Below, one piece after another: positions 1 to 64,000 of a stretch of DNA of 64,000 bases. Position 1 is the stretch's first letter; every line of letters begins with the position of its first letter. The notes beneath the pieces are model-generated. The model had not been told where the DNA came from and did not search any database. It was given only the letters and a program-made list of their open reading frames with translations. The position numbers and the translations under genes are program-made. The stretch lies in contig JAKZZE010000033.1 in NCBI GenBank assembly GCA_024220505.1, forward strand, positions 496,001-560,000, given 5' to 3'. The stretch is from Rhizopus arrhizus. Lineage: Eukaryota; Mucoromycota; Mucoromycetes; Mucorales; Rhizopodaceae.

Positions 1-1471
1 TGAATCCATTGGGATGGTTGCTGCATTCAGAACAGGTACAAATAATTTTGGTGGTGTTGAAGTTGTTCATGTTTATATTTTTTAAATTTGGAAATAGCAA
101 AGAAAATTGGTAGAAAGAGAAAATATGCCTGATAAAAAAAAACATGTTAAATTTAAAAAACAAAGTCGGTGCTTAAAGTAACGTTTTTTTTTTCCCTCGT
201 TTTGTTTCATGGAATACTCTAGATGCCAAAGGCATAAGAAAAAAGGAAAGCTCAAGCACTGGTCAAATGTAAGTTTATTAAAAAAAATAACAACCAAGTC
301 TAATGTCGATTTCTTTTTTTTTTTTTTTTTTTTTTTTTACAGTAGGAATTCCTAATGGGACACATTCGGATGATGAACATTAACCTCATGAGAGAAGCTG
401 TTCTTTCCAACATGACAAAGCTATAAGAATATCAAACTTTTATTACTGCTTGCTGCTGAAAATTCCTCTTTGGTAACGGAAGTTGGCAATGTTAACATCT
501 CCAATGGCTAATGGCTGATGGCTAATGGCTAATGGCTAATGGCCTAATGGCTAATGGCCTAATGGCCTAATGGCAAATTACACCCATGTGTAAACATGAG
601 GTAAGTAATGAACCAGTGTAAGCTTAAAAACATATATTCTCTTGTATTATTTGTCATAAAAAATAATAAAGCCATCTATTTACTTGAAAAACAAAAACGC
701 TGTACTTGTATGTGTTAATTATAACAAAATGTGAGCAAAGCTTCTTTATTTTTTTATTCTTTTTAGAATATACAAGTATTCTTTTGTTATAACATAAAAG
801 CATTTGCATTTCTATAAAGTATATTTGCTCTAGATTATTGTTTTCATTTGAATAAGGAACCTTTTATTGCTATATTCTTTTTTTTTTTCGCTGTCTTTTT
901 TTTTTAACTGTGTCTTTTTTTTTAACTTTGTCTTTTTTTTTTACTTTTAATCTTTCAGCTTCTTTTTTTTTTTTTACTAAACGCAACTATTTTGTTACGT
1001 TCTGTTACACATTTCCAATGAGCTTAGCTAAAGATCACAGATTGCCTTCCTAATATGTATTCTTCTGTACAAAATAATCGCACGGTGCTTTTGATTTCCG
1101 CATTTTGCCCTCAAAAATAAAAAAAATAAAATATCGGTCTTTAAACAATGGAGAGAAATACGCTTTCCAAAAAAAGATCGTTTGTAAAAAAAGACATTTC
1201 TTTAAAAACATGAATAACTCCATGAATATTTACCCTACAAATAAAATAATAACATCGTTAAATTTCTTTATTTTTTTCGCATCTAAATCTTTTTTCAAAA
1301 TTCGAAAATGATCAATACAGCAAGATTTAATTTTTTTCACGAAAAAAAGTAACAATTTGTTACCCAAACGAAGAGCAATCTTGCGCAATCCGGTACCTAA
1401 TTGGAACGATTATTTGCAGTGAGCCACTGCACATAATTGTTATTTACAAAGTATGATAGTCCTCAGATATA
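1..1471. other. AT-rich region without a recognisable gene
   Basis: No convincing coding region on either strand. Long poly-T and poly-A tracts dominate (for example around 315-340 and 880-975), and the short open frames here are low-complexity Lys/Phe/Ile-rich strings. The only structured part is the 8-10 bp minisatellite at 501-574. It ends at the TA into which Tc1-like element G1 inserted. Confidence 0.6.
501..574. repeat. Short minisatellite, unit CTAATGGC
   Basis: About eight copies of an 8-10 bp unit (TAATGGC with C or CC between units) lie head to tail, one copy carrying TGATGGC. The variation between CTAATGGC and CCTAATGGC is typical of replication slippage. No function is suggested. 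Confidence 0.85.
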
Positions 1472-3108
1472 CAGTGGGTCAAAAAACTGCACCAACCTAA
1501 CCTAATTTTTCGGAAATAAGAGCATAGGTCTGTCAGTTTTATAGCAAACATTATGAAACTTGAACCAAACAAAGTTAATACTATTATAATTTATTGACAA
1601 AAATTTCAAAGTCAGAAGCTGAGTATACACTTAAAGCGCGCCCAGAAAAAAGCGGAGGTCGGTTGGTGCAGTTTTTTGACTTTCTTAAAATCGAGTGGAT
1701 CCACCCTTTTCTGCTAATACTGCTTGTATTCTGGCGGGCAAATTGTCTATATATTTGATGCATTGTTTCTTAGTAAACGAATTCCATTCATTTTCGACTC
1801 TTTCCCACAGTTCATGGATGCTGGTCGCCCTATTATCATACATGCTCAGCTTTAACTTCAAATGATGCCATACATGTTCAACAGGATTAAGATCTGGACT
1901 TTGTGATGGTCAATCGTCAATGTAAACCATGCCCCTATCTTTCATTCATTGCGTTGTGAACTTTGATCGATGTTTACGATCATTGTCGTGCTGAAATACC
2001 GATGGTTTCCAATTCAGACCATAGTACTTCATGGTGTCCTTCAGACTTGTAGCAAGAATTTCTTGGTATAACTCTGAATTCATGGTACCATCATAGACCT
2101 GACATGCGTATCCAGGTCCTGCGCTGGTTATACAACCCCATACCATGAGACCACCGCCTCCATGCTTCACAGTAACGTCGATATGATGGGGCTGTAAACG
2201 ATCGCGTTTTCTTTTCCAATAGTATTTGCAACCATCAGAGTCCCAAATGTTAATTTTGGTCTCACCAGAAAATATCACACGTCGCCAATCATGTACTATC
2301 CAGTATTGATGCTTTTTTGCCCATGTCAATCGAGCCTTCTTATGCTTTTCAGTCAATAATGGCTTCTTCTTTTTGATCTCAGCATAAATTTCAACTGAAT
2401 GTAAAACATTGATGGCCGATTGATACGACATAGGGTGTCCAAGCTCCTCCAACTTCATTTGCACATCTTTGGCAGTCTTCAAATAACCCGTGAGTACTTG
2501 TCTCTTGATGTATCGACGCGTTGATTCTGTCACAATGCTCGGTCTACCTCCACTTTTACGTATTCTATTATGCATCCAGTTATTTGCATACCTATTAACG
2601 GTATTTCTATGCACTCAAACTCGTTTCCCAATGACTGTGGGGTCAACGCTATCTTCCAATAGTGGTTTGATACTGTTTTGAACATCGAATGGAACCGTTT
2701 TGGGCATTTCTAATGATGGATAGACACTGGCGATGTATGATGCGTTTGGGTAAAGTAGGAAAGAAAAAAAAAGGAAAATAATTGCAAAAAAGTTTATTTT
2801 AAGATCCCCAGTGTGACTACATACTCCACAGACTAATTTATATCTGCCGGAATGGCCTCAGTCCGGGCATATAGTGTCAAACCCACTTTTATTTTAAAAG
2901 TCAAAAAACTGCACCAACCGACCTCCGCTTTTTTCTGGGCGCGCTTTAAGTGTATACTCAGCTTCTGACTTTGAAATTTTTGTCAATAAATTATAATAGT
3001 ATTAACTTTGTTTGGTTCAAGTTTCATAATGTTTGCTATAAAACTGACAGACCTATGCTCTTATTTCCGAAAAATTAGGTTAGGTTGGTGCAGTTTTTTG
3101 ACCCACTG
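1472..3108 (-). mobile_element. Tc1/mariner-type element G1 (dead copy)
   Basis: A 1637-bp element starting CAGTGGGTCAAAAAACTGC and ending with its reverse complement, flanked by TA at 1470-1471 and 3109-3110. The terminal inverted repeats are about 215 bp. Each repeat has an odd design: its outer end carries GTCAAAAAACTGCACCAACC and its inner end (about 1660-1680 and 2898-2918) carries the exact reverse complement, so each repeat is itself bounded by inverted terminal motifs. The transposase gene inside is disabled. A second copy, G2, lies at 32091-33726 in the opposite orientation. Confidence 0.95.
1685..2707 (-). pseudogene. Tc1-family DDE transposase, inactivated (G1)
   Basis: A 341-codon frame, usual for Tc1 transposases, running from an ATG at 2705-2707 to TAA at 1685-1687. 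It has an N-terminal helix-turn-helix (VHRNTVNRYANN), a second DNA-binding part, and catalytic-domain motifs KHGGGGLMVWGCIT, HDND and SPDLNPVEHVW. Three in-frame TGA codons interrupt it: one just before VHRNT, one after KFTTQ and one before PSQSPDLNP. In related transposases in this window the last two positions are Trp. The first catalytic aspartate is also lost: the usual SDETK is SGETK. Spacing between the other two acidic residues is 35 residues, as in DD35E elements. All these lesions are shared with G2. Seen in sequence: motifs and stops; inferred: no active protein. Confidence 0.9.
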
Positions 3109-3110
3109 TA

Positions 3111-3616
3111 CCTCAGTTAATCGGGATTTATCATATTTAATGCAGCGTTATTGCAGTATGCCAAGTTGAACCTGTTTACGTTGAATGTTAACTATTTCAG
3201 TGCGGTAACCAAGTATCACTGTTTGGCAACGCGCCGCTTCATTATTCTTTTAACGACGAAACACAAGTATGATGCCTTTCTATTGGACCTTACATGCTTG
3301 CGTTTCTCTTTAATACCACTTCTTTATTGGCTTGTTACCTTTTCCTAATGCTTCCTTATTCGTCTGTTGCTCTTTAGCAATGCTTCCTTATTGGCTTATT
3401 ATGGCTATATTTAGCTTTGGATGATTTATATTGGGAAATAAAATAGGCTTAAAACACGGTATTATTGGTCAAAAATGTAGTTTTATTCATTTATTTTTGG
3501 GCTTTATTGCCATATTGATTATATATTATTGGTTCATTACAGTATTACAAAAGGGTAGGGGAAGGAGGGAAAGCGAGCAGGGGATCCATGGAAACGATCA
3601 AATAAAAAAATTCAAA
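3111..3616. other. Intergenic region, no supported gene
   Basis: AT-rich sequence between element G1 and a possible minus-strand gene. Two short open frames (about 3151-3348 and 3431-3622, plus strand) look membrane-like only because of T-rich composition; they have no flanking splice signals or recognisable motif. A repeated phrase TTGGCTT(A/G)TTA near 3330-3410 is the only local redundancy. Confidence 0.4.
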
Positions 3617-4071
3617 CGGTAGATGCAAAAAAAAAGGAAAATACGCTTACCTTGACCATAGAAGCAGCAAACAAAAGAGCGTAGTAAATAAAGCCCATAA
3701 AGAAAAGCGCGCCAGTAGTAAAAAAAAATCCAAAGCTATAACAGGTTATAGACAACAGGGAGCAACAGAAGCCAAAGCATCTAAAGTTGTGTAAAATAAA
3801 ATATTAATAAAAGTAAACCATGATGTACTTGATTTATTTACCTTAAAGCTCTTTTACTAACAAAACAGGATGCCAAGACATCCATAAAGCTTCAGCCACG
3901 AACTAAAGGAAGCTAATTTTACTTTTAATAAAGATTACTGAAAGATATGAATGTATTTACCTTTTGAGCAGATATGCAAAGAACCAAAGTAACTACAGCA
4001 GCCATGAATACATGTATGAATGTCTACTACAGCATGTTAGAACTAAAGTTTTCTTTTTTTCTTTTTCTTTT

Positions 4072-4113
<42 letters not shown>

Positions 4114-4230
4114 ACCTTGCGATAACCGGAGCGATGTTGAAAAAGGAAATTGCTGAACAGAAAGAAAAAAAAAGGAACAAAATTTCGAAAAGGAAATCTT
4201 TTTATATTTTTTTCTTTTGCTATACTAAGA
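3617..4230 (-). CDS. Possible multi-exon gene for a small membrane protein
   Basis: On the minus strand several short open pieces are bounded by splice-like sites: a piece ending in GCAAG before GTAAGT (about 4117), one at 3961-4023 (TFIHVFMAAVVTLVLCISAQ then K) ending before GTAAAT, one near 3860-3902 (FVAEALWMSWHPVLL), and one at about 3651-3790 reading FFFTTGALFFMGFIYYALLF then AASMVK before GTAAGC. The pieces are strongly hydrophobic, suggesting two to four membrane helices. It would be transcribed divergently from the gene at 4324. I could not fix all acceptor sites or keep a single frame without ambiguity, and the poly-A tract at about 4060-4108 would have to lie in an intron. The protein family is not recognised. 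This could also be a chance set of T-rich frames. Confidence 0.3.
4040..4109. repeat. T-rich microsatellite
   Basis: A TTTTTC-type tract merging into about 40 consecutive T. It is probably intronic if the minus-strand gene at 3617-4230 is real, and is a likely site of sequencing length error. Confidence 0.8.
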
Positions 4231-4323
4231 CTGAGTTTCATTGTAAACTCGATGATATTTAAGAAAGATTCAATTTTGATGCCAAGCTCACTTGTCTTTA
4301 TTTCAAATTACTCTTATAACAAT

Positions 4324-5662
4324 ATGTCTGATCGTGGTATTCAATTCAACCCTGCTCCTGCCAATGCTCGTGGCTCTAACTCTGTTGGGCAACCAATCGC
4401 TGTTCCTTCTCGTGCTGTTGTTCCTGAGCTTGCTTCAAGCGATGCCATTCCAGATAGCTTTGCCTATCCTAGGCCTGGTTTTCCTCCCATGACCCATGTT
4501 CAGAAGCGAATGCGCCAAGCCGAAGACATGGAGACTGATGAAGTATCTCTTTCTTTTTCCATTTATATGGAGCTAAGAAAAGAAAATGATGGTTTGAAGG
4601 AGATGCTTCGAAAAGAGCAAGAGGAAAAGCAGGCCTTGCAAGTAGCATACAGCAAGCTCAAAGAAGCATACGATGAGCTTGAAGCAGAATCAGGCAAAGG
4701 CGCAAAGCCGATTGCTACTGCTGTCAAAGTAAGAACATTAAAATTCAATTTTAAACAAATATACTAATCGCTTTTCTCTGAAATATAGGATGCTGTGAGA
4801 AATCACTACAACAACCTGCCGCCATCATCTCAATATGTTCTTGAAAAGCCTCTGAAGTCTGCTGAAAATCAAAGAGTATTTAAATTGCTGCAGGATTATG
4901 TGAATAGCCATTATTCATATAAAAATACCAACAACCGCGATTTGCGCAAGTACCTCGAGCGCCAATATTATACAAAGAAGGCGGGAATATCCACAGGTGA
5001 AGAGGAAGATCCAGTTGAAGAATTTATAAGAAAACGAAAAGCAGCAAAAGTCACCCGTAGAAGCGCTGTAAGTGCCACATAAAATATTGTAATCGCATAA
5101 CTAACTTTGTTTTTTAGAAAACAAGAGCTCGTAAGGCTATATACGAGCAGTACAAGGATCAAGGCGTTTACGAAAGCTATCCAAACTGTGAGTATTTGCT
5201 TCAACAGCAATACATGTCTGAAGAAGAAGACATGTACAACAATGAAACAATCGATAAGGTGGAGGAAATTCTTCTGGAGCAAAATCCAGATAGAATGGCT
5301 CCTTTTACTGAAAAGGAACGTATGTCTGTCTTGTGCAAGAAAACAGTTGATTATTTTGAAGTTCGCGTACCAAAGTACAGATCACCTGCTGTAAGTTTAA
5401 TTAATATCTTTTTAAGCGCAATCAACTAATTATCCAATATTCAGTGTACCGAATTTTTAAGCTGTTGGATGATCAGATAGCAAGTGACAAGGCAAAGAGG
5501 CAAAGAACTGGAAATAACAGCATCCAATTTCTTCCTCGTATACAAAGAAAATGCTCGTTGCCTGTTCCTGACTTCATCAAAAAAGAAAATATAACTGAAG
5601 AGAGTATCGCTTGGGCTTTTGGTGGTGAAATAGAGTTGGATGAAATCAACTTGCTGTTTTAA
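4324..5662 (+). CDS. Spliced hypothetical protein with coiled coil, about 385 aa
   Basis: Four exons: 4324-4728, 4789-5067, 5118-5390 and 5462-5662, joined by introns of 60, 50 and 71 nt. All introns are phase 0, with GTAAG donors, AG acceptors and CTAAT or similar branch motifs. The intron 3 acceptor was chosen at TTTTTAAG (5461) because the nearer CAG at 5444 breaks the frame. The protein begins MSDRGIQFNPAPANARGSNS, a Pro/Ala/Ser-rich segment. Residues about 80-130 form a charged heptad-like coiled coil (ELRKENDGLKEMLRKEQEEK and onward); then follow a basic stretch (RKRKAAKVTRR) and an acidic C-terminus ending LDEINLLF. An upstream in-frame ATG at about 4279 is possible but gives a low-complexity extension. 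No enzyme motif or family is recognised. It is the only convincing protein gene here that is not an obvious transposon part; nuclear location is suggested only by the basic stretch. Confidence 0.7.
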
Positions 5663-6974
5663 AAAAAAAAAACTTGTGAAATAAATAAAACAAAAAAAAA
5701 AATGAAAGCGGTGTTTAGATCTTTAAATTTAAATTTTTTTTTTTACCTTTGTTTCATTCTAGATTTGGTTACAGATAAAATCAGTTTGCCGTTTGTATTG
5801 TGGTCTTTGAATCTTATTTAGATTTCTGTTTGATGCTTTCCACCTTCGTCATATTTGGTCCACTTTTATTTTTTTTAATGAAAAAATTTCTAAAGTACTT
5901 TTTTTTTAAAGCCCAAATTTAAAACACTCGTTTTTTTTATTCAAGTTTAAACAATACATTGAATGGAGATTCCTTTTGTAATGTCAATGCTGGGAATGTA
6001 TTTTTTTTTTTTTTTCAAAAGTACTTAGTAACAATATACTTTTTCTTTTGTTTTTTAACCTTTTCATAGAAATCTCAAGACGTGTAGCATAATAGACATT
6101 CATTCCGTTGCCGCCTTTTTTTTCTTTACTCTCAAAAAATAAAAATGATTATCAAAAATACTCTGTCTTTTTTATGCCGTGATCTTACTATTTAAAACAT
6201 ATCTTTTTCAGCTTTAAAACAAGTTTAACTTCTTTAGAGCCAAAAGAATCCTTCTTTTTTTTATATATTTTATTCAATCTTTTAAATTTTCTACCATATT
6301 CACATTCTTTTTTTTTTTGTTCCAATTTATAAACACATACTTTTATACTTATTATTATAGCGATATTATGCACTTATATAAGAGTTTCATCCCTCTTATT
6401 CATATGTGCCTCTTCACTCTTTCTTCTTTTTTTTTTTTTTTTCTTTTGTTCATTAGTAACCAAAATAAATCTCCTTTTGTATTAAACAAAGTTTTTTTTT
6501 TGTAAAATACGACATGAGAGCCGAAGAATGCTTGAAAAGAAAACGCCACGACTCAATCACTTGGATTTCCGAGCTTGTAGGCCAATAGAACTGTGTTTTC
6601 GATCTTTGTTGAAGTTAAAAAATATTGCACTGAAGTTGAAAAAGCATAGTCTTCCCAATTTGTAATCTTGTATGGCATCATGTAGCACAACAGAAAATTA
6701 TTTATTTTTTTAAAAAATACAATGTCTTTTTATTCAACAAACATATTATATACTTTTGATTATTTTTATAGATTTACAATCTATTTTTTTCAAGCTTTCT
6801 TCTGATATAAAAATCAGCTTTCTAACATTTAAATCCGAGTTCTCACTCATTTAATAGAATTACCACTATCAAAAAAGATCAACTTTATCAACTTGGATAA
6901 CGGTGATTGGGTGCAGTGGAGCATCTACGCAAAGGCGCACTCCACCTACTATACCATTTCTCAAAAATCAAAGC
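5663..6974. other. AT-rich intergenic region
   Basis: Many poly-T and poly-A tracts directly follow the stop codon at 5662. No open frame with coding character and no transposon end was seen. A more GC-balanced patch at about 6510-6600 has no extended frame. The short sequence just before the tRNA (6905-6974) may hold its upstream region. Confidence 0.5.
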
Positions 6975-7047
6975 GCCTTCTTGGCTCAGATGGCAGAGCG
7001 TCTGCCTAGTAAGCAGAAGGTCGCCAGTTCGATTCTGGCAGAAGGCA
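6975..7047 (+). tRNA. tRNA-Thr (anticodon AGT)
   Basis: A complete 73-nt cloverleaf. The acceptor stem GCCTTCT pairs perfectly with AGAAGGC; the D-arm GCTC/GAGC has an 8-nt loop; the anticodon stem TCTGC/GCAGA encloses loop CTAGTAA with anticodon AGT; the T-arm GCCAG/CTGGC encloses TTCGATT; the discriminator is A. There is no intron and no encoded CCA, as expected for a eukaryotic nuclear gene. Internal promoter boxes A (TGGCTCAGATGG) and B (GTTCGATTC) match Pol III consensus. A perfect short hairpin (CACAGGA...TCCTGTG, 7052-7070) follows. AGT decodes ACU/ACC threonine codons after A34-to-inosine editing. Confidence 0.95.
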
Positions 7048-7183
7048 CTCCCACAGGACTTTATCCTGTGTAGTAATTTTGTTCCTGTTTTAATATTGTC
7101 GTATTGTAATGTAAAGATGCAGACTTTAATTTTTGACCCGAAGGTACATAAAAATTAATGCAAGGTTGAAAATTGAAAGGTGC

Positions 7184-7711
7184 TGTAGCTATGATTATGA
7201 AGATTTGAACTCCGAAACTTCTTTCAAGCTTTAATTTTTGACGTTTTGTAAATCACTTTACAAATTGTCATTATTTTTCCTATTTGACAAATTTTTAACC
7301 ATTTGATATATTTTTACTTTTTGATATTTTTTTAACCTTTTGATATTTTTTTTAACCTTTGATATTTTTTTAACCTTTTGATATTTTTTTTAACCTTTGC
7401 GAATATTTTTACATTTTGTAAAAATTGAACTTTATATTTTTGCCTATAAAAAGCCTAGCTTTTTATTCTTTTGACAAAACTTCACTTATCTTGACTTACT
7501 TATCTTGACTTACTTTTCTTGACTTTACTTCTCTTAACAATATAAATATATTTTATCAATAAACCAAGTATCCTTATCTCTGAATCTTTTGATATAACAC
7601 TCTTAAAATACAAGCAAGACAAGTCCCTTGAAGCCAATTATCTTCATTGTAAATCCTTTTAATACTCTTATCAAGTTATCTGAATATAAAACAAGTCTGA
7701 TCAACGTAACA
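7184..7711 (+). repeat. Solo LTR, family L1, with following primer-site-like sequence
   Basis: The segment begins TGTAGCTATGATTATG and ends GTAACA. It is followed by spacer AGATC and GGGTGGTCAC (7717-7726), a one-base variant of the TGGTGGTCAC that follows the other LTR ends here. A TATAAAAAG box at about 7445 fits the LTR promoter. Its inverted partner at 30821-31346 has the same ends and about the same length, and both are followed by about 120 bp of shared internal sequence, so they are remnants of one LTR retrotransposon family. No gag or pol frame is preserved here. Confidence 0.7.
7280..7400. repeat. Degenerate 18-bp tandem repeat inside LTR L1
   Basis: Five to six tandem variants of TTTGATATTTTTTTAACC. 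The matching stretch in the inverted copy at 31130-31225 shows the same units in reverse, so the array predates the spread of this LTR. Confidence 0.8.
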
Positions 7712-8333
7712 AGATCGGGTGGTCACTTACAAACGAACCTAATATCAATACTCTACCCAACTCTTAATTTTTTATCTATTTTCATCAACTTTACTCTATT
7801 TTAAAACCGTTAACTCTTACAAGCCATTGAAACAGCAACAAAAAATTACAGTGCATTAAAATCAAGGCATGCTTTAAATTTAAAGCATATTAAAAATTCA
7901 TAAAAACTATAAAAACAGTTATTTTATTTACTTCTGACATACTTTACTACTTTTATTCTTAAATAAATATCATTCAAAGCAAATCTCTTTTATTATTATT
8001 TTACTAAATATCAAGAATAAGTCAAGTCCCTTGAAGCCAAATATCTTCATTGTAACTCTATTAAATCTCACATCAAGCTATCATTATCTTTACATCAAGA
8101 CTGATCTACTTTAAAACAAGATCTGGTGGTCACTCCTATCAAGAAAATACCCAAATATAACTTTACTTTATATTCAAAATCACTCTAAACTCTCAATAAA
8201 TACACAAGGCCTAAATAGAAAATAAGCTATTACAGTAACTATGATTATGAAGATTTGAACTCAGAAACTTCTTTCAAGCTTTAATTTTTGACGTTTTGTA
8301 AATCACTTTACAAATTGTCATTATTTTTCCTAT
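7712..8333. repeat. Retrotransposon internal remnant and nested LTR fragments
   Basis: After the primer-site-like sequence come about 150 bp of AT-rich internal sequence shared with 30696-30805. Then comes the 3' part of a related LTR (AAGTCCCTTGAAGCC at about 8023, ending AAAACA at 8119) with AGATC and TGGTGGTCAC at 8124-8133. Finally the first about 100 bp of an L1 LTR (8235-8333) is cut by the LTR starting at 8334. No coding potential remains. Confidence 0.55.
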
Positions 8334-8720
8334 TGTAACACAATGCAGCAAACTTTTGCAGCATTTGACTTTTCTCTCTCCAACTAATTCAAATCCAGTG
8401 TGACCAAAGTAGGCAGTAAAGAGGTTACACGAAGCAAAAGTGAAAGAAGTCGAAAAGTGAAAAAAGTCAAAAAGTGAAAAAAGTCAAAAAGTGAAAAAGG
8501 TCAAAAAAATGAAAAAAGTCAAAAAAAAAAAAATTATTATTATTATATATATATCCCCAACCATTCAGTCAAGAAAGAAAAATTAGTCAAGTTCTTTTAT
8601 ATTTTTATATATACTTAACTCAATAAAGCAGGCTAACTTACTCATAAAAGTTCCTGATCTCTTATTTTACTTTACTTTTTATATTATTTTATCAAGAAAC
8701 ATCGTATTGATCTTACATAT
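8334..8720 (+). repeat. Solo LTR, second family
   Basis: Starts TGTAACACAATGCAGC immediately after a truncated L1 LTR and runs to about TTACATATA, followed by AGATC and TGGTGGTCAC (8727-8736). The 3' end is uncertain by a few bases because the spacer is not identical to the other copies. It contains a degenerate tandem array (8440-8530). Confidence 0.5.
8440..8530. repeat. 16-bp tandem repeat AAAAAGTGAAAAAAGTC
   Basis: Five or so tandem units of GTGAAAAAAGTCAAAAA type that decay into poly-A and a TATATATA stretch. Confidence 0.8.
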
Positions 8721-8736
8721 AAGATCTGGTGGTCAC

Positions 8737-9223
8737 TACTTAACAAGCATCCGCTTAAATTCTATATTAAACAACAACTTACAAGGCAACCATATAAATT
8801 AACACCAGGAAAATACAAACAAATACGTATGAATACAGATAAAATCCAGAAAAATACAAAAAAATACAGAATATCTACAAAATCATCACAACAGCATATA
8901 ATCAGAAAAGCCAAAAACATATAAATAACTTCAATATTTCTTATACTTACTCTTGACTTACTTACTTACTTCACTTTTAACTTTTGTTTTACTTCACTTA
9001 TTTACTTTACTTTTTGATCATTTTAATAAATATCATACAAAGTAAATATCTTTTGTTTTTCTTTTATTTTATCTAATATCAAGAACAAGAAGTCCCTTGA
9101 AGCAAATACACTTCATTGTAATCCCTTTTTTTTTATCTTTTTACTTTATTTTATTCACAACAGTTTGATCTACTTAACAAGATCTGGTGGTCACTTATTA
9201 CAAGCGAACTTATATTCAAATTA
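8737..9223. repeat. Further LTR retrotransposon remnant up to the CACTA insertion
   Basis: AT-rich internal sequence, then a 3' LTR portion with AGTCCCTTGAAGC (about 9092) ending TTAACA, spacer AGATC and TGGTGGTCAC at 9185-9194. About 30 bp of internal sequence follow before CACTA element F1. The same internal sequence appears to resume at 13135, so F1 split it. Confidence 0.5.
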
Positions 9224-11246
9224 CACTACGGCGCAAAGAATGCTCGTTGAAGGATACGAATACTCCTTAAAGCATTTTTTTACAGTGCTTCTCGTTTATT
9301 TTTGAGTTTATTTTTTGGTTGTTCTCCGTATTTTTTTTTAAAAAGCTCCATTCATTTTTATTGCTCCACTTTTTTTTTTTTTTGCAGGTAAATGTTGAAA
9401 TGGGCTGGATCTACTTGGCAAAATCACTTTTTAAACTATATAAAACCTGAGTTTTGCTGTTAAAAGACGTCACGAACCGATATTACACAACTTGCATTTT
9501 TCTGCATTATGATTGCAATGGTCGTAAAAAAAGATTCCTTTTCATTGGTTTTTTTAAGCAATTACAAAGAAAGTAGATTATGTACAATTTTTTATTTTTT
9601 TAAAGAAAAACGTTCTGCGACTCTCTTTTTTGTTTCTTTCTTGAACTATATTTTGTGGTTGTTTTTATAATTGATAATTTGCAAGAACAAAAAAAGAGAC
9701 AACTTATAGCTCCATTACTGCCAAAAATGTAAAAAAAAAGAACAAAGCTTACGTTTTTTATGCCTCTGTCAATTGTCGTATCTTAAACCACTTCCACATC
9801 TTGTGCTCTAGCTGATATGTTTTTAATGGAAACTTAAAATGTGAAAAAGAAGACATGTAAGCATTATGGCAAAGAGTCAGTAATGCACCTGTGCCTTTAG
9901 TTCTATTTATTTTAGCAAATTTAAACAAGATATGCTTTGATTGCTGTAACTTTTCTTTGTATCCAATTGTAGTACTGCTTCATTATACTTTTACTAGTCG
10001 AGTTACATTACAAACTTTTTATGTTAATTGAACTGAGAGTAATTTGTCATAGTTGTGAATCTTTATTTTTTTGTATTAAATATGGGGAAATAAACTGAAG
10101 AATATAAATGCGTAATAGATATAAAAAGAGTTGTATAAACTATTATCAAATTCAGACCATATACAATAAAGTAATTTGTTTAAATTACTTCTTCATTGGG
10201 TAAAAATATTGATTTGAGTAGGTTGTCCTTTGTTATTATACTTTTTCTCTGTTATAGTCAGTTTAATTGAAGCCAAAGGAATTCAATCTGTTTGACTACT
10301 AATAATTGTTGTAATCATGAATTAAAATAAACCGAATTTCAAAAATAATTGTAATAAAAAAAAAAAAACGAGTTTGCAAATGCTCTAGGATGACGTCGTT
10401 ATAACTTACAAGCGTTTCAAAAAGTACAAGAAACTTCCGATTGTACTTCTTTTCTTTCTTCATGTAATCCTGCTACGAAATTCTTACGGCTCGTAATTAT
10501 TTTTACTATTCTAAACACTTGCTAACAATTAAACTGTTATTATTTATCTTGTACCTTAATCTAGTTTTTACAATTATTTAACAAGAATTAGCTTTTTTTT
10601 AAGGTAAATAGTGATCGTTTGTTGATATACATTGCATCTAATGTATGTTTATAGTATATGAGCTACATTCCGTTTAGTCCTATGCTTTATGAAATATTTA
10701 GTAGAAAAAAAGTCTTTATTTGGTAGGAAAAAAAAAAAAAAAAAAAAAAAAAAACAAGTTCAGTACTCATAATGAAAAAAATCTTATTTTGATTAGCATA
10801 TTGGATATAAGGCTATAAATCCCTTTAACAACAACGTAACACTGTAGAGATAATGGAAGGTGTCAAATAACATATCATTTTGCAGTGCAACTTGTTAACA
10901 GATACAAAACCTGAAGCTTTGTTTAAAAACTCTTAAAACGATTTTTTTTATTACAGCTACAAAACGTATAAAAATAGTTTCTTGTAAAAGGTTTTAAGCA
11001 TAGAAACATATGCATAGAATTTATTTGGATTATAGTCGAAAAGTGATTTACGTGAATACAGCAATACATAAGAGAAGATTAGATATATATTTTGGATGGA
11101 GTTTTGATGGTAATTAAAAAAAAGAACATGGAAAAAGAAGTTATTAAATCATAGACATAGGCATAAAAGCATAAAAAAATAAAAAAAAAGAAGGCTACAT
11201 AAATGAAATGAAGAAAAAGGCATTAAAGATCGGAAAGCATACCATT

Positions 11247-11312
11247 ATGTCTACCACCCATTCTGGCACTCGTCCTACTTCTCGTCGTCAAAATAAAAAG
11301 AGAAGAATATAA
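11247..11312 (+). CDS. 21-aa basic micro-ORF inside F1
   Basis: Reads MSTTHSGTRPTSRRQNKKRR plus I, then TAA. The same peptide occurs at 34989-35054 in the inverted copy F2, in otherwise AT-rich DNA, and the local composition is noticeably more GC-rich than the surroundings. It may be the remnant first exon of a lost transposase or a basic peptide gene. With two copies of one element, conservation is expected from shared descent alone, so coding status is unproven. Confidence 0.25.
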   Translation: MSTTHSGTRPTSRRQNKKRRI

Positions 11313-12625
11313 TTGTTTCTTTTTCTTTTTATTGTTTTATCTTTTGTTAAATAAATTCTACTATTATTTGTTAAATGTCGTTTAGAATTGTCTTGTCATG
11401 ACTAGATCTTCATGATGGTAATGTTGGTACTTTTTTATATAGCTTAGTTGTTATTCTTCAATGCCATTGGTCCTATGACGTTAATTATATGAAATAAACT
11501 TGCATGGATTTTAAAGCATTATTTTTTCTTTTCTTTTTTTATGGCTCTTTTCTTTTTTTTTTTTTTTTTTTTTTTCTTTCCGTATATTCATTATTACTCT
11601 ACTTTGTTAACAGTTTTTGATACTTTTAGCTATTGCTGATATGCACCATGTTTTGAAAACAAAATAGCTAAAACTAAATCAGCTCAAGAAGTTTACGCAT
11701 TACAAACGAAAAAAAAAAATAATAATTATGTTGCATGGGTATAAAGTTGATGAATGTTGTATTCCTTTTAACCATTTCTTTTTATCTTCGCTTATAGTAA
11801 GCTCTAGTATTCTTTTACTTCAAATATTGCGAGAGCTTTAGTCAAACAAGATGTTTTTAACGAATGGTTCACTAATTAAAGAAAACTTAGTTATGGCTAC
11901 ATTACAACATGCAACAACCCTTGCTCTTCTTCATATCTTTATTTGTATTTCTTTCCGCTCCTTACCTTGACACTTTACTGACTCTATCTGTAGTGTGCAA
12001 CCTAGCTGTATAATCAATACTCTATCATGCTGTAGACCAGTTTGTCGCAACTATTCATCCTCTGCTTTTGTATACTATGCTTGGTGTGTTGTTTCATATT
12101 GTGTATGCTGTTGATATTAGGTAAAATTATACTCTATGTTGCTTCAGATAGATTGAACCTTAACCAACATCATATTGTATAGATAGTATGTTTGAACAAG
12201 ACAAAAGGTATAATTTGTTTGCTTGTTACTTTTTTCTTAACTGATGTTTTTTATTTATTAGATTTTAATACTTTGTTTTATTTTGCAATGTGGATTTTGT
12301 ATGAAGCAACTGTAATGATATTAACGATAACAGCAATGATGATAGAGTATTATGAAACCCAATAAAGCATAGGCGCACGGACTTGAGGAAAAGTAACAAT
12401 GGTTGTATAAGACAATTATCCATCATGTGATAAAAAAAAAAAAAGGAAAACAATTTTGGTAAATAGAAATAAAATTGCATATGTTTAAATATTAATTACT
12501 CTGTTGAATGTAGATTGCAATGTAGATTGTTGAAAGTAATTAAATCTGCTAAATGGGTTGCATTGAATATTGTCGAGGACAGGTAAGTAATGACGTACGA
12601 TTATATTGGATCTGTTCATTCTGTA

Positions 12626-12750
12626 TTCCTTTTTTTTTATTATTCCTTTTTTTTTATTATTCCTTTTCTTTTATTATTCTTTTTCTTTTATTATTATTTT
12701 TTTTTTTTGCTATTACTTTTTTTTTGTTATTACTTTTTTTTTTATTCAAA
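12626..12750. repeat. TTATTCCTTTT microsatellite
   Basis: Tandem (T)nATTATT(C)CTTTT units in F1. The matching stretch in F2 (about 31950-32070) has different unit counts, which explains part of the length difference between the two CACTA copies. Confidence 0.8.
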
Positions 12751-12899
12751 TGAATAATATAATAAAATAAATAAAGCATCGTATTATTAAATCATTTAAA
12801 TTTGTCCATTTATACTGCCCTATACAATAATAAACCTACCCATTTTACTGGACATAATTGCTTAAACATAGCCATACTCTGCTTATATACAGAACAGCT

Positions 12900-13060
12900 A
12901 ATGTCTGCCTCGTCCAATTAAATTGTTATATTTTACTCCAATTTTACTCCAATTTTGCCTCATCCAATTAAATTGCTATGTGAAAGCGTATGAGAGTTCA
13001 TGTAGCATCATGTTTTACTCCAATGTTATTCCAATTTTATTCTAAATTATGCTAAATTCG
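12900..13060. repeat. Subterminal repeats of CACTA element F1
   Basis: Direct repeats TTTTACTCCAA (at least three) and GCCTC(G/A)TCCAATTAAATTG (two) lie within 250 bp of the right end. Such subterminal arrays are typical transposase-binding regions in CACTA elements. They are conserved at 31630-31800 in F2. Confidence 0.6.
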
Positions 13061-13134
13061 ACATTTTTAGCATCTTTATTTTATTAATCCGCGCCTACAA
13101 TGAGTGTTATGCGGAGATTTTTTGCGCCGTAGTG

Positions 13135-13482
13135 TTATTACTACTTTGGAACCAAACACTATTCGAAACTTTGGTCTCACATCAAGAATCTTATAAAACA
13201 AAACCTATTTTATACTATATAAACCCTACAAACTCCAATCTCACACTATTTGACAATGAAAGAAGACAAACAGTAAATATTTTTTTTGTACTGTGACGCA
13301 GTTGGTGTAACTTTTGCGGAAGAAGGGGCTCAGTCCTAGGAGGGACTCAGTCGTAGGAGGGACCTCAGTCCTAGGAGGGACATCAGTCCCTGAAGATAAA
13401 CAAAAAAAGTTCAAAAATAGAAAAACACAAAAAATCACAACCCTATAAATATCCCTTTATCCTTTCACTTTTGAAAGACTTA
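13135..13482. other. Resumed retroelement sequence with 18-bp minisatellite
   Basis: Sequence following the TTA target duplication of F1, probably the continuation of the LTR-element interior cut at 9223. It contains about four imperfect units of CAGTCCTAGGAGGGAC at about 13328-13397. No supported gene; the minus-strand open frame here is low complexity plus the minisatellite. Confidence 0.5.
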
Positions 13483-14613
13483 CAGTAGGTCAAAAAATTG
13501 CTGCAAGGAATCCATTTTTCTCAGTTTTTGTAGCGTACATCCTGTCACAATGGTACAAACTGCTTCTGTTTCTACATAGTAGATTTCCTACATGTCTTGA
13601 AAAATCCGAAAGAGTTTAAGCCCCATTGGATAAGTATTGAAGGAAGTATGAGGTGCGCAATTTGAAAATTTGGAAAAACGAAAATTTGAACGAAATGAAT
13701 TTATTTATTAATATTTAGTTGATCCTCCTTTTTTATTAATAGCCTCTTGAATTCTTGCCGGCATGCTATCGATATACCTTTGGCAAAGTTCTTTATCAAA
13801 TTCATTCCATGCTTTTTCTACTCGTTCCCAAAGCTTATCCGTATTCTTTGCTCTACGTTCGTAACAGCTGAGCTTTAACTTCAGTTGATGCCATACATGT
13901 TCTATTGGATTTAAGTCCGGACTCTGAGCTGGCCAATCGCTAATATAGCGCACTTGATGATTATCTAACCAGGCTATTGTGGATTTTGCCTTGTGCTTTG
14001 GATCATTATCATGCTGAAAGTAAATGTTGGACCAGTTGAAATTGTAGTACTCCATAGTATCACGAAGTGTAGTATCTAATATATGCTGATAAACATCCGC
14101 GTTCATGTTCCCATCGTAAATTTGACAAGCATATCCTGGTCCTTCAGATGTTATGCAGCCCCACATCATCAACTTGCCGCCTCCATGCTTGACTGTAAAC
14201 TCTAGATGATGCGGTTGAAGAGGATCACTTGGTCTTTTCCAATAATACTTACAACCATCAGAGCCCCATACGTTGATCTTGGTTTCATCAGAAAAGACGA
14301 CTTTTCGCCATTCTTCCACTGTCCAATCCTGGTGCTTCTTGGCCCATTCTAATCGATGCTGCATATGAGCTTTTGTCAGAAACGGCTTCTTTTTTTTTAT
14401 TGAAGAATGGAACTCCATTGATTTCAGGACGTTAATTGCTGACTGGTATGAGATAGCATAGCCAAGTTGAACCAGCTCCCGGTGTACCTCTTTGGCAGTC
14501 TTTAGAACCCCTTCAATGACTTTTCTTTTGATTAGCCGTTTCGTCACTTTGGAGACTAATGTAGGTCTACCAGCTGAGCCCATTGTCCTATTTGAAAACA
14601 ACCGCCTAGAGTA
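13483..14613 (-). mobile_element. Tc1-like element A, 5'-truncated
   Basis: The 3' end CAGTAGGTCAAAAAATTGCTGC at 13483, next to TA, matches the end of element C at 17117. The element runs through the transposase gene and stops abruptly at TA 14612-14613, where element B begins. The 5' terminal repeat and first helix-turn-helix do not reappear beyond B, so the 5' part (about 500 bp by comparison with C) is missing. Confidence 0.9.
13708..14601 (-). pseudogene. Tc1-family DD35E transposase, N-terminally truncated (A)
   Basis: An open frame of 297 codons without internal lesions. It begins at residues equivalent to the linker after the first helix-turn-helix (MGSAGRPTLVSK) and continues through the second DNA-binding domain and a full catalytic domain: VVFSDETKINVWG, KHGGGKLMMWGCIT, FQHDNDPKHK and SPDLNPIEHVW. 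There are 35 residues between the second Asp and the Glu. The protein ends KKGGSTKY, the normal C-terminus. All three catalytic acids are present. Loss of the N-terminal DNA-binding part and of the 5' terminal repeat should prevent transposition. The cause is the junction with element B at 14613. Confidence 0.85.
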
Positions 14614-16216
14614 CAGTAAGGGACAAAATCAGTCCGTTTTTTTGGTTTTTTCGCAATGCCTCGCCGGGAATTAAACTTAGGGCTTCGCTTTGCTGACGAA
14701 ACATTTGCACGCAAGCTAGACAAAATTATTGGTGTAACCTAATTGCTTCTACCACCATTTTCTCTGTAGTTATGGCGGAAAAAGTGATTTTCCGTGATTG
14801 TTGCTAACGCCCGATTTTGCATTAGACACCATATCTCCAGAAACAGTCACTGGACTGACTTGAGATTTAGTTTGGTACGTCTTATGACGTCAGTGAACGC
14901 TAACGTGTTCTCATATTTTAGCTTCTTTTATTTTTTTACATTTTTTCTTTTTCCTCATTTACCTCATCTCAGATTAGCCAAACACGCCATGACAGCAAAG
15001 AATGCCGACAAACATGCCCAAATTGAAAACATGTTGAACCACTCCATTCCATGGGATGTAATTAAAAAAAACGTAGGCTGTGGAAAGTCCATGATTCGAA
15101 GAATTTCAAGGAAAACCAAGTTGCAGTCAAAAAATAGCGCGGGTAGACATCGTTTACTCACACCTAGGGAGGAAACCAAAGCAGCTAGAGACATAAGACT
15201 TGACTTATCTAAAAGCGCAGCCGATGCTTCCTTTGGCGTTAAAAAACCAGATCAAATGGTCAATCCAAAAACAATTGCTCGTACTTTGAAACGCAAAGGT
15301 CTAAAATCGACTAAGAAAAAGACGGTACTTCCACTTAATAATGACAAGCAAAAGGCACGATATGATTGGGCAAAGGCTCATAAAGACTGGTCCGAGACTG
15401 ATTGGGAACGCGTTGTCTTTTCTGATGAGACAAAGATCCAAAAAAGAGGGTCTAATGGCCTAGAATACGCTTGGAAAGAGGATAATGCACCTTATCGAGA
15501 CCATCACTACAAAAAGAAACATGCTTATGGAGGAGGCGGGATCATGCTTTGGAGTTGCATAACTATACATGGAGGGGGCTACATGTCCTGGCTACAAAGT
15601 AATGTAAATGGTGAGCTATACACGTCAGTACTTGAGGAGGAATACAAGGAGACATTGAAGTATTATGGCCTGCAAAGTAAGGACATGATCTTTCAACAAG
15701 ATAATGCAAGCATCCATTGTGCTTCAGCTCCTTCAAAATGGTTCCAAAAGAACAAGATTAAGCTCCTGAGTTGGCCAGCATACTCCCCTAACCTTAACCC
15801 AATTGAAAATGCATGGGCCATGCTTAAAAAGAAGGAACAGATGACAAGACCACCTTCTTCTGTGGTTGAGACTGACCAAGCATTTTTGACCGGGTTTCGA
15901 ATCTTTGGTATGACCTAGCAACTCCAGAGTACTGTAGAAACCTTATTCACTCTATGCCCCGTCGAGTTCGGGACGTAATCCAGCGTAAGGGCCGCGATGC
16001 CAAGTACTAATCGAAATTCAAAAAAATAAAAATACATTATTTTCAATATATCTTCTTATAACATGGCGGAAAATAAAAAATACCATTTCCGACAAATATT
16101 GTCAACTTTGTTGAAGGAAGAGACAAATTATTCGTCAGCAAAGCAGAGCTCTAAGCTTAATTCCCGGCGAGGCATTGCGAAAAAACCAAAAAACGGACTG
16201 ATTTTGTCCCTTACTG
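14614..16216 (+). mobile_element. Tc1-like element B
   Basis: 1603 bp with terminal repeats of about 90 bp beginning CAGTAAGGGACAAAATCAGT, flanked by TA on both sides. The outer flanks do not match each other: truncated element A on the left, a Plavaka transposase gene on the right. Its transposase is of a different lineage (DD34E) from its Tc1 neighbours. Confidence 0.95.
14989..16010 (+). pseudogene. Tc1-family DD34E transposase with C-terminal frameshift (B)
   Basis: The likely start is ATG 14989 (MTAKNADKHAQIENMLNHSI), which gives normal family length; the open frame extends further upstream but is Phe-rich. Motifs: helix-turn-helix with CGKSMIRRISRK, linker SAGRHRLLT, first Asp in VVFSDETKIQ, KHAYGGGGIMLWSCIT, second Asp in FQQDNASIH, Glu in SPNLNPIENAW; 34 residues separate the last two acids. 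Near 15880-15890 the frame is lost: the open frame stops at 15918, but the other frame continues LWYDLATPEYCRN...MPRRVRDVIQRKG to a stop at 16010, clearly the original C-terminus. A one- or two-base indel is therefore the only obvious lesion. Confidence 0.85.
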
Positions 16217-16278
16217 TATAATGCCCACTTACGAAAATCCTAACGGAGAACTAGTTCGTGTAGCATTGATGTCTGTCA

Positions 16279-16609
16279 TGTTTTGACATGTCTATAAGAT
16301 ACAGTCTTATCATTCTGGACTAAATCTTTCCAAATGAGTTTGAATAAGAATAGAACCTGATAATTATCATTGCCCTAAACAGCCAAGTTTCACTTTCATC
16401 TCAACAGTTGATTATTAACATCAGTCTATAAAATTTTTCTTATACATGTCAAATCATATCGGTCGTAACTATTTTTGTCATCTAATCTCAGGTCTTGCTC
16501 AACTAATATAAATAGCCTTGAAATCTTTCTTTAATAAAAGTATTCGACTTTAGAACTATTGTTCGGTCTCGTTAATTCTTCTTTATCTTATTTTTGAGTA
16601 CTTAAAACA
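16279..16609 (+). repeat. Solo LTR inserted in Plavaka transposase
   Basis: The segment TGTTTTGACATG...TACTTAAAACA has inverted TGTTTT/AAAACA ends and interrupts the transposase reading frame exactly between VRVALMS and INCDMPAARK. Flanks ATGTCTGTCA and (CTTCA)ATGTCCATCA resemble a decayed target duplication. It contains an AATAAA signal (about 16533) and TATAAATAG (16507). A related copy in reverse lies at about 62893-63224. The exact 3' boundary (16609 or 16614) is uncertain. Confidence 0.65.
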
Positions 16610-17116
16610 CTTCAATGTCCATCAATTGTGATATGCCTGCAGCAAGAAAAGTAGCTGGATACATGGGCGCCATGGCTACTAAAGCATGTAACAAGTGCTC
16701 AACTGCTTTTGGCCGTCTATCAACTGGTACCAGGTCTTCAAAGCCAAACTTTTCTGATTTCAACGATGAAAACTGGGTGCAAAGAACGTGGGAACAGCAA
16801 AGATTTGATGCGTATGACTGGTTGACTGCTACGCACAAGGCACAACAAGAAGAAAAACAGGCAAGTTCTGGTACAAAGTGGAGTGAAGTACATCGACTTC
16901 CTTACTTTGATGTGGTGAGATATGTAACTGTCGATCCAATGCATAACTTGTTTCTTGGAACGCCTAAAAAAATGATTGAAGTCTGGCAGGATTTTGGCTT
17001 GCTTGTTTCTACTGATTTTCCAGCAATGGCAACAGAGTCGACTACTATCAGCATTCCTCAGCAATACGCTAAGCTATCTGAAGGTATGTAATACTGCTTG
17101 ATCGTGTTTATATATA

Positions 17117-18755
17117 CAGTAGGTCAAAAAATTGCTGCAAGGAATCCATTTTTCTCAGTTTTTGTAGCGTACATCCTGTCACAATGGTACAAACTGCTTC
17201 TGTTTCTACATAGTAGATTTCCTACATGTCTTGAAAAATCCGAAAGAGTTTAAGCCCCATTGGATAAGTATTGAAGGAAGTATGAGGTGCGCAATTTGAA
17301 AATTTGGAAAAACGAAAATTTGAACGAAATGAATTTATTTATTAATATTTAGTTGATCCTCCTTTTTTATTAATAGCCTCTTGAATTCTTGCCGGCATGC
17401 TATCGATATACCTTTGGCAAAGTTCTTTATCAAATTCATTCCATGCTTTTTCTACTCGTTCCCAAAGCTCATCCGTATTCTTTGCTCTACGTTCGTAGCA
17501 GCTGAGCTTTAACTTCAGTTGATGCCATACATGTTCTATTGGATTTAAGTCCGGACTCTGAGCTGGCCAATCGCTAATATAGCGCACTTGATGATTATCT
17601 AACCAGGCTATTGTGGATTTTATCTTGTGCTTTGGGTCATTATCATGCTGAAAGTAAATGTAGGACCAGTCGAAATTATAGTGCTCCATAGTATCACGAA
17701 GCGTGGTGTCCAAATTATGCTGGTAAACATCCGAATAAATGCTTCCATCGTAAATTTGGCAGTCATATCCTGGACTTCCGCATGTTATACAGCCTCACGT
17801 CATCAACTTGCTAGCTCTATGCTTGACTGTAAATTTCAGGTCACGATGTTGAAAAAGACCACTTGGCCTTTTCCAATAGTAGTTACCACCATCAGATCCC
17901 CATACATTGATCTTAGTACCACTAGAGAACACTGTTTGCTGTAAGCCATCCACTGTCTAACCCTGATGATCGTTGACACATTCTAACTGATGCTACATAT
18001 GTGCTTTTGTCGGAAATAGCTTCTTTTTTTCTATTGAAAAATGGAACTGCATTGATTTCAGTACCTTAATTGCTGACTGGTATGAGATATCATAGCCTAG
18101 TGCAGCCAGCTCCCGGCATACCTTTTTGGCAGTCTTTAGAACCCCTTCAACGAATTTTCTTTTGATTAACCGCTTCGTCACTTTGGAGACTATTGTAGGT
18201 CTCCCACCTGTATTTATTGTCCTGTTTAAAAACAACCTTCTAAAGTGTCTACTAACAGTTGTTTTATGTACTCCAGTCTCCTTAGCAATATCGTACGCTG
18301 ATGTGGGCTCAGTTAATGTTTGTTTGAGATCGTTTACTTTCTCGTTTGATAGTCATTTAGGCATGTGGTTGATGATAGGGTAAAAAAGAGAAATAATTTG
18401 AATAAGACAATTTAAAATTTAGAATAAAGGAATTTTAAGCGCTTTTATATACTGGCAACATTCTAATCATGTCAAGTATGTGAAAAATTATAATAACAAC
18501 CGGTTGGGTCGTATTAAAATTCGTCATTCCAAACATATGTAAACAAGTAAAAAATGCCGGATGTTTATAATATTCCCTTTAACGATCTCAAATTCCACCA
18601 ATAATCATTGCTCATATCAGATAATCGACGAATAAATGCCCTTTCTAGTGAGGTACAAACAATCAATGTTTGAGATAGTTTCATGCAGTATCCATAGACA
18701 ACCAGCTGTAAAACAGGTATTTTGCAATTCCTTGCAGCAATTTTTTGACCTACTG
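17117..18755 (-). mobile_element. Tc1-like element C, complete but dead
   Basis: 1639 bp, ends CAGTAGGTCAAAAAATTGCTGC and its complement (28-bp terminal repeats), flanked by TA. It is inserted in what looks like an intron of the Plavaka gene. The first about 560 bp (3' half of the transposase) are almost identical to element A, while the remainder has diverged heavily. Confidence 0.95.
17342..18364 (-). pseudogene. Tc1-family transposase, multiply disabled (C)
   Basis: It starts with ATG (18362-18364) but has a TGA as codon 4. It then reads an intact helix-turn-helix (YDIAKETGVHKTTVSRHFRR), the linker TGGRPTIVSK and the second DNA-binding domain to about 17993, then frameshifts and stops through the first part of the catalytic domain (17714-17990, where the SDETK motif is unreadable). 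It recovers an open frame from 17713 to the end with HDNDPKHKIK, SPDLNPIEHVW and the terminal KKGGSTKY. Clearly non-functional. Unlike element A it keeps both terminal repeats. Confidence 0.9.
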
Positions 18756-18972
18756 TACATGGAATAAAGCTTTATTTCATGGTGGAACAAAATACTTATT
18801 TTTTTTCTTTTTTTTTAAAAAAAAAAAAACGAAAAATCTCTGGTGCTTTTGCTAATATGAAATCAGATGAGTGGAGAACCTGGGTTGTTGTGCTGTCACC
18901 TTTCCTGCTCAAACAAAAACTGGCAGGTGAACATTTTACAAACTGGTTGCGGTATGCCGATGCTGTGAAGCT

Positions 18973-19107
18973 GGTTGTGATTGTGGTTGTGGTTAAACCC
19001 CAAAATCCTGTGGTTGCCCGCTTAATTTCAGAGTTGTGGTAGAAACACTAGCCGCACCCCATTGGGCATAGAAACGAGATAGAGCGATTTTTACACATAG
19101 CCTTCTA
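18973..19107 (+). repeat. Dispersed 422-bp-family repeat, fragment upstream of H1
   Basis: Begins in a GTGGTTGTGGTT stretch followed by TTAAACCCCAAAATCCTGTG and the GCACCCCATTGGG monomer. It replaces the downstream part of the Plavaka gene and is interrupted by Tc1 element H1 at TA 19106-19107; it resumes at 20738. Confidence 0.85.
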
Positions 19108-20737
19108 CAGTAGCGGACAAAACTGGTGCACAAAAATTAAAATCAACATTGTATCTCCGCCATATGTCTGCGACTTTTGTGGCATATACCATCTGAAAGA
19201 CAGTCCAAAATATACATTATGTTATGTAAACCGGAACTGTGCCGGACATCCCCCAGGCATAAGGTCATTTTTAGTGATTTTTTGCATATTTCAATTTTCG
19301 CCAAAAATGTAGTGCTTGTCTAGCCTTCTTTCAATTTTCCCCATATCTCTCCCGTTTGCTTTCAGATTTCACAGCATATTAGTAAATTTTAGTAGCTCTT
19401 AAAAAATATATAAAACTGTACTTATTTTGTGTTTCCCATTGAGTCCCCCCTTTTGTTTTTACCCTATTCACTATAACAAAGTACTAGCCTTATATGTTTA
19501 AGAAAATAAGCAACTGTAAAAACGAAACTCTGAGATCTCGAACACGCCTAGTTCGTACGACAGCAGATATTTCTAGAGTAACAAGGATCTCTAAATGGAC
19601 AATCAACAGGAGAAAGAGGGAAGAAAGAAACTTAATGTCTTGTGATCATGAAGGTATTCCGCTATTAGCCTGAAAAGTTATTAGTTCAGTCATCAACCTA
19701 GAGCTTGGACAAGGTCCGCTACACACAGTTCCTGATGCTCAGCACATTTTGAGGACCTTAAGATACAGTGTTAGCAGACTGTCAGTCTAAAGGCACAGTA
19801 GGAAGCTAGATTTTGAGTCCGGAAGTAAGGAATCGAAGAATTTCATCAGCTGTATAAGTCGGAAAAAGCGATGAATGTGGTATCACAACAAGCCATTGTA
19901 TACTATAGAGGGCTGGAAGTCTGCTATCTTTAGCAATGAAACAAATATGAACATTATGGATGCAGATAGTATACACTAATATTGAAAGCAAGTCGAGCAA
20001 CCTGAGCGATTTTTTCACGGTGATCAAACAATGAAGCATGCTGGCTGCTCTGTTATGTTTTAAGGCTGTATTAGATATTGAGGACCAGAATATGTGTGTC
20101 AGGTATACGATGGTATAATGAACTCATAAATATACACATATATTTCGCTTACTTCATACCACAAAAGCCTAGCGTATAGTAGTCTAAAACGTCGTAATCT
20201 CTCGTTTCAGTATGACAATGACACAAGGCACAAGTCAACGCATGTCATAAACTCAATATTTGATAACAGCGCTTCTGTGCTACAAGTTTAGCCGCCACTA
20301 ATCCCGGCCTAAGTCCGCTTAAGCATGCCAGGTGGCAATTGATGGCAAAGGTATGATGATACGACACTAGATCAAAAAGGGTCGATGATTTTTGGAAAAG
20401 AATAGTTAAAGAGCCGGGTTCTTTTACTGAAAATGATATACACGCATATTATTAGCATATGCAAAGAAGAATATCCGATAATATCAAGAGATGAGATGAT
20501 TATATAAAGTCTAAGATTTTAGCCACTTTTGCGGTTTTTAGAAAATATAAGATTTTATAAATTCAAAGCACGCTTATCGCTCAGTTTTAACAATGTCATG
20601 CTTAGAACATACATAGATTACAATGACTAGTATATCCTCCTTCTAGTACAGTTTCATGACTATTGCAATTACCATGAGCAGGTAATGGTAGTTAAAAGCT
20701 AAAAAAAAGTTTTGTGCACCAGTTTTGTCCGCTACTG
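19108..20737 (+). mobile_element. Tc1-like element H1 (degenerate copy)
   Basis: 1630 bp, ends CAGTAGCGGACAAAACTGGT and complement, flanked by TA, inserted into the dispersed repeat. Terminal repeats (about 29 bp) are identical to those of the intact relative H3, but the transposase region is heavily mutated. A second copy with nearly the same mutations, H2, lies at 36587-38216. Confidence 0.95.
19494..20515 (+). pseudogene. Decayed Tc1-family transposase (H1)
   Basis: Position-for-position relative of the intact H3 gene, starting at the same distance (386 bp) from the element end. Recognisable remnants include ATGTTTAAGAAAATAAGCAA at the start, TCTCTAAATGG for the helix-turn-helix and GATGAATGTGG through the catalytic domain, but frameshifts and stops occur throughout (for example the SDETK region reads AGCAATGAAACA with no open frame). 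No functional product is possible. Confidence 0.85.
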
Positions 20738-21192
20738 TATGTTTACGCCTATGGATAGGCTTATAGTTAAAATTTGGCTTATGGCTAAAGTTAAGTGGAG
20801 TGATAACCAACACTAGACACACCCCATTTGGTATGCAAATCATACAAAGAGATTTTTACACATAGCCCACTATTTTTGTGCCTATGGCTATGCTTATAGC
20901 TAAAATTTGGCCTATGACTAAAGTTAAGCTTGGATCTCTGATTATTTCTATCGCTATGGTTAAACCCCAAAATCCTGTGGTTGCCCGCTTAATTTCAGAG
21001 TTGTGGTTAGGGCACTTTTCTTGACGATAACTAAAGTTAGAGTCACGGCTATAGCAAAAATATGAAATTCAGTGTTGGCCGGTTACGTTTCGGAGTAATT
21101 CGAACACTAGGTGCACCCCATTGGGTATATAAACGAGATAAAGTGATTTTTACACATAGCTCACTATTTTTGTGCCTATGGCTAGGCTTATA
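20738..21192 (+). repeat. Dispersed 422-bp-family repeat, between H1 and D
   Basis: Several diverged monomers with the phrases GCTTATAGCTAAAATTTGGC, CACCCCATTTGG, ATTTTTACACATAGCCCACT and CCAAAATCCTGTGGTTGCC. Element D is inserted at a TA within GGCTTATAGCTAAAATTTGG; the other side of that insertion site is found, inverted, at 26200-26327. Confidence 0.9.
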
Positions 21193-22413
21193 CAGTGGCC
21201 AGCAAAACCGTTCGCACAAAACGCATTTTTTTCTTTCTGCGCCTTTTACGACATATTACTCTTACTAAATGCTACCTATAATACATATTGCCTAAAAGTA
21301 CAAACCCTTGGCGTTCTGATGACGTATGATATGTCGCCCTACGCGCACCCTAAACAGTACTACGGACAATTAAAACTCAAAGGTACATTCGAACGGTTTT
21401 GCGGCCGTATGTTTCGAAATCAAAATGTGTTAAAATAAGTTTATTTAATATCCAATATAAAGCCCATCAGCCTCAATAACTGCACGGCATCGCTCTGGCA
21501 TACTTTTAATAAACTTTTGGCATTCTTCAGCAGTGATTTGGTACCAAGTGTGTCCTATACGGTCCCATAGCTCATGCATACCACATGGAGGAGAGTCATA
21601 GTTTCTAAACAACCGTCTTTTACGTAATTGCCACATGTTTTCGATTGGGTTTAAGTCCGGTGATTGTGGTGGCCATTCCATTACATGAAACTCTTGCTCA
21701 TTTAGCCATTTTGATACGACTTTTGCTGTATGTTTGGGGTCGTTGTCCTGCATAAAGATGAACTGATTGGTAAATTTTCCACTTTCTTCCATATACCAAG
21801 CCAAAGACTTCATCAAATCATCTTGTAAAACCTCCAAATAGACGTCCTTTGTCATGCACTTGCCCACATCCACAATATAGCCTGGGCCATACCAGCTAAT
21901 ACAGCTCCATACCATTATACAACCTCCTCCATGCTTCACTGTCTCACGAACCTGATGCTTTTTTAACGGTTTGCCTGGCACTTTCCATGCATAAGACTTT
22001 CCGTCGGATCCAAAACGGTTGACTTTGGTTTCGTCAGACCATATGACGTTCATCCAATCGTTTACTGTCCAGTCAATGTGCTGACGTGCCCATTGGAGCC
22101 TCCTCATTCTATTTCTTTCATTAATTAAAGATTTCTTTGGCTTGACGAATGAGACCAAACCAGCATCTTTTAATGCCCTACGTACAGTATCTACAGAAAC
22201 TGACTTGCCCAGGTTCTGCTCCAATGACTGCTGTGCTTGTACAGCGTTTTCGAGTCCATCTGCTGTTATAGCGCGAACGAGATGCTGCTGTTCCCGCTTA
22301 GTGAGCGCTTTTGGTCTGCCACCCTTGTCATTTCTAGCAGGCAAACCTAATTCTAAGCGAACCTTATGAACAGTAGATGACGATACTTTGACTATCTTTG
22401 CAATTTTGTGATA
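21193..22413 (-). mobile_element. Tc1-like element D, 3' half
   Basis: Begins with terminal repeat CAGTGGCCAGCAAAACCGTT (TA at 21191-21192), about 208 bp long. Its inner end near 21390-21400 again carries an inverted version of the terminal motif (CGAACGGTTTTGCGGCC). The element stops at 22413 where TIR element E begins, next to TTGTGATA, the target duplication of E. The matching 5' half is at 26328-26784. Confidence 0.9.
21445..22413 (-). pseudogene. Tc1-family DD34E transposase, C-terminal part (D)
   Basis: Open from the interruption at 22413 to the stop at 21445, about 322 residues. It starts within the first helix-turn-helix (YHKIAKIVKVSSSTVHKVRL), then linker NDKGGRPKALTKRE, a second DNA-binding domain, and a full catalytic domain: VIWSDETKVNRFG, KHGGGCIMVWSCIS, FMQDNDPKHTAK and SPDLNPIENMW. 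There are 34 residues between the last two acids. No lesion is seen in this part. The missing first about 24 residues, starting MQLLTQDRKNTIELYLRQGF, are at 26714-26784 on the opposite strand; the two pieces overlap in the 8 bp TATCACAA, the target duplication of E. Confidence 0.9.
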
Positions 22414-22888
22414 GGGTGATTGGGACTTCAGGCCACGATGGATAAACCATTAGATATACAGTTCAATCGGAGATATATTTACAGTCCAAATATGGAAACA
22501 AGGGTTTTTGAGTATGGAGAATACGATGCCGCAGTTTAAATATTAAAATTCCGACATATTGCTGCTCTAATCGCAGAATTTGGCACTTTTTTCATGTTCC
22601 GTAAATGTAGTCCAATCCTGTTATCACGTAGCTTATCCATTAGGTAGCAGACATTGTAATTAATGCACTCAATTATAAAACTTTTGATTTTCTCTGCATC
22701 ACTCCGGCTAGCTTTTTTAAAATACGTATACACGAAATTTTCTTTAAATTTGGCATAAAATAGTCATTGTAAGTAATGAAAGAGATACACAGAACAATGT
22801 TCGTATTTAGTTACGGTTAAAAAACATCTTGCAACCCATGAAAAGCATAAATTAATTTAACTGCAAGTGGGACACAATAATATTATTT

Positions 22889-22978
22889 TCCTCTTCTGAC
22901 AGATAGTTAAAATAGCTTGGTTGGAGAAGTGTGACCTTTCTAAGGTGCGGTTCCTGGGTTCGATACCCGTAGGAGGAA
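22889..22978 (+). tRNA. tRNA-Arg(TCT)-like Pol III sequence, probably degenerate
   Basis: Strong internal promoter boxes are present: A (TAGCTTGGTTGG) and B (GGTTCGATACC). The acceptor TCCTCTT can pair with AGGAGGA, a D-arm GCTT/AAGT is possible, and the anticodon loop TTTCTAA would give TCT. However, 17 extra bases lie between the acceptor strand and the D-arm, and the anticodon stem has only three good pairs. More likely a tRNA pseudogene or the head of a tRNA-derived SINE carried by element E than a working tRNA. Confidence 0.35.
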
Positions 22979-23068
22979 CAGTTTTACTTTTATGGAAAAT
23001 TTTGTTCAATCATCTATTTTGGTTACGAAATCTAAATTCGACGTAAGCCACAAAGGAAATGAAGTTAC

Positions 23069-23385
23069 TGTGACGAAAACGGCAATCGGGTCGTACAAAT
23101 CCCTTCCGATGCAAGTCGTTTTGGCGACTTGAGTCAACAAAATGACTTGAGTCGTTAGACCGAAAACTTTCGGTTAAAGGAAAAATTAATCCAACAAGGA
23201 GAATCAAGGCAACAAATTTTATATAAATATCCAACAAACCCTTTTTTATTTTTATTCTTATTCTTATCAATATCAATAAAAGAATCACTTATATCTTATA
23301 TTCAGACTCTTCATTGAGCTCTTTGAACCCCTTTTTATATTATCTTTTTATTTTACAACACACTTTTTATCGATCTTAACAAACA
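23069..23385 (+). repeat. Solo LTR inside E (left arm)
   Basis: Starts TGTGACGAAAACGGC and ends CAAACA, followed by AGATC and the primer-site-like TGGTGGTCAC at 23391-23400. It contains paired GACTTGAGTC(A/G) motifs and TTATATAAATA (about 23219). Belongs to the LTR group also found at 7.2-9.2 kb. Confidence 0.65.
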
Positions 23386-23569
23386 AGATCTGGTGGTCAC
23401 TACCTATATCAAGCTTTCGCTTAAACTTTATATCAAGAATAACAAGTTTCTCTTACGAAACACTTCAAACAACAACTAAAATCTACTCTATAACCTTATA
23501 CTCAAATCACAAGTACCTACTAAGTAACATTACTTCTTAAAATCTTTTTCCTTTTTTTTCTTTTTGTAA

Positions 23570-23804
23570 CTGCAAATTATCAAGCGGAAGTACAACCACC
23601 TCCATTACGTCGCCGTAGACTGAACAGAAGATGAGAGCAGACCTTTACCTAGTTCTGATAACAATAGTACCCTTTCGGTCGAATAAGCTACAAGTAGATT
23701 ACTGGAAGTTGTGCGAAACAGAGATATAGATAACCTTCAAACAGCATCAGAAGCATTGTACAATGCTATGGTCGCAGAACAAAGTACTTCAAATGCAACA
23801 TAAT
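23570..23804 (+). pseudogene. Possible gag remnant after the LTR in E (left arm)
   Basis: Downstream of the primer-site-like sequence, frames interrupted by one stop and a frameshift read QAEVQPPPLRRRRLNRR and then SRPLPSSDNNSTLSVE, stop, ATSRLLEVVRNRDIDNLQTA...AEQSTSNAT. Base composition is less AT-rich than the surroundings. Position right after an LTR suggests the start of a gag gene; no known motif confirms it. Confidence 0.3.
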
Positions 23805-26100
23805 AAACGTAAAAGATATTAGAAAACACGAACAATTTTTTACAAAGATATCTGTTATATACCTTTTCGATGTGATAGAGGTATTTTAATGTAAATTACT
23901 TAAACTTATATGAAGTGACAATTTGTTTTTTTATGTAATCAGTGCATCAATATATGTTAACTTTTATTTGCACACCAAAAGCACTATTATGCTCTTGCTT
24001 ATAATTTTTCTTTGCCTATATATTACAGACTGTTTTAGTTTCTTTTTTATACCTATTATCGAATATAAATACACATGCAATAAAAAACTAAACAGCAAAG
24101 AGAAATGTATCGAATCCAATAAAAAACTTACTTTTTTTTCTAATACGAATTATAATGAGAACAATACATTTAATCAGAACATTTTAAAATTAAATTAAAA
24201 ATAAGCTTGTAATTAACGAAATAGTCTAAAACCGATATGAATTAATATTTCTAAAGTATATTTACGAATGATATTGTGTTATTATATAAAAGTATATATG
24301 TTATTATCATTTTAGAACATTAACTAAATGTAGTTGACATTGGTAAATATAAGTCTTAATACAAGATTATAGCTAAATAAAATATAAGTTTATTTAAATA
24401 AGGTCATACAATCAATTCCAATTAAATATATTCTTTTAGAATATGTTTTGTATTTATGAGAGTCTTTGATAAGAAGAAGTATTAACTAAAGTAACAAAAT
24501 CCAATCAAATGTCAAATATCTCTCTAATCTTTCACATAATTGAAATAGCGTTATTCAAATCAGTGAAAAAATCCCAGAGTAAAAGATAAATATTTGACAG
24601 GCATACAAACGAACAGACGAAAGCTTTTCACAACCATAATTATAAATGACATTTGCTGAAGTACCTTACAGTTAAAGAAACGCTTACAATAGAGGATATT
24701 AAGCTACTGAGAAACAATCCAATTCATATTATTTTTTTTACAAAATAAAAAAAGAAAACAAATACTAAAAAGATATTGTTTAATATAATTAATACCATTT
24801 TCATAAGTACAGTAAATTGGTTAAGAAACAACTGATGTAAAAATAATAATTATTTAAATATTAAGAGTAACTTAAAAATTATGATAAATTCTAAAATTAA
24901 TAAATGTGTGTTTGTATTAGTATTAATATTGAAAAATTTACAAAGTCATATAATTTGCATAATGATATGATTTTATATTAATACTAACTTTTATCATTTC
25001 TTTTAGATTTTATCTTTTTTATAATTGAAATATTCCTCACTCAATAAGATATAAATATCTGCCTTCAGTTAGTGTAATTTTTACTTTTAACTTAAGCCGA
25101 AGAATGATTAGATTCAAAGGTGTTCAAGTTGTTTCTCAATCTTTGTTTCCAGCTTTTCTTTTATTATTTTAACAATTACACAATAATTACAATTAGTTAC
25201 TTTTTACAACTAATGTTGGAGCCATAGCCAAAAAATAAACACCTTTTAAAAATCGAAGAAACAACATGATTCTTACATGATAATAATGATGCATTTAGCC
25301 AGAAGTATTAGTATTTATCTCATATTTTTCAAAAGATATTTGAGAATAAGCTTTTATGTGGCATGCATATCCGGACAATGGATGATACCTCTTTATAAGA
25401 AGTCCTAGTTATAGCATGTACGCTATGAATCCTAATTAGGTCAGAAAACTTTTGGCAGTCATAATGATGTTCTCTATAACAGCCATTAATTAGTGCAATT
25501 AGAGTCCAAAGAACGTACAAAGTGGTTTGGGAGCATTAATCCTTCACAAATGTAAACAAGGCCAAGCTGAGGAAACCAGATGCTTACAGTGCCGGAGTGC
25601 CCAAAACTCAATTTTTTAGATTCTGTTAAAAATTTTACCACACGCAAAACATAGCAAAATAAGTAGCTTCCCAAAGTCTCGGAGTATGAAGTCAAATATT
25701 CGCTCCGCAATGTTAAGAAAAGTGCGAATATGCTACAAATTTAGGAGCCCTATAAACCTATCATAGCTTGAAAGTTTTTTATAAAATTTTGCAGACCAAA
25801 CGATATAGCCGTCACAAATAGATGTGCAAACTTTCCGCTACAAACCCCGACATTTTTATTTTTTTGCGTTAGTTTTTGGCATATTTCTCTACAGCAAATC
25901 GGGACAAGCTAAAACAGTAAGCACACTTATTTTTGGAACATACTGTTACACAATTATTTAAAAGTTCATAAAAATCCATAAAGATCTCATGGATATCAAG
26001 AGCGCCAAAATTTCATCCATACCGCCTATTTTCAAATGCAAATATTGATATCAAAAAGTCGGAATTTGAATACAAAAATAGTACCAATCGATGCGCAATA
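23805..26100. other. AT-rich filler of E (left arm)
   Basis: More than 2 kb of very AT-rich sequence with no supported gene. The short frames at 23923-24198 (plus) and 25329-25710 (minus) recur in mirror position only because the arm is duplicated. Confidence 0.6.
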
Positions 26101-26199
26101 ACCGAAAGTATACGTTTCTATTTTTGGATTGTGATTATAGCTCCGATTTAATCACAGACCCAAGGATTTATCCATCGTGGCCTGAACTCCCAGTTGTCC

Positions 26200-26327
26200 G
26201 ATGGGGTGCGGCTAGTGTTTCTACCACTATTCTGAAATTAAGCGGGCAACCACAGGATTTTAGGGTATAACCTTAGAAATAATCAGAGATCCAAGCTTAA
26301 CTTTAGACATAGGCCAAATCTTAGCTA
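26200..26327 (-). repeat. Dispersed repeat fragment in the palindrome centre
   Basis: Reverse-complement fragment of the 422-bp-family repeat, including ATTAAGCGGGCAACCACAGG and GATCCAAGCTTAACTTTAG. It ends at TA 26326-26327 against the terminal repeat of D and continues, after reorientation, exactly where 21192 breaks off. Confidence 0.9.
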
Positions 26328-26784
26328 CAGTGGCCAGCAAAACCGTTCGCACAAAACGCATTTTTTTCTTTCTGCGCCTTTTACGACATATTACTCTTAC
26401 TAAATGCTACCTATAATACATATTGCCTAAAAGTACAAACCCTTGGCGTTCTGATGACGTATGATATGTCGCCCTACGCGCACCCTAAACAGTACTACGG
26501 ACAATTAAAACTCAAAGGTACATTCGAACGGTTTTGCAGCCACGTTTTAGGAGTTAGTCGATTGCGATAAACGCAGTCACTGCGCTCTCCAATCCTTCCA
26601 GAACTTTCGCTGCTTACTAATTCATCACTGCGCATTATTTTTCTACTTTTTTTCTTTTGTCATTCATACATTCTCATTTCGACATCTCGACATCTACCAA
26701 GTAATTACTTAACATGCAACTATTGACACAAGATCGCAAGAACACAATTGAGCTTTACCTTCGTCAAGGCTTTTCTTATCACAA
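26328..26784 (+). mobile_element. Tc1-like element D, 5' half
   Basis: The terminal repeat CAGTGGCCAGCAAAACCGTT is the same about 208 bp as at 21193, followed by a leader and the transposase start. It breaks at 26784 in TATCACAA, where the right-arm copy of E begins. Confidence 0.9.
26714..26784 (+). pseudogene. Tc1-family transposase, N-terminal piece (D)
   Basis: ATG at 26714 opens MQLLTQDRKNTIELYLRQGF followed by SYHK, the first helices of a Tc1 helix-turn-helix domain, and stops where E is inserted. The rest of the same gene is at 21445-22413 on the other strand; the shared TATCACAA at the break is the target duplication of E. Confidence 0.85.
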
Positions 26785-29179
26785 GGACAACTGGGAGTTC
26801 AGGCCACGATGGATAAATCCTTGGGTCTGTGATTAAATCGGAGCTATAATCACAATCCAAAATAGAAACGTATACTTTCGGTTATTGCGCATCGATTGGT
26901 ACTATTTTTGTATTCAAATTCCGACTTTTTGATATCAATATTTGCATTTGAAAATAGGCGGTATGGATGAAATTTTGGCGCTCTTGATATCCATGAGATC
27001 TTTATGGATTTTTATGAACTTTTAAATAATTGTGTAACAGTATGTTCCAAAAATAAGTGTGCTTACTGTTTTAGCTTGTCCCGATTTGCTGTAGAGAAAT
27101 ATGCCAAAAACTAACGCAAAAAAATAAAAATGTCGGGGTTTGTAGCGGAAAGTTTGCACATCTATTTGTGACGGCTATATCGTTTGGTCTGCAAAATTTT
27201 ATAAAAAACTTTCAAGCTATGATAGGTTTATAGGGCTCCTAAATTTGTAGCATATTCGCACTTTTCTTAACATTGCGGAGCGAATATTTGACTTCATACT
27301 CCGAGACTTTGGGAAGCTACTTATTTTGCTATGTTTTGCGTGTGGTAAAATTTTTAACAGAATCTAAAAAATTGAGTTTTGGGCACTCCGGCACTGTAAG
27401 CATCTGGTTTCCTCAGCTTGGCCTTGTTTACATTTGTGAAGGATTAATGCTCCCAAACCACTTTGTACGTTCTTTGGACTCTAATTGCACTAATTAATGG
27501 CTGTTATAGAGAACATCATTATGACTGCCAAAAGTTTTCTGACCTAATTAGGATTCATAGCGTACATGCTATAACTAGGACTTCTTATAAAGAGGTATCA
27601 TCCATTGTCCGGATATGCATGCCACATAAAAGCTTATTCTCAAATATCTTTTGAAAAATATGAGATAAATACTAATACTTCTGGCTAAATGCATCATTAT
27701 TATCATGTAAGAATCATGTTGTTTCTTCGATTTTTAAAAGGTGTTTATTTTTTGGCTATGGCTCCAACATTAGTTGTAAAAAGTAACTAATTGTAATTAT
27801 TGTGTAATTGTTAAAATAATAAAAGAAAAGCTGGAAACAAAGATTGAGAAACAACTTGAACACCTTTGAATCTAATCATTCTTCGGCTTAAGTTAAAAGT
27901 AAAAATTACACTAACTGAAGGCAGATATTTATATCTTATTGAGTGAGGAATATTTCAATTATAAAAAAGATAAAATCTAAAAGAAATGATAAAAGTTAGT
28001 ATTAATATAAAATCATATCATTATGCAAATTATATGACTTTGTAAATTTTTCAATATTAATACTAATACAAACACACATTTATTAATTTTAGAATTTATC
28101 ATAATTTTTAAGTTACTCTTAATATTTAAATAATTATTATTTTTACATCAGTTGTTTCTTAACCAATTTACTGTACTTATGAAAATGGTATTAATTATAT
28201 TAAACAATATCTTTTTAGTATTTGTTTTCTTTTTTTATTTTGTAAAAAAAATAATATGAATTGGATTGTTTCTCAGTAGCTTAATATCCTCTATTGTAAG
28301 CGTTTCTTTAACTGTAAGGTACTTCAGCAAATGTCATTTATAATTATGGTTGTGAAAAGCTTTCGTCTGTTCGTTTGTATGCCTGTCAAATATTTATCTT
28401 TTACTCTGGGATTTTTTCACTGATTTGAATAACGCTATTTCAATTATGTGAAAGATTAGAGAGATATTTGACATTTGATTGGATTTTGTTACTTTAGTTA
28501 ATACTTCTTCTTATCAAAGACTCTCATAAATACAAAACATATTCTAAAAGAATATATTTAATTGGAATTGATTGTATGACCTTATTTAAATAAACTTATA
28601 TTTTATTTAGCTATAATCTTGTATTAAGACTTATATTTACCAATGTCAACTACATTTAGTTAATGTTCTAAAATGATAATAACATATATACTTTTATATA
28701 ATAACACAATATCATTCGTAAATATACTTTAGAAATATTAATTCATATCGGTTTTAGACTATTTCGTTAATTACAAGCTTATTTTTAATTTAATTTTAAA
28801 ATGTTCTGATTAAATGTATTGTTCTCATTATAATTCGTATTAGAAAAAAAAGTAAGTTTTTTATTGGATTCGATACATTTCTCTTTGCTGTTTAGTTTTT
28901 TATTGCATGTGTATTTATATTCGATAATAGGTATAAAAAAGAAACTAAAACAGTCTGTAATATATAGGCAAAGAAAAATTATAAGCAAGAGCATAATAGT
29001 GCTTTTGGTGTGCAAATAAAAGTTAACATATATTGATGCACTGATTACATAAAAAAACAAATTGTCACTTCATATAAGTTTAAGTAATTTACATTAAAAT
29101 ACCTCTATCACATCGAAAAGGTATATAACAGATATCTTTGTAAAAAATTGTTCGTGTTTTCTAATATCTTTTACGTTTA

Positions 29180-29414
29180 TTATGTTGCATTTGAAGTACT
29201 TTGTTCTGCGACCATAGCATTGTACAATGCTTCTGATGCTGTTTGAAGGTTATCTATATCTCTGTTTCGCACAACTTCCAGTAATCTACTTGTAGCTTAT
29301 TCGACCGAAAGGGTACTATTGTTATCAGAACTAGGTAAAGGTCTGCTCTCATCTTCTGTTCAGTCTACGGCGACGTAATGGAGGTGGTTGTACTTCCGCT
29401 TGATAATTTGCAGT
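29180..29414 (-). pseudogene. Possible gag remnant in E (right arm)
   Basis: Mirror copy of 23570-23804, with the same internal stop and frameshift. No independent evidence for function. Confidence 0.3.
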
Positions 29415-29597
29415 TACAAAAAGAAAAAAAAGGAAAAAGATTTTAAGAAGTAATGTTACTTAGTAGGTACTTGTGATTTGAGTATAAGGTTATAGAGTAG
29501 ATTTTAGTTGTTGTTTGAAGTGTTTCGTAAGAGAAACTTGTTATTCTTGATATAAAGTTTAAGCGAAAGCTTGATATAGGTAGTGACCACCAGATCT

Positions 29598-29914
29598 TGT
29601 TTGTTAAGATCGATAAAAAGTGTGTTGTAAAATAAAAAGATAATATAAAAAGGGGTTCAAAGAGCTCAATGAAGAGTCTGAATATAAGATATAAGTGATT
29701 CTTTTATTGATATTGATAAGAATAAGAATAAAAATAAAAAAGGGTTTGTTGGATATTTATATAAAATTTGTTGCCTTGATTCTCCTTGTTGGATTAATTT
29801 TTCCTTTAACCGAAAGTTTTCGGTCTAACGACTCAAGTCATTTTGTTGACTCAAGTCGCCAAAACGACTTGCATCGGAAGGGATTTGTACGACCCGATTG
29901 CCGTTTTCGTCACA
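29598..29914 (-). repeat. Solo LTR inside E (right arm)
   Basis: Mirror copy of 23069-23385 with primer-site-like TGGTGGTCAC on the minus strand at 29583-29592. Confidence 0.65.
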
Positions 29915-30004
29915 GTAACTTCATTTCCTTTGTGGCTTACGTCGAATTTAGATTTCGTAACCAAAATAGATGATTGAACAAAATTTTCCATAAAAGTAAA
30001 ACTG

Positions 30005-30094
30005 TTCCTCCTACGGGTATCGAACCCAGGAACCGCACCTTAGAAAGGTCACACTTCTCCAACCAAGCTATTTTAACTATCTGTCAGAAGAGGA
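30005..30094 (-). tRNA. tRNA-Arg(TCT)-like Pol III sequence, mirror copy
   Basis: Mirror of 22889-22978, sequence unchanged, with the same boxes A and B and the same 17-base insertion. Judged degenerate for the same structural reasons. Confidence 0.35.
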
Positions 30095-30569
30095 AAATAA
30101 TATTATTGTGTCCCACTTGCAGTTAAATTAATTTATGCTTTTCATGGGTTGCAAGATGTTTTTTAACCGTAACTAAATACGAACATTGTTCTGTGTATCT
30201 CTTTCATTACTTACAATGACTATTTTATGCCAAATTTAAAGAAAATTTCGTGTATACGTATTTTAAAAAAGCTAGCCGGAGTGATGCAGAGAAAATCAAA
30301 AGTTTTATAATTGAGTGCATTAATTACAATGTCTGCTACCTAATGGATAAGCTACGTGATAACAGGATTGGACTACATTTACGGAACATGAAAAAAGTGC
30401 CAAATTCTGCGATTAGAGCAGCAATATGTCGGAATTTTAATATTTAAACTGCGGCATCGTATTCTCCATACTCAAAAACCCTTGTTTCCATATTTGGACT
30501 GTAAATATATCTCCGATTGAACTGTATATCTAATGGTTTATCCATCGTGGCCTGAAGTCCCAATCACCC

Positions 30570-30820
30570 CACCCCATCTATCGCTAAATGGTGTAAAACA
30601 GCCTTACTGCATGGAAATACGGTACATGTCAGCTACTGGATTCGAACTCTCGGCTAATGGCTAGCATGACCGTAATGTTGCTGTAATTTTAAGGCGTTGA
30701 TTCAATGGCTTGTAAGAGTTAATGGTTTTGAAATAGAGTAAAGTTGATGAAAATGGATAAAAAAATAAGAGTTGGGTAGAGTATTGATATTAGGTTCGCT
30801 TGTAAGTGACCACCAGATCT
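30570..30820. other. Flank of E and retroelement internal remnant
   Basis: Begins with the target-duplication copy CACCCCATC, then about 110 bp of unique sequence. From about 30696 it matches, inverted, the internal sequence at 7720-7860. TGGTGGTCAC-type primer-site sequence (here GTGACCACCA, 30806-30815) adjoins the LTR. No gene. Confidence 0.6.
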
Positions 30821-31346
30821 TGTTAAGTAGATCAAACTTGTTTGTAATAAGGTAACTTGATAAGAGTATTAAAAGGATTTACAATGAAGATAATTGGCTT
30901 CAAGGGACTTGTCTTGCTTGTGTTTTAAGAGTGTTATACCAAAAGATTCAGGGATAAAGATACTTGGTTTATTGATAAAATATATTTATATTGTTAAGAG
31001 AAGTAAAGTCAAGAAAAGTAAGTCAAGATAAGTAAGTCAAGATAAGTGAAGTTTTGTCAAAAGAATAAAAAGCTAGGCTTTTTATAGGCAAAAATATAAA
31101 GTTCAATTTTTACAAAATGTAAAAATATTCGCAAAGGTTAAAAAAAATATCAAAAGGTTAAAAAAATATCAAAGGTTAAAAAAAATATCAAAAGGTTAAA
31201 AAATATCAAAAAGTAAAAATATATCAAATGGTTAAAAATTTGTCAAATAGGAAAAATAATGACAATTTGTAAAGTGATTTACAAAACGTCAAAAATTAAA
31301 GCTTGAAAGAAGTTTCGGAGTTCAAATCTTCATAATCATAGCTACA
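30821..31346 (-). repeat. Solo LTR, family L1, inverted copy
   Basis: Same ends and internal 18-bp array as the LTR at 7184-7711, in opposite orientation (526 against 528 bp). Confidence 0.7.
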
Positions 31347-31554
31347 TTGCCACTAGGTCAAACAATAGTCAAACCTTGGAGGGAACTGGGGAACGTTCAG
31401 TATATTATTGGAAAAACTTTTGGCCAACAAAATTTATTTTTGCATATTATGATTAGAAGGATTCCGGTGATTGTAACGGAAGTAATATGCACTCTTGCCC
31501 TCTGATCTCTTTGTGAGGAAAGGTAAGATGTAACCTGCTTAAAGCTCATTATGT
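31347..31554. other. Short unique stretch left of F2
   Basis: 208 bp between the LTR and the CACTA element, with no recognisable gene, repeat or RNA. Confidence 0.5.
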
Positions 31555-31949
31555 CACTACGGCGCAAAAAATCTCCGCATAACACTCATTGCAGGCGCGG
31601 ATTAGTAAAATGAAAATGCTAAAAATGTCGAATTTAGCATAATTTGGAATAAAATTGGAATAAAATTGGAGTAAAACATAATGCTACATGAACTCTCATA
31701 CGCTTTCACATAACAATTTAATTGGATGAGGCAAAATTGGAGTAAAATTGGAGTAAAATATAACAATTTAATTGGACGAGGCAGACATTAGCTGTTCTGT
31801 ATATAAGCAGAGTATGGCTATGTTTAAGCAATTATGTCCAGTAAAATGGGTAGGTTTATTATTGTATAGGGCAGTATAAATGGTCAAATTTAAATGATTT
31901 AATAATACGATGCTTTATTTATTTTATTATTCATTTAATATACATTTGA

Positions 31950-32080
31950 ATAAAAAAAAAGTAATAACAAAAAAAAAGGAATAACAAAAGAAAAGGAATA
32001 ATAAAAAAAAAGTAATAACAAAAAAAAAGGAATAATAAAAGAAAAGGAATAACAAAAGAAAAGGAATACAGAATGAACAA
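31950..32080. repeat. AAAAGGAATAA microsatellite in F2
   Basis: Counterpart of the T-rich microsatellite of F1, with different unit numbers. G2 inserted at its edge. Confidence 0.75.
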
Positions 32081-32090
32081 ATCCAATATA

Positions 32091-33726
32091 CAGTGGGTCA
32101 AAAAACTGCACCAACCTAACCTAATTTTTCGGAAATAAGAGCATAGGTCTGTCAGTTTTATAGCAAACATTATGAAACTTGAACCAAACAAATTTAATAC
32201 TATTATAATTTATTGACAAAACTTTCAAAGTCAGAAGCTGAGTATACACTTAAAGCGCGCCCAGAAAAAAGCGGAGGTCGGTTGGTGCAGTTTTTTGACT
32301 TTTAAAATAAAAGTGGGTTTGACACTATATGCCCGGACTGAGGCCATTCCGGCAGATATAAATTAGTCTGTGGAGTATGTAGTCACACTGGGGATCTTAA
32401 AATAAACTTTTTTGCAATTATTTTCCTTTTTTTTCTTTCCTACTTTACCCAAACGTATCATACATCGCCAGTGTCTATCCATCATTAGAAATGCCCAAAA
32501 CGGTTCCATTCGATGTTCAAAACAGTATCAAACCACTATTGGAAGATAGCGTTGACCCCACAGTCATTGGGAAACGAGTTTGAGTGCATAGAAATACCGT
32601 TAATAGGTATGCAAATAACTGGAAGCATAATAGAATACGTAAAAGCGGAGATAAATCGAGCATTGTGGCAAAATCAACGCGTCGATACATGAAGAGACAA
32701 GTACTCACGGGTTATTGGAAGACTGCCAAGGATGTTCAAATGAAGTTGGAGGAGCTTGGACACCCTATGTCGTATCAATCGGCCATTAATGTTTTACATT
32801 CAGTTGAAATTTATGCTGAGATCAAAAAGAAGAAGCCATTATTGACTGAAAAGCATAAGAAGGCTCGATTGACATGGGCAAAAAAGCATCAATACTGGAC
32901 AGTACATGATTGGCGACGTGTGATATTTTCTGGTGAGACCAAAATTAACATTTGGGGCTCGGATGGTTGCAAATATTATTGGAAGAAAAAATGCGATCGT
33001 TTACAGCCCCACCATATCGACGTTACTGTGAAGCATGGAGGCGGCGGTCTCATGTTATGGGGTTGTATAACCAGCGCAGGACCTGGATACGCATATCAGG
33101 TCTATGATGGTACCATGAATTCAGAGTTATACCAAGAAATTCTTGCTACAAGTCTGAAGGATACCATGAAGTACTATGGTCTGAATTGGAAACCATCGGT
33201 ATTTCAGCACGACAATGATCGTAAACATCGATCAAAGTTCACAACGCAATGAATGAAAGATAGGGGCATGGTTTACATTGACGATTGACCATCACAAAGT
33301 CCAGATCTTAATCCTGTTGAACATGTATGGCATCATTTGAAGTTAAAGCTGAGCATCTATGATAATACGGCGACCAGCATCCATGAACTGTGGGAAAGAG
33401 TCGAAAATGAATGGAATTCGTTTACTAAGAAACAACGCATCAAATATATAGACAATTTGCCCGACAGAATACAAGCAGTATTAGCAGAAAAGGGTGGATC
33501 CACTCGATTTTAAGAAAGTCAAAAAACTGCACCAACCGACCTCCGCTTTTTTCTGGGCGCGCTTTAAGTGTATACTCAGCTTCTGACTTTGAAAGTTTTG
33601 TCAATAAATTATAATAGTATTAAATTTGTTTGGTTCAAGTTTCATAATGTTTGCTATAAAACTGACAGACCTATGCTCTTATTTCCGAAAAATTAGGTTA
33701 GGTTGGTGCAGTTTTTTGACCCACTG
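32091..33726 (+). mobile_element. Tc1-like element G2
   Basis: 1636 bp, same ends and same about 215-bp bipartite terminal repeats as G1, flanked by TA (32089-32090 and 33727-33728). F1 has the intact empty site ATCCAATATAAT-GTACG (complement near 12598-12612), so G2 arrived after the two CACTA copies separated. Confidence 0.95.
32491..33513 (+). pseudogene. Tc1-family transposase, inactivated (G2)
   Basis: 341 codons including the terminal TAA, same length as in G1, from ATG 32491. It carries the same three in-frame TGA codons (before VHRNTVNRY; after KFTTQ; before PSQSPDLNP) and the same loss of the first catalytic Asp (SGETK). Around a dozen amino-acid differences from G1, including a damaged linker (GDKSSIV for GGRPSIV), show further decay. 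The unbroken middle piece spans 32584-33252. Confidence 0.9.
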
Positions 33727-34988
33727 TAATTGTACGTCATTACTTACCTGTCCTCGACAATATTCAATGCAACCCATTTAGCAGATTTAATTACTTTCAA
33801 CAATCTACATTGTAATCTACATTCAACAGGATGATTAATATTTAAACACATGCAATTTTATTTCTATTTACCAAAATTGTTTTTCTTTTTTTTTTATCAC
33901 ATGATGGATAATTGTCTTATACAACCATGGTTACTTTTCCTCAAGTCCGTGCGCCTATGCTTTATTGGGTTTCATAATACTCTATCATCATTGCTGTTAT
34001 CGTTAATATCATCACAGTCGCTTCAAACAAAATCCACATTGCAAAATAAAACAAAGTATTAAAATCTAATAAAAAACATCAGTTAAGAAAAAAGTAACAA
34101 GCAAACAAATTATACCTTTTGTCTTGTTCAAACATACTATCTATACAATATGTTGTTGGTTAAGGTTCAATCTATCTGAAGCAGCATAGAGTATAATTTT
34201 ACCTAATATCAACAGCATACACAATATGAAACAACACACCAAGCATAGTATACAAAAGCAGAGGATGAATTGTTGCGACAAACTGGTCTACAGCATGATA
34301 GAGTATTGATTATACAGTTAGGTTGTACACTACAGATAGAGTCAGTAAGGTGTCAAGGTAAGGAGCGGAAAGGAATACAAATAAAGATATAAAGAAGAGC
34401 AAGGGTTGTTGCATGTTGTAATGTAGCTATAAATAAGTTTTCTTTTAATTAGTGAACCATTCGTTAAAAACATCTTGTTTGACTAAAGCTCTCGCAATAT
34501 TTGAAGTAAAAGAATACTAGAGCTTACTATAAGTAAAGATAAAAAGAAATGGTTAAAAGGAATACAACATTCAACAACTTTATACCAATGCACATAATAT
34601 TTTTTTTTTCATTTGTAATGCGTTGACTGTTTGAGCTGATTTAGTTTTAGCTATTTTGTTTTCAAAACATGGTGCATATCAGCAATAAGTAAAAGTATCA
34701 AAAACTGTTAACAAAGTAGAGTAATAATGAATATACGAAAAAAAAAGAAAAGAGCCATAAAAAAAAATAAAAATAAAATAATGCTTTAAAATCCATGCAA
34801 GTTTATTTCATATAATTAACGTCATAGGACCAATGGCATTGAAGAATAACAACTAAGCTATATAAAAAAAGTACCAACATTACCATCATGGAGATCTAGT
34901 CATGACAAGACAATTCTAAACGACATTTAACAAATAATAGTAGAATTTATTTAACAAAAGATAAAACAATAAAAAGAAAAAGAAACAA

Positions 34989-35054
34989 TTATATTCTTCT
35001 CTTTTTATTTTGACGACGAGAAGTAGGACGAGTGCCAGAATGGGTGGTAGACAT
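34989..35054 (-). CDS. 21-aa basic micro-ORF inside F2
   Basis: The same MSTTHSGTRPTSRRQNKKRR-I peptide as at 11247-11312, identical in the two CACTA copies. Coding status unproven. Confidence 0.25.
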   Translation of the reverse strand: MSTTHSGTRPTSRRQNKKRRI

Positions 35055-36586
35055 AATGGTATGCTTTCCGATCTTTAATGCCTTTTTCTTCATTTCATTT
35101 ATGTAGCCTTCTTTTTTTTATTTTTTTATGCTTTTATGCCTATGTCTATGATTTAATAACTTCTTTTTCCATGTTCTTTTTTTTTTTAATTACCATCAAA
35201 ACTCCATCCAAAATATATATCTAATCTTCTCTTATGTATTGCTGTATTCACGTAAATCACTCTTCGACTATAGCCCAAATAAATTCTATGCATATGTTTC
35301 TATGCTTAAAGCCTTTTACAAGAAACTATTTTTATACGTTTTGTAGCTGTAATAAAAAAAATCGTTTTAAGAGTTTTTTTTAAAAAAAGCGTCAGGTTTT
35401 GTATCTGTTAACAAGTTGCACAGCAAAATGATATGTTATTTGACACCTTCCATTATCTCTACAATGTTACGTTGCTGTTAAAGGAATTTATGACCTTATA
35501 TCCAATATGCTAATCAAAATAAGATTTTTTTCATTATGGGTACTGAACTTGTATTTTTTTTTTCCTACCAAATGAAGACTTTTTTTCTACTAAATATTTC
35601 ATAAAGCATAGGACTAAACAGAATGTAGCTCATATTCTGTAAACATACATTAGACACAGTGTATATCAACAAACGATCACTATTTACCTTAAAAAAAAGC
35701 TAATTCTTGTTAAATAATTGTGAAAACTAGATTAAGGTACAAGATAAATAATAAAAGTTTAATTGTTAGCAAGTGTTTAGAATAGTAAAAATAATTACGA
35801 GCCGTAAGAATTTCGTAGCAGGATTACATGAAGAAAGAAAAGAAGTACAATCGGAAGTTTCTTGTACTTTTTGAAACGCTTGTAAGTTATAACGACGTCA
35901 TCCTAGAGCATTTGCAAACTCGTTTTTTTTTTTTTTATTACAATTATTTTTGAAATTCGGTTTATTTTAATTCATGATTACAACAATTATTAGTAGTCAA
36001 ACAGATTGAATTCCTTTGGCTTCAATTAAACTGACTATAACAGAGAAAAAGTATAATAACAAAGGACAACCTACTCAAATCAATATTTTTACCCAATGAA
36101 GAAGTAATTTAAACAAATTACTTTATTGTATATGGTCTGAATTTGATAATAGTTTATACAACTCTTTTTTATATCTATTACGCATTTATATTCTTCAGTT
36201 TATTTCCCCATATTTAATACAAAAAAATAAAGATTCACAACTATGACAAATCACTCTCAGTTCAATTAACATAAAAAGTTTGTAATGTAACTCGACTAGT
36301 AAAAGTATAATGAAGCAGTACTACAATTGGATACAAAGAAAAGTTACAGCAATCAAAGCATATCTTGTTTAAATTTGCTAAAATAAATAGAACTAAAGGC
36401 ACAGGTGCATTACTGACTCTTTGCCATAATGCTTACATGTCTTCTTTTTCACATTTTAAGTTTCCATTAAAAACATATCAGCTAGAGCACAAGATGTGGA
36501 AGTGGTTTAAGATACGACAATTGACAGAGGCATAAAAAACGTAAGCTTTGTTCTTTTTTTTTACATTTTTGGCAGTAATGGAGCTA

Positions 36587-38216
36587 CAGTAGCGGACAAA
36601 ACTGGTGCACAAAAATTAAAATCAACATTGTATCTCCGCCATATGTCTGCGACTTTTGTGGCATATACCATCTGAAAGACAGTCCAAAATATACATTATG
36701 TTATGTAAACCGGAACTGTGCCGGACATCCCCCAGGCATAAGGTCATTTTTAGTGATTTTTTGCATATTTCAATTTTCGCCAAAAATGTAGTGCTTGTCT
36801 AGCCTTCTTTCAATTTTCCCCATATCTCTCCCGTTTGCTTTCAGATTTCACAGCATATTAGTAAATTTTAGTAGCTCTTAAAAAATATATAAAACTGTAC
36901 TTATTTTGTATTTCCCATTGAGTCCCCCCTTTTGTTTTTACCCTATTCACTATAACAAAGTACTAGCCTTATATGTTTAAGAAAATAAGCAACTGTAAAA
37001 ACGAAACTCTGAGATCTCGAACACGCCTAGTTCGTACGACAGCAGATATTTCTAGAGTAACAAGGATCTCTAAATGGACAATCAACAGGAGAAAGAGGGA
37101 AGAAAGAAACTTAATGTCTTGTGATCATGAAGGTATTCCGCTATTAGCCTGAAAAGTTATTAGTTCAGTCATCAACCTAGAGCTTGGACAAGGTCCGCTA
37201 CACACAGTTCCTGATGCTCAGCACATTTTGAGGACCTTAAGATACAGTGTTAGCAGACTGTCAGTCTAAAGGCACAGTAGGAAGCTAGATTTTGAGTCCG
37301 GAAGTAAGGAATCGAAGAATTTCATCAGCTGTATAAGTCGGAAAAAGCGATGAATGTGGTATCACAACAAGCCATTGTATACTATAGAGGGTTGGAAGTC
37401 TGCTATCTTTAGCAATGAAACAAATATGAACATTATGGATGCAGACAGTATACACTAATATTGAAAGCAAGTCGAGCAACCTGAGCGATTTTTTCACGGT
37501 GATCAAACAATGAAGCATGCTGGCTGCTCTGTTATGTTTTAAGGCTGTATTAGATATTGAGGACCAGAATATGTGTGTCAGGTATACGATGGTATAATGA
37601 ACTCATAAATATACACATATATTTCGCTTACTTCATACCACAAAAGCCTAGCGTATAGTGGTCTAAAACGTCGTAATCTCTCGTTTCAGTATGACAATGA
37701 CACAAGGCACAAGTCAACGCATGTCACAAACTCAATATTTGATAACAGCGCTTCTGTGCTACAAGTTTAGCCGCCACTAATCCCGGCCTAAGTCCGCTTA
37801 AGCATGCCAGGTGGCAATTGATGGCAAAGGTATGATGATACGACACTAGATCAAAAAGGGTCGATGATCTTTGGAAAAGAATAGTTAAAGAGCCGGGTTC
37901 TTTTACTGAAAATGATATACACGCATATTATTAGCATATGCAAAGAAGAATATCCGATAATATCAAGAGATGAGATGATTATATAAAGTCTAAGATTTTA
38001 GCCACTTTTGCGGTTTTTAGAAAATATAAGATTTTATAAATTCAAAGCACGCTTATCGCTCAGTTTTAACAATGTCATGCTTAGAACATACATAGATTAC
38101 AATGACTAGTATATCCTCCTTCTAGTACAGTTTCATGACTATTGCAATTACCATGAGCAGGTAATGGTAGTTAAAAGCTAAAAAAAAGTTTTGTGCACCA
38201 GTTTTGTCCGCTACTG
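36587..38216 (+). mobile_element. Tc1-like element H2 (degenerate copy)
   Basis: 1630 bp, TA-flanked, inserted in F2; F1 lacks it. I count about six base differences from H1, while both differ from the intact H3 throughout. Its decayed transposase region starts at 36973. Confidence 0.95.
36973..37994 (+). pseudogene. Decayed Tc1-family transposase (H2)
   Basis: Same start, stops and frameshifts as the H1 pseudogene; no open frame longer than a short fragment. It shares its lesions with H1, so both copies descend from an already dead element. Confidence 0.85.
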
Positions 38217-38699
38217 TATAAGTTGTCTCTTTTTTTGTTCTTGCAAATTATCAATTATAAAAACAACCACAAAATATAGTTCAAGAAAGAAACAAAAAAG
38301 AGAGTCGCAGAACGTTTTTCTTTAAAAAAATAAAAAATTGTACATAATCTACTTTCTTTGTAATTGCTTAAAAAAACCAATGAAAAGGAATCTTTTTTTA
38401 CGACCATTACAATCATAATGCAGAAAAATGCAAGTTGTGTAATATCGGTTCGTGACGTCTTTTAACAGCAAAACTCAGGTTTTATATAGTTTAAAAAGTG
38501 ATTTTGCCAAGTAGATCCAGCCCATTTCAACATTTACCTGCAAAAAAAAAAAAAAGTGGAGCAATAAAAATGAATGGAGCTTTTTAAAAAAAAATACGGA
38601 GAACAACCAAAAAATAAACTCAAAAATAAACGAGAAGCACTGTAAAAAAATGCTTTAAGGAGTATTCGTATCCTTCAACGAGCATTCTTTGCGCCGCAG

Positions 38700-39092
38700 T
38701 TGAAGAAACCGGCAGGTGCTATGGAAGTAGATCAAAGGACCGGTGTCAACAGGGTAGAAGAGGCTGGAAGTGCTACCAATCCAGCTGTAGTCAATGTGGT
38801 CGATCGAGACTGGGAAACGGAGGATGGTCTATCTGACGAATCATCAACCGACCTTTCCTCTATGTATTTTGAAGACGATGCTAGCGATGACGATCAAGCT
38901 TCGATGACATCCGATATGGGTGATGGTGTGTCAGTGTACTGTTATCCGTATAGTCTACAACGAATGCGTGTTAGTTCACCCTTGCGCAGTGTCGTTATGA
39001 TCAAAGGCAAGCCAGTTGAAGCGGAGTTCGATACTGGCGCTAGCGTAAACGATCTTGGAATAGGATTATCTGGCTCAAAACAACTTTTCTAG
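38700..39092 (+). pseudogene. Retrotransposon fragment with aspartic-protease motif
   Basis: An open stretch of about 130 codons reading MEVDQRTGVNRVEEAGSA at its start, an acidic Ser/Asp-rich middle (EDGLSDESSTDLSSMYFEDD), and PVEAEFDTGASVN, the D-T-G-A/S active-site motif of retroelement proteases. After ASVNDLGIGL the frame ends. It begins directly at the end of CACTA element F2, so the upstream part is missing or displaced. Better GC balance than the flanks supports former coding use. No reverse transcriptase follows. Confidence 0.55.
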
Positions 39093-39164
39093 GCGTGTTT
39101 TCTTTTGGTGCCGTTAGGCTTATGAATACACAAACATTACAATCATAAGAATTAAACGGGGGTT

Positions 39165-39484
39165 TATTAGAACAACAATTTGAACAAAAACAACTAAAGC
39201 AGGAAGACGCTGCAGGTGCTGGTGGTAACAGTACCAATACAAGCTCGTTATCGGCATTACCAGAATATGTCGAACGCGCCGTTAACTCAACTACCGCCCC
39301 CGGTGCAGCGGTAGAAGTCAGTAGAGGAGGCCGTAAAGGTGACCTCTATGCTTGTCGGACCCGAGAGGTCTTACTTAGGATGGTCAGTAGTGACGTCCTG
39401 GAGAGAGGAAAGGAACTAGACCTTGAGAGGATTTGGAACCTTGTTAGCACGGTTATGGTCAGGGAAACCGGAATGTGGTTGTGA
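39165..39484 (+). pseudogene. Coding-like fragment, probably retroelement
   Basis: A frame without a start codon reads LEQQFEQKQLKQEDAAGAGG, then SALPEYVERAVNSTT and DLYACRTREVLLRMVSSDVL, to a TGA at about 39484. Composition is coding-like and much less AT-rich than its surroundings. It lies just after the protease fragment and may be part of a gag or of the same damaged element. Family not recognised. Confidence 0.35.
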
Positions 39485-39884
39485 TAGCGGTTACGGTTAT
39501 GTTTGAAAATAAAAAAAAAGTAAATATAACCCAAAAAGTCCAAAAAGAACAACAAAACAAGAACACAAAGCACGAGTGCCGCTTTCGCTTCGAAATGAAG
39601 CTTCCTCAGGTGACTTAAACTTGCTCTTATATATCTTTTTCCACAAACTTAAAATTCTAGATAACGTAAAAAACTTAATCTAAAAAATCTTAAGGGAAAA
39701 CGTTTTAGAATGTCGCCAAGACGTAATAAATTAAAAAGACCTGGAGCGGGGCCAGCGATGGTGCTGTAACGTTGGACCAGATTCGGCGATGTAACCCAAG
39801 ATAATAATGTTACAAAAAAGAAAATGTATGACAATGACACGGGAATGGTTTGACTTACACAAGGAACGAGAACATGAATGCAGT
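39485..39884. other. Region between coding fragment and repeat
   Basis: No gene recognised; a short (TTATGG/TTACGG)-type stretch near 39450-39500 resembles the G/T-rich lead-in seen at other borders of the dispersed repeat. Confidence 0.4.
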
Positions 39885-41520
39885 TGTGGTTAAACCCCAA
39901 AATCCTGTGGTTGCCCGCTTAATTTCAGAGTTGTGGTTAGGGCACTTTTCTTGACGATAACTAAAGTTAGAGTCACGGCTATAGCAAAAATATGAAATTC
40001 AGTGCTGGCCGGTGACTTTTCGGAGTGATAACCAACACTAGGCGCACCCCGTTTGCTCTATATAAATGGTATGAAGCAATTTTTTACAAACAACATTACT
40101 TGGCGGTTATGGTTGAAAAGAAGCAGAAGATGGTTGTGATTGTGGTTATGGTTATGGTTAAACCCCAAAATCCTGTGGTTGCCCGCTTAATTTCCGAGTT
40201 GTGGTTGGAGCACTTTTCATGACGATAACTAAAGTTAGAATCACGGCTATAGCAAAAATATGAAATTCAGTGTTGGCCGGTTACGTTTCGGAGTAATAAC
40301 GAACACTAGGTGCACCCCATTTGCTCTATAAATGGTATAAAGTGATTTTTACACATAGCCCACTATTTTGGTGCCTATACCTAGGCTTTTAGCTAAAATT
40401 TGGCCTATGACTAAAGTTAAGCGGAGTGATAACCAACACTAAGTGCACCCCATTTGCTCTATAAATCACACAAAGTGATTTTCACACATAGCTCACTATG
40501 TCTATGCCTATGGATAGGCTTATAGCTAAAATTTGGCCTATGACTAAAGTTAAGCTTGGATCTCTGATTATTTGCATGGTTAAACCCCAAAATCCTGTGG
40601 TTGCCCGCTTAATCCCAGAGTTGTGGTTGTGGTTGTGGTTAAACCCCAAAATCCTGTGGTTGCCCGCTTAATTTCAGAGTTGTGGTTGGAGCACTTTTCA
40701 TGACGATAACTAAAGTTAGAATCACGGCTATAGCAAAAATATGAAATTCAGTGTTGGCCGGTTACGTTTCGGAGTAATAACGAACACTAGGCGCACCCCA
40801 TTGGGTATATAAACGAGATAAAGTGATTTTTACACATAGCCCACTATTTTGGTGCCTATCGCTAGGCTTATAGCTAAAATTTGGCTTATGGCTAAAGTTA
40901 AGCGGAGTGATAACCAACACTAAGTGCACCCCATTTGCTCTATAAATCACACAAAGTGATTTTCACACATAGCTCACTATGTTTATGCCTATGGATAGGC
41001 GTATAGCTAAAATTTGGCCTATGACTAAAGTTAAGCTTGGATCTCTGATTATTTCTAAGGTTATACCCTAAAATCCTGTGGTTGCCCGCTTAATTTCAGA
41101 GTTGTGGTTAGGGCACTTTTCACGACGATAACTAAAGTTAGAGTCACGGCTATAGCGAAAAAGTAAAATCCAGTGTTGTCCGGTTACTTTTCGGAGTGAT
41201 AACCAACACTAGGCGCACCCCATTGGGTATATAAACGAGATAAAGTGGTTTTTGCATATAGCTCACTATTTTTGTGCCTATGGCTAGGCTTATGACTAAA
41301 ATTGGGCTTATAGTTAAAGTTAAGCGGAGTGATAATCAACACTAGACACACCCCATTTGGTCTACAAATCATACAAAGCCATTTTTACACATAGCTCACT
41401 ATGTTTATGCCTATGGATAGGCTTATAGCTAAAATTTGGCCTATGACTAAAGTTAAGCTTGGATCTCTGATTATTTCTAAGGTTAAACCCCAAAATCCTG
41501 TGGTTGCCCGCTTAATTTCA
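39885..41520 (+). repeat. Dispersed 422-bp-family repeats, about 1.6 kb
   Basis: Irregular, mutually diverged monomers of the same family as the big array, with several TTAAACCCCAAAATCCTGTG starts (39892, 40159, 40582, 40639, 41484). Variants carry TATA-like TCTATAAATGG or GGGTATATAAACG. The block ends inside the 3' end of the Gag-protease ORF. Confidence 0.9.
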
Positions 41521-43612
41521 GAATTGTGAAATGAATGGAAAGTTTAGGAAGCAAATCTGTCCCAATAAGAATTTTACAATTGTGAGAGGAAGCATGATCG
41601 TCAATAATATGAAACTTATGTTTAATAATATGGTCAATGTTGTCGTATTCGACATTCACATAATCAATAGATCTCATTCTGGGAATTTGGTCGCCATTTG
41701 CTAAAACTAGGTTACCAGGAACTGAATGAAATTTAATATTATTGTCTATTGCAAATTTTTTATTTATGACAGAGACACGTGCACCAGTATCTATGATACC
41801 ATAAGCGTTCACATTATTAAGCGTGATTGGAGTAAAGGGGGAATAAGCCACATTATCCGATTCGAATAGACTATCATCTTCTCCAACTTTATTGTTACGA
41901 ATGGCAAAGACATTTTTGTTATACTCTTCATCAAAACTAGTATTTATATTTTTATTTGAACAGATTATATTTCTGTCATAATGCTTATAAAGAAATTCAA
42001 TTTCGTCATCAGATGATTCACATTGCTCATACGAGTGCGAGGTAGATTCATTATTACTAGGAGATAAAGATAAATCAGTAACTCTGTTTTTAGGAGATTT
42101 ATTTATCTGACTAATGCTAGTGATCGAGTTGGACAGCTCTAAATTGCTAACAGTTTTGTCATTCCCTTTAGAAGAATTACTTACAATTTTTTTGCCATAT
42201 TTTCTTTTGATATGTTCAAGTCTTACAGAACAAGATGAATAATGACGAGGAGAGTACTTGGCAGTTTTGCAAAATGTGCATATACCTTGTTTCTTTAAAT
42301 CTGCAATTTCTTGCTCAAATTCAACAGATGTTTTTGAAACTTTTTGGATCTTATGTTCACTTTGATGTACCATTTTTCTTTTTTTAGTATTGGCGTTATC
42401 ATCCTGTTCAACGAGTTTTTTGGTATTGTCTTTCTTTTTCTTATCCTTAAGGATGTTCAACAAAGCAGATTCTAAGTTAGCCATTTCTTTAATTAGAATT
42501 GACTCCAGAACATTCCATTCCTTAGGCAGAGGAATAGGCAAGTTGCGTGTTGAATAAATACTTTCTCCAGTGATATTGGAGCTAATAGAGACAAGCGAGG
42601 GAAGATTTTTTTTGACAGTAGCTTGGACAATTTCCTGAAACTTGACAGTGTAAAGCCTCGAAATGAAATGTCCAATCAAGAAAGTGTTATCATGCATGTT
42701 AACCTTTGCACCAAGAGAGAAAAGACGATATCGATCCATTGCTTGGGTCAAAGTTTCACAACGTTCTTGTTTGAAATTGATAAGATTTTTAAACCACATC
42801 TCTGGTGTAGTTTGTGAAGCAAGATCGAAGCGTTGTTTCAAGACTTCTTTTGCCTGATCCCAATTCAAAGCGGTTTTCTTATCCATACAACGTCTTTTAA
42901 TGAATCGTTCGAACCAGTCATGGTCGGTATCACTGTCAGACTTTTCAAAAGAAACTTCCAGGTAGTGCAACCAATGATCCTCTACAGATACATCATAATC
43001 CAAGAATTTTCTTTGGAAATCTCTAATAAACATATCCAAAGATGGTTCATTACTTGGTCTGACGTTTTTATCACCTTCGCGAAGAGTGAGCTGATACAGA
43101 GTACTAGCGGTAGGGTTGACGTTGAATTTTGGGATTTCACGGCTTGGGATAAGTCTATCGTTGGGTGATGAATTTCTAGATCCATTGCCCTTCAACTCAT
43201 GATTATGCAGTTCTAACTGGAAAGCAATAAGAGCGTTAACATCATTTAAAACTGATACAGCATAGCTCAATTGCTTTTCGTTTTCTTCAAGTGAAGTTAG
43301 CTTATTTTCTAAAATAAAACTCGCTTTATTATTATTTAATTTTTCAATTAAATCAAAGAACAAGGATTTTTGAGCCATCAACCTCTCCATATAATTGGAA
43401 GGGTCCGAAGAAGGAACAGCAGGAGAAGAGTCAGTAACTTCATCCATCTCAGCATCAGTTTCAATGGATGCATCATCACGAGGATGGATGGATGAGTTTG
43501 ACGCTCTACTTTCGAGGGTTTCAAGATCCATTCTATCCAAGGACTTAGCTACTTCATCAGCTGAATCCTTTTCAACGTTTTTGGCAGGGGATTGATTAAT
43601 AGAAGAATTCAT
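41483..43612 (-). CDS. Ty3-type Gag-protease polyprotein, truncated before pol
   Basis: 709 codons from ATG 43612. The N-terminal 150 residues are acidic and Ser-rich. Residues about 190-400 look like a retrotransposon capsid region (HWLHYLEVSFEKSDSD, then KEVLKQRFDLASQTTPEMWF, and FKQERCETLTQAMDRYRLFS). A Lys-rich stretch (DKKKKDNTKK) and a zinc-knuckle variant CTFCKTAKYSPRHYSSC follow; spacing is CX2CX8HX3C instead of the usual CX2CX4HX4C. Near the C-terminus are the protease motifs YGIIDTGARVSV, LVLANGDQIP and ILIGTDLLPKL. The last 12 or so residues (KLSGQPQDFGV) come from the dispersed repeat, which has cut the gene before any reverse transcriptase. It is intact as a frame but cannot retrotranspose alone; it could be a domesticated or simply truncated Gag. 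Confidence 0.8.
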   Translation of the reverse strand: MNSSINQSPAKNVEKDSADEVAKSLDRMDLETLESRASNSSIHPRDDASIETDAEMDEVTDSSPAVPSSDPSNYMERLMAQKSLFFDLIEKLNNNKASFILENKLTSLEENEKQLSYAVSVLNDVNALIAFQLELHNHELKGNGSRNSSPNDRLIPSREIPKFNVNPTASTLYQLTLREGDKNVRPSNEPSLDMFIRDFQRKFLDYDVSVEDHWLHYLEVSFEKSDSDTDHDWFERFIKRRCMDKKTALNWDQAKEVLKQRFDLASQTTPEMWFKNLINFKQERCETLTQAMDRYRLFSLGAKVNMHDNTFLIGHFISRLYTVKFQEIVQATVKKNLPSLVSISSNITGESIYSTRNLPIPLPKEWNVLESILIKEMANLESALLNILKDKKKKDNTKKLVEQDDNANTKKRKMVHQSEHKIQKVSKTSVEFEQEIADLKKQGICTFCKTAKYSPRHYSSCSVRLEHIKRKYGKKIVSNSSKGNDKTVSNLELSNSITSISQINKSPKNRVTDLSLSPSNNESTSHSYEQCESSDDEIEFLYKHYDRNIICSNKNINTSFDEEYNKNVFAIRNNKVGEDDSLFESDNVAYSPFTPITLNNVNAYGIIDTGARVSVINKKFAIDNNIKFHSVPGNLVLANGDQIPRMRSIDYVNVEYDNIDHIIKHKFHIIDDHASSHNCKILIGTDLLPKLSIHFTILKLSGQPQDFGV

Positions 43613-43700
43613 TCAAAAAAATGAGATATTTGCAGATAAAAGTGAGAAAAAAGAAAGGAAATAGTACTTGAAAACTAGTGAATGAGTCTCTATGTAACCT

Positions 43701-43955
43701 TGTTATTAGATTTCAAGACGAGAGACAGAACCCATTTAATCAAACTACGCCTTTATATAGGAAATGAAATTATTCAGGGACCAAAGTGAGTTCAAGGTCA
43801 ATTTTAGTATTGAGCTTGAACAATATAAACATTGTATATGAGCTTTAAGGAATATGTAATAAGTAATATTATGTCTTCAGTACTTGTTATTTCTTATATA
43901 AGATCTGAGTAATCTCATACGAATAATAAGTATTTAATAATGTAAATACGACACA
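43701..43955 (-). repeat. Possible 5' LTR of the Gag-protease element
   Basis: On the minus strand the sequence runs TGTGTCGTATTTAC...TCTAATAACA, contains TATATAAAGGCG (about 43750-43761) and ends about 90 bp before the Gag ATG. TG...CA ends and a TATA box fit an LTR, but no partner LTR remains and no clear primer-binding site follows. Confidence 0.4.
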
Positions 43956-44326
43956 AACCAAGGGGTCACTTGTTTAAAATTTGTCGACCATGCTTTTTTA
44001 GGAAGTTGCAAATGCAATTTTATGGCTGTGGTTCTTCTTTTCAAAAATTAATGCTTTTATGTATCGTTTTATTTTATATTCATATTGTGACGATGCCATT
44101 GATAATCAAAAAATGATGAGGACGCAAACATAGTTTAATTTTAAGTTGCTAATTACTTTAAAGAAAACCTTTTTATTTTGTATTAACCAACTCGATTCAA
44201 CTTAACAAAGCGAATTGAAGACATTAACCCAAAAACAATCAAAAGCAACTCGGAAGACAAAAGCCCTACAAAACAAATTATGTATAAACAGCCATCTTTT
44301 CTTTTTTTTTCTGGTATGAAAACATA
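43956..44326. other. AT-rich region, no supported feature
   Basis: No transposon end, RNA or coding-like frame seen between the putative LTR and element H3. Confidence 0.5.
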
Positions 44327-45958
44327 CAGTAGCGGACAAAACTGGTGCACAAAAATTAAAATCATCATTGCATCTCCGCTATATGTTTGTGACTTTTGTG
44401 GCATATACTATTTGAAAGGCAGTCTAAAATATACATTGTGATAGATAAGCCGGAAATGTACCGGACAATCCCCAGCTGTAAGGTCATTTTTAGTGATTTT
44501 TTGAATATTTCAATTTTCGCCAAAAATGTAGTACTTGTTTAGCCTTCTTTCGAATTTATCCATTTCTTTGTAGTTCACTGTAAAATTTCATAATACACTA
44601 GTGCATTCCGATGGCTTTTAAAAAATATATAAATCCTTGCTTAATTTGCATTTCTCATTGAATCTCACTTCTTGCTTTTACCCTATTCATTATAACAAAG
44701 TACCAGCACTCTATGCCCAAAAAAATTAGCTACGATAAAAAAGAAGCTGTGAAATCTGGAATACGCTCAGGTCGTACGACAATGGATATTTCTAGAACAA
44801 CGGGAGTCTCTAAATGGACGATCAACAGGATAAGGAAGGAAGAAAAGAACATGAAAACCCATGACCGTGGTGGTCGACCGCTTGTAGTCAGCAAAATAAC
44901 TAGTGCGATCATCCGCCTAAAGTTTCGACAAGGTCTCTTAGGCACAGCTTCCGATGCTCAGCACTTTTTGAGATCGCTAGGTTACAATATAAGCAAACGG
45001 TCGGTCAGAAGGCTTCTTCGAAAGCTAGGTTTCAAGTCTGGAATTAAGAAACACAAGCCTTTCATCAGCTACACAAACCAGAAAAAGCGAATAAAATGGT
45101 GTCGTGACAAAGCATCATGGACTGTGGAAGACTGGAAATCTGTGGTCTTCAGTGATGAAACAAAGATCAATGTTTGGGGTGCCGATGGTATACGCTACTA
45201 TTGGAAGCAAGTCGAGCAACCTTGGCGATCTTTTCATGTTGATCAAACAATGAAGCATGGTGGAGGCTCTATTATGCTTTGGGGCTGTATTACATCTCGA
45301 GGACCGGGATATGCTTGTCGAATATACGATGGTGCAATGGACTCACAAGTCTACACGCATATTTTGTCCACTACGTACCGAGATAGCCTAGCATATTACG
45401 GTCTGAAACATCGTGATGTCTTGTTTCAGCATGACAATGACCCAAAACACAAGTCAAGGCACACCACCAAATGGATATCTGATAATGGGATATCGGTATT
45501 AAAAGATTGGCCGCCACAAAGTCCCGATTTAAATCCCATTGAACACGTTTGGCGACAGTTAAAGTCAAAGCTATCTCGATACGATACCAGACCCAAAAGT
45601 ATAGACAATCTTTGGAAAAGAATTGATAAAGAGTGGAACTCTTTTACTGAAAATGATATGCAGCCATACTACGAAAGCATGCCAAAACGAATTGCTGCTG
45701 TTATCAAACGACGAGGCAATTATACGAATTTTTAGATTTTAACTATTTTTATTGTTTTTTTAAAAATATGTATTCTTATAAATAAAAAACATGTTTCTCC
45801 CTCATTTTTAGCACTACAATGATGGAACTTCGTGTAAGTTGCAATGTTTAGTATGTCTTCTATCTGGTATAGTTTCATAGCTATCGCAACTAACATGAGC
45901 AAGTACTGGTAGTTAAAAGCCGAAAAAAAGTTTTGTGCACCAGTTTTGTCCGCTACTG
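44327..45958 (+). mobile_element. Intact Tc1/mariner-type element H3
   Basis: 1632 bp, TA-flanked (44325-44326 and 45959-45960), with about 29-bp terminal repeats CAGTAGCGGACAAAACTGGT and onward. Apart from its own ends it carries a single uninterrupted transposase gene. It is the only candidate autonomous element in the window and could mobilise H1 and H2, whose ends are identical. Confidence 0.95.
44713..45735 (+). CDS. Tc1-family DD35E transposase, intact, 340 aa
   Basis: Cuts and pastes elements with matching ends into TA sites. Residues 1-45 form the first helix-turn-helix (ISRTTGVSKWTINRIRK), followed by the GRP linker (RGGRPLVVSK, about 52-61) and a second helix-turn-helix (SKRSVRRLLRKLGF). 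Catalytic acids are D148 (VVFSDETKIN), D241 (FQHDNDPKHK) and E277 (SPDLNPIEHVW), with 35 residues between the last two. The conserved glycine-rich box KHGGGSIMLWGCIT is at about 181-194. Length and motif order are those of full-length Tc1 transposases, there are no stops or frameshifts, and the ATG sits where the family expects it. Activity is plausible but not shown. No intron is needed. Confidence 0.95.
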   Translation: MPKKISYDKKEAVKSGIRSGRTTMDISRTTGVSKWTINRIRKEEKNMKTHDRGGRPLVVSKITSAIIRLKFRQGLLGTASDAQHFLRSLGYNISKRSVRRLLRKLGFKSGIKKHKPFISYTNQKKRIKWCRDKASWTVEDWKSVVFSDETKINVWGADGIRYYWKQVEQPWRSFHVDQTMKHGGGSIMLWGCITSRGPGYACRIYDGAMDSQVYTHILSTTYRDSLAYYGLKHRDVLFQHDNDPKHKSRHTTKWISDNGISVLKDWPPQSPDLNPIEHVWRQLKSKLSRYDTRPKSIDNLWKRIDKEWNSFTENDMQPYYESMPKRIAAVIKRRGNYTNF

Positions 45959-46014
45959 TACAATTTTCTTCACTTTTTTCTGTAAAATAATTTTTTTGAA
46001 TCGAATGCTTGTTT

Positions 46015-46130
46015 TCTTCTCAGGAACAAGTCCTTTGAAGCACATACTTGATTGTATTCCCTTTTTTGTTTTGATATTTTTATTACTCTTCTGTAATAAG
46101 CTTGATTTACACAACAGAATCTGGTCATTA
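46015..46130 (+). repeat. Degenerate LTR end
   Basis: AACAAGTCCTTTGAAGCACA and TTTACACAACAGAATCTGGT align with the 3' parts of the LTRs at 8-9 kb (AAGTCCCTTGAAGC; AACAAGATCTGGTGG), with more substitutions. The oldest-looking member of that group here. Confidence 0.5.
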
Positions 46131-46401
46131 CAGTTTAAATGCGAAATTGTGCTGAATACTGTATTATTTTTTTGGAATCAAGCTTGTTAAGACTATTGGT
46201 TCAGCATCTAATCTCTTTAAAATGAATGTATTTAATATTGTAGACACACAAAAACGAATGTTATCGCAATATCTTTTGTTTAATTGATTATCTTAACACT
46301 TTGGCTATTTTTTTACATAAAGTATCTATAGTACTTGCTGCAAATGATATTAATAACAACGTTTCAACAAACGTTTATATTTTTATTTCGTATTATTAAT
46401 G
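46131..46401. other. AT-rich region, nothing recognised
   Basis: No gene, RNA or clear terminal repeat for the adjacent Merlin transposase gene was found here. Confidence 0.4.
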
Positions 46402-47472
46402 TTATTTTTCTGCAGCAAGTTCTGCAAACCAGGCTGGATTATGTTGAACTCGATCAAAGCTAACATTCTTAAGGCAATTTATTATACCGTTAAAGGTATT
46501 GTTATGGTGCTTTCTTCGCCAAATAAATTCAATAAGCAACCAAGGTATCATTTTCTTTGTTCTGAGGGCAGGAGTTGCATTCATTTTTATTCCATTCCAA
46601 GTTCCTAAAGAAATTTTAGAATGATTTTGAGCTATAAACCTTTGTATATAGTAACCTTGTTCTTACCCTCAATTGTATTGGTATGAACATCGCCATCACG
46701 AAATGTTACACTATGGCTGACAGTTCGATGTATTAAGTTCATTCCAAGGTTTACCATACTTTCATATGCTCGCCAACAGTCTGTATGTATTATGGATGCA
46801 TCGGCAACATAATTTTGGATAATTGTATTTATCGTTTCCGTGTTTCTGTTATTCACCACAACAAGGAAGTACTTTCGTTCAGGTGTCTTTTCCACACCAC
46901 CAAGCATCCAAACACCCTCCACATGGTGTCCACGATGACACTTTCTTTTTCCAAACTTTGATTCATCAATTTCTACCACGATTGGATTTCGATCCGCATC
47001 ATAGTCTCCAATTTTACAATCATTTTGCTGCAAATCTTCTTGTAAGGCTTGGTACCAATCTTAACGTTTTGCGTACTGTATTAGGAGAGCATCCAACCAT
47101 GGTAGAAATTGCTATGCGGCGTATTTTCAAACGCCAAAAGTAAAGAATGGATAGAGTGTCATAGTTTGGTAAGTTTCGATGAGGAAAAAAGGAAGCGTTT
47201 CGTACAGCTATTTGACGTCCATTACAATATTTTTCGCCGGTTTCCTGGTTTATAGTTATGTCATTACATCTCCAACATGGATTACTTCTCGCTTGTTCCA
47301 AGTACATAATACTTCCTTCAGCACCATTTTGTGGACATAATGGGAACATTTTGCTCTCTGCTCCAATTATGTGGCAAAATGGTACTGTGATGTAACTCTT
47401 CATCAACTTCAAAATCTTCTTTTTCCAGTCATTCTTCAATATCGTCGTTATTGATAGAAATAAATGCTTCAT
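46402..47472 (-). pseudogene. Merlin/ISXO2-type transposase gene, one frameshift, one intron
   Basis: N-terminal zinc-binding part (SNPCWRCND, CNGRQIAVRNASFF) and a helix-turn-helix (MVGCSPNTVRKTLRLVPSL) lie at 47020-47472. A frame change near 47060 is needed to continue WYQALQEDLQQNDCKIGDYD into the catalytic domain: VVEIDESKFGKRK (first Asp), IIHTDCWRAYESM (second Asp), VHTNTIEG (Glu). After TIEG a 62-nt intron (46605-46666, GTAAGA...TTTAG) joins to TWNGIKMNATPALRTKKMIP, then LLIEFIWRRKHHNNTF, to the stop at 46402. These are signatures of the ISXO2/Merlin transposase domain. The single frameshift suggests recent inactivation. Element ends were not found. Confidence 0.8.
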
Positions 47473-47579
47473 CCAAGTTTGAATTTTGTTCAGTTTATAA
47501 ATGTGTTTTTTCTACTTCATCATCAGAATCAACAATAATAACAGGGTTACTTGATGAAGCAACAGATAACGACACAGAC
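47473..47579. other. Short spacer between Merlin gene and repeat
   Basis: Continues the N-terminal side of the Merlin gene (possible upstream coding sequence) until the repeat begins at about 47580. Confidence 0.4.
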
Positions 47580-47958
47580 GGTGGTTAAACCCCAAAAGAG
47601 TTATGGATACCAGCACAAAACGCTTATAAAATTGTGGTTGTGGTTTTCAACGCAGAAACAGAACCAATGGACCACAAAAACGCAAAAAAAGAAAATTGTG
47701 TTTACGGTTAAAATCCAAAATCCTATGGTTGCCAGCTTAATTTCATAGTTGTGGTTTAGGCACTTTTTATGACGGTAACTAAAGTTAGAGTCACGGCTAT
47801 ATCGAAAAAGTAAAATCCAGTGTTGTCCGGTTACTTTTCGGAGTGAGAACCAACACTAGGCGCACCCCATTGGGTATATAAACGAGATAAAGCGATTTTT
47901 ATTACAGACAATTCTGTGATTGCTGTGGTTGTGATTGTGGTTGTGATTGTGGTTATGG
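47580..47958 (+). repeat. Diverged leading copies of the 422-bp repeat
   Basis: Irregular monomers with insertions and GTGGTTGTGGTT stretches precede the uniform array, including GGGTATATAAACGAGATAAAG and TTGTCCGGTTACTTTTCGGA variants. Confidence 0.9.
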
Positions 47959-50900
47959 TTAAACCCCAAAATCCTGTGGTTGCCCGCTTAATTTTGGAGT
48001 TGTGGTTGGAGCACTTTTCTTGACGGTAACTAAAGTTAGAGTCACGGCTATAGCAAAAATATGAAATTCAGTGTTGGCCGGTTACGTTTCGGAGTAATAA
48101 CGAACACTAGGTGCACCCCATTTGCTCTATAAATGGTATAAACTGATTTTTACACATAGCCCACTATTTTGGTGCCTATGGCTAGGCTTATAGCTAAAAT
48201 TTGGCTTATGGCTAAAGTTAAGCGGAGTGATAACCAACACTAAGTGCACCCTATTTGCTCTATAAATGGGATAAAGCCATTTTTACACATAGCCCACTAT
48301 TTTTGTGCCTATGGCTATGCTTATAGCTATAATTTGGCCTATGACTAAAGTTAAGGTTGGATCTCTGATTATTTGCATGGTTAAACCCCAAAATCCTGTG
48401 GTTGCCCGCTTAATTTTGGAGTTGTGGTTGGAGCACTTTTCTTGACGGTAACTAAAGTTAGAGTCACGGCTATAGCAAAAATATGAAATTCAGTGTTGGC
48501 CGGTTACGTTTCGGAGTAATAACGAACACTAGGTGCACCCCATTTGCTCTATAAATGGTATAAACTGATTTTTACACATAGCCCACTATTTTGGTGCCTA
48601 TGGCTAGGCTTATAGCTAAAATTTGGCTTATGGCTAAAGTTAAGCGGAGTGATAACCAACACTAAGTGCACCCTATTTGCTCTATAAATGGGATAAAGCC
48701 ATTTTTACACATAGCCCACTATTTTTGTGCCTATGGCTATGCTTATAGCTATAATTTGGCCTATGACTAAAGTTAAGGTTGGATCTCTGATTATTTGCAT
48801 GGTTAAACCCCAAAATCCTGTGGTTGCCCGCTTAATTTTGGAGTTGTGGTTGGAGCACTTTTCTTGACGGTAACTAAAGTTAGAGTCACGGCTATAGCAA
48901 AAATATGAAATTCAGTGTTGGCCGGTTACGTTTCGGAGTAATAACGAACACTAGGTGCACCCCATTTGCTCTATAAATGGTATAAACTGATTTTTACACA
49001 TAGCCCACTATTTTGGTGCCTATGGCTAGGCTTATAGCTAAAATTTGGCTTATGGCTAAAGTTAAGCGGAGTGATAACCAACACTAAGTGCACCCTATTT
49101 GCTCTATAAATGGGATAAAGCCATTTTTACACATAGCCCACTATTTTTGTGCCTATGGCTATGCTTATAGCTATAATTTGGCCTATGACTAAAGTTAAGG
49201 TTGGATCTCTGATTATTTGCATGGTTAAACCCCAAAATCCTGTGGTTGCCCGCTTAATTTTGGAGTTGTGGTTGGAGCACTTTTCTTGACGGTAACTAAA
49301 GTTAGAGTCACGGCTATAGCAAAAATATGAAATTCAGTGTTGGCCGGTTACGTTTCGGAGTAATAACGAACACTAGGTGCACCCCATTTGCTCTATAAAT
49401 GGTATAAACTGATTTTTACACATAGCCCACTATTTTGGTGCCTATGGCTAGGCTTATAGCTAAAATTTGGCTTATGGCTAAAGTTAAGCGGAGTGATAAC
49501 CAACACTAAGTGCACCCTATTTGCTCTATAAATGGGATAAAGCCATTTTTACACATAGCCCACTATTTTTGTGCCTATGGCTATGCTTATAGCTATAATT
49601 TGGCCTATGACTAAAGTTAAGGTTGGATCTCTGATTATTTGCATGGTTAAACCCCAAAATCCTGTGGTTGCCCGCTTAATTTTGGAGTTGTGGTTGGAGC
49701 ACTTTTCTTGACGGTAACTAAAGTTAGAGTCACGGCTATAGCAAAAATATGAAATTCAGTGTTGGCCGGTTACGTTTCGGAGTAATAACGAACACTAGGT
49801 GCACCCCATTTGCTCTATAAATGGTATAAACTGATTTTTACACATAGCCCACTATTTTGGTGCCTATGGCTAGGCTTATAGCTAAAATTTGGCTTATGGC
49901 TAAAGTTAAGCGGAGTGATAACCAACACTAAGTGCACCCTATTTGCTCTATAAATGGGATAAAGCCATTTTTACACATAGCCCACTATTTTTGTGCCTAT
50001 GGCTATGCTTATAGCTATAATTTGGCCTATGACTAAAGTTAAGGTTGGATCTCTGATTATTTGCATGGTTAAACCCCAAAATCCTGTGGTTGCCCGCTTA
50101 ATTTTGGAGTTGTGGTTGGAGCACTTTTCTTGACGGTAACTAAAGTTAGAGTCACGGCTATAGCAAAAATATGAAATTCAGTGTTGGCCGGTTACGTTTC
50201 GGAGTAATAACGAACACTAGGTGCACCCCATTTGCTCTATAAATGGTATAAACTGATTTTTACACATAGCCCACTATTTTGGTGCCTATGGCTAGGCTTA
50301 TAGCTAAAATTTGGCTTATGGCTAAAGTTAAGCGGAGTGATAACCAACACTAAGTGCACCCTATTTGCTCTATAAATGGGATAAAGCCATTTTTACACAT
50401 AGCCCACTATTTTTGTGCCTATGGCTATGCTTATAGCTATAATTTGGCCTATGACTAAAGTTAAGGTTGGATCTCTGATTATTTGCATGGTTAAACCCCA
50501 AAATCCTGTGGTTGCCCGCTTAATTTTGGAGTTGTGGTTGGAGCACTTTTCTTGACGGTAACTAAAGTTAGAGTCACGGCTATAGCAAAAATATGAAATT
50601 CAGTGTTGGCCGGTTACGTTTCGGAGTAATAACGAACACTAGGTGCACCCCATTTGCTCTATAAATGGTATAAACTGATTTTTACACATAGCCCACTATT
50701 TTGGTGCCTATGGCTAGGCTTATAGCTAAAATTTGGCTTATGGCTAAAGTTAAGCGGAGTGATAACCAACACTAAGTGCACCCTATTTGCTCTATAAATG
50801 GGATAAAGCCATTTTTACACATAGCCCACTATTTTTGTGCCTATGGCTATGCTTATAGCTATAATTTGGCCTATGACTAAAGTTAAGGTTGGATCTCTGA

Positions 50901-53900
50901 TTATTTGCATGGTTAAACCCCAAAATCCTGTGGTTGCCCGCTTAATTTTGGAGTTGTGGTTGGAGCACTTTTCTTGACGGTAACTAAAGTTAGAGTCACG
51001 GCTATAGCAAAAATATGAAATTCAGTGTTGGCCGGTTACGTTTCGGAGTAATAACGAACACTAGGTGCACCCCATTTGCTCTATAAATGGTATAAACTGA
51101 TTTTTACACATAGCCCACTATTTTGGTGCCTATGGCTAGGCTTATAGCTAAAATTTGGCTTATGGCTAAAGTTAAGCGGAGTGATAACCAACACTAAGTG
51201 CACCCTATTTGCTCTATAAATGGGATAAAGCCATTTTTACACATAGCCCACTATTTTTGTGCCTATGGCTATGCTTATAGCTATAATTTGGCCTATGACT
51301 AAAGTTAAGGTTGGATCTCTGATTATTTGCATGGTTAAACCCCAAAATCCTGTGGTTGCCCGCTTAATTTTGGAGTTGTGGTTGGAGCACTTTTCTTGAC
51401 GGTAACTAAAGTTAGAGTCACGGCTATAGCAAAAATATGAAATTCAGTGTTGGCCGGTTACGTTTCGGAGTAATAACGAACACTAGGTGCACCCCATTTG
51501 CTCTATAAATGGTATAAACTGATTTTTACACATAGCCCACTATTTTGGTGCCTATGGCTAGGCTTATAGCTAAAATTTGGCTTATGGCTAAAGTTAAGCG
51601 GAGTGATAACCAACACTAAGTGCACCCTATTTGCTCTATAAATGGGATAAAGCCATTTTTACACATAGCCCACTATTTTTGTGCCTATGGCTATGCTTAT
51701 AGCTATAATTTGGCCTATGACTAAAGTTAAGGTTGGATCTCTGATTATTTGCATGGTTAAACCCCAAAATCCTGTGGTTGCCCGCTTAATTTTGGAGTTG
51801 TGGTTGGAGCACTTTTCTTGACGGTAACTAAAGTTAGAGTCACGGCTATAGCAAAAATATGAAATTCAGTGTTGGCCGGTTACGTTTCGGAGTAATAACG
51901 AACACTAGGTGCACCCCATTTGCTCTATAAATGGTATAAACTGATTTTTACACATAGCCCACTATTTTGGTGCCTATGGCTAGGCTTATAGCTAAAATTT
52001 GGCTTATGGCTAAAGTTAAGCGGAGTGATAACCAACACTAAGTGCACCCTATTTGCTCTATAAATGGGATAAAGCCATTTTTACACATAGCCCACTATTT
52101 TTGTGCCTATGGCTATGCTTATAGCTATAATTTGGCCTATGACTAAAGTTAAGGTTGGATCTCTGATTATTTGCATGGTTAAACCCCAAAATCCTGTGGT
52201 TGCCCGCTTAATTTTGGAGTTGTGGTTGGAGCACTTTTCTTGACGGTAACTAAAGTTAGAGTCACGGCTATAGCAAAAATATGAAATTCAGTGTTGGCCG
52301 GTTACGTTTCGGAGTAATAACGAACACTAGGTGCACCCCATTTGCTCTATAAATGGTATAAACTGATTTTTACACATAGCCCACTATTTTGGTGCCTATG
52401 GCTAGGCTTATAGCTAAAATTTGGCTTATGGCTAAAGTTAAGCGGAGTGATAACCAACACTAAGTGCACCCTATTTGCTCTATAAATGGGATAAAGCCAT
52501 TTTTACACATAGCCCACTATTTTTGTGCCTATGGCTATGCTTATAGCTATAATTTGGCCTATGACTAAAGTTAAGGTTGGATCTCTGATTATTTGCATGG
52601 TTAAACCCCAAAATCCTGTGGTTGCCCGCTTAATTTTGGAGTTGTGGTTGGAGCACTTTTCTTGACGGTAACTAAAGTTAGAGTCACGGCTATAGCAAAA
52701 ATATGAAATTCAGTGTTGGCCGGTTACGTTTCGGAGTAATAACGAACACTAGGTGCACCCCATTTGCTCTATAAATGGTATAAACTGATTTTTACACATA
52801 GCCCACTATTTTGGTGCCTATGGCTAGGCTTATAGCTAAAATTTGGCTTATGGCTAAAGTTAAGCGGAGTGATAACCAACACTAAGTGCACCCTATTTGC
52901 TCTATAAATGGGATAAAGCCATTTTTACACATAGCCCACTATTTTTGTGCCTATGGCTATGCTTATAGCTATAATTTGGCCTATGACTAAAGTTAAGGTT
53001 GGATCTCTGATTATTTGCATGGTTAAACCCCAAAATCCTGTGGTTGCCCGCTTAATTTTGGAGTTGTGGTTGGAGCACTTTTCTTGACGGTAACTAAAGT
53101 TAGAGTCACGGCTATAGCAAAAATATGAAATTCAGTGTTGGCCGGTTACGTTTCGGAGTAATAACGAACACTAGGTGCACCCCATTTGCTCTATAAATGG
53201 TATAAACTGATTTTTACACATAGCCCACTATTTTGGTGCCTATGGCTAGGCTTATAGCTAAAATTTGGCTTATGGCTAAAGTTAAGCGGAGTGATAACCA
53301 ACACTAAGTGCACCCTATTTGCTCTATAAATGGGATAAAGCCATTTTTACACATAGCCCACTATTTTTGTGCCTATGGCTATGCTTATAGCTATAATTTG
53401 GCCTATGACTAAAGTTAAGGTTGGATCTCTGATTATTTGCATGGTTAAACCCCAAAATCCTGTGGTTGCCCGCTTAATTTTGGAGTTGTGGTTGGAGCAC
53501 TTTTCTTGACGGTAACTAAAGTTAGAGTCACGGCTATAGCAAAAATATGAAATTCAGTGTTGGCCGGTTACGTTTCGGAGTAATAACGAACACTAGGTGC
53601 ACCCCATTTGCTCTATAAATGGTATAAACTGATTTTTACACATAGCCCACTATTTTGGTGCCTATGGCTAGGCTTATAGCTAAAATTTGGCTTATGGCTA
53701 AAGTTAAGCGGAGTGATAACCAACACTAAGTGCACCCTATTTGCTCTATAAATGGGATAAAGCCATTTTTACACATAGCCCACTATTTTTGTGCCTATGG
53801 CTATGCTTATAGCTATAATTTGGCCTATGACTAAAGTTAAGGTTGGATCTCTGATTATTTGCATGGTTAAACCCCAAAATCCTGTGGTTGCCCGCTTAAT

Positions 53901-56900
53901 TTTGGAGTTGTGGTTGGAGCACTTTTCTTGACGGTAACTAAAGTTAGAGTCACGGCTATAGCAAAAATATGAAATTCAGTGTTGGCCGGTTACGTTTCGG
54001 AGTAATAACGAACACTAGGTGCACCCCATTTGCTCTATAAATGGTATAAACTGATTTTTACACATAGCCCACTATTTTGGTGCCTATGGCTAGGCTTATA
54101 GCTAAAATTTGGCTTATGGCTAAAGTTAAGCGGAGTGATAACCAACACTAAGTGCACCCTATTTGCTCTATAAATGGGATAAAGCCATTTTTACACATAG
54201 CCCACTATTTTTGTGCCTATGGCTATGCTTATAGCTATAATTTGGCCTATGACTAAAGTTAAGGTTGGATCTCTGATTATTTGCATGGTTAAACCCCAAA
54301 ATCCTGTGGTTGCCCGCTTAATTTTGGAGTTGTGGTTGGAGCACTTTTCTTGACGGTAACTAAAGTTAGAGTCACGGCTATAGCAAAAATATGAAATTCA
54401 GTGTTGGCCGGTTACGTTTCGGAGTAATAACGAACACTAGGTGCACCCCATTTGCTCTATAAATGGTATAAACTGATTTTTACACATAGCCCACTATTTT
54501 GGTGCCTATGGCTAGGCTTATAGCTAAAATTTGGCTTATGGCTAAAGTTAAGCGGAGTGATAACCAACACTAAGTGCACCCTATTTGCTCTATAAATGGG
54601 ATAAAGCCATTTTTACACATAGCCCACTATTTTTGTGCCTATGGCTATGCTTATAGCTATAATTTGGCCTATGACTAAAGTTAAGGTTGGATCTCTGATT
54701 ATTTGCATGGTTAAACCCCAAAATCCTGTGGTTGCCCGCTTAATTTTGGAGTTGTGGTTGGAGCACTTTTCTTGACGGTAACTAAAGTTAGAGTCACGGC
54801 TATAGCAAAAATATGAAATTCAGTGTTGGCCGGTTACGTTTCGGAGTAATAACGAACACTAGGTGCACCCCATTTGCTCTATAAATGGTATAAACTGATT
54901 TTTACACATAGCCCACTATTTTGGTGCCTATGGCTAGGCTTATAGCTAAAATTTGGCTTATGGCTAAAGTTAAGCGGAGTGATAACCAACACTAAGTGCA
55001 CCCTATTTGCTCTATAAATGGGATAAAGCCATTTTTACACATAGCCCACTATTTTTGTGCCTATGGCTATGCTTATAGCTATAATTTGGCCTATGACTAA
55101 AGTTAAGGTTGGATCTCTGATTATTTGCATGGTTAAACCCCAAAATCCTGTGGTTGCCCGCTTAATTTTGGAGTTGTGGTTGGAGCACTTTTCTTGACGG
55201 TAACTAAAGTTAGAGTCACGGCTATAGCAAAAATATGAAATTCAGTGTTGGCCGGTTACGTTTCGGAGTAATAACGAACACTAGGTGCACCCCATTTGCT
55301 CTATAAATGGTATAAACTGATTTTTACACATAGCCCACTATTTTGGTGCCTATGGCTAGGCTTATAGCTAAAATTTGGCTTATGGCTAAAGTTAAGCGGA
55401 GTGATAACCAACACTAAGTGCACCCTATTTGCTCTATAAATGGGATAAAGCCATTTTTACACATAGCCCACTATTTTTGTGCCTATGGCTATGCTTATAG
55501 CTATAATTTGGCCTATGACTAAAGTTAAGGTTGGATCTCTGATTATTTGCATGGTTAAACCCCAAAATCCTGTGGTTGCCCGCTTAATTTTGGAGTTGTG
55601 GTTGGAGCACTTTTCTTGACGGTAACTAAAGTTAGAGTCACGGCTATAGCAAAAATATGAAATTCAGTGTTGGCCGGTTACGTTTCGGAGTAATAACGAA
55701 CACTAGGTGCACCCCATTTGCTCTATAAATGGTATAAACTGATTTTTACACATAGCCCACTATTTTGGTGCCTATGGCTAGGCTTATAGCTAAAATTTGG
55801 CTTATGGCTAAAGTTAAGCGGAGTGATAACCAACACTAAGTGCACCCTATTTGCTCTATAAATGGGATAAAGCCATTTTTACACATAGCCCACTATTTTT
55901 GTGCCTATGGCTATGCTTATAGCTATAATTTGGCCTATGACTAAAGTTAAGGTTGGATCTCTGATTATTTGCATGGTTAAACCCCAAAATCCTGTGGTTG
56001 CCCGCTTAATTTTGGAGTTGTGGTTGGAGCACTTTTCTTGACGGTAACTAAAGTTAGAGTCACGGCTATAGCAAAAATATGAAATTCAGTGTTGGCCGGT
56101 TACGTTTCGGAGTAATAACGAACACTAGGTGCACCCCATTTGCTCTATAAATGGTATAAACTGATTTTTACACATAGCCCACTATTTTGGTGCCTATGGC
56201 TAGGCTTATAGCTAAAATTTGGCTTATGGCTAAAGTTAAGCGGAGTGATAACCAACACTAAGTGCACCCTATTTGCTCTATAAATGGGATAAAGCCATTT
56301 TTACACATAGCCCACTATTTTTGTGCCTATGGCTATGCTTATAGCTATAATTTGGCCTATGACTAAAGTTAAGGTTGGATCTCTGATTATTTGCATGGTT
56401 AAACCCCAAAATCCTGTGGTTGCCCGCTTAATTTTGGAGTTGTGGTTGGAGCACTTTTCTTGACGGTAACTAAAGTTAGAGTCACGGCTATAGCAAAAAT
56501 ATGAAATTCAGTGTTGGCCGGTTACGTTTCGGAGTAATAACGAACACTAGGTGCACCCCATTTGCTCTATAAATGGTATAAACTGATTTTTACACATAGC
56601 CCACTATTTTGGTGCCTATGGCTAGGCTTATAGCTAAAATTTGGCTTATGGCTAAAGTTAAGCGGAGTGATAACCAACACTAAGTGCACCCTATTTGCTC
56701 TATAAATGGGATAAAGCCATTTTTACACATAGCCCACTATTTTTGTGCCTATGGCTATGCTTATAGCTATAATTTGGCCTATGACTAAAGTTAAGGTTGG
56801 ATCTCTGATTATTTGCATGGTTAAACCCCAAAATCCTGTGGTTGCCCGCTTAATTTTGGAGTTGTGGTTGGAGCACTTTTCTTGACGGTAACTAAAGTTA

Positions 56901-59900
56901 GAGTCACGGCTATAGCAAAAATATGAAATTCAGTGTTGGCCGGTTACGTTTCGGAGTAATAACGAACACTAGGTGCACCCCATTTGCTCTATAAATGGTA
57001 TAAACTGATTTTTACACATAGCCCACTATTTTGGTGCCTATGGCTAGGCTTATAGCTAAAATTTGGCTTATGGCTAAAGTTAAGCGGAGTGATAACCAAC
57101 ACTAAGTGCACCCTATTTGCTCTATAAATGGGATAAAGCCATTTTTACACATAGCCCACTATTTTTGTGCCTATGGCTATGCTTATAGCTATAATTTGGC
57201 CTATGACTAAAGTTAAGGTTGGATCTCTGATTATTTGCATGGTTAAACCCCAAAATCCTGTGGTTGCCCGCTTAATTTTGGAGTTGTGGTTGGAGCACTT
57301 TTCTTGACGGTAACTAAAGTTAGAGTCACGGCTATAGCAAAAATATGAAATTCAGTGTTGGCCGGTTACGTTTCGGAGTAATAACGAACACTAGGTGCAC
57401 CCCATTTGCTCTATAAATGGTATAAACTGATTTTTACACATAGCCCACTATTTTGGTGCCTATGGCTAGGCTTATAGCTAAAATTTGGCTTATGGCTAAA
57501 GTTAAGCGGAGTGATAACCAACACTAAGTGCACCCTATTTGCTCTATAAATGGGATAAAGCCATTTTTACACATAGCCCACTATTTTTGTGCCTATGGCT
57601 ATGCTTATAGCTATAATTTGGCCTATGACTAAAGTTAAGGTTGGATCTCTGATTATTTGCATGGTTAAACCCCAAAATCCTGTGGTTGCCCGCTTAATTT
57701 TGGAGTTGTGGTTGGAGCACTTTTCTTGACGGTAACTAAAGTTAGAGTCACGGCTATAGCAAAAATATGAAATTCAGTGTTGGCCGGTTACGTTTCGGAG
57801 TAATAACGAACACTAGGTGCACCCCATTTGCTCTATAAATGGTATAAACTGATTTTTACACATAGCCCACTATTTTGGTGCCTATGGCTAGGCTTATAGC
57901 TAAAATTTGGCTTATGGCTAAAGTTAAGCGGAGTGATAACCAACACTAAGTGCACCCTATTTGCTCTATAAATGGGATAAAGCCATTTTTACACATAGCC
58001 CACTATTTTTGTGCCTATGGCTATGCTTATAGCTATAATTTGGCCTATGACTAAAGTTAAGGTTGGATCTCTGATTATTTGCATGGTTAAACCCCAAAAT
58101 CCTGTGGTTGCCCGCTTAATTTTGGAGTTGTGGTTGGAGCACTTTTCTTGACGGTAACTAAAGTTAGAGTCACGGCTATAGCAAAAATATGAAATTCAGT
58201 GTTGGCCGGTTACGTTTCGGAGTAATAACGAACACTAGGTGCACCCCATTTGCTCTATAAATGGTATAAACTGATTTTTACACATAGCCCACTATTTTGG
58301 TGCCTATGGCTAGGCTTATAGCTAAAATTTGGCTTATGGCTAAAGTTAAGCGGAGTGATAACCAACACTAAGTGCACCCTATTTGCTCTATAAATGGGAT
58401 AAAGCCATTTTTACACATAGCCCACTATTTTTGTGCCTATGGCTATGCTTATAGCTATAATTTGGCCTATGACTAAAGTTAAGGTTGGATCTCTGATTAT
58501 TTGCATGGTTAAACCCCAAAATCCTGTGGTTGCCCGCTTAATTTTGGAGTTGTGGTTGGAGCACTTTTCTTGACGGTAACTAAAGTTAGAGTCACGGCTA
58601 TAGCAAAAATATGAAATTCAGTGTTGGCCGGTTACGTTTCGGAGTAATAACGAACACTAGGTGCACCCCATTTGCTCTATAAATGGTATAAACTGATTTT
58701 TACACATAGCCCACTATTTTGGTGCCTATGGCTAGGCTTATAGCTAAAATTTGGCTTATGGCTAAAGTTAAGCGGAGTGATAACCAACACTAAGTGCACC
58801 CTATTTGCTCTATAAATGGGATAAAGCCATTTTTACACATAGCCCACTATTTTTGTGCCTATGGCTATGCTTATAGCTATAATTTGGCCTATGACTAAAG
58901 TTAAGGTTGGATCTCTGATTATTTGCATGGTTAAACCCCAAAATCCTGTGGTTGCCCGCTTAATTTTGGAGTTGTGGTTGGAGCACTTTTCTTGACGGTA
59001 ACTAAAGTTAGAGTCACGGCTATAGCAAAAATATGAAATTCAGTGTTGGCCGGTTACGTTTCGGAGTAATAACGAACACTAGGTGCACCCCATTTGCTCT
59101 ATAAATGGTATAAACTGATTTTTACACATAGCCCACTATTTTGGTGCCTATGGCTAGGCTTATAGCTAAAATTTGGCTTATGGCTAAAGTTAAGCGGAGT
59201 GATAACCAACACTAAGTGCACCCTATTTGCTCTATAAATGGGATAAAGCCATTTTTACACATAGCCCACTATTTTTGTGCCTATGGCTATGCTTATAGCT
59301 ATAATTTGGCCTATGACTAAAGTTAAGGTTGGATCTCTGATTATTTGCATGGTTAAACCCCAAAATCCTGTGGTTGCCCGCTTAATTTTGGAGTTGTGGT
59401 TGGAGCACTTTTCTTGACGGTAACTAAAGTTAGAGTCACGGCTATAGCAAAAATATGAAATTCAGTGTTGGCCGGTTACGTTTCGGAGTAATAACGAACA
59501 CTAGGTGCACCCCATTTGCTCTATAAATGGTATAAACTGATTTTTACACATAGCCCACTATTTTGGTGCCTATGGCTAGGCTTATAGCTAAAATTTGGCT
59601 TATGGCTAAAGTTAAGCGGAGTGATAACCAACACTAAGTGCACCCTATTTGCTCTATAAATGGGATAAAGCCATTTTTACACATAGCCCACTATTTTTGT
59701 GCCTATGGCTATGCTTATAGCTATAATTTGGCCTATGACTAAAGTTAAGGTTGGATCTCTGATTATTTGCATGGTTAAACCCCAAAATCCTGTGGTTGCC
59801 CGCTTAATTTTGGAGTTGTGGTTGGAGCACTTTTCTTGACGGTAACTAAAGTTAGAGTCACGGCTATAGCAAAAATATGAAATTCAGTGTTGGCCGGTTA

Positions 59901-62306
59901 CGTTTCGGAGTAATAACGAACACTAGGTGCACCCCATTTGCTCTATAAATGGTATAAACTGATTTTTACACATAGCCCACTATTTTGGTGCCTATGGCTA
60001 GGCTTATAGCTAAAATTTGGCTTATGGCTAAAGTTAAGCGGAGTGATAACCAACACTAAGTGCACCCTATTTGCTCTATAAATGGGATAAAGCCATTTTT
60101 ACACATAGCCCACTATTTTTGTGCCTATGGCTATGCTTATAGCTATAATTTGGCCTATGACTAAAGTTAAGGTTGGATCTCTGATTATTTGCATGGTTAA
60201 ACCCCAAAATCCTGTGGTTGCCCGCTTAATTTTGGAGTTGTGGTTGGAGCACTTTTCTTGACGGTAACTAAAGTTAGAGTCACGGCTATAGCAAAAATAT
60301 GAAATTCAGTGTTGGCCGGTTACGTTTCGGAGTAATAACGAACACTAGGTGCACCCCATTTGCTCTATAAATGGTATAAACTGATTTTTACACATAGCCC
60401 ACTATTTTGGTGCCTATGGCTAGGCTTATAGCTAAAATTTGGCTTATGGCTAAAGTTAAGCGGAGTGATAACCAACACTAAGTGCACCCTATTTGCTCTA
60501 TAAATGGGATAAAGCCATTTTTACACATAGCCCACTATTTTTGTGCCTATGGCTATGCTTATAGCTATAATTTGGCCTATGACTAAAGTTAAGGTTGGAT
60601 CTCTGATTATTTGCATGGTTAAACCCCAAAATCCTGTGGTTGCCCGCTTAATTTTGGAGTTGTGGTTGGAGCACTTTTCTTGACGGTAACTAAAGTTAGA
60701 GTCACGGCTATAGCAAAAATATGAAATTCAGTGTTGGCCGGTTACGTTTCGGAGTAATAACGAACACTAGGTGCACCCCATTTGCTCTATAAATGGTATA
60801 AACTGATTTTTACACATAGCCCACTATTTTGGTGCCTATGGCTAGGCTTATAGCTAAAATTTGGCTTATGGCTAAAGTTAAGCGGAGTGATAACCAACAC
60901 TAAGTGCACCCTATTTGCTCTATAAATGGGATAAAGCCATTTTTACACATAGCCCACTATTTTTGTGCCTATGGCTATGCTTATAGCTATAATTTGGCCT
61001 ATGACTAAAGTTAAGGTTGGATCTCTGATTATTTGCATGGTTAAACCCCAAAATCCTGTGGTTGCCCGCTTAATTTTGGAGTTGTGGTTGGAGCACTTTT
61101 CTTGACGGTAACTAAAGTTAGAGTCACGGCTATAGCAAAAATATGAAATTCAGTGTTGGCCGGTTACGTTTCGGAGTAATAACGAACACTAGGTGCACCC
61201 CATTTGCTCTATAAATGGTATAAACTGATTTTTACACATAGCCCACTATTTTGGTGCCTATGGCTAGGCTTATAGCTAAAATTTGGCTTATGGCTAAAGT
61301 TAAGCGGAGTGATAACCAACACTAAGTGCACCCTATTTGCTCTATAAATGGGATAAAGCCATTTTTACACATAGCCCACTATTTTTGTGCCTATGGCTAT
61401 GCTTATAGCTATAATTTGGCCTATGACTAAAGTTAAGGTTGGATCTCTGATTATTTGCATGGTTAAACCCCAAAATCCTGTGGTTGCCCGCTTAATTTTG
61501 GAGTTGTGGTTGGAGCACTTTTCTTGACGGTAACTAAAGTTAGAGTCACGGCTATAGCAAAAATATGAAATTCAGTGTTGGCCGGTTACGTTTCGGAGTA
61601 ATAACGAACACTAGGTGCACCCCATTTGCTCTATAAATGGTATAAACTGATTTTTACACATAGCCCACTATTTTGGTGCCTATGGCTAGGCTTATAGCTA
61701 AAATTTGGCTTATGGCTAAAGTTAAGCGGAGTGATAACCAACACTAAGTGCACCCTATTTGCTCTATAAATGGGATAAAGCCATTTTTACACATAGCCCA
61801 CTATTTTTGTGCCTATGGCTATGCTTATAGCTATAATTTGGCCTATGACTAAAGTTAAGGTTGGATCTCTGATTATTTGCATGGTTAAACCCCAAAATCC
61901 TGTGGTTGCCCGCTTAATTTTGGAGTTGTGGTTGGAGCACTTTTCTTGACGGTAACTAAAGTTAGAGTCACGGCTATAGCAAAAATATGAAATTCAGTGT
62001 TGGCCGGTTACGTTTCGGAGTAATAACGAACACTAGGTGCACCCCATTTGCTCTATAAATGGTATAAACTGATTTTTACACATAGCCCACTATTTTGGTG
62101 CCTATGGCTAGGCTTATAGCTAAAATTTGGCTTATGGCTAAAGTTAAGCGGAGTGATAACCAACACTAAGTGCACCCTATTTGCTCTATAAATGGGATAA
62201 AGCCATTTTTACACATAGCCCACTATTTTTGTGCCTATGGCTATGCTTATAGCTATAATTTGGCCTATGACTAAAGTTAAGGTTGGATCTCTGATTATTT
62301 GCATGG
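47959..62306 (+). repeat. Tandem array: 34 copies of a 422-bp unit
   Basis: The word TTAAACCCCAAAATCCTGTG recurs every 422 bp from 47959. The distance from the ATCTCTGATT at 48361 to the last one at 62287 is exactly 33 x 422, so no unit carries a net indel, and I noticed no substitution between the units I compared. Each unit holds three related monomers of 152, 133 and 137 bp; the second and third start GTGCACCC(C/T)ATTTGCTCTA and share TTTTTACACATAGCCCACTA. This is a higher-order satellite structure. There is no coding potential. The array ends abruptly at GCATGGTT/TGAAACTGC. Confidence 0.98.
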
Positions 62307-62892
62307 TTTGAAACTGCAGTTGTGGTTGTGGTTTTGTAAGAGGTCTTTGTGGCTTTCTGTCCAGTTTATTATCTGCAGATGGTAACTTTATGTATTTTTG
62401 AAAATGTGTACGAATAGGTTTGTATCAATTACGTTTTGTATTTGTGTAGTCGATTGTTTGTTCCAAAGCCTTGATAGATTTTTGCAGTGAACGGCATTAT
62501 TAGAGGGCCAAAAATGTTTATAGACCGTGTCCAATATAGTAGGTGACAAATTTGAGGATAGTGTTAAGCATTGAAATTGGTCACTGGAATTATGACGTCA
62601 TTCGTCAGCTAGTAGCGCCTTACTAATCATCAGTATCCTGTCCGGTTACTACTTTTTTGGATCAACCGTTGAACTTCCTTTTCTTTTATTGAATTTATGT
62701 TGTGATGCTATCGGCGTTATGAAACGAAAAAATTTTGTCGTTTGATTAGTATTATTGTGCGGTGCGTATTCATGCTTTAAAATATGTATCTTCCGTTACA
62801 GTCGGTCATTTTTGGGAAACTGTATTGCAATCAATTGTTAAAGGATTGACATTTTAGCTCTGAAGGCAAGGTTTGTAAACTACAACGCGTTT
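62307..62892. other. Right flank of the array, no gene recognised
   Basis: Starts with a short GTTGTGGTTGTGGTT stretch, then mixed sequence with only short frames. No transposon ends seen. Confidence 0.4.
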
Positions 62893-63224
62893 TAAATATA
62901 AGAAGAGGATACTGAAGAGTCGAAGGGACCGAACAATAGTTCTAAAGTCGAATACTTTTATTAAAAAAAGATTTCAAGGCTATTTGTATTAATTGAGCAA
63001 GACCTGAGATTAGATGACAAAGAATAGTTACGACCGATATGATTTGACATGTATACGAAAAATTTTATAAACTGATGTCAATAAACAACTGTTGAGATGA
63101 AAGTGAAGCTTGGCTGTTTAGGGCAGTGAGGATTATCAGAATCTATTCTTATTCAAACTCATTTGTAAAATATTCTGTCGAGAATATTAAGACTATATCC
63201 TATTGACGTATGTGTCAAGCCGCA
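62893..63224 (-). repeat. Solo LTR, relative of the one at 16279-16609
   Basis: The reverse complement matches the solo LTR in the Plavaka gene over most of its length (for example AGAACTATTGTTCGGTC and TTGCTCAA(C/T)TAATA), with many substitutions. The start reads TGCGGCTTGACACATACG on the minus strand. The 3' boundary is approximate. Confidence 0.6.
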
Positions 63225-64000
63225 AAATTAGAAGACTAAAAAATTTGACGAAATGTTGAAAGACCTGTCCTTATTTAATACTGATGCATCTACTTTTTGC
63301 ATCCTTTTCATGGCGTCTCAATTAAGTCCCTTTCAATAGACTTTAATTAATTATAGATGTGGATTTAGTATGAATAAACTTTGATCTTACTGTTTTAATC
63401 GCAAGATTAAATAAAAAATTAAACAAAAAAACAATAGCAGCAATATAAAATTAAAATCCTTCTTTATTGCAGATTTCTTTATATTGCGAAAAGGCCTCGC
63501 TTTATGGATAAAAAGTTGGCATCTATTTATATTCTTTGTGAGCGTAGATATAAAAGATATAGACTCGGTCACGATGTCGTGCTGAAGAACCAATGATTAA
63601 GCTAAAGCTTGTCGATATTCTAATATATGCATCTGAAATTGAACAATAAAAATAATAACCAGTCCATTATTTTTGATCTAATTACTTTTGGGGTTGACAA
63701 TTGATTAGACTCTCTAGGATGACAGATATTGATTTTATTGTTCTAAATTTGGAAAAGTGTGGAATTGTTCAATAATAGTTTAATCTTTTGTGTATCGTTA
63801 TTTATTTTAATACAACTGATATCATATAGAAAATAACTATGTTTACAACACTTACGACTTGTTCCTGGTTATGCAAGTGGACTGTTTATAATTATTTCTT
63901 AAGTAGATCTATTTTTCATTTATGTCTCATTGCATCAGGAGCTATATTAGAACAGCTTGTAGTGAGTTAAAGGAGTAGAACTAGTCATGACCGAGTAATA
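63225..64000. other. AT-rich terminal region, nothing supported
   Basis: Only short, low-complexity frames (for example minus strand 63387-63593). No RNA gene, repeat or transposon end recognised. Confidence 0.5.

Follow-up and report, generated by a model that had tools for sequence, protein, structure and literature searches.

Inverted copies of a Merlin-type transposon flank a probably reversed 585-bp segment in Rhizopus arrhizus

Our analyses of a 64,000-nucleotide stretch of the Rhizopus arrhizus genome (hereafter the window; contig JAKZZE010000033.1, positions 496,001 to 560,000, assembly GCA_024220505.1) support the view that a 585-bp spacer (26200-26784, minus strand) lies reversed relative to its ancestral locus, and that the two inverted transposon copies on either side of it were the agents of the inversion. 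The arms of this palindrome are, as originally predicted, inverted copies of one non-autonomous Merlin-type transposon, element E: copy 1 (22414-26199, plus strand, 3786 bp), with about 465 bp of inserted solo-LTR-like sequence, and copy 2 (26785-30569, minus strand, 3785 bp), the sole difference being that copy 2 is one T shorter in a run of Ts (element position 3708). A second transposon, element D, is split by E, as had also been claimed, into a 3' part of 1221 bp (21193-22413, minus strand) that holds most of the transposase frame and a 5' part of 457 bp (26328-26784, plus strand), both of which end in TATCACAA. The TA at 26326-26327 separates the 5' part from a subtelomeric/satellite-like host repeat (26200-26325, minus strand), which makes up the remainder of the spacer.

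As assembled, neither arm is flanked by a target-site duplication (TSD), and reversal of the 585-bp spacer provides both of them with one, of 8 bp (TTGTGATA) for E copy 1 and of 9 bp (CACCCCATC) for E copy 2. The halves of the former are found at 22406-22413 (plus strand, TTGTGATA, the reverse complement of TATCACAA) and 26777-26784 (plus strand, TATCACAA); those of the latter at 26200-26208 (minus strand, GATGGGGTG (= CACCCCATC)) and 30570-30578 (plus strand, CACCCCATC). The claim that reversing the spacer alone mends all junctions at once is confirmed, D being rejoined at a single TATCACAA by the same operation. From base composition, the chance of such matches is 3.1e-5 and 8.4e-6 each, and 2.6e-10 jointly; it is worth adding that random position pairs drawn from the repeat-rich window gave an 8-bp match in 52 of 200,000 cases, that is, above the base-composition expectation. 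When left and right flanks of 11 near-identical E copies were compared crosswise, three of the 110 comparisons gave a match of at least 6 bp: the window pair accounts for two, and the third pairs one copy, L015, with another, L019. The 8 versus 9 bp difference between the arms is normal for the E family: the nine isolated near-identical copies have a TSD of 8 bp (five copies) or 9 bp (three copies), with none in L019.

Element D itself has the attributes of a Tc1/mariner transposon as judged from its sequence, namely a transposase with DDE_3 (PF13358) and HTH_Tnp_Tc3_2 (PF01498) domains, a TA duplication and inverted repeats. Each outer end of the two pieces begins CAGTGGCC and adjoins a TA, and these ends match at 99.5% over a 216-bp stretch that includes the TA. 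Seven loci were submitted to a full-length comparison and six were measured; TA borders D at either end, both in the window and in all six, and TATCACAA occupies positions 450-457 of D in every one of these full-length copies elsewhere. The proposal that D had inserted at a TA within a dispersed repeat is supported: only if the spacer is turned round does the empty site of D line up with the satellite.

In the same orientation, both E insertion sites are collinear with paralogues free of E, to which the host repeat of the spacer matches collinearly only when reversed. For the empty site of E copy 2, a genome-wide search returned 54 rows, of which 16 cross the junction (position 126 of the query): 12 paralogues run unbroken over query 1-229/230, and four shorter ones also pass it. 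The other rows stop at query 125 (25 rows) or earlier (11 rows), or are the window itself, which appears as two pieces on opposite strands. Satellite homology inside the window never crosses this site and stops 23 bases short of it; the right flank of the site alone scores 22 against the within-window satellite, for a shuffle mean of 22.8. Taken together, the subtelomeric-type paralogues support collinearity, while the tandem type diverges at the junction of E copy 2 and is silent on this point. Junction patterns of the ancestral orientation, searched for throughout the assembly, occur in the window only, on the other strand. The inner junctions (26199/26200 and 26784/26785) are blind to orientation because the arms are mirror images; likewise, the PCR originally suggested across these junctions is powerless to detect flipping, since both orientations have the same junctions between element and spacer. 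As a separate observation, the assembly contains a single copy of a 301-base stretch next to the lipase gene, a weak hint of no second haplotype.

On the evidence of its relatives, E belongs to the Merlin (IS1016/IS1595) superfamily but lacks a transposase. This identity follows from E', a full-length relative of about 4980 bp that encodes a DDE_Tnp_IS1595 domain (PF12762, E=8.6e-13); E and E' share 89% identity over their common right part and 91-93% over the left, with near-identical ends. No open reading frame inside the arms exceeds 92 aa. The terminal inverted repeats of E open with GG (GGGTGATT.../GGACAACT...) and are about 78-80% alike over 80 bp. The hAT, P and Mutator superfamilies, raised by the 8-9-bp TSD, were dropped after the PF12762 match in E'. 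According to the passages of PMC8101967 that deal with Merlin, these elements have 8- or 9-bp TSDs and GG termini, and 57 sequences are counted in Rhizopus delemar; E fits this description in its termini and TSDs, and through the DDE_Tnp_IS1595 domain of E', but differs in being devoid of a transposase. Of the isolated Merlin copies that could be tested for a TSD of their own, 18 of 20 have one, the two failures being L019 and a copy at C14:1051384-1060302.

The exchanged state is not confined to the window. On contig C8, an inverted pair of a second Merlin family (M2), with arms of 2.2 kb, has exchanged TSDs of 9 and 9 bp; an alignment of the partners (2178 columns) contains 0 mismatches and 2 gap positions, versus 8-20 mismatches with the copies L064 and L065, and of the copies listed (40 of 68 candidates scored) it is the partner that gives the C8 copy its highest score. 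On contig C39, a nest of E' elements (structure X | 1019->1 | 1011->4980 | 2721->1) has the same geometry, with arms of 1.0 kb and an exchanged 9-bp TSD; the explanation of this nest is incomplete, as no partner is seen for three of the five element ends in it. All three recognised close inverted Merlin pairs (window, C8, C39) are in the exchanged state, and from these sequences the Merlin group seems to make small inversions repeatedly. Two further candidates were not counted as proof of exchange. L019 (C39:952953-956271), considered as a third exchanged E copy, was set aside because its junction is offset by one base and the 530 bases adjacent on its left are a many-copy repeat; on the right, its flank matches that of L015 at 98.9%, while on the left the two flanks are unrelated, and L015 has its own TSD and an E-free paralogue at C38. 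The copy at C14:1051384-1060302 has unmatched ends, but a segmental duplication of the C3 locus accounts for its right part (99.7% over 5583 columns). Finally, an inverted pair of another Merlin family on C10, 14 kb apart, showed neither own nor exchanged TSDs when its flanks were inspected by eye, and is thus silent on the matter.

How did the spacer come to be reversed? In the history that we propose, a subtelomeric-type repeat would have taken in D at a TA; the non-autonomous element E would then have entered D, duplicating 8 bp of target, and another E, in the opposite orientation, would have landed about 130 bp past D, duplicating 9 bp. These near-identical 3.8-kb inverted copies may finally have undergone homologous recombination that flipped the 585 bp, exchanging the duplications and leaving D split. 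We give this whole history, two insertions followed by a crossover, a chance just better than even, and a crossover between two insertions is slightly preferred to aberrant or replicative transposition in one step. Long, closely spaced and essentially identical arms suit recombination, and the crossover gains from the arms of the window being of this kind. We infer that the exchange was a crossover and that it may recur, the flip site of the original prediction being putative. Of the original prediction of an inversion by recombination, the inverted spacer and the agency of the E copies stand, whereas a crossover of two pre-existing copies is not established; the four junctions do not speak for a crossover specifically, since one-step models predict them too and the products, hence the exchanged TSDs, are the same. 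The discriminator published in PMC2775673, whether the copies are chimeric or identical, is powerless here, arm 1 being identical to two unlinked E copies (L010 and L011) and arm 2 one base off.

It is tempting to hypothesize, as a possible if somewhat doubtful alternative, that a Merlin transposase joined the ends of the single E in D to a target about 590 bp away, in the inverting orientation and in one step, either by hybrid element insertion, in which the ends lie on sister chromatids, or by a replicative intramolecular event, copy and inversion arising together. Exchanged TSDs and identical copies are predicted by such an event, and both are observed. The chance that two of seven random full-length copies fall within 600 bp is about 5e-4, which favours some local mechanism; one-step transposition accounts for this closeness and for the exchanged state of all three recognised close pairs, which counts against a crossover, as free flipping should leave about half of them unexchanged. 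The closest match of the C8 copy to its own partner, among the copies listed, weighs in the same direction. Nevertheless, the sample is small, since at flip equilibrium three pairs would all be exchanged with a chance of 1/8, and local insertion plus crossover covers the same facts. Hybrid element insertion, or alternative transposition, is described for the P element and Ac/Ds in the parts of PMC2775673 concerned with it, where one step likewise yields an inversion between two copies with exchanged TSDs; the legend of its Figure S1 calls the single-site hybrid outcome strikingly similar to ectopic recombination, but with identical copies. For Merlin, the literature searched yielded no such case, nor anything that would directly demonstrate a replicative or hybrid mode of transposition, and TIR transposons, Merlin included, are presented as cut-and-paste in the relevant section of PMC8101967. 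A distant bacterial kinship is suggested by a review title that ties IS1595 to IS1, an element with a 9-bp duplication (by a reference title) that transposes replicatively within the chromosome and keeps the donor (PMC12428005, in the part on IS1); IS1 is bacterial, however, and an inversion product is not described in that part. That Merlin transposases invert DNA directly, with the E pair of the window, the M2 pair of C8 and the E' nest of C39 as their products, is a tentative idea to which we lean a shade less still; if true, the two ends of one element, on sister chromatids or still attached to the donor as in IS1, would be joined to a nearby target in place of a clean cut-and-paste, and tight inverted pairs, here from two Merlin lineages, would be born with exchanged TSDs, the element being copied in the same step. 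It is improbable that the true chromosome has the ancestral orientation and that the assembler reversed the spacer, even though about 3.7 kb of the arms is identical and it is the assembled orientation that lacks TSDs: C8 and C39 share the signature with arms of 2.2 and 1.0 kb, which long reads resolve easily, and 41 contigs for 50.3 Mb together with a 34-copy array of 422 bp make long reads likely. A selected or programmed switch, whose orientation would matter to the fungus, recalls phase-variable switches in its short segment between inverted arms and strikes us as very improbable, given that the spacer contains only a transposon piece and a repeat and that each arm is an unremarkable copy of a dispersed family, with reading frames of at most 92 aa, a small recombinase being still formally possible.

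The signature of exchanged TSDs is already known from Drosophila: in the account given by PMC2775673, inversions 2j, 2q7 and 2z3 of D. buzzatii were produced by Galileo, with inverted transposon copies flanking the inverted segment, exchanged TSDs and single target copies in non-inverted DNA. Flanking copies in opposite orientation and exchanged TSDs are both found in the window. Galileo differs in belonging to the P superfamily, with 7-bp TSDs and chromosomal inversions, in contrast to Merlin, 8 and 9 bp and 585 bp in the window; moreover, chimeric copies support a crossover there, whereas the window copies are too alike for that test. No inversion attributed to the Merlin superfamily was found in the literature searched, and a text search of the main text of PMC8101967 gave 0 occurrences of the word 'inversion'. 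The locus documents a small inversion caused by a transposon with unusual completeness: both duplications are exchanged, one element is split, and paralogues free of E serve as outgroups. With two further loci, the question as to whether Merlin inverts DNA itself or is merely a substrate for recombination becomes a testable one.

The window covers positions 496001-560000 of contig C27 (568,200 bases) in an assembly of 50.3 Mb and 41 contigs, and about 42 kb separate its palindrome from the contig end. The arms (22414-26199 and 26785-30569) are inverted copies of element E, identical except for a single T in a T run, and they enclose a spacer of 585 bp (26200-26784). The original prediction held that this spacer is reversed relative to its ancestor, and four tests agree with it: the target-site duplications (TSDs), the continuity of element D, and the empty sites of D and of E2, the second arm. 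As assembled, the pair shows no TSD, and duplications of 8 and 9 bp appear once the spacer is reversed; of nine isolated, nearly identical E copies, eight are flanked by a TSD of their own (8 or 9 bp), so a missing one is exceptional for E. The same reversal restores the continuity of D, which lies in two pieces (21193-22413, minus strand; 26328-26784, plus strand). At the D empty site, the left flank joined to the reversed spacer piece aligns unbroken to satellite units of the window, whereas the unreversed join aligns only as far as the junction, with the spacer matching on the opposite strand. The E2 test, in which the reversed spacer piece was joined to the right flank, is independent of both D continuity and the TSD of the first arm: the insertion point is spanned in 16 of 54 rows at 81-90% identity, 12 of them covering query 1-229/230 and four shorter, and eight of those 12 places begin less than 18 kb from a contig start. 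The window itself matches this query as two pieces on opposite strands; another 25 rows, for the most part tandem-type units, stop at query 125, a single base before the junction, and count neither for nor against the reversal.

The longer piece of D encodes DDE_3 and HTH_Tnp_Tc3_2, so D is a Tc1/mariner element. Six full-length copies measure 1669-1670 bp between TA dinucleotides and carry TATCACAA at positions 450-457; a seventh locus yielded no full-length copy. Four copies were checked for the transposase frame, which runs open from 378 to 1415 in each, so E interrupted it. The sequences of the two pieces fit a single former element: both have L002 (2+2 differences) and L003 (3+3) as their nearest copies, and they differ from the other four by 5-6 plus 14-16.

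Near-identical full-length E occurs in seven copies, both arms included, and four further copies (99%) are without an insert of about 465 bp. This insert (approximately 23065-23530 in arm 1, mirrored in arm 2) has TG...CA ends, is flanked on either side by a TTAC repeat, and resembles a solo LTR; it entered E before the latest copies spread. A longer relative, E' (about 4980 bp), has the ends of E and encodes DDE_Tnp_IS1595; E is thus a transposase-less Merlin, a superfamily described in Rhizopus delemar in an excerpt of PMC8101967. Together with a lipase encoded elsewhere in the genome, which agrees with the Rhizopus lipase 1lgy of the PDB at 268 of 269 residues, this points to a Rhizopus-like host. 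A PF12762 scan (83 hits) provided a second family, M2 (2.18 kb). Among isolated testable Merlin copies, 18 of 20 have their own TSD: E 8/9; E' 4/5 by eye on printed flanks (C3, C1, C23 and C2 yes, C14 no; C31 and C37, which run off contigs, left out); and M2 6/6 (five by script, C8:1064k by eye), leaving out six copies with one or both ends outside the stretches examined and one further long copy, C22:679015-681159.

Two other loci bear the same mark. The only tight inverted M2 pair among the matches listed (C8:1189860-1192036, plus, and 1193069-1195245, minus; L072) has 2.18-kb arms, a 1032-bp spacer and exchanged 9+9-bp TSDs, and 84 flank comparisons among seven M2 copies gave two matches, both from this pair. 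On C39 (1599141-1611830; L051, L023, L024, L038), E' copies are nested inside one another with inverted junctions, and for one E' within another the 9-bp TSD takes its normal form only after reversal of the 3.96 kb enclosed by inverted arms of 1.02 kb; the TSD traces just one of the insertions. An assembly error that reversed the window's spacer is unlikely, since these shorter-armed examples show the same exchange. No observation here supports continued flipping or a role of the orientation in the fungus. Junction PCR is blind to spacer orientation; to show it, a read or amplicon has to run the whole length of an arm. On C10, an inverted pair with its copies 14 kb apart says nothing about exchange: its flanks, read by eye, show neither own nor exchanged TSDs. 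L093 and L094 (31.4k and 45.2k of C10) belong to a third Merlin family, and their interiors are flipped with respect to the terminal bases, which suggests that the ends of a single element recombined. The E site L015 (C5:1565871) has an E-free paralogue at C38:79101-81200 (L052, 99.6%) and shares its right flank (98.9%, offset 1 bp) with L019 (C39:952953), whose left flank is unrelated.

How did the exchange arise? Under random insertion, the closeness of the window pair has a chance of about 5e-4, which calls for a local process. According to excerpts of PMC2775673 (Delprat et al. 2009), the product of ectopic recombination is a set of inverted copies that are chimeric and have exchanged their TSDs, and hybrid element insertion starting at a single site has nearly the same outcome but with identical copies. 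The E pair does not decide between a crossover and a one-step transposition, because a single base is all that separates its arms, and the unlinked copies L010 and L011 match them just as closely. The C8 partners have 0 mismatches and two gap positions, against 8-20 mismatches to the M2 copies L064 and L065, and the best bit score among the matches listed is to the own partner; such closeness fits a one-step event, gene conversion, or a crossover after local transposition.

Identical kilobase arms at such short distance recombine readily; for this reason, and given two further E-family loci with mixed flanks, neither of them a clean proof, we place crossover between existing inverted copies slightly ahead. 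A one-step transposition that creates the inverted pair together with its exchanged TSDs is nearly as good an explanation: all three recognised tight inverted Merlin pairs (window, C8, C39) are in the exchanged state, and IS1, which the title of a review links to IS1595, transposes replicatively within the chromosome (PMC12428005).

The surroundings are rich in repeats. A 422-bp unit, repeated 34 times with almost 100% identity, occupies 47955-62308 and is probably a subtelomeric satellite; related units lie at 39875-41528. A larger inverted duplication (9225-13134 and 31555-38700, 94-99.6%) has its right copy broken by two Tc1-like stretches (32089-33728 and 36585-38219), the latter 99.6% identical to 19105-20740. 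An M2-like relic (46227-47565, 89%) has counterparts close to the termini of several further contigs, and a tRNA-Thr gene (6975-7048) is shortly followed by a dispersed AT-rich repeat that starts at about 7184, possibly a tRNA-targeted retroelement.

The window locus is a well-marked micro-inversion of an already known kind, new for Merlin within the literature searched, and its recurrence at other loci of the same genome makes it more interesting.
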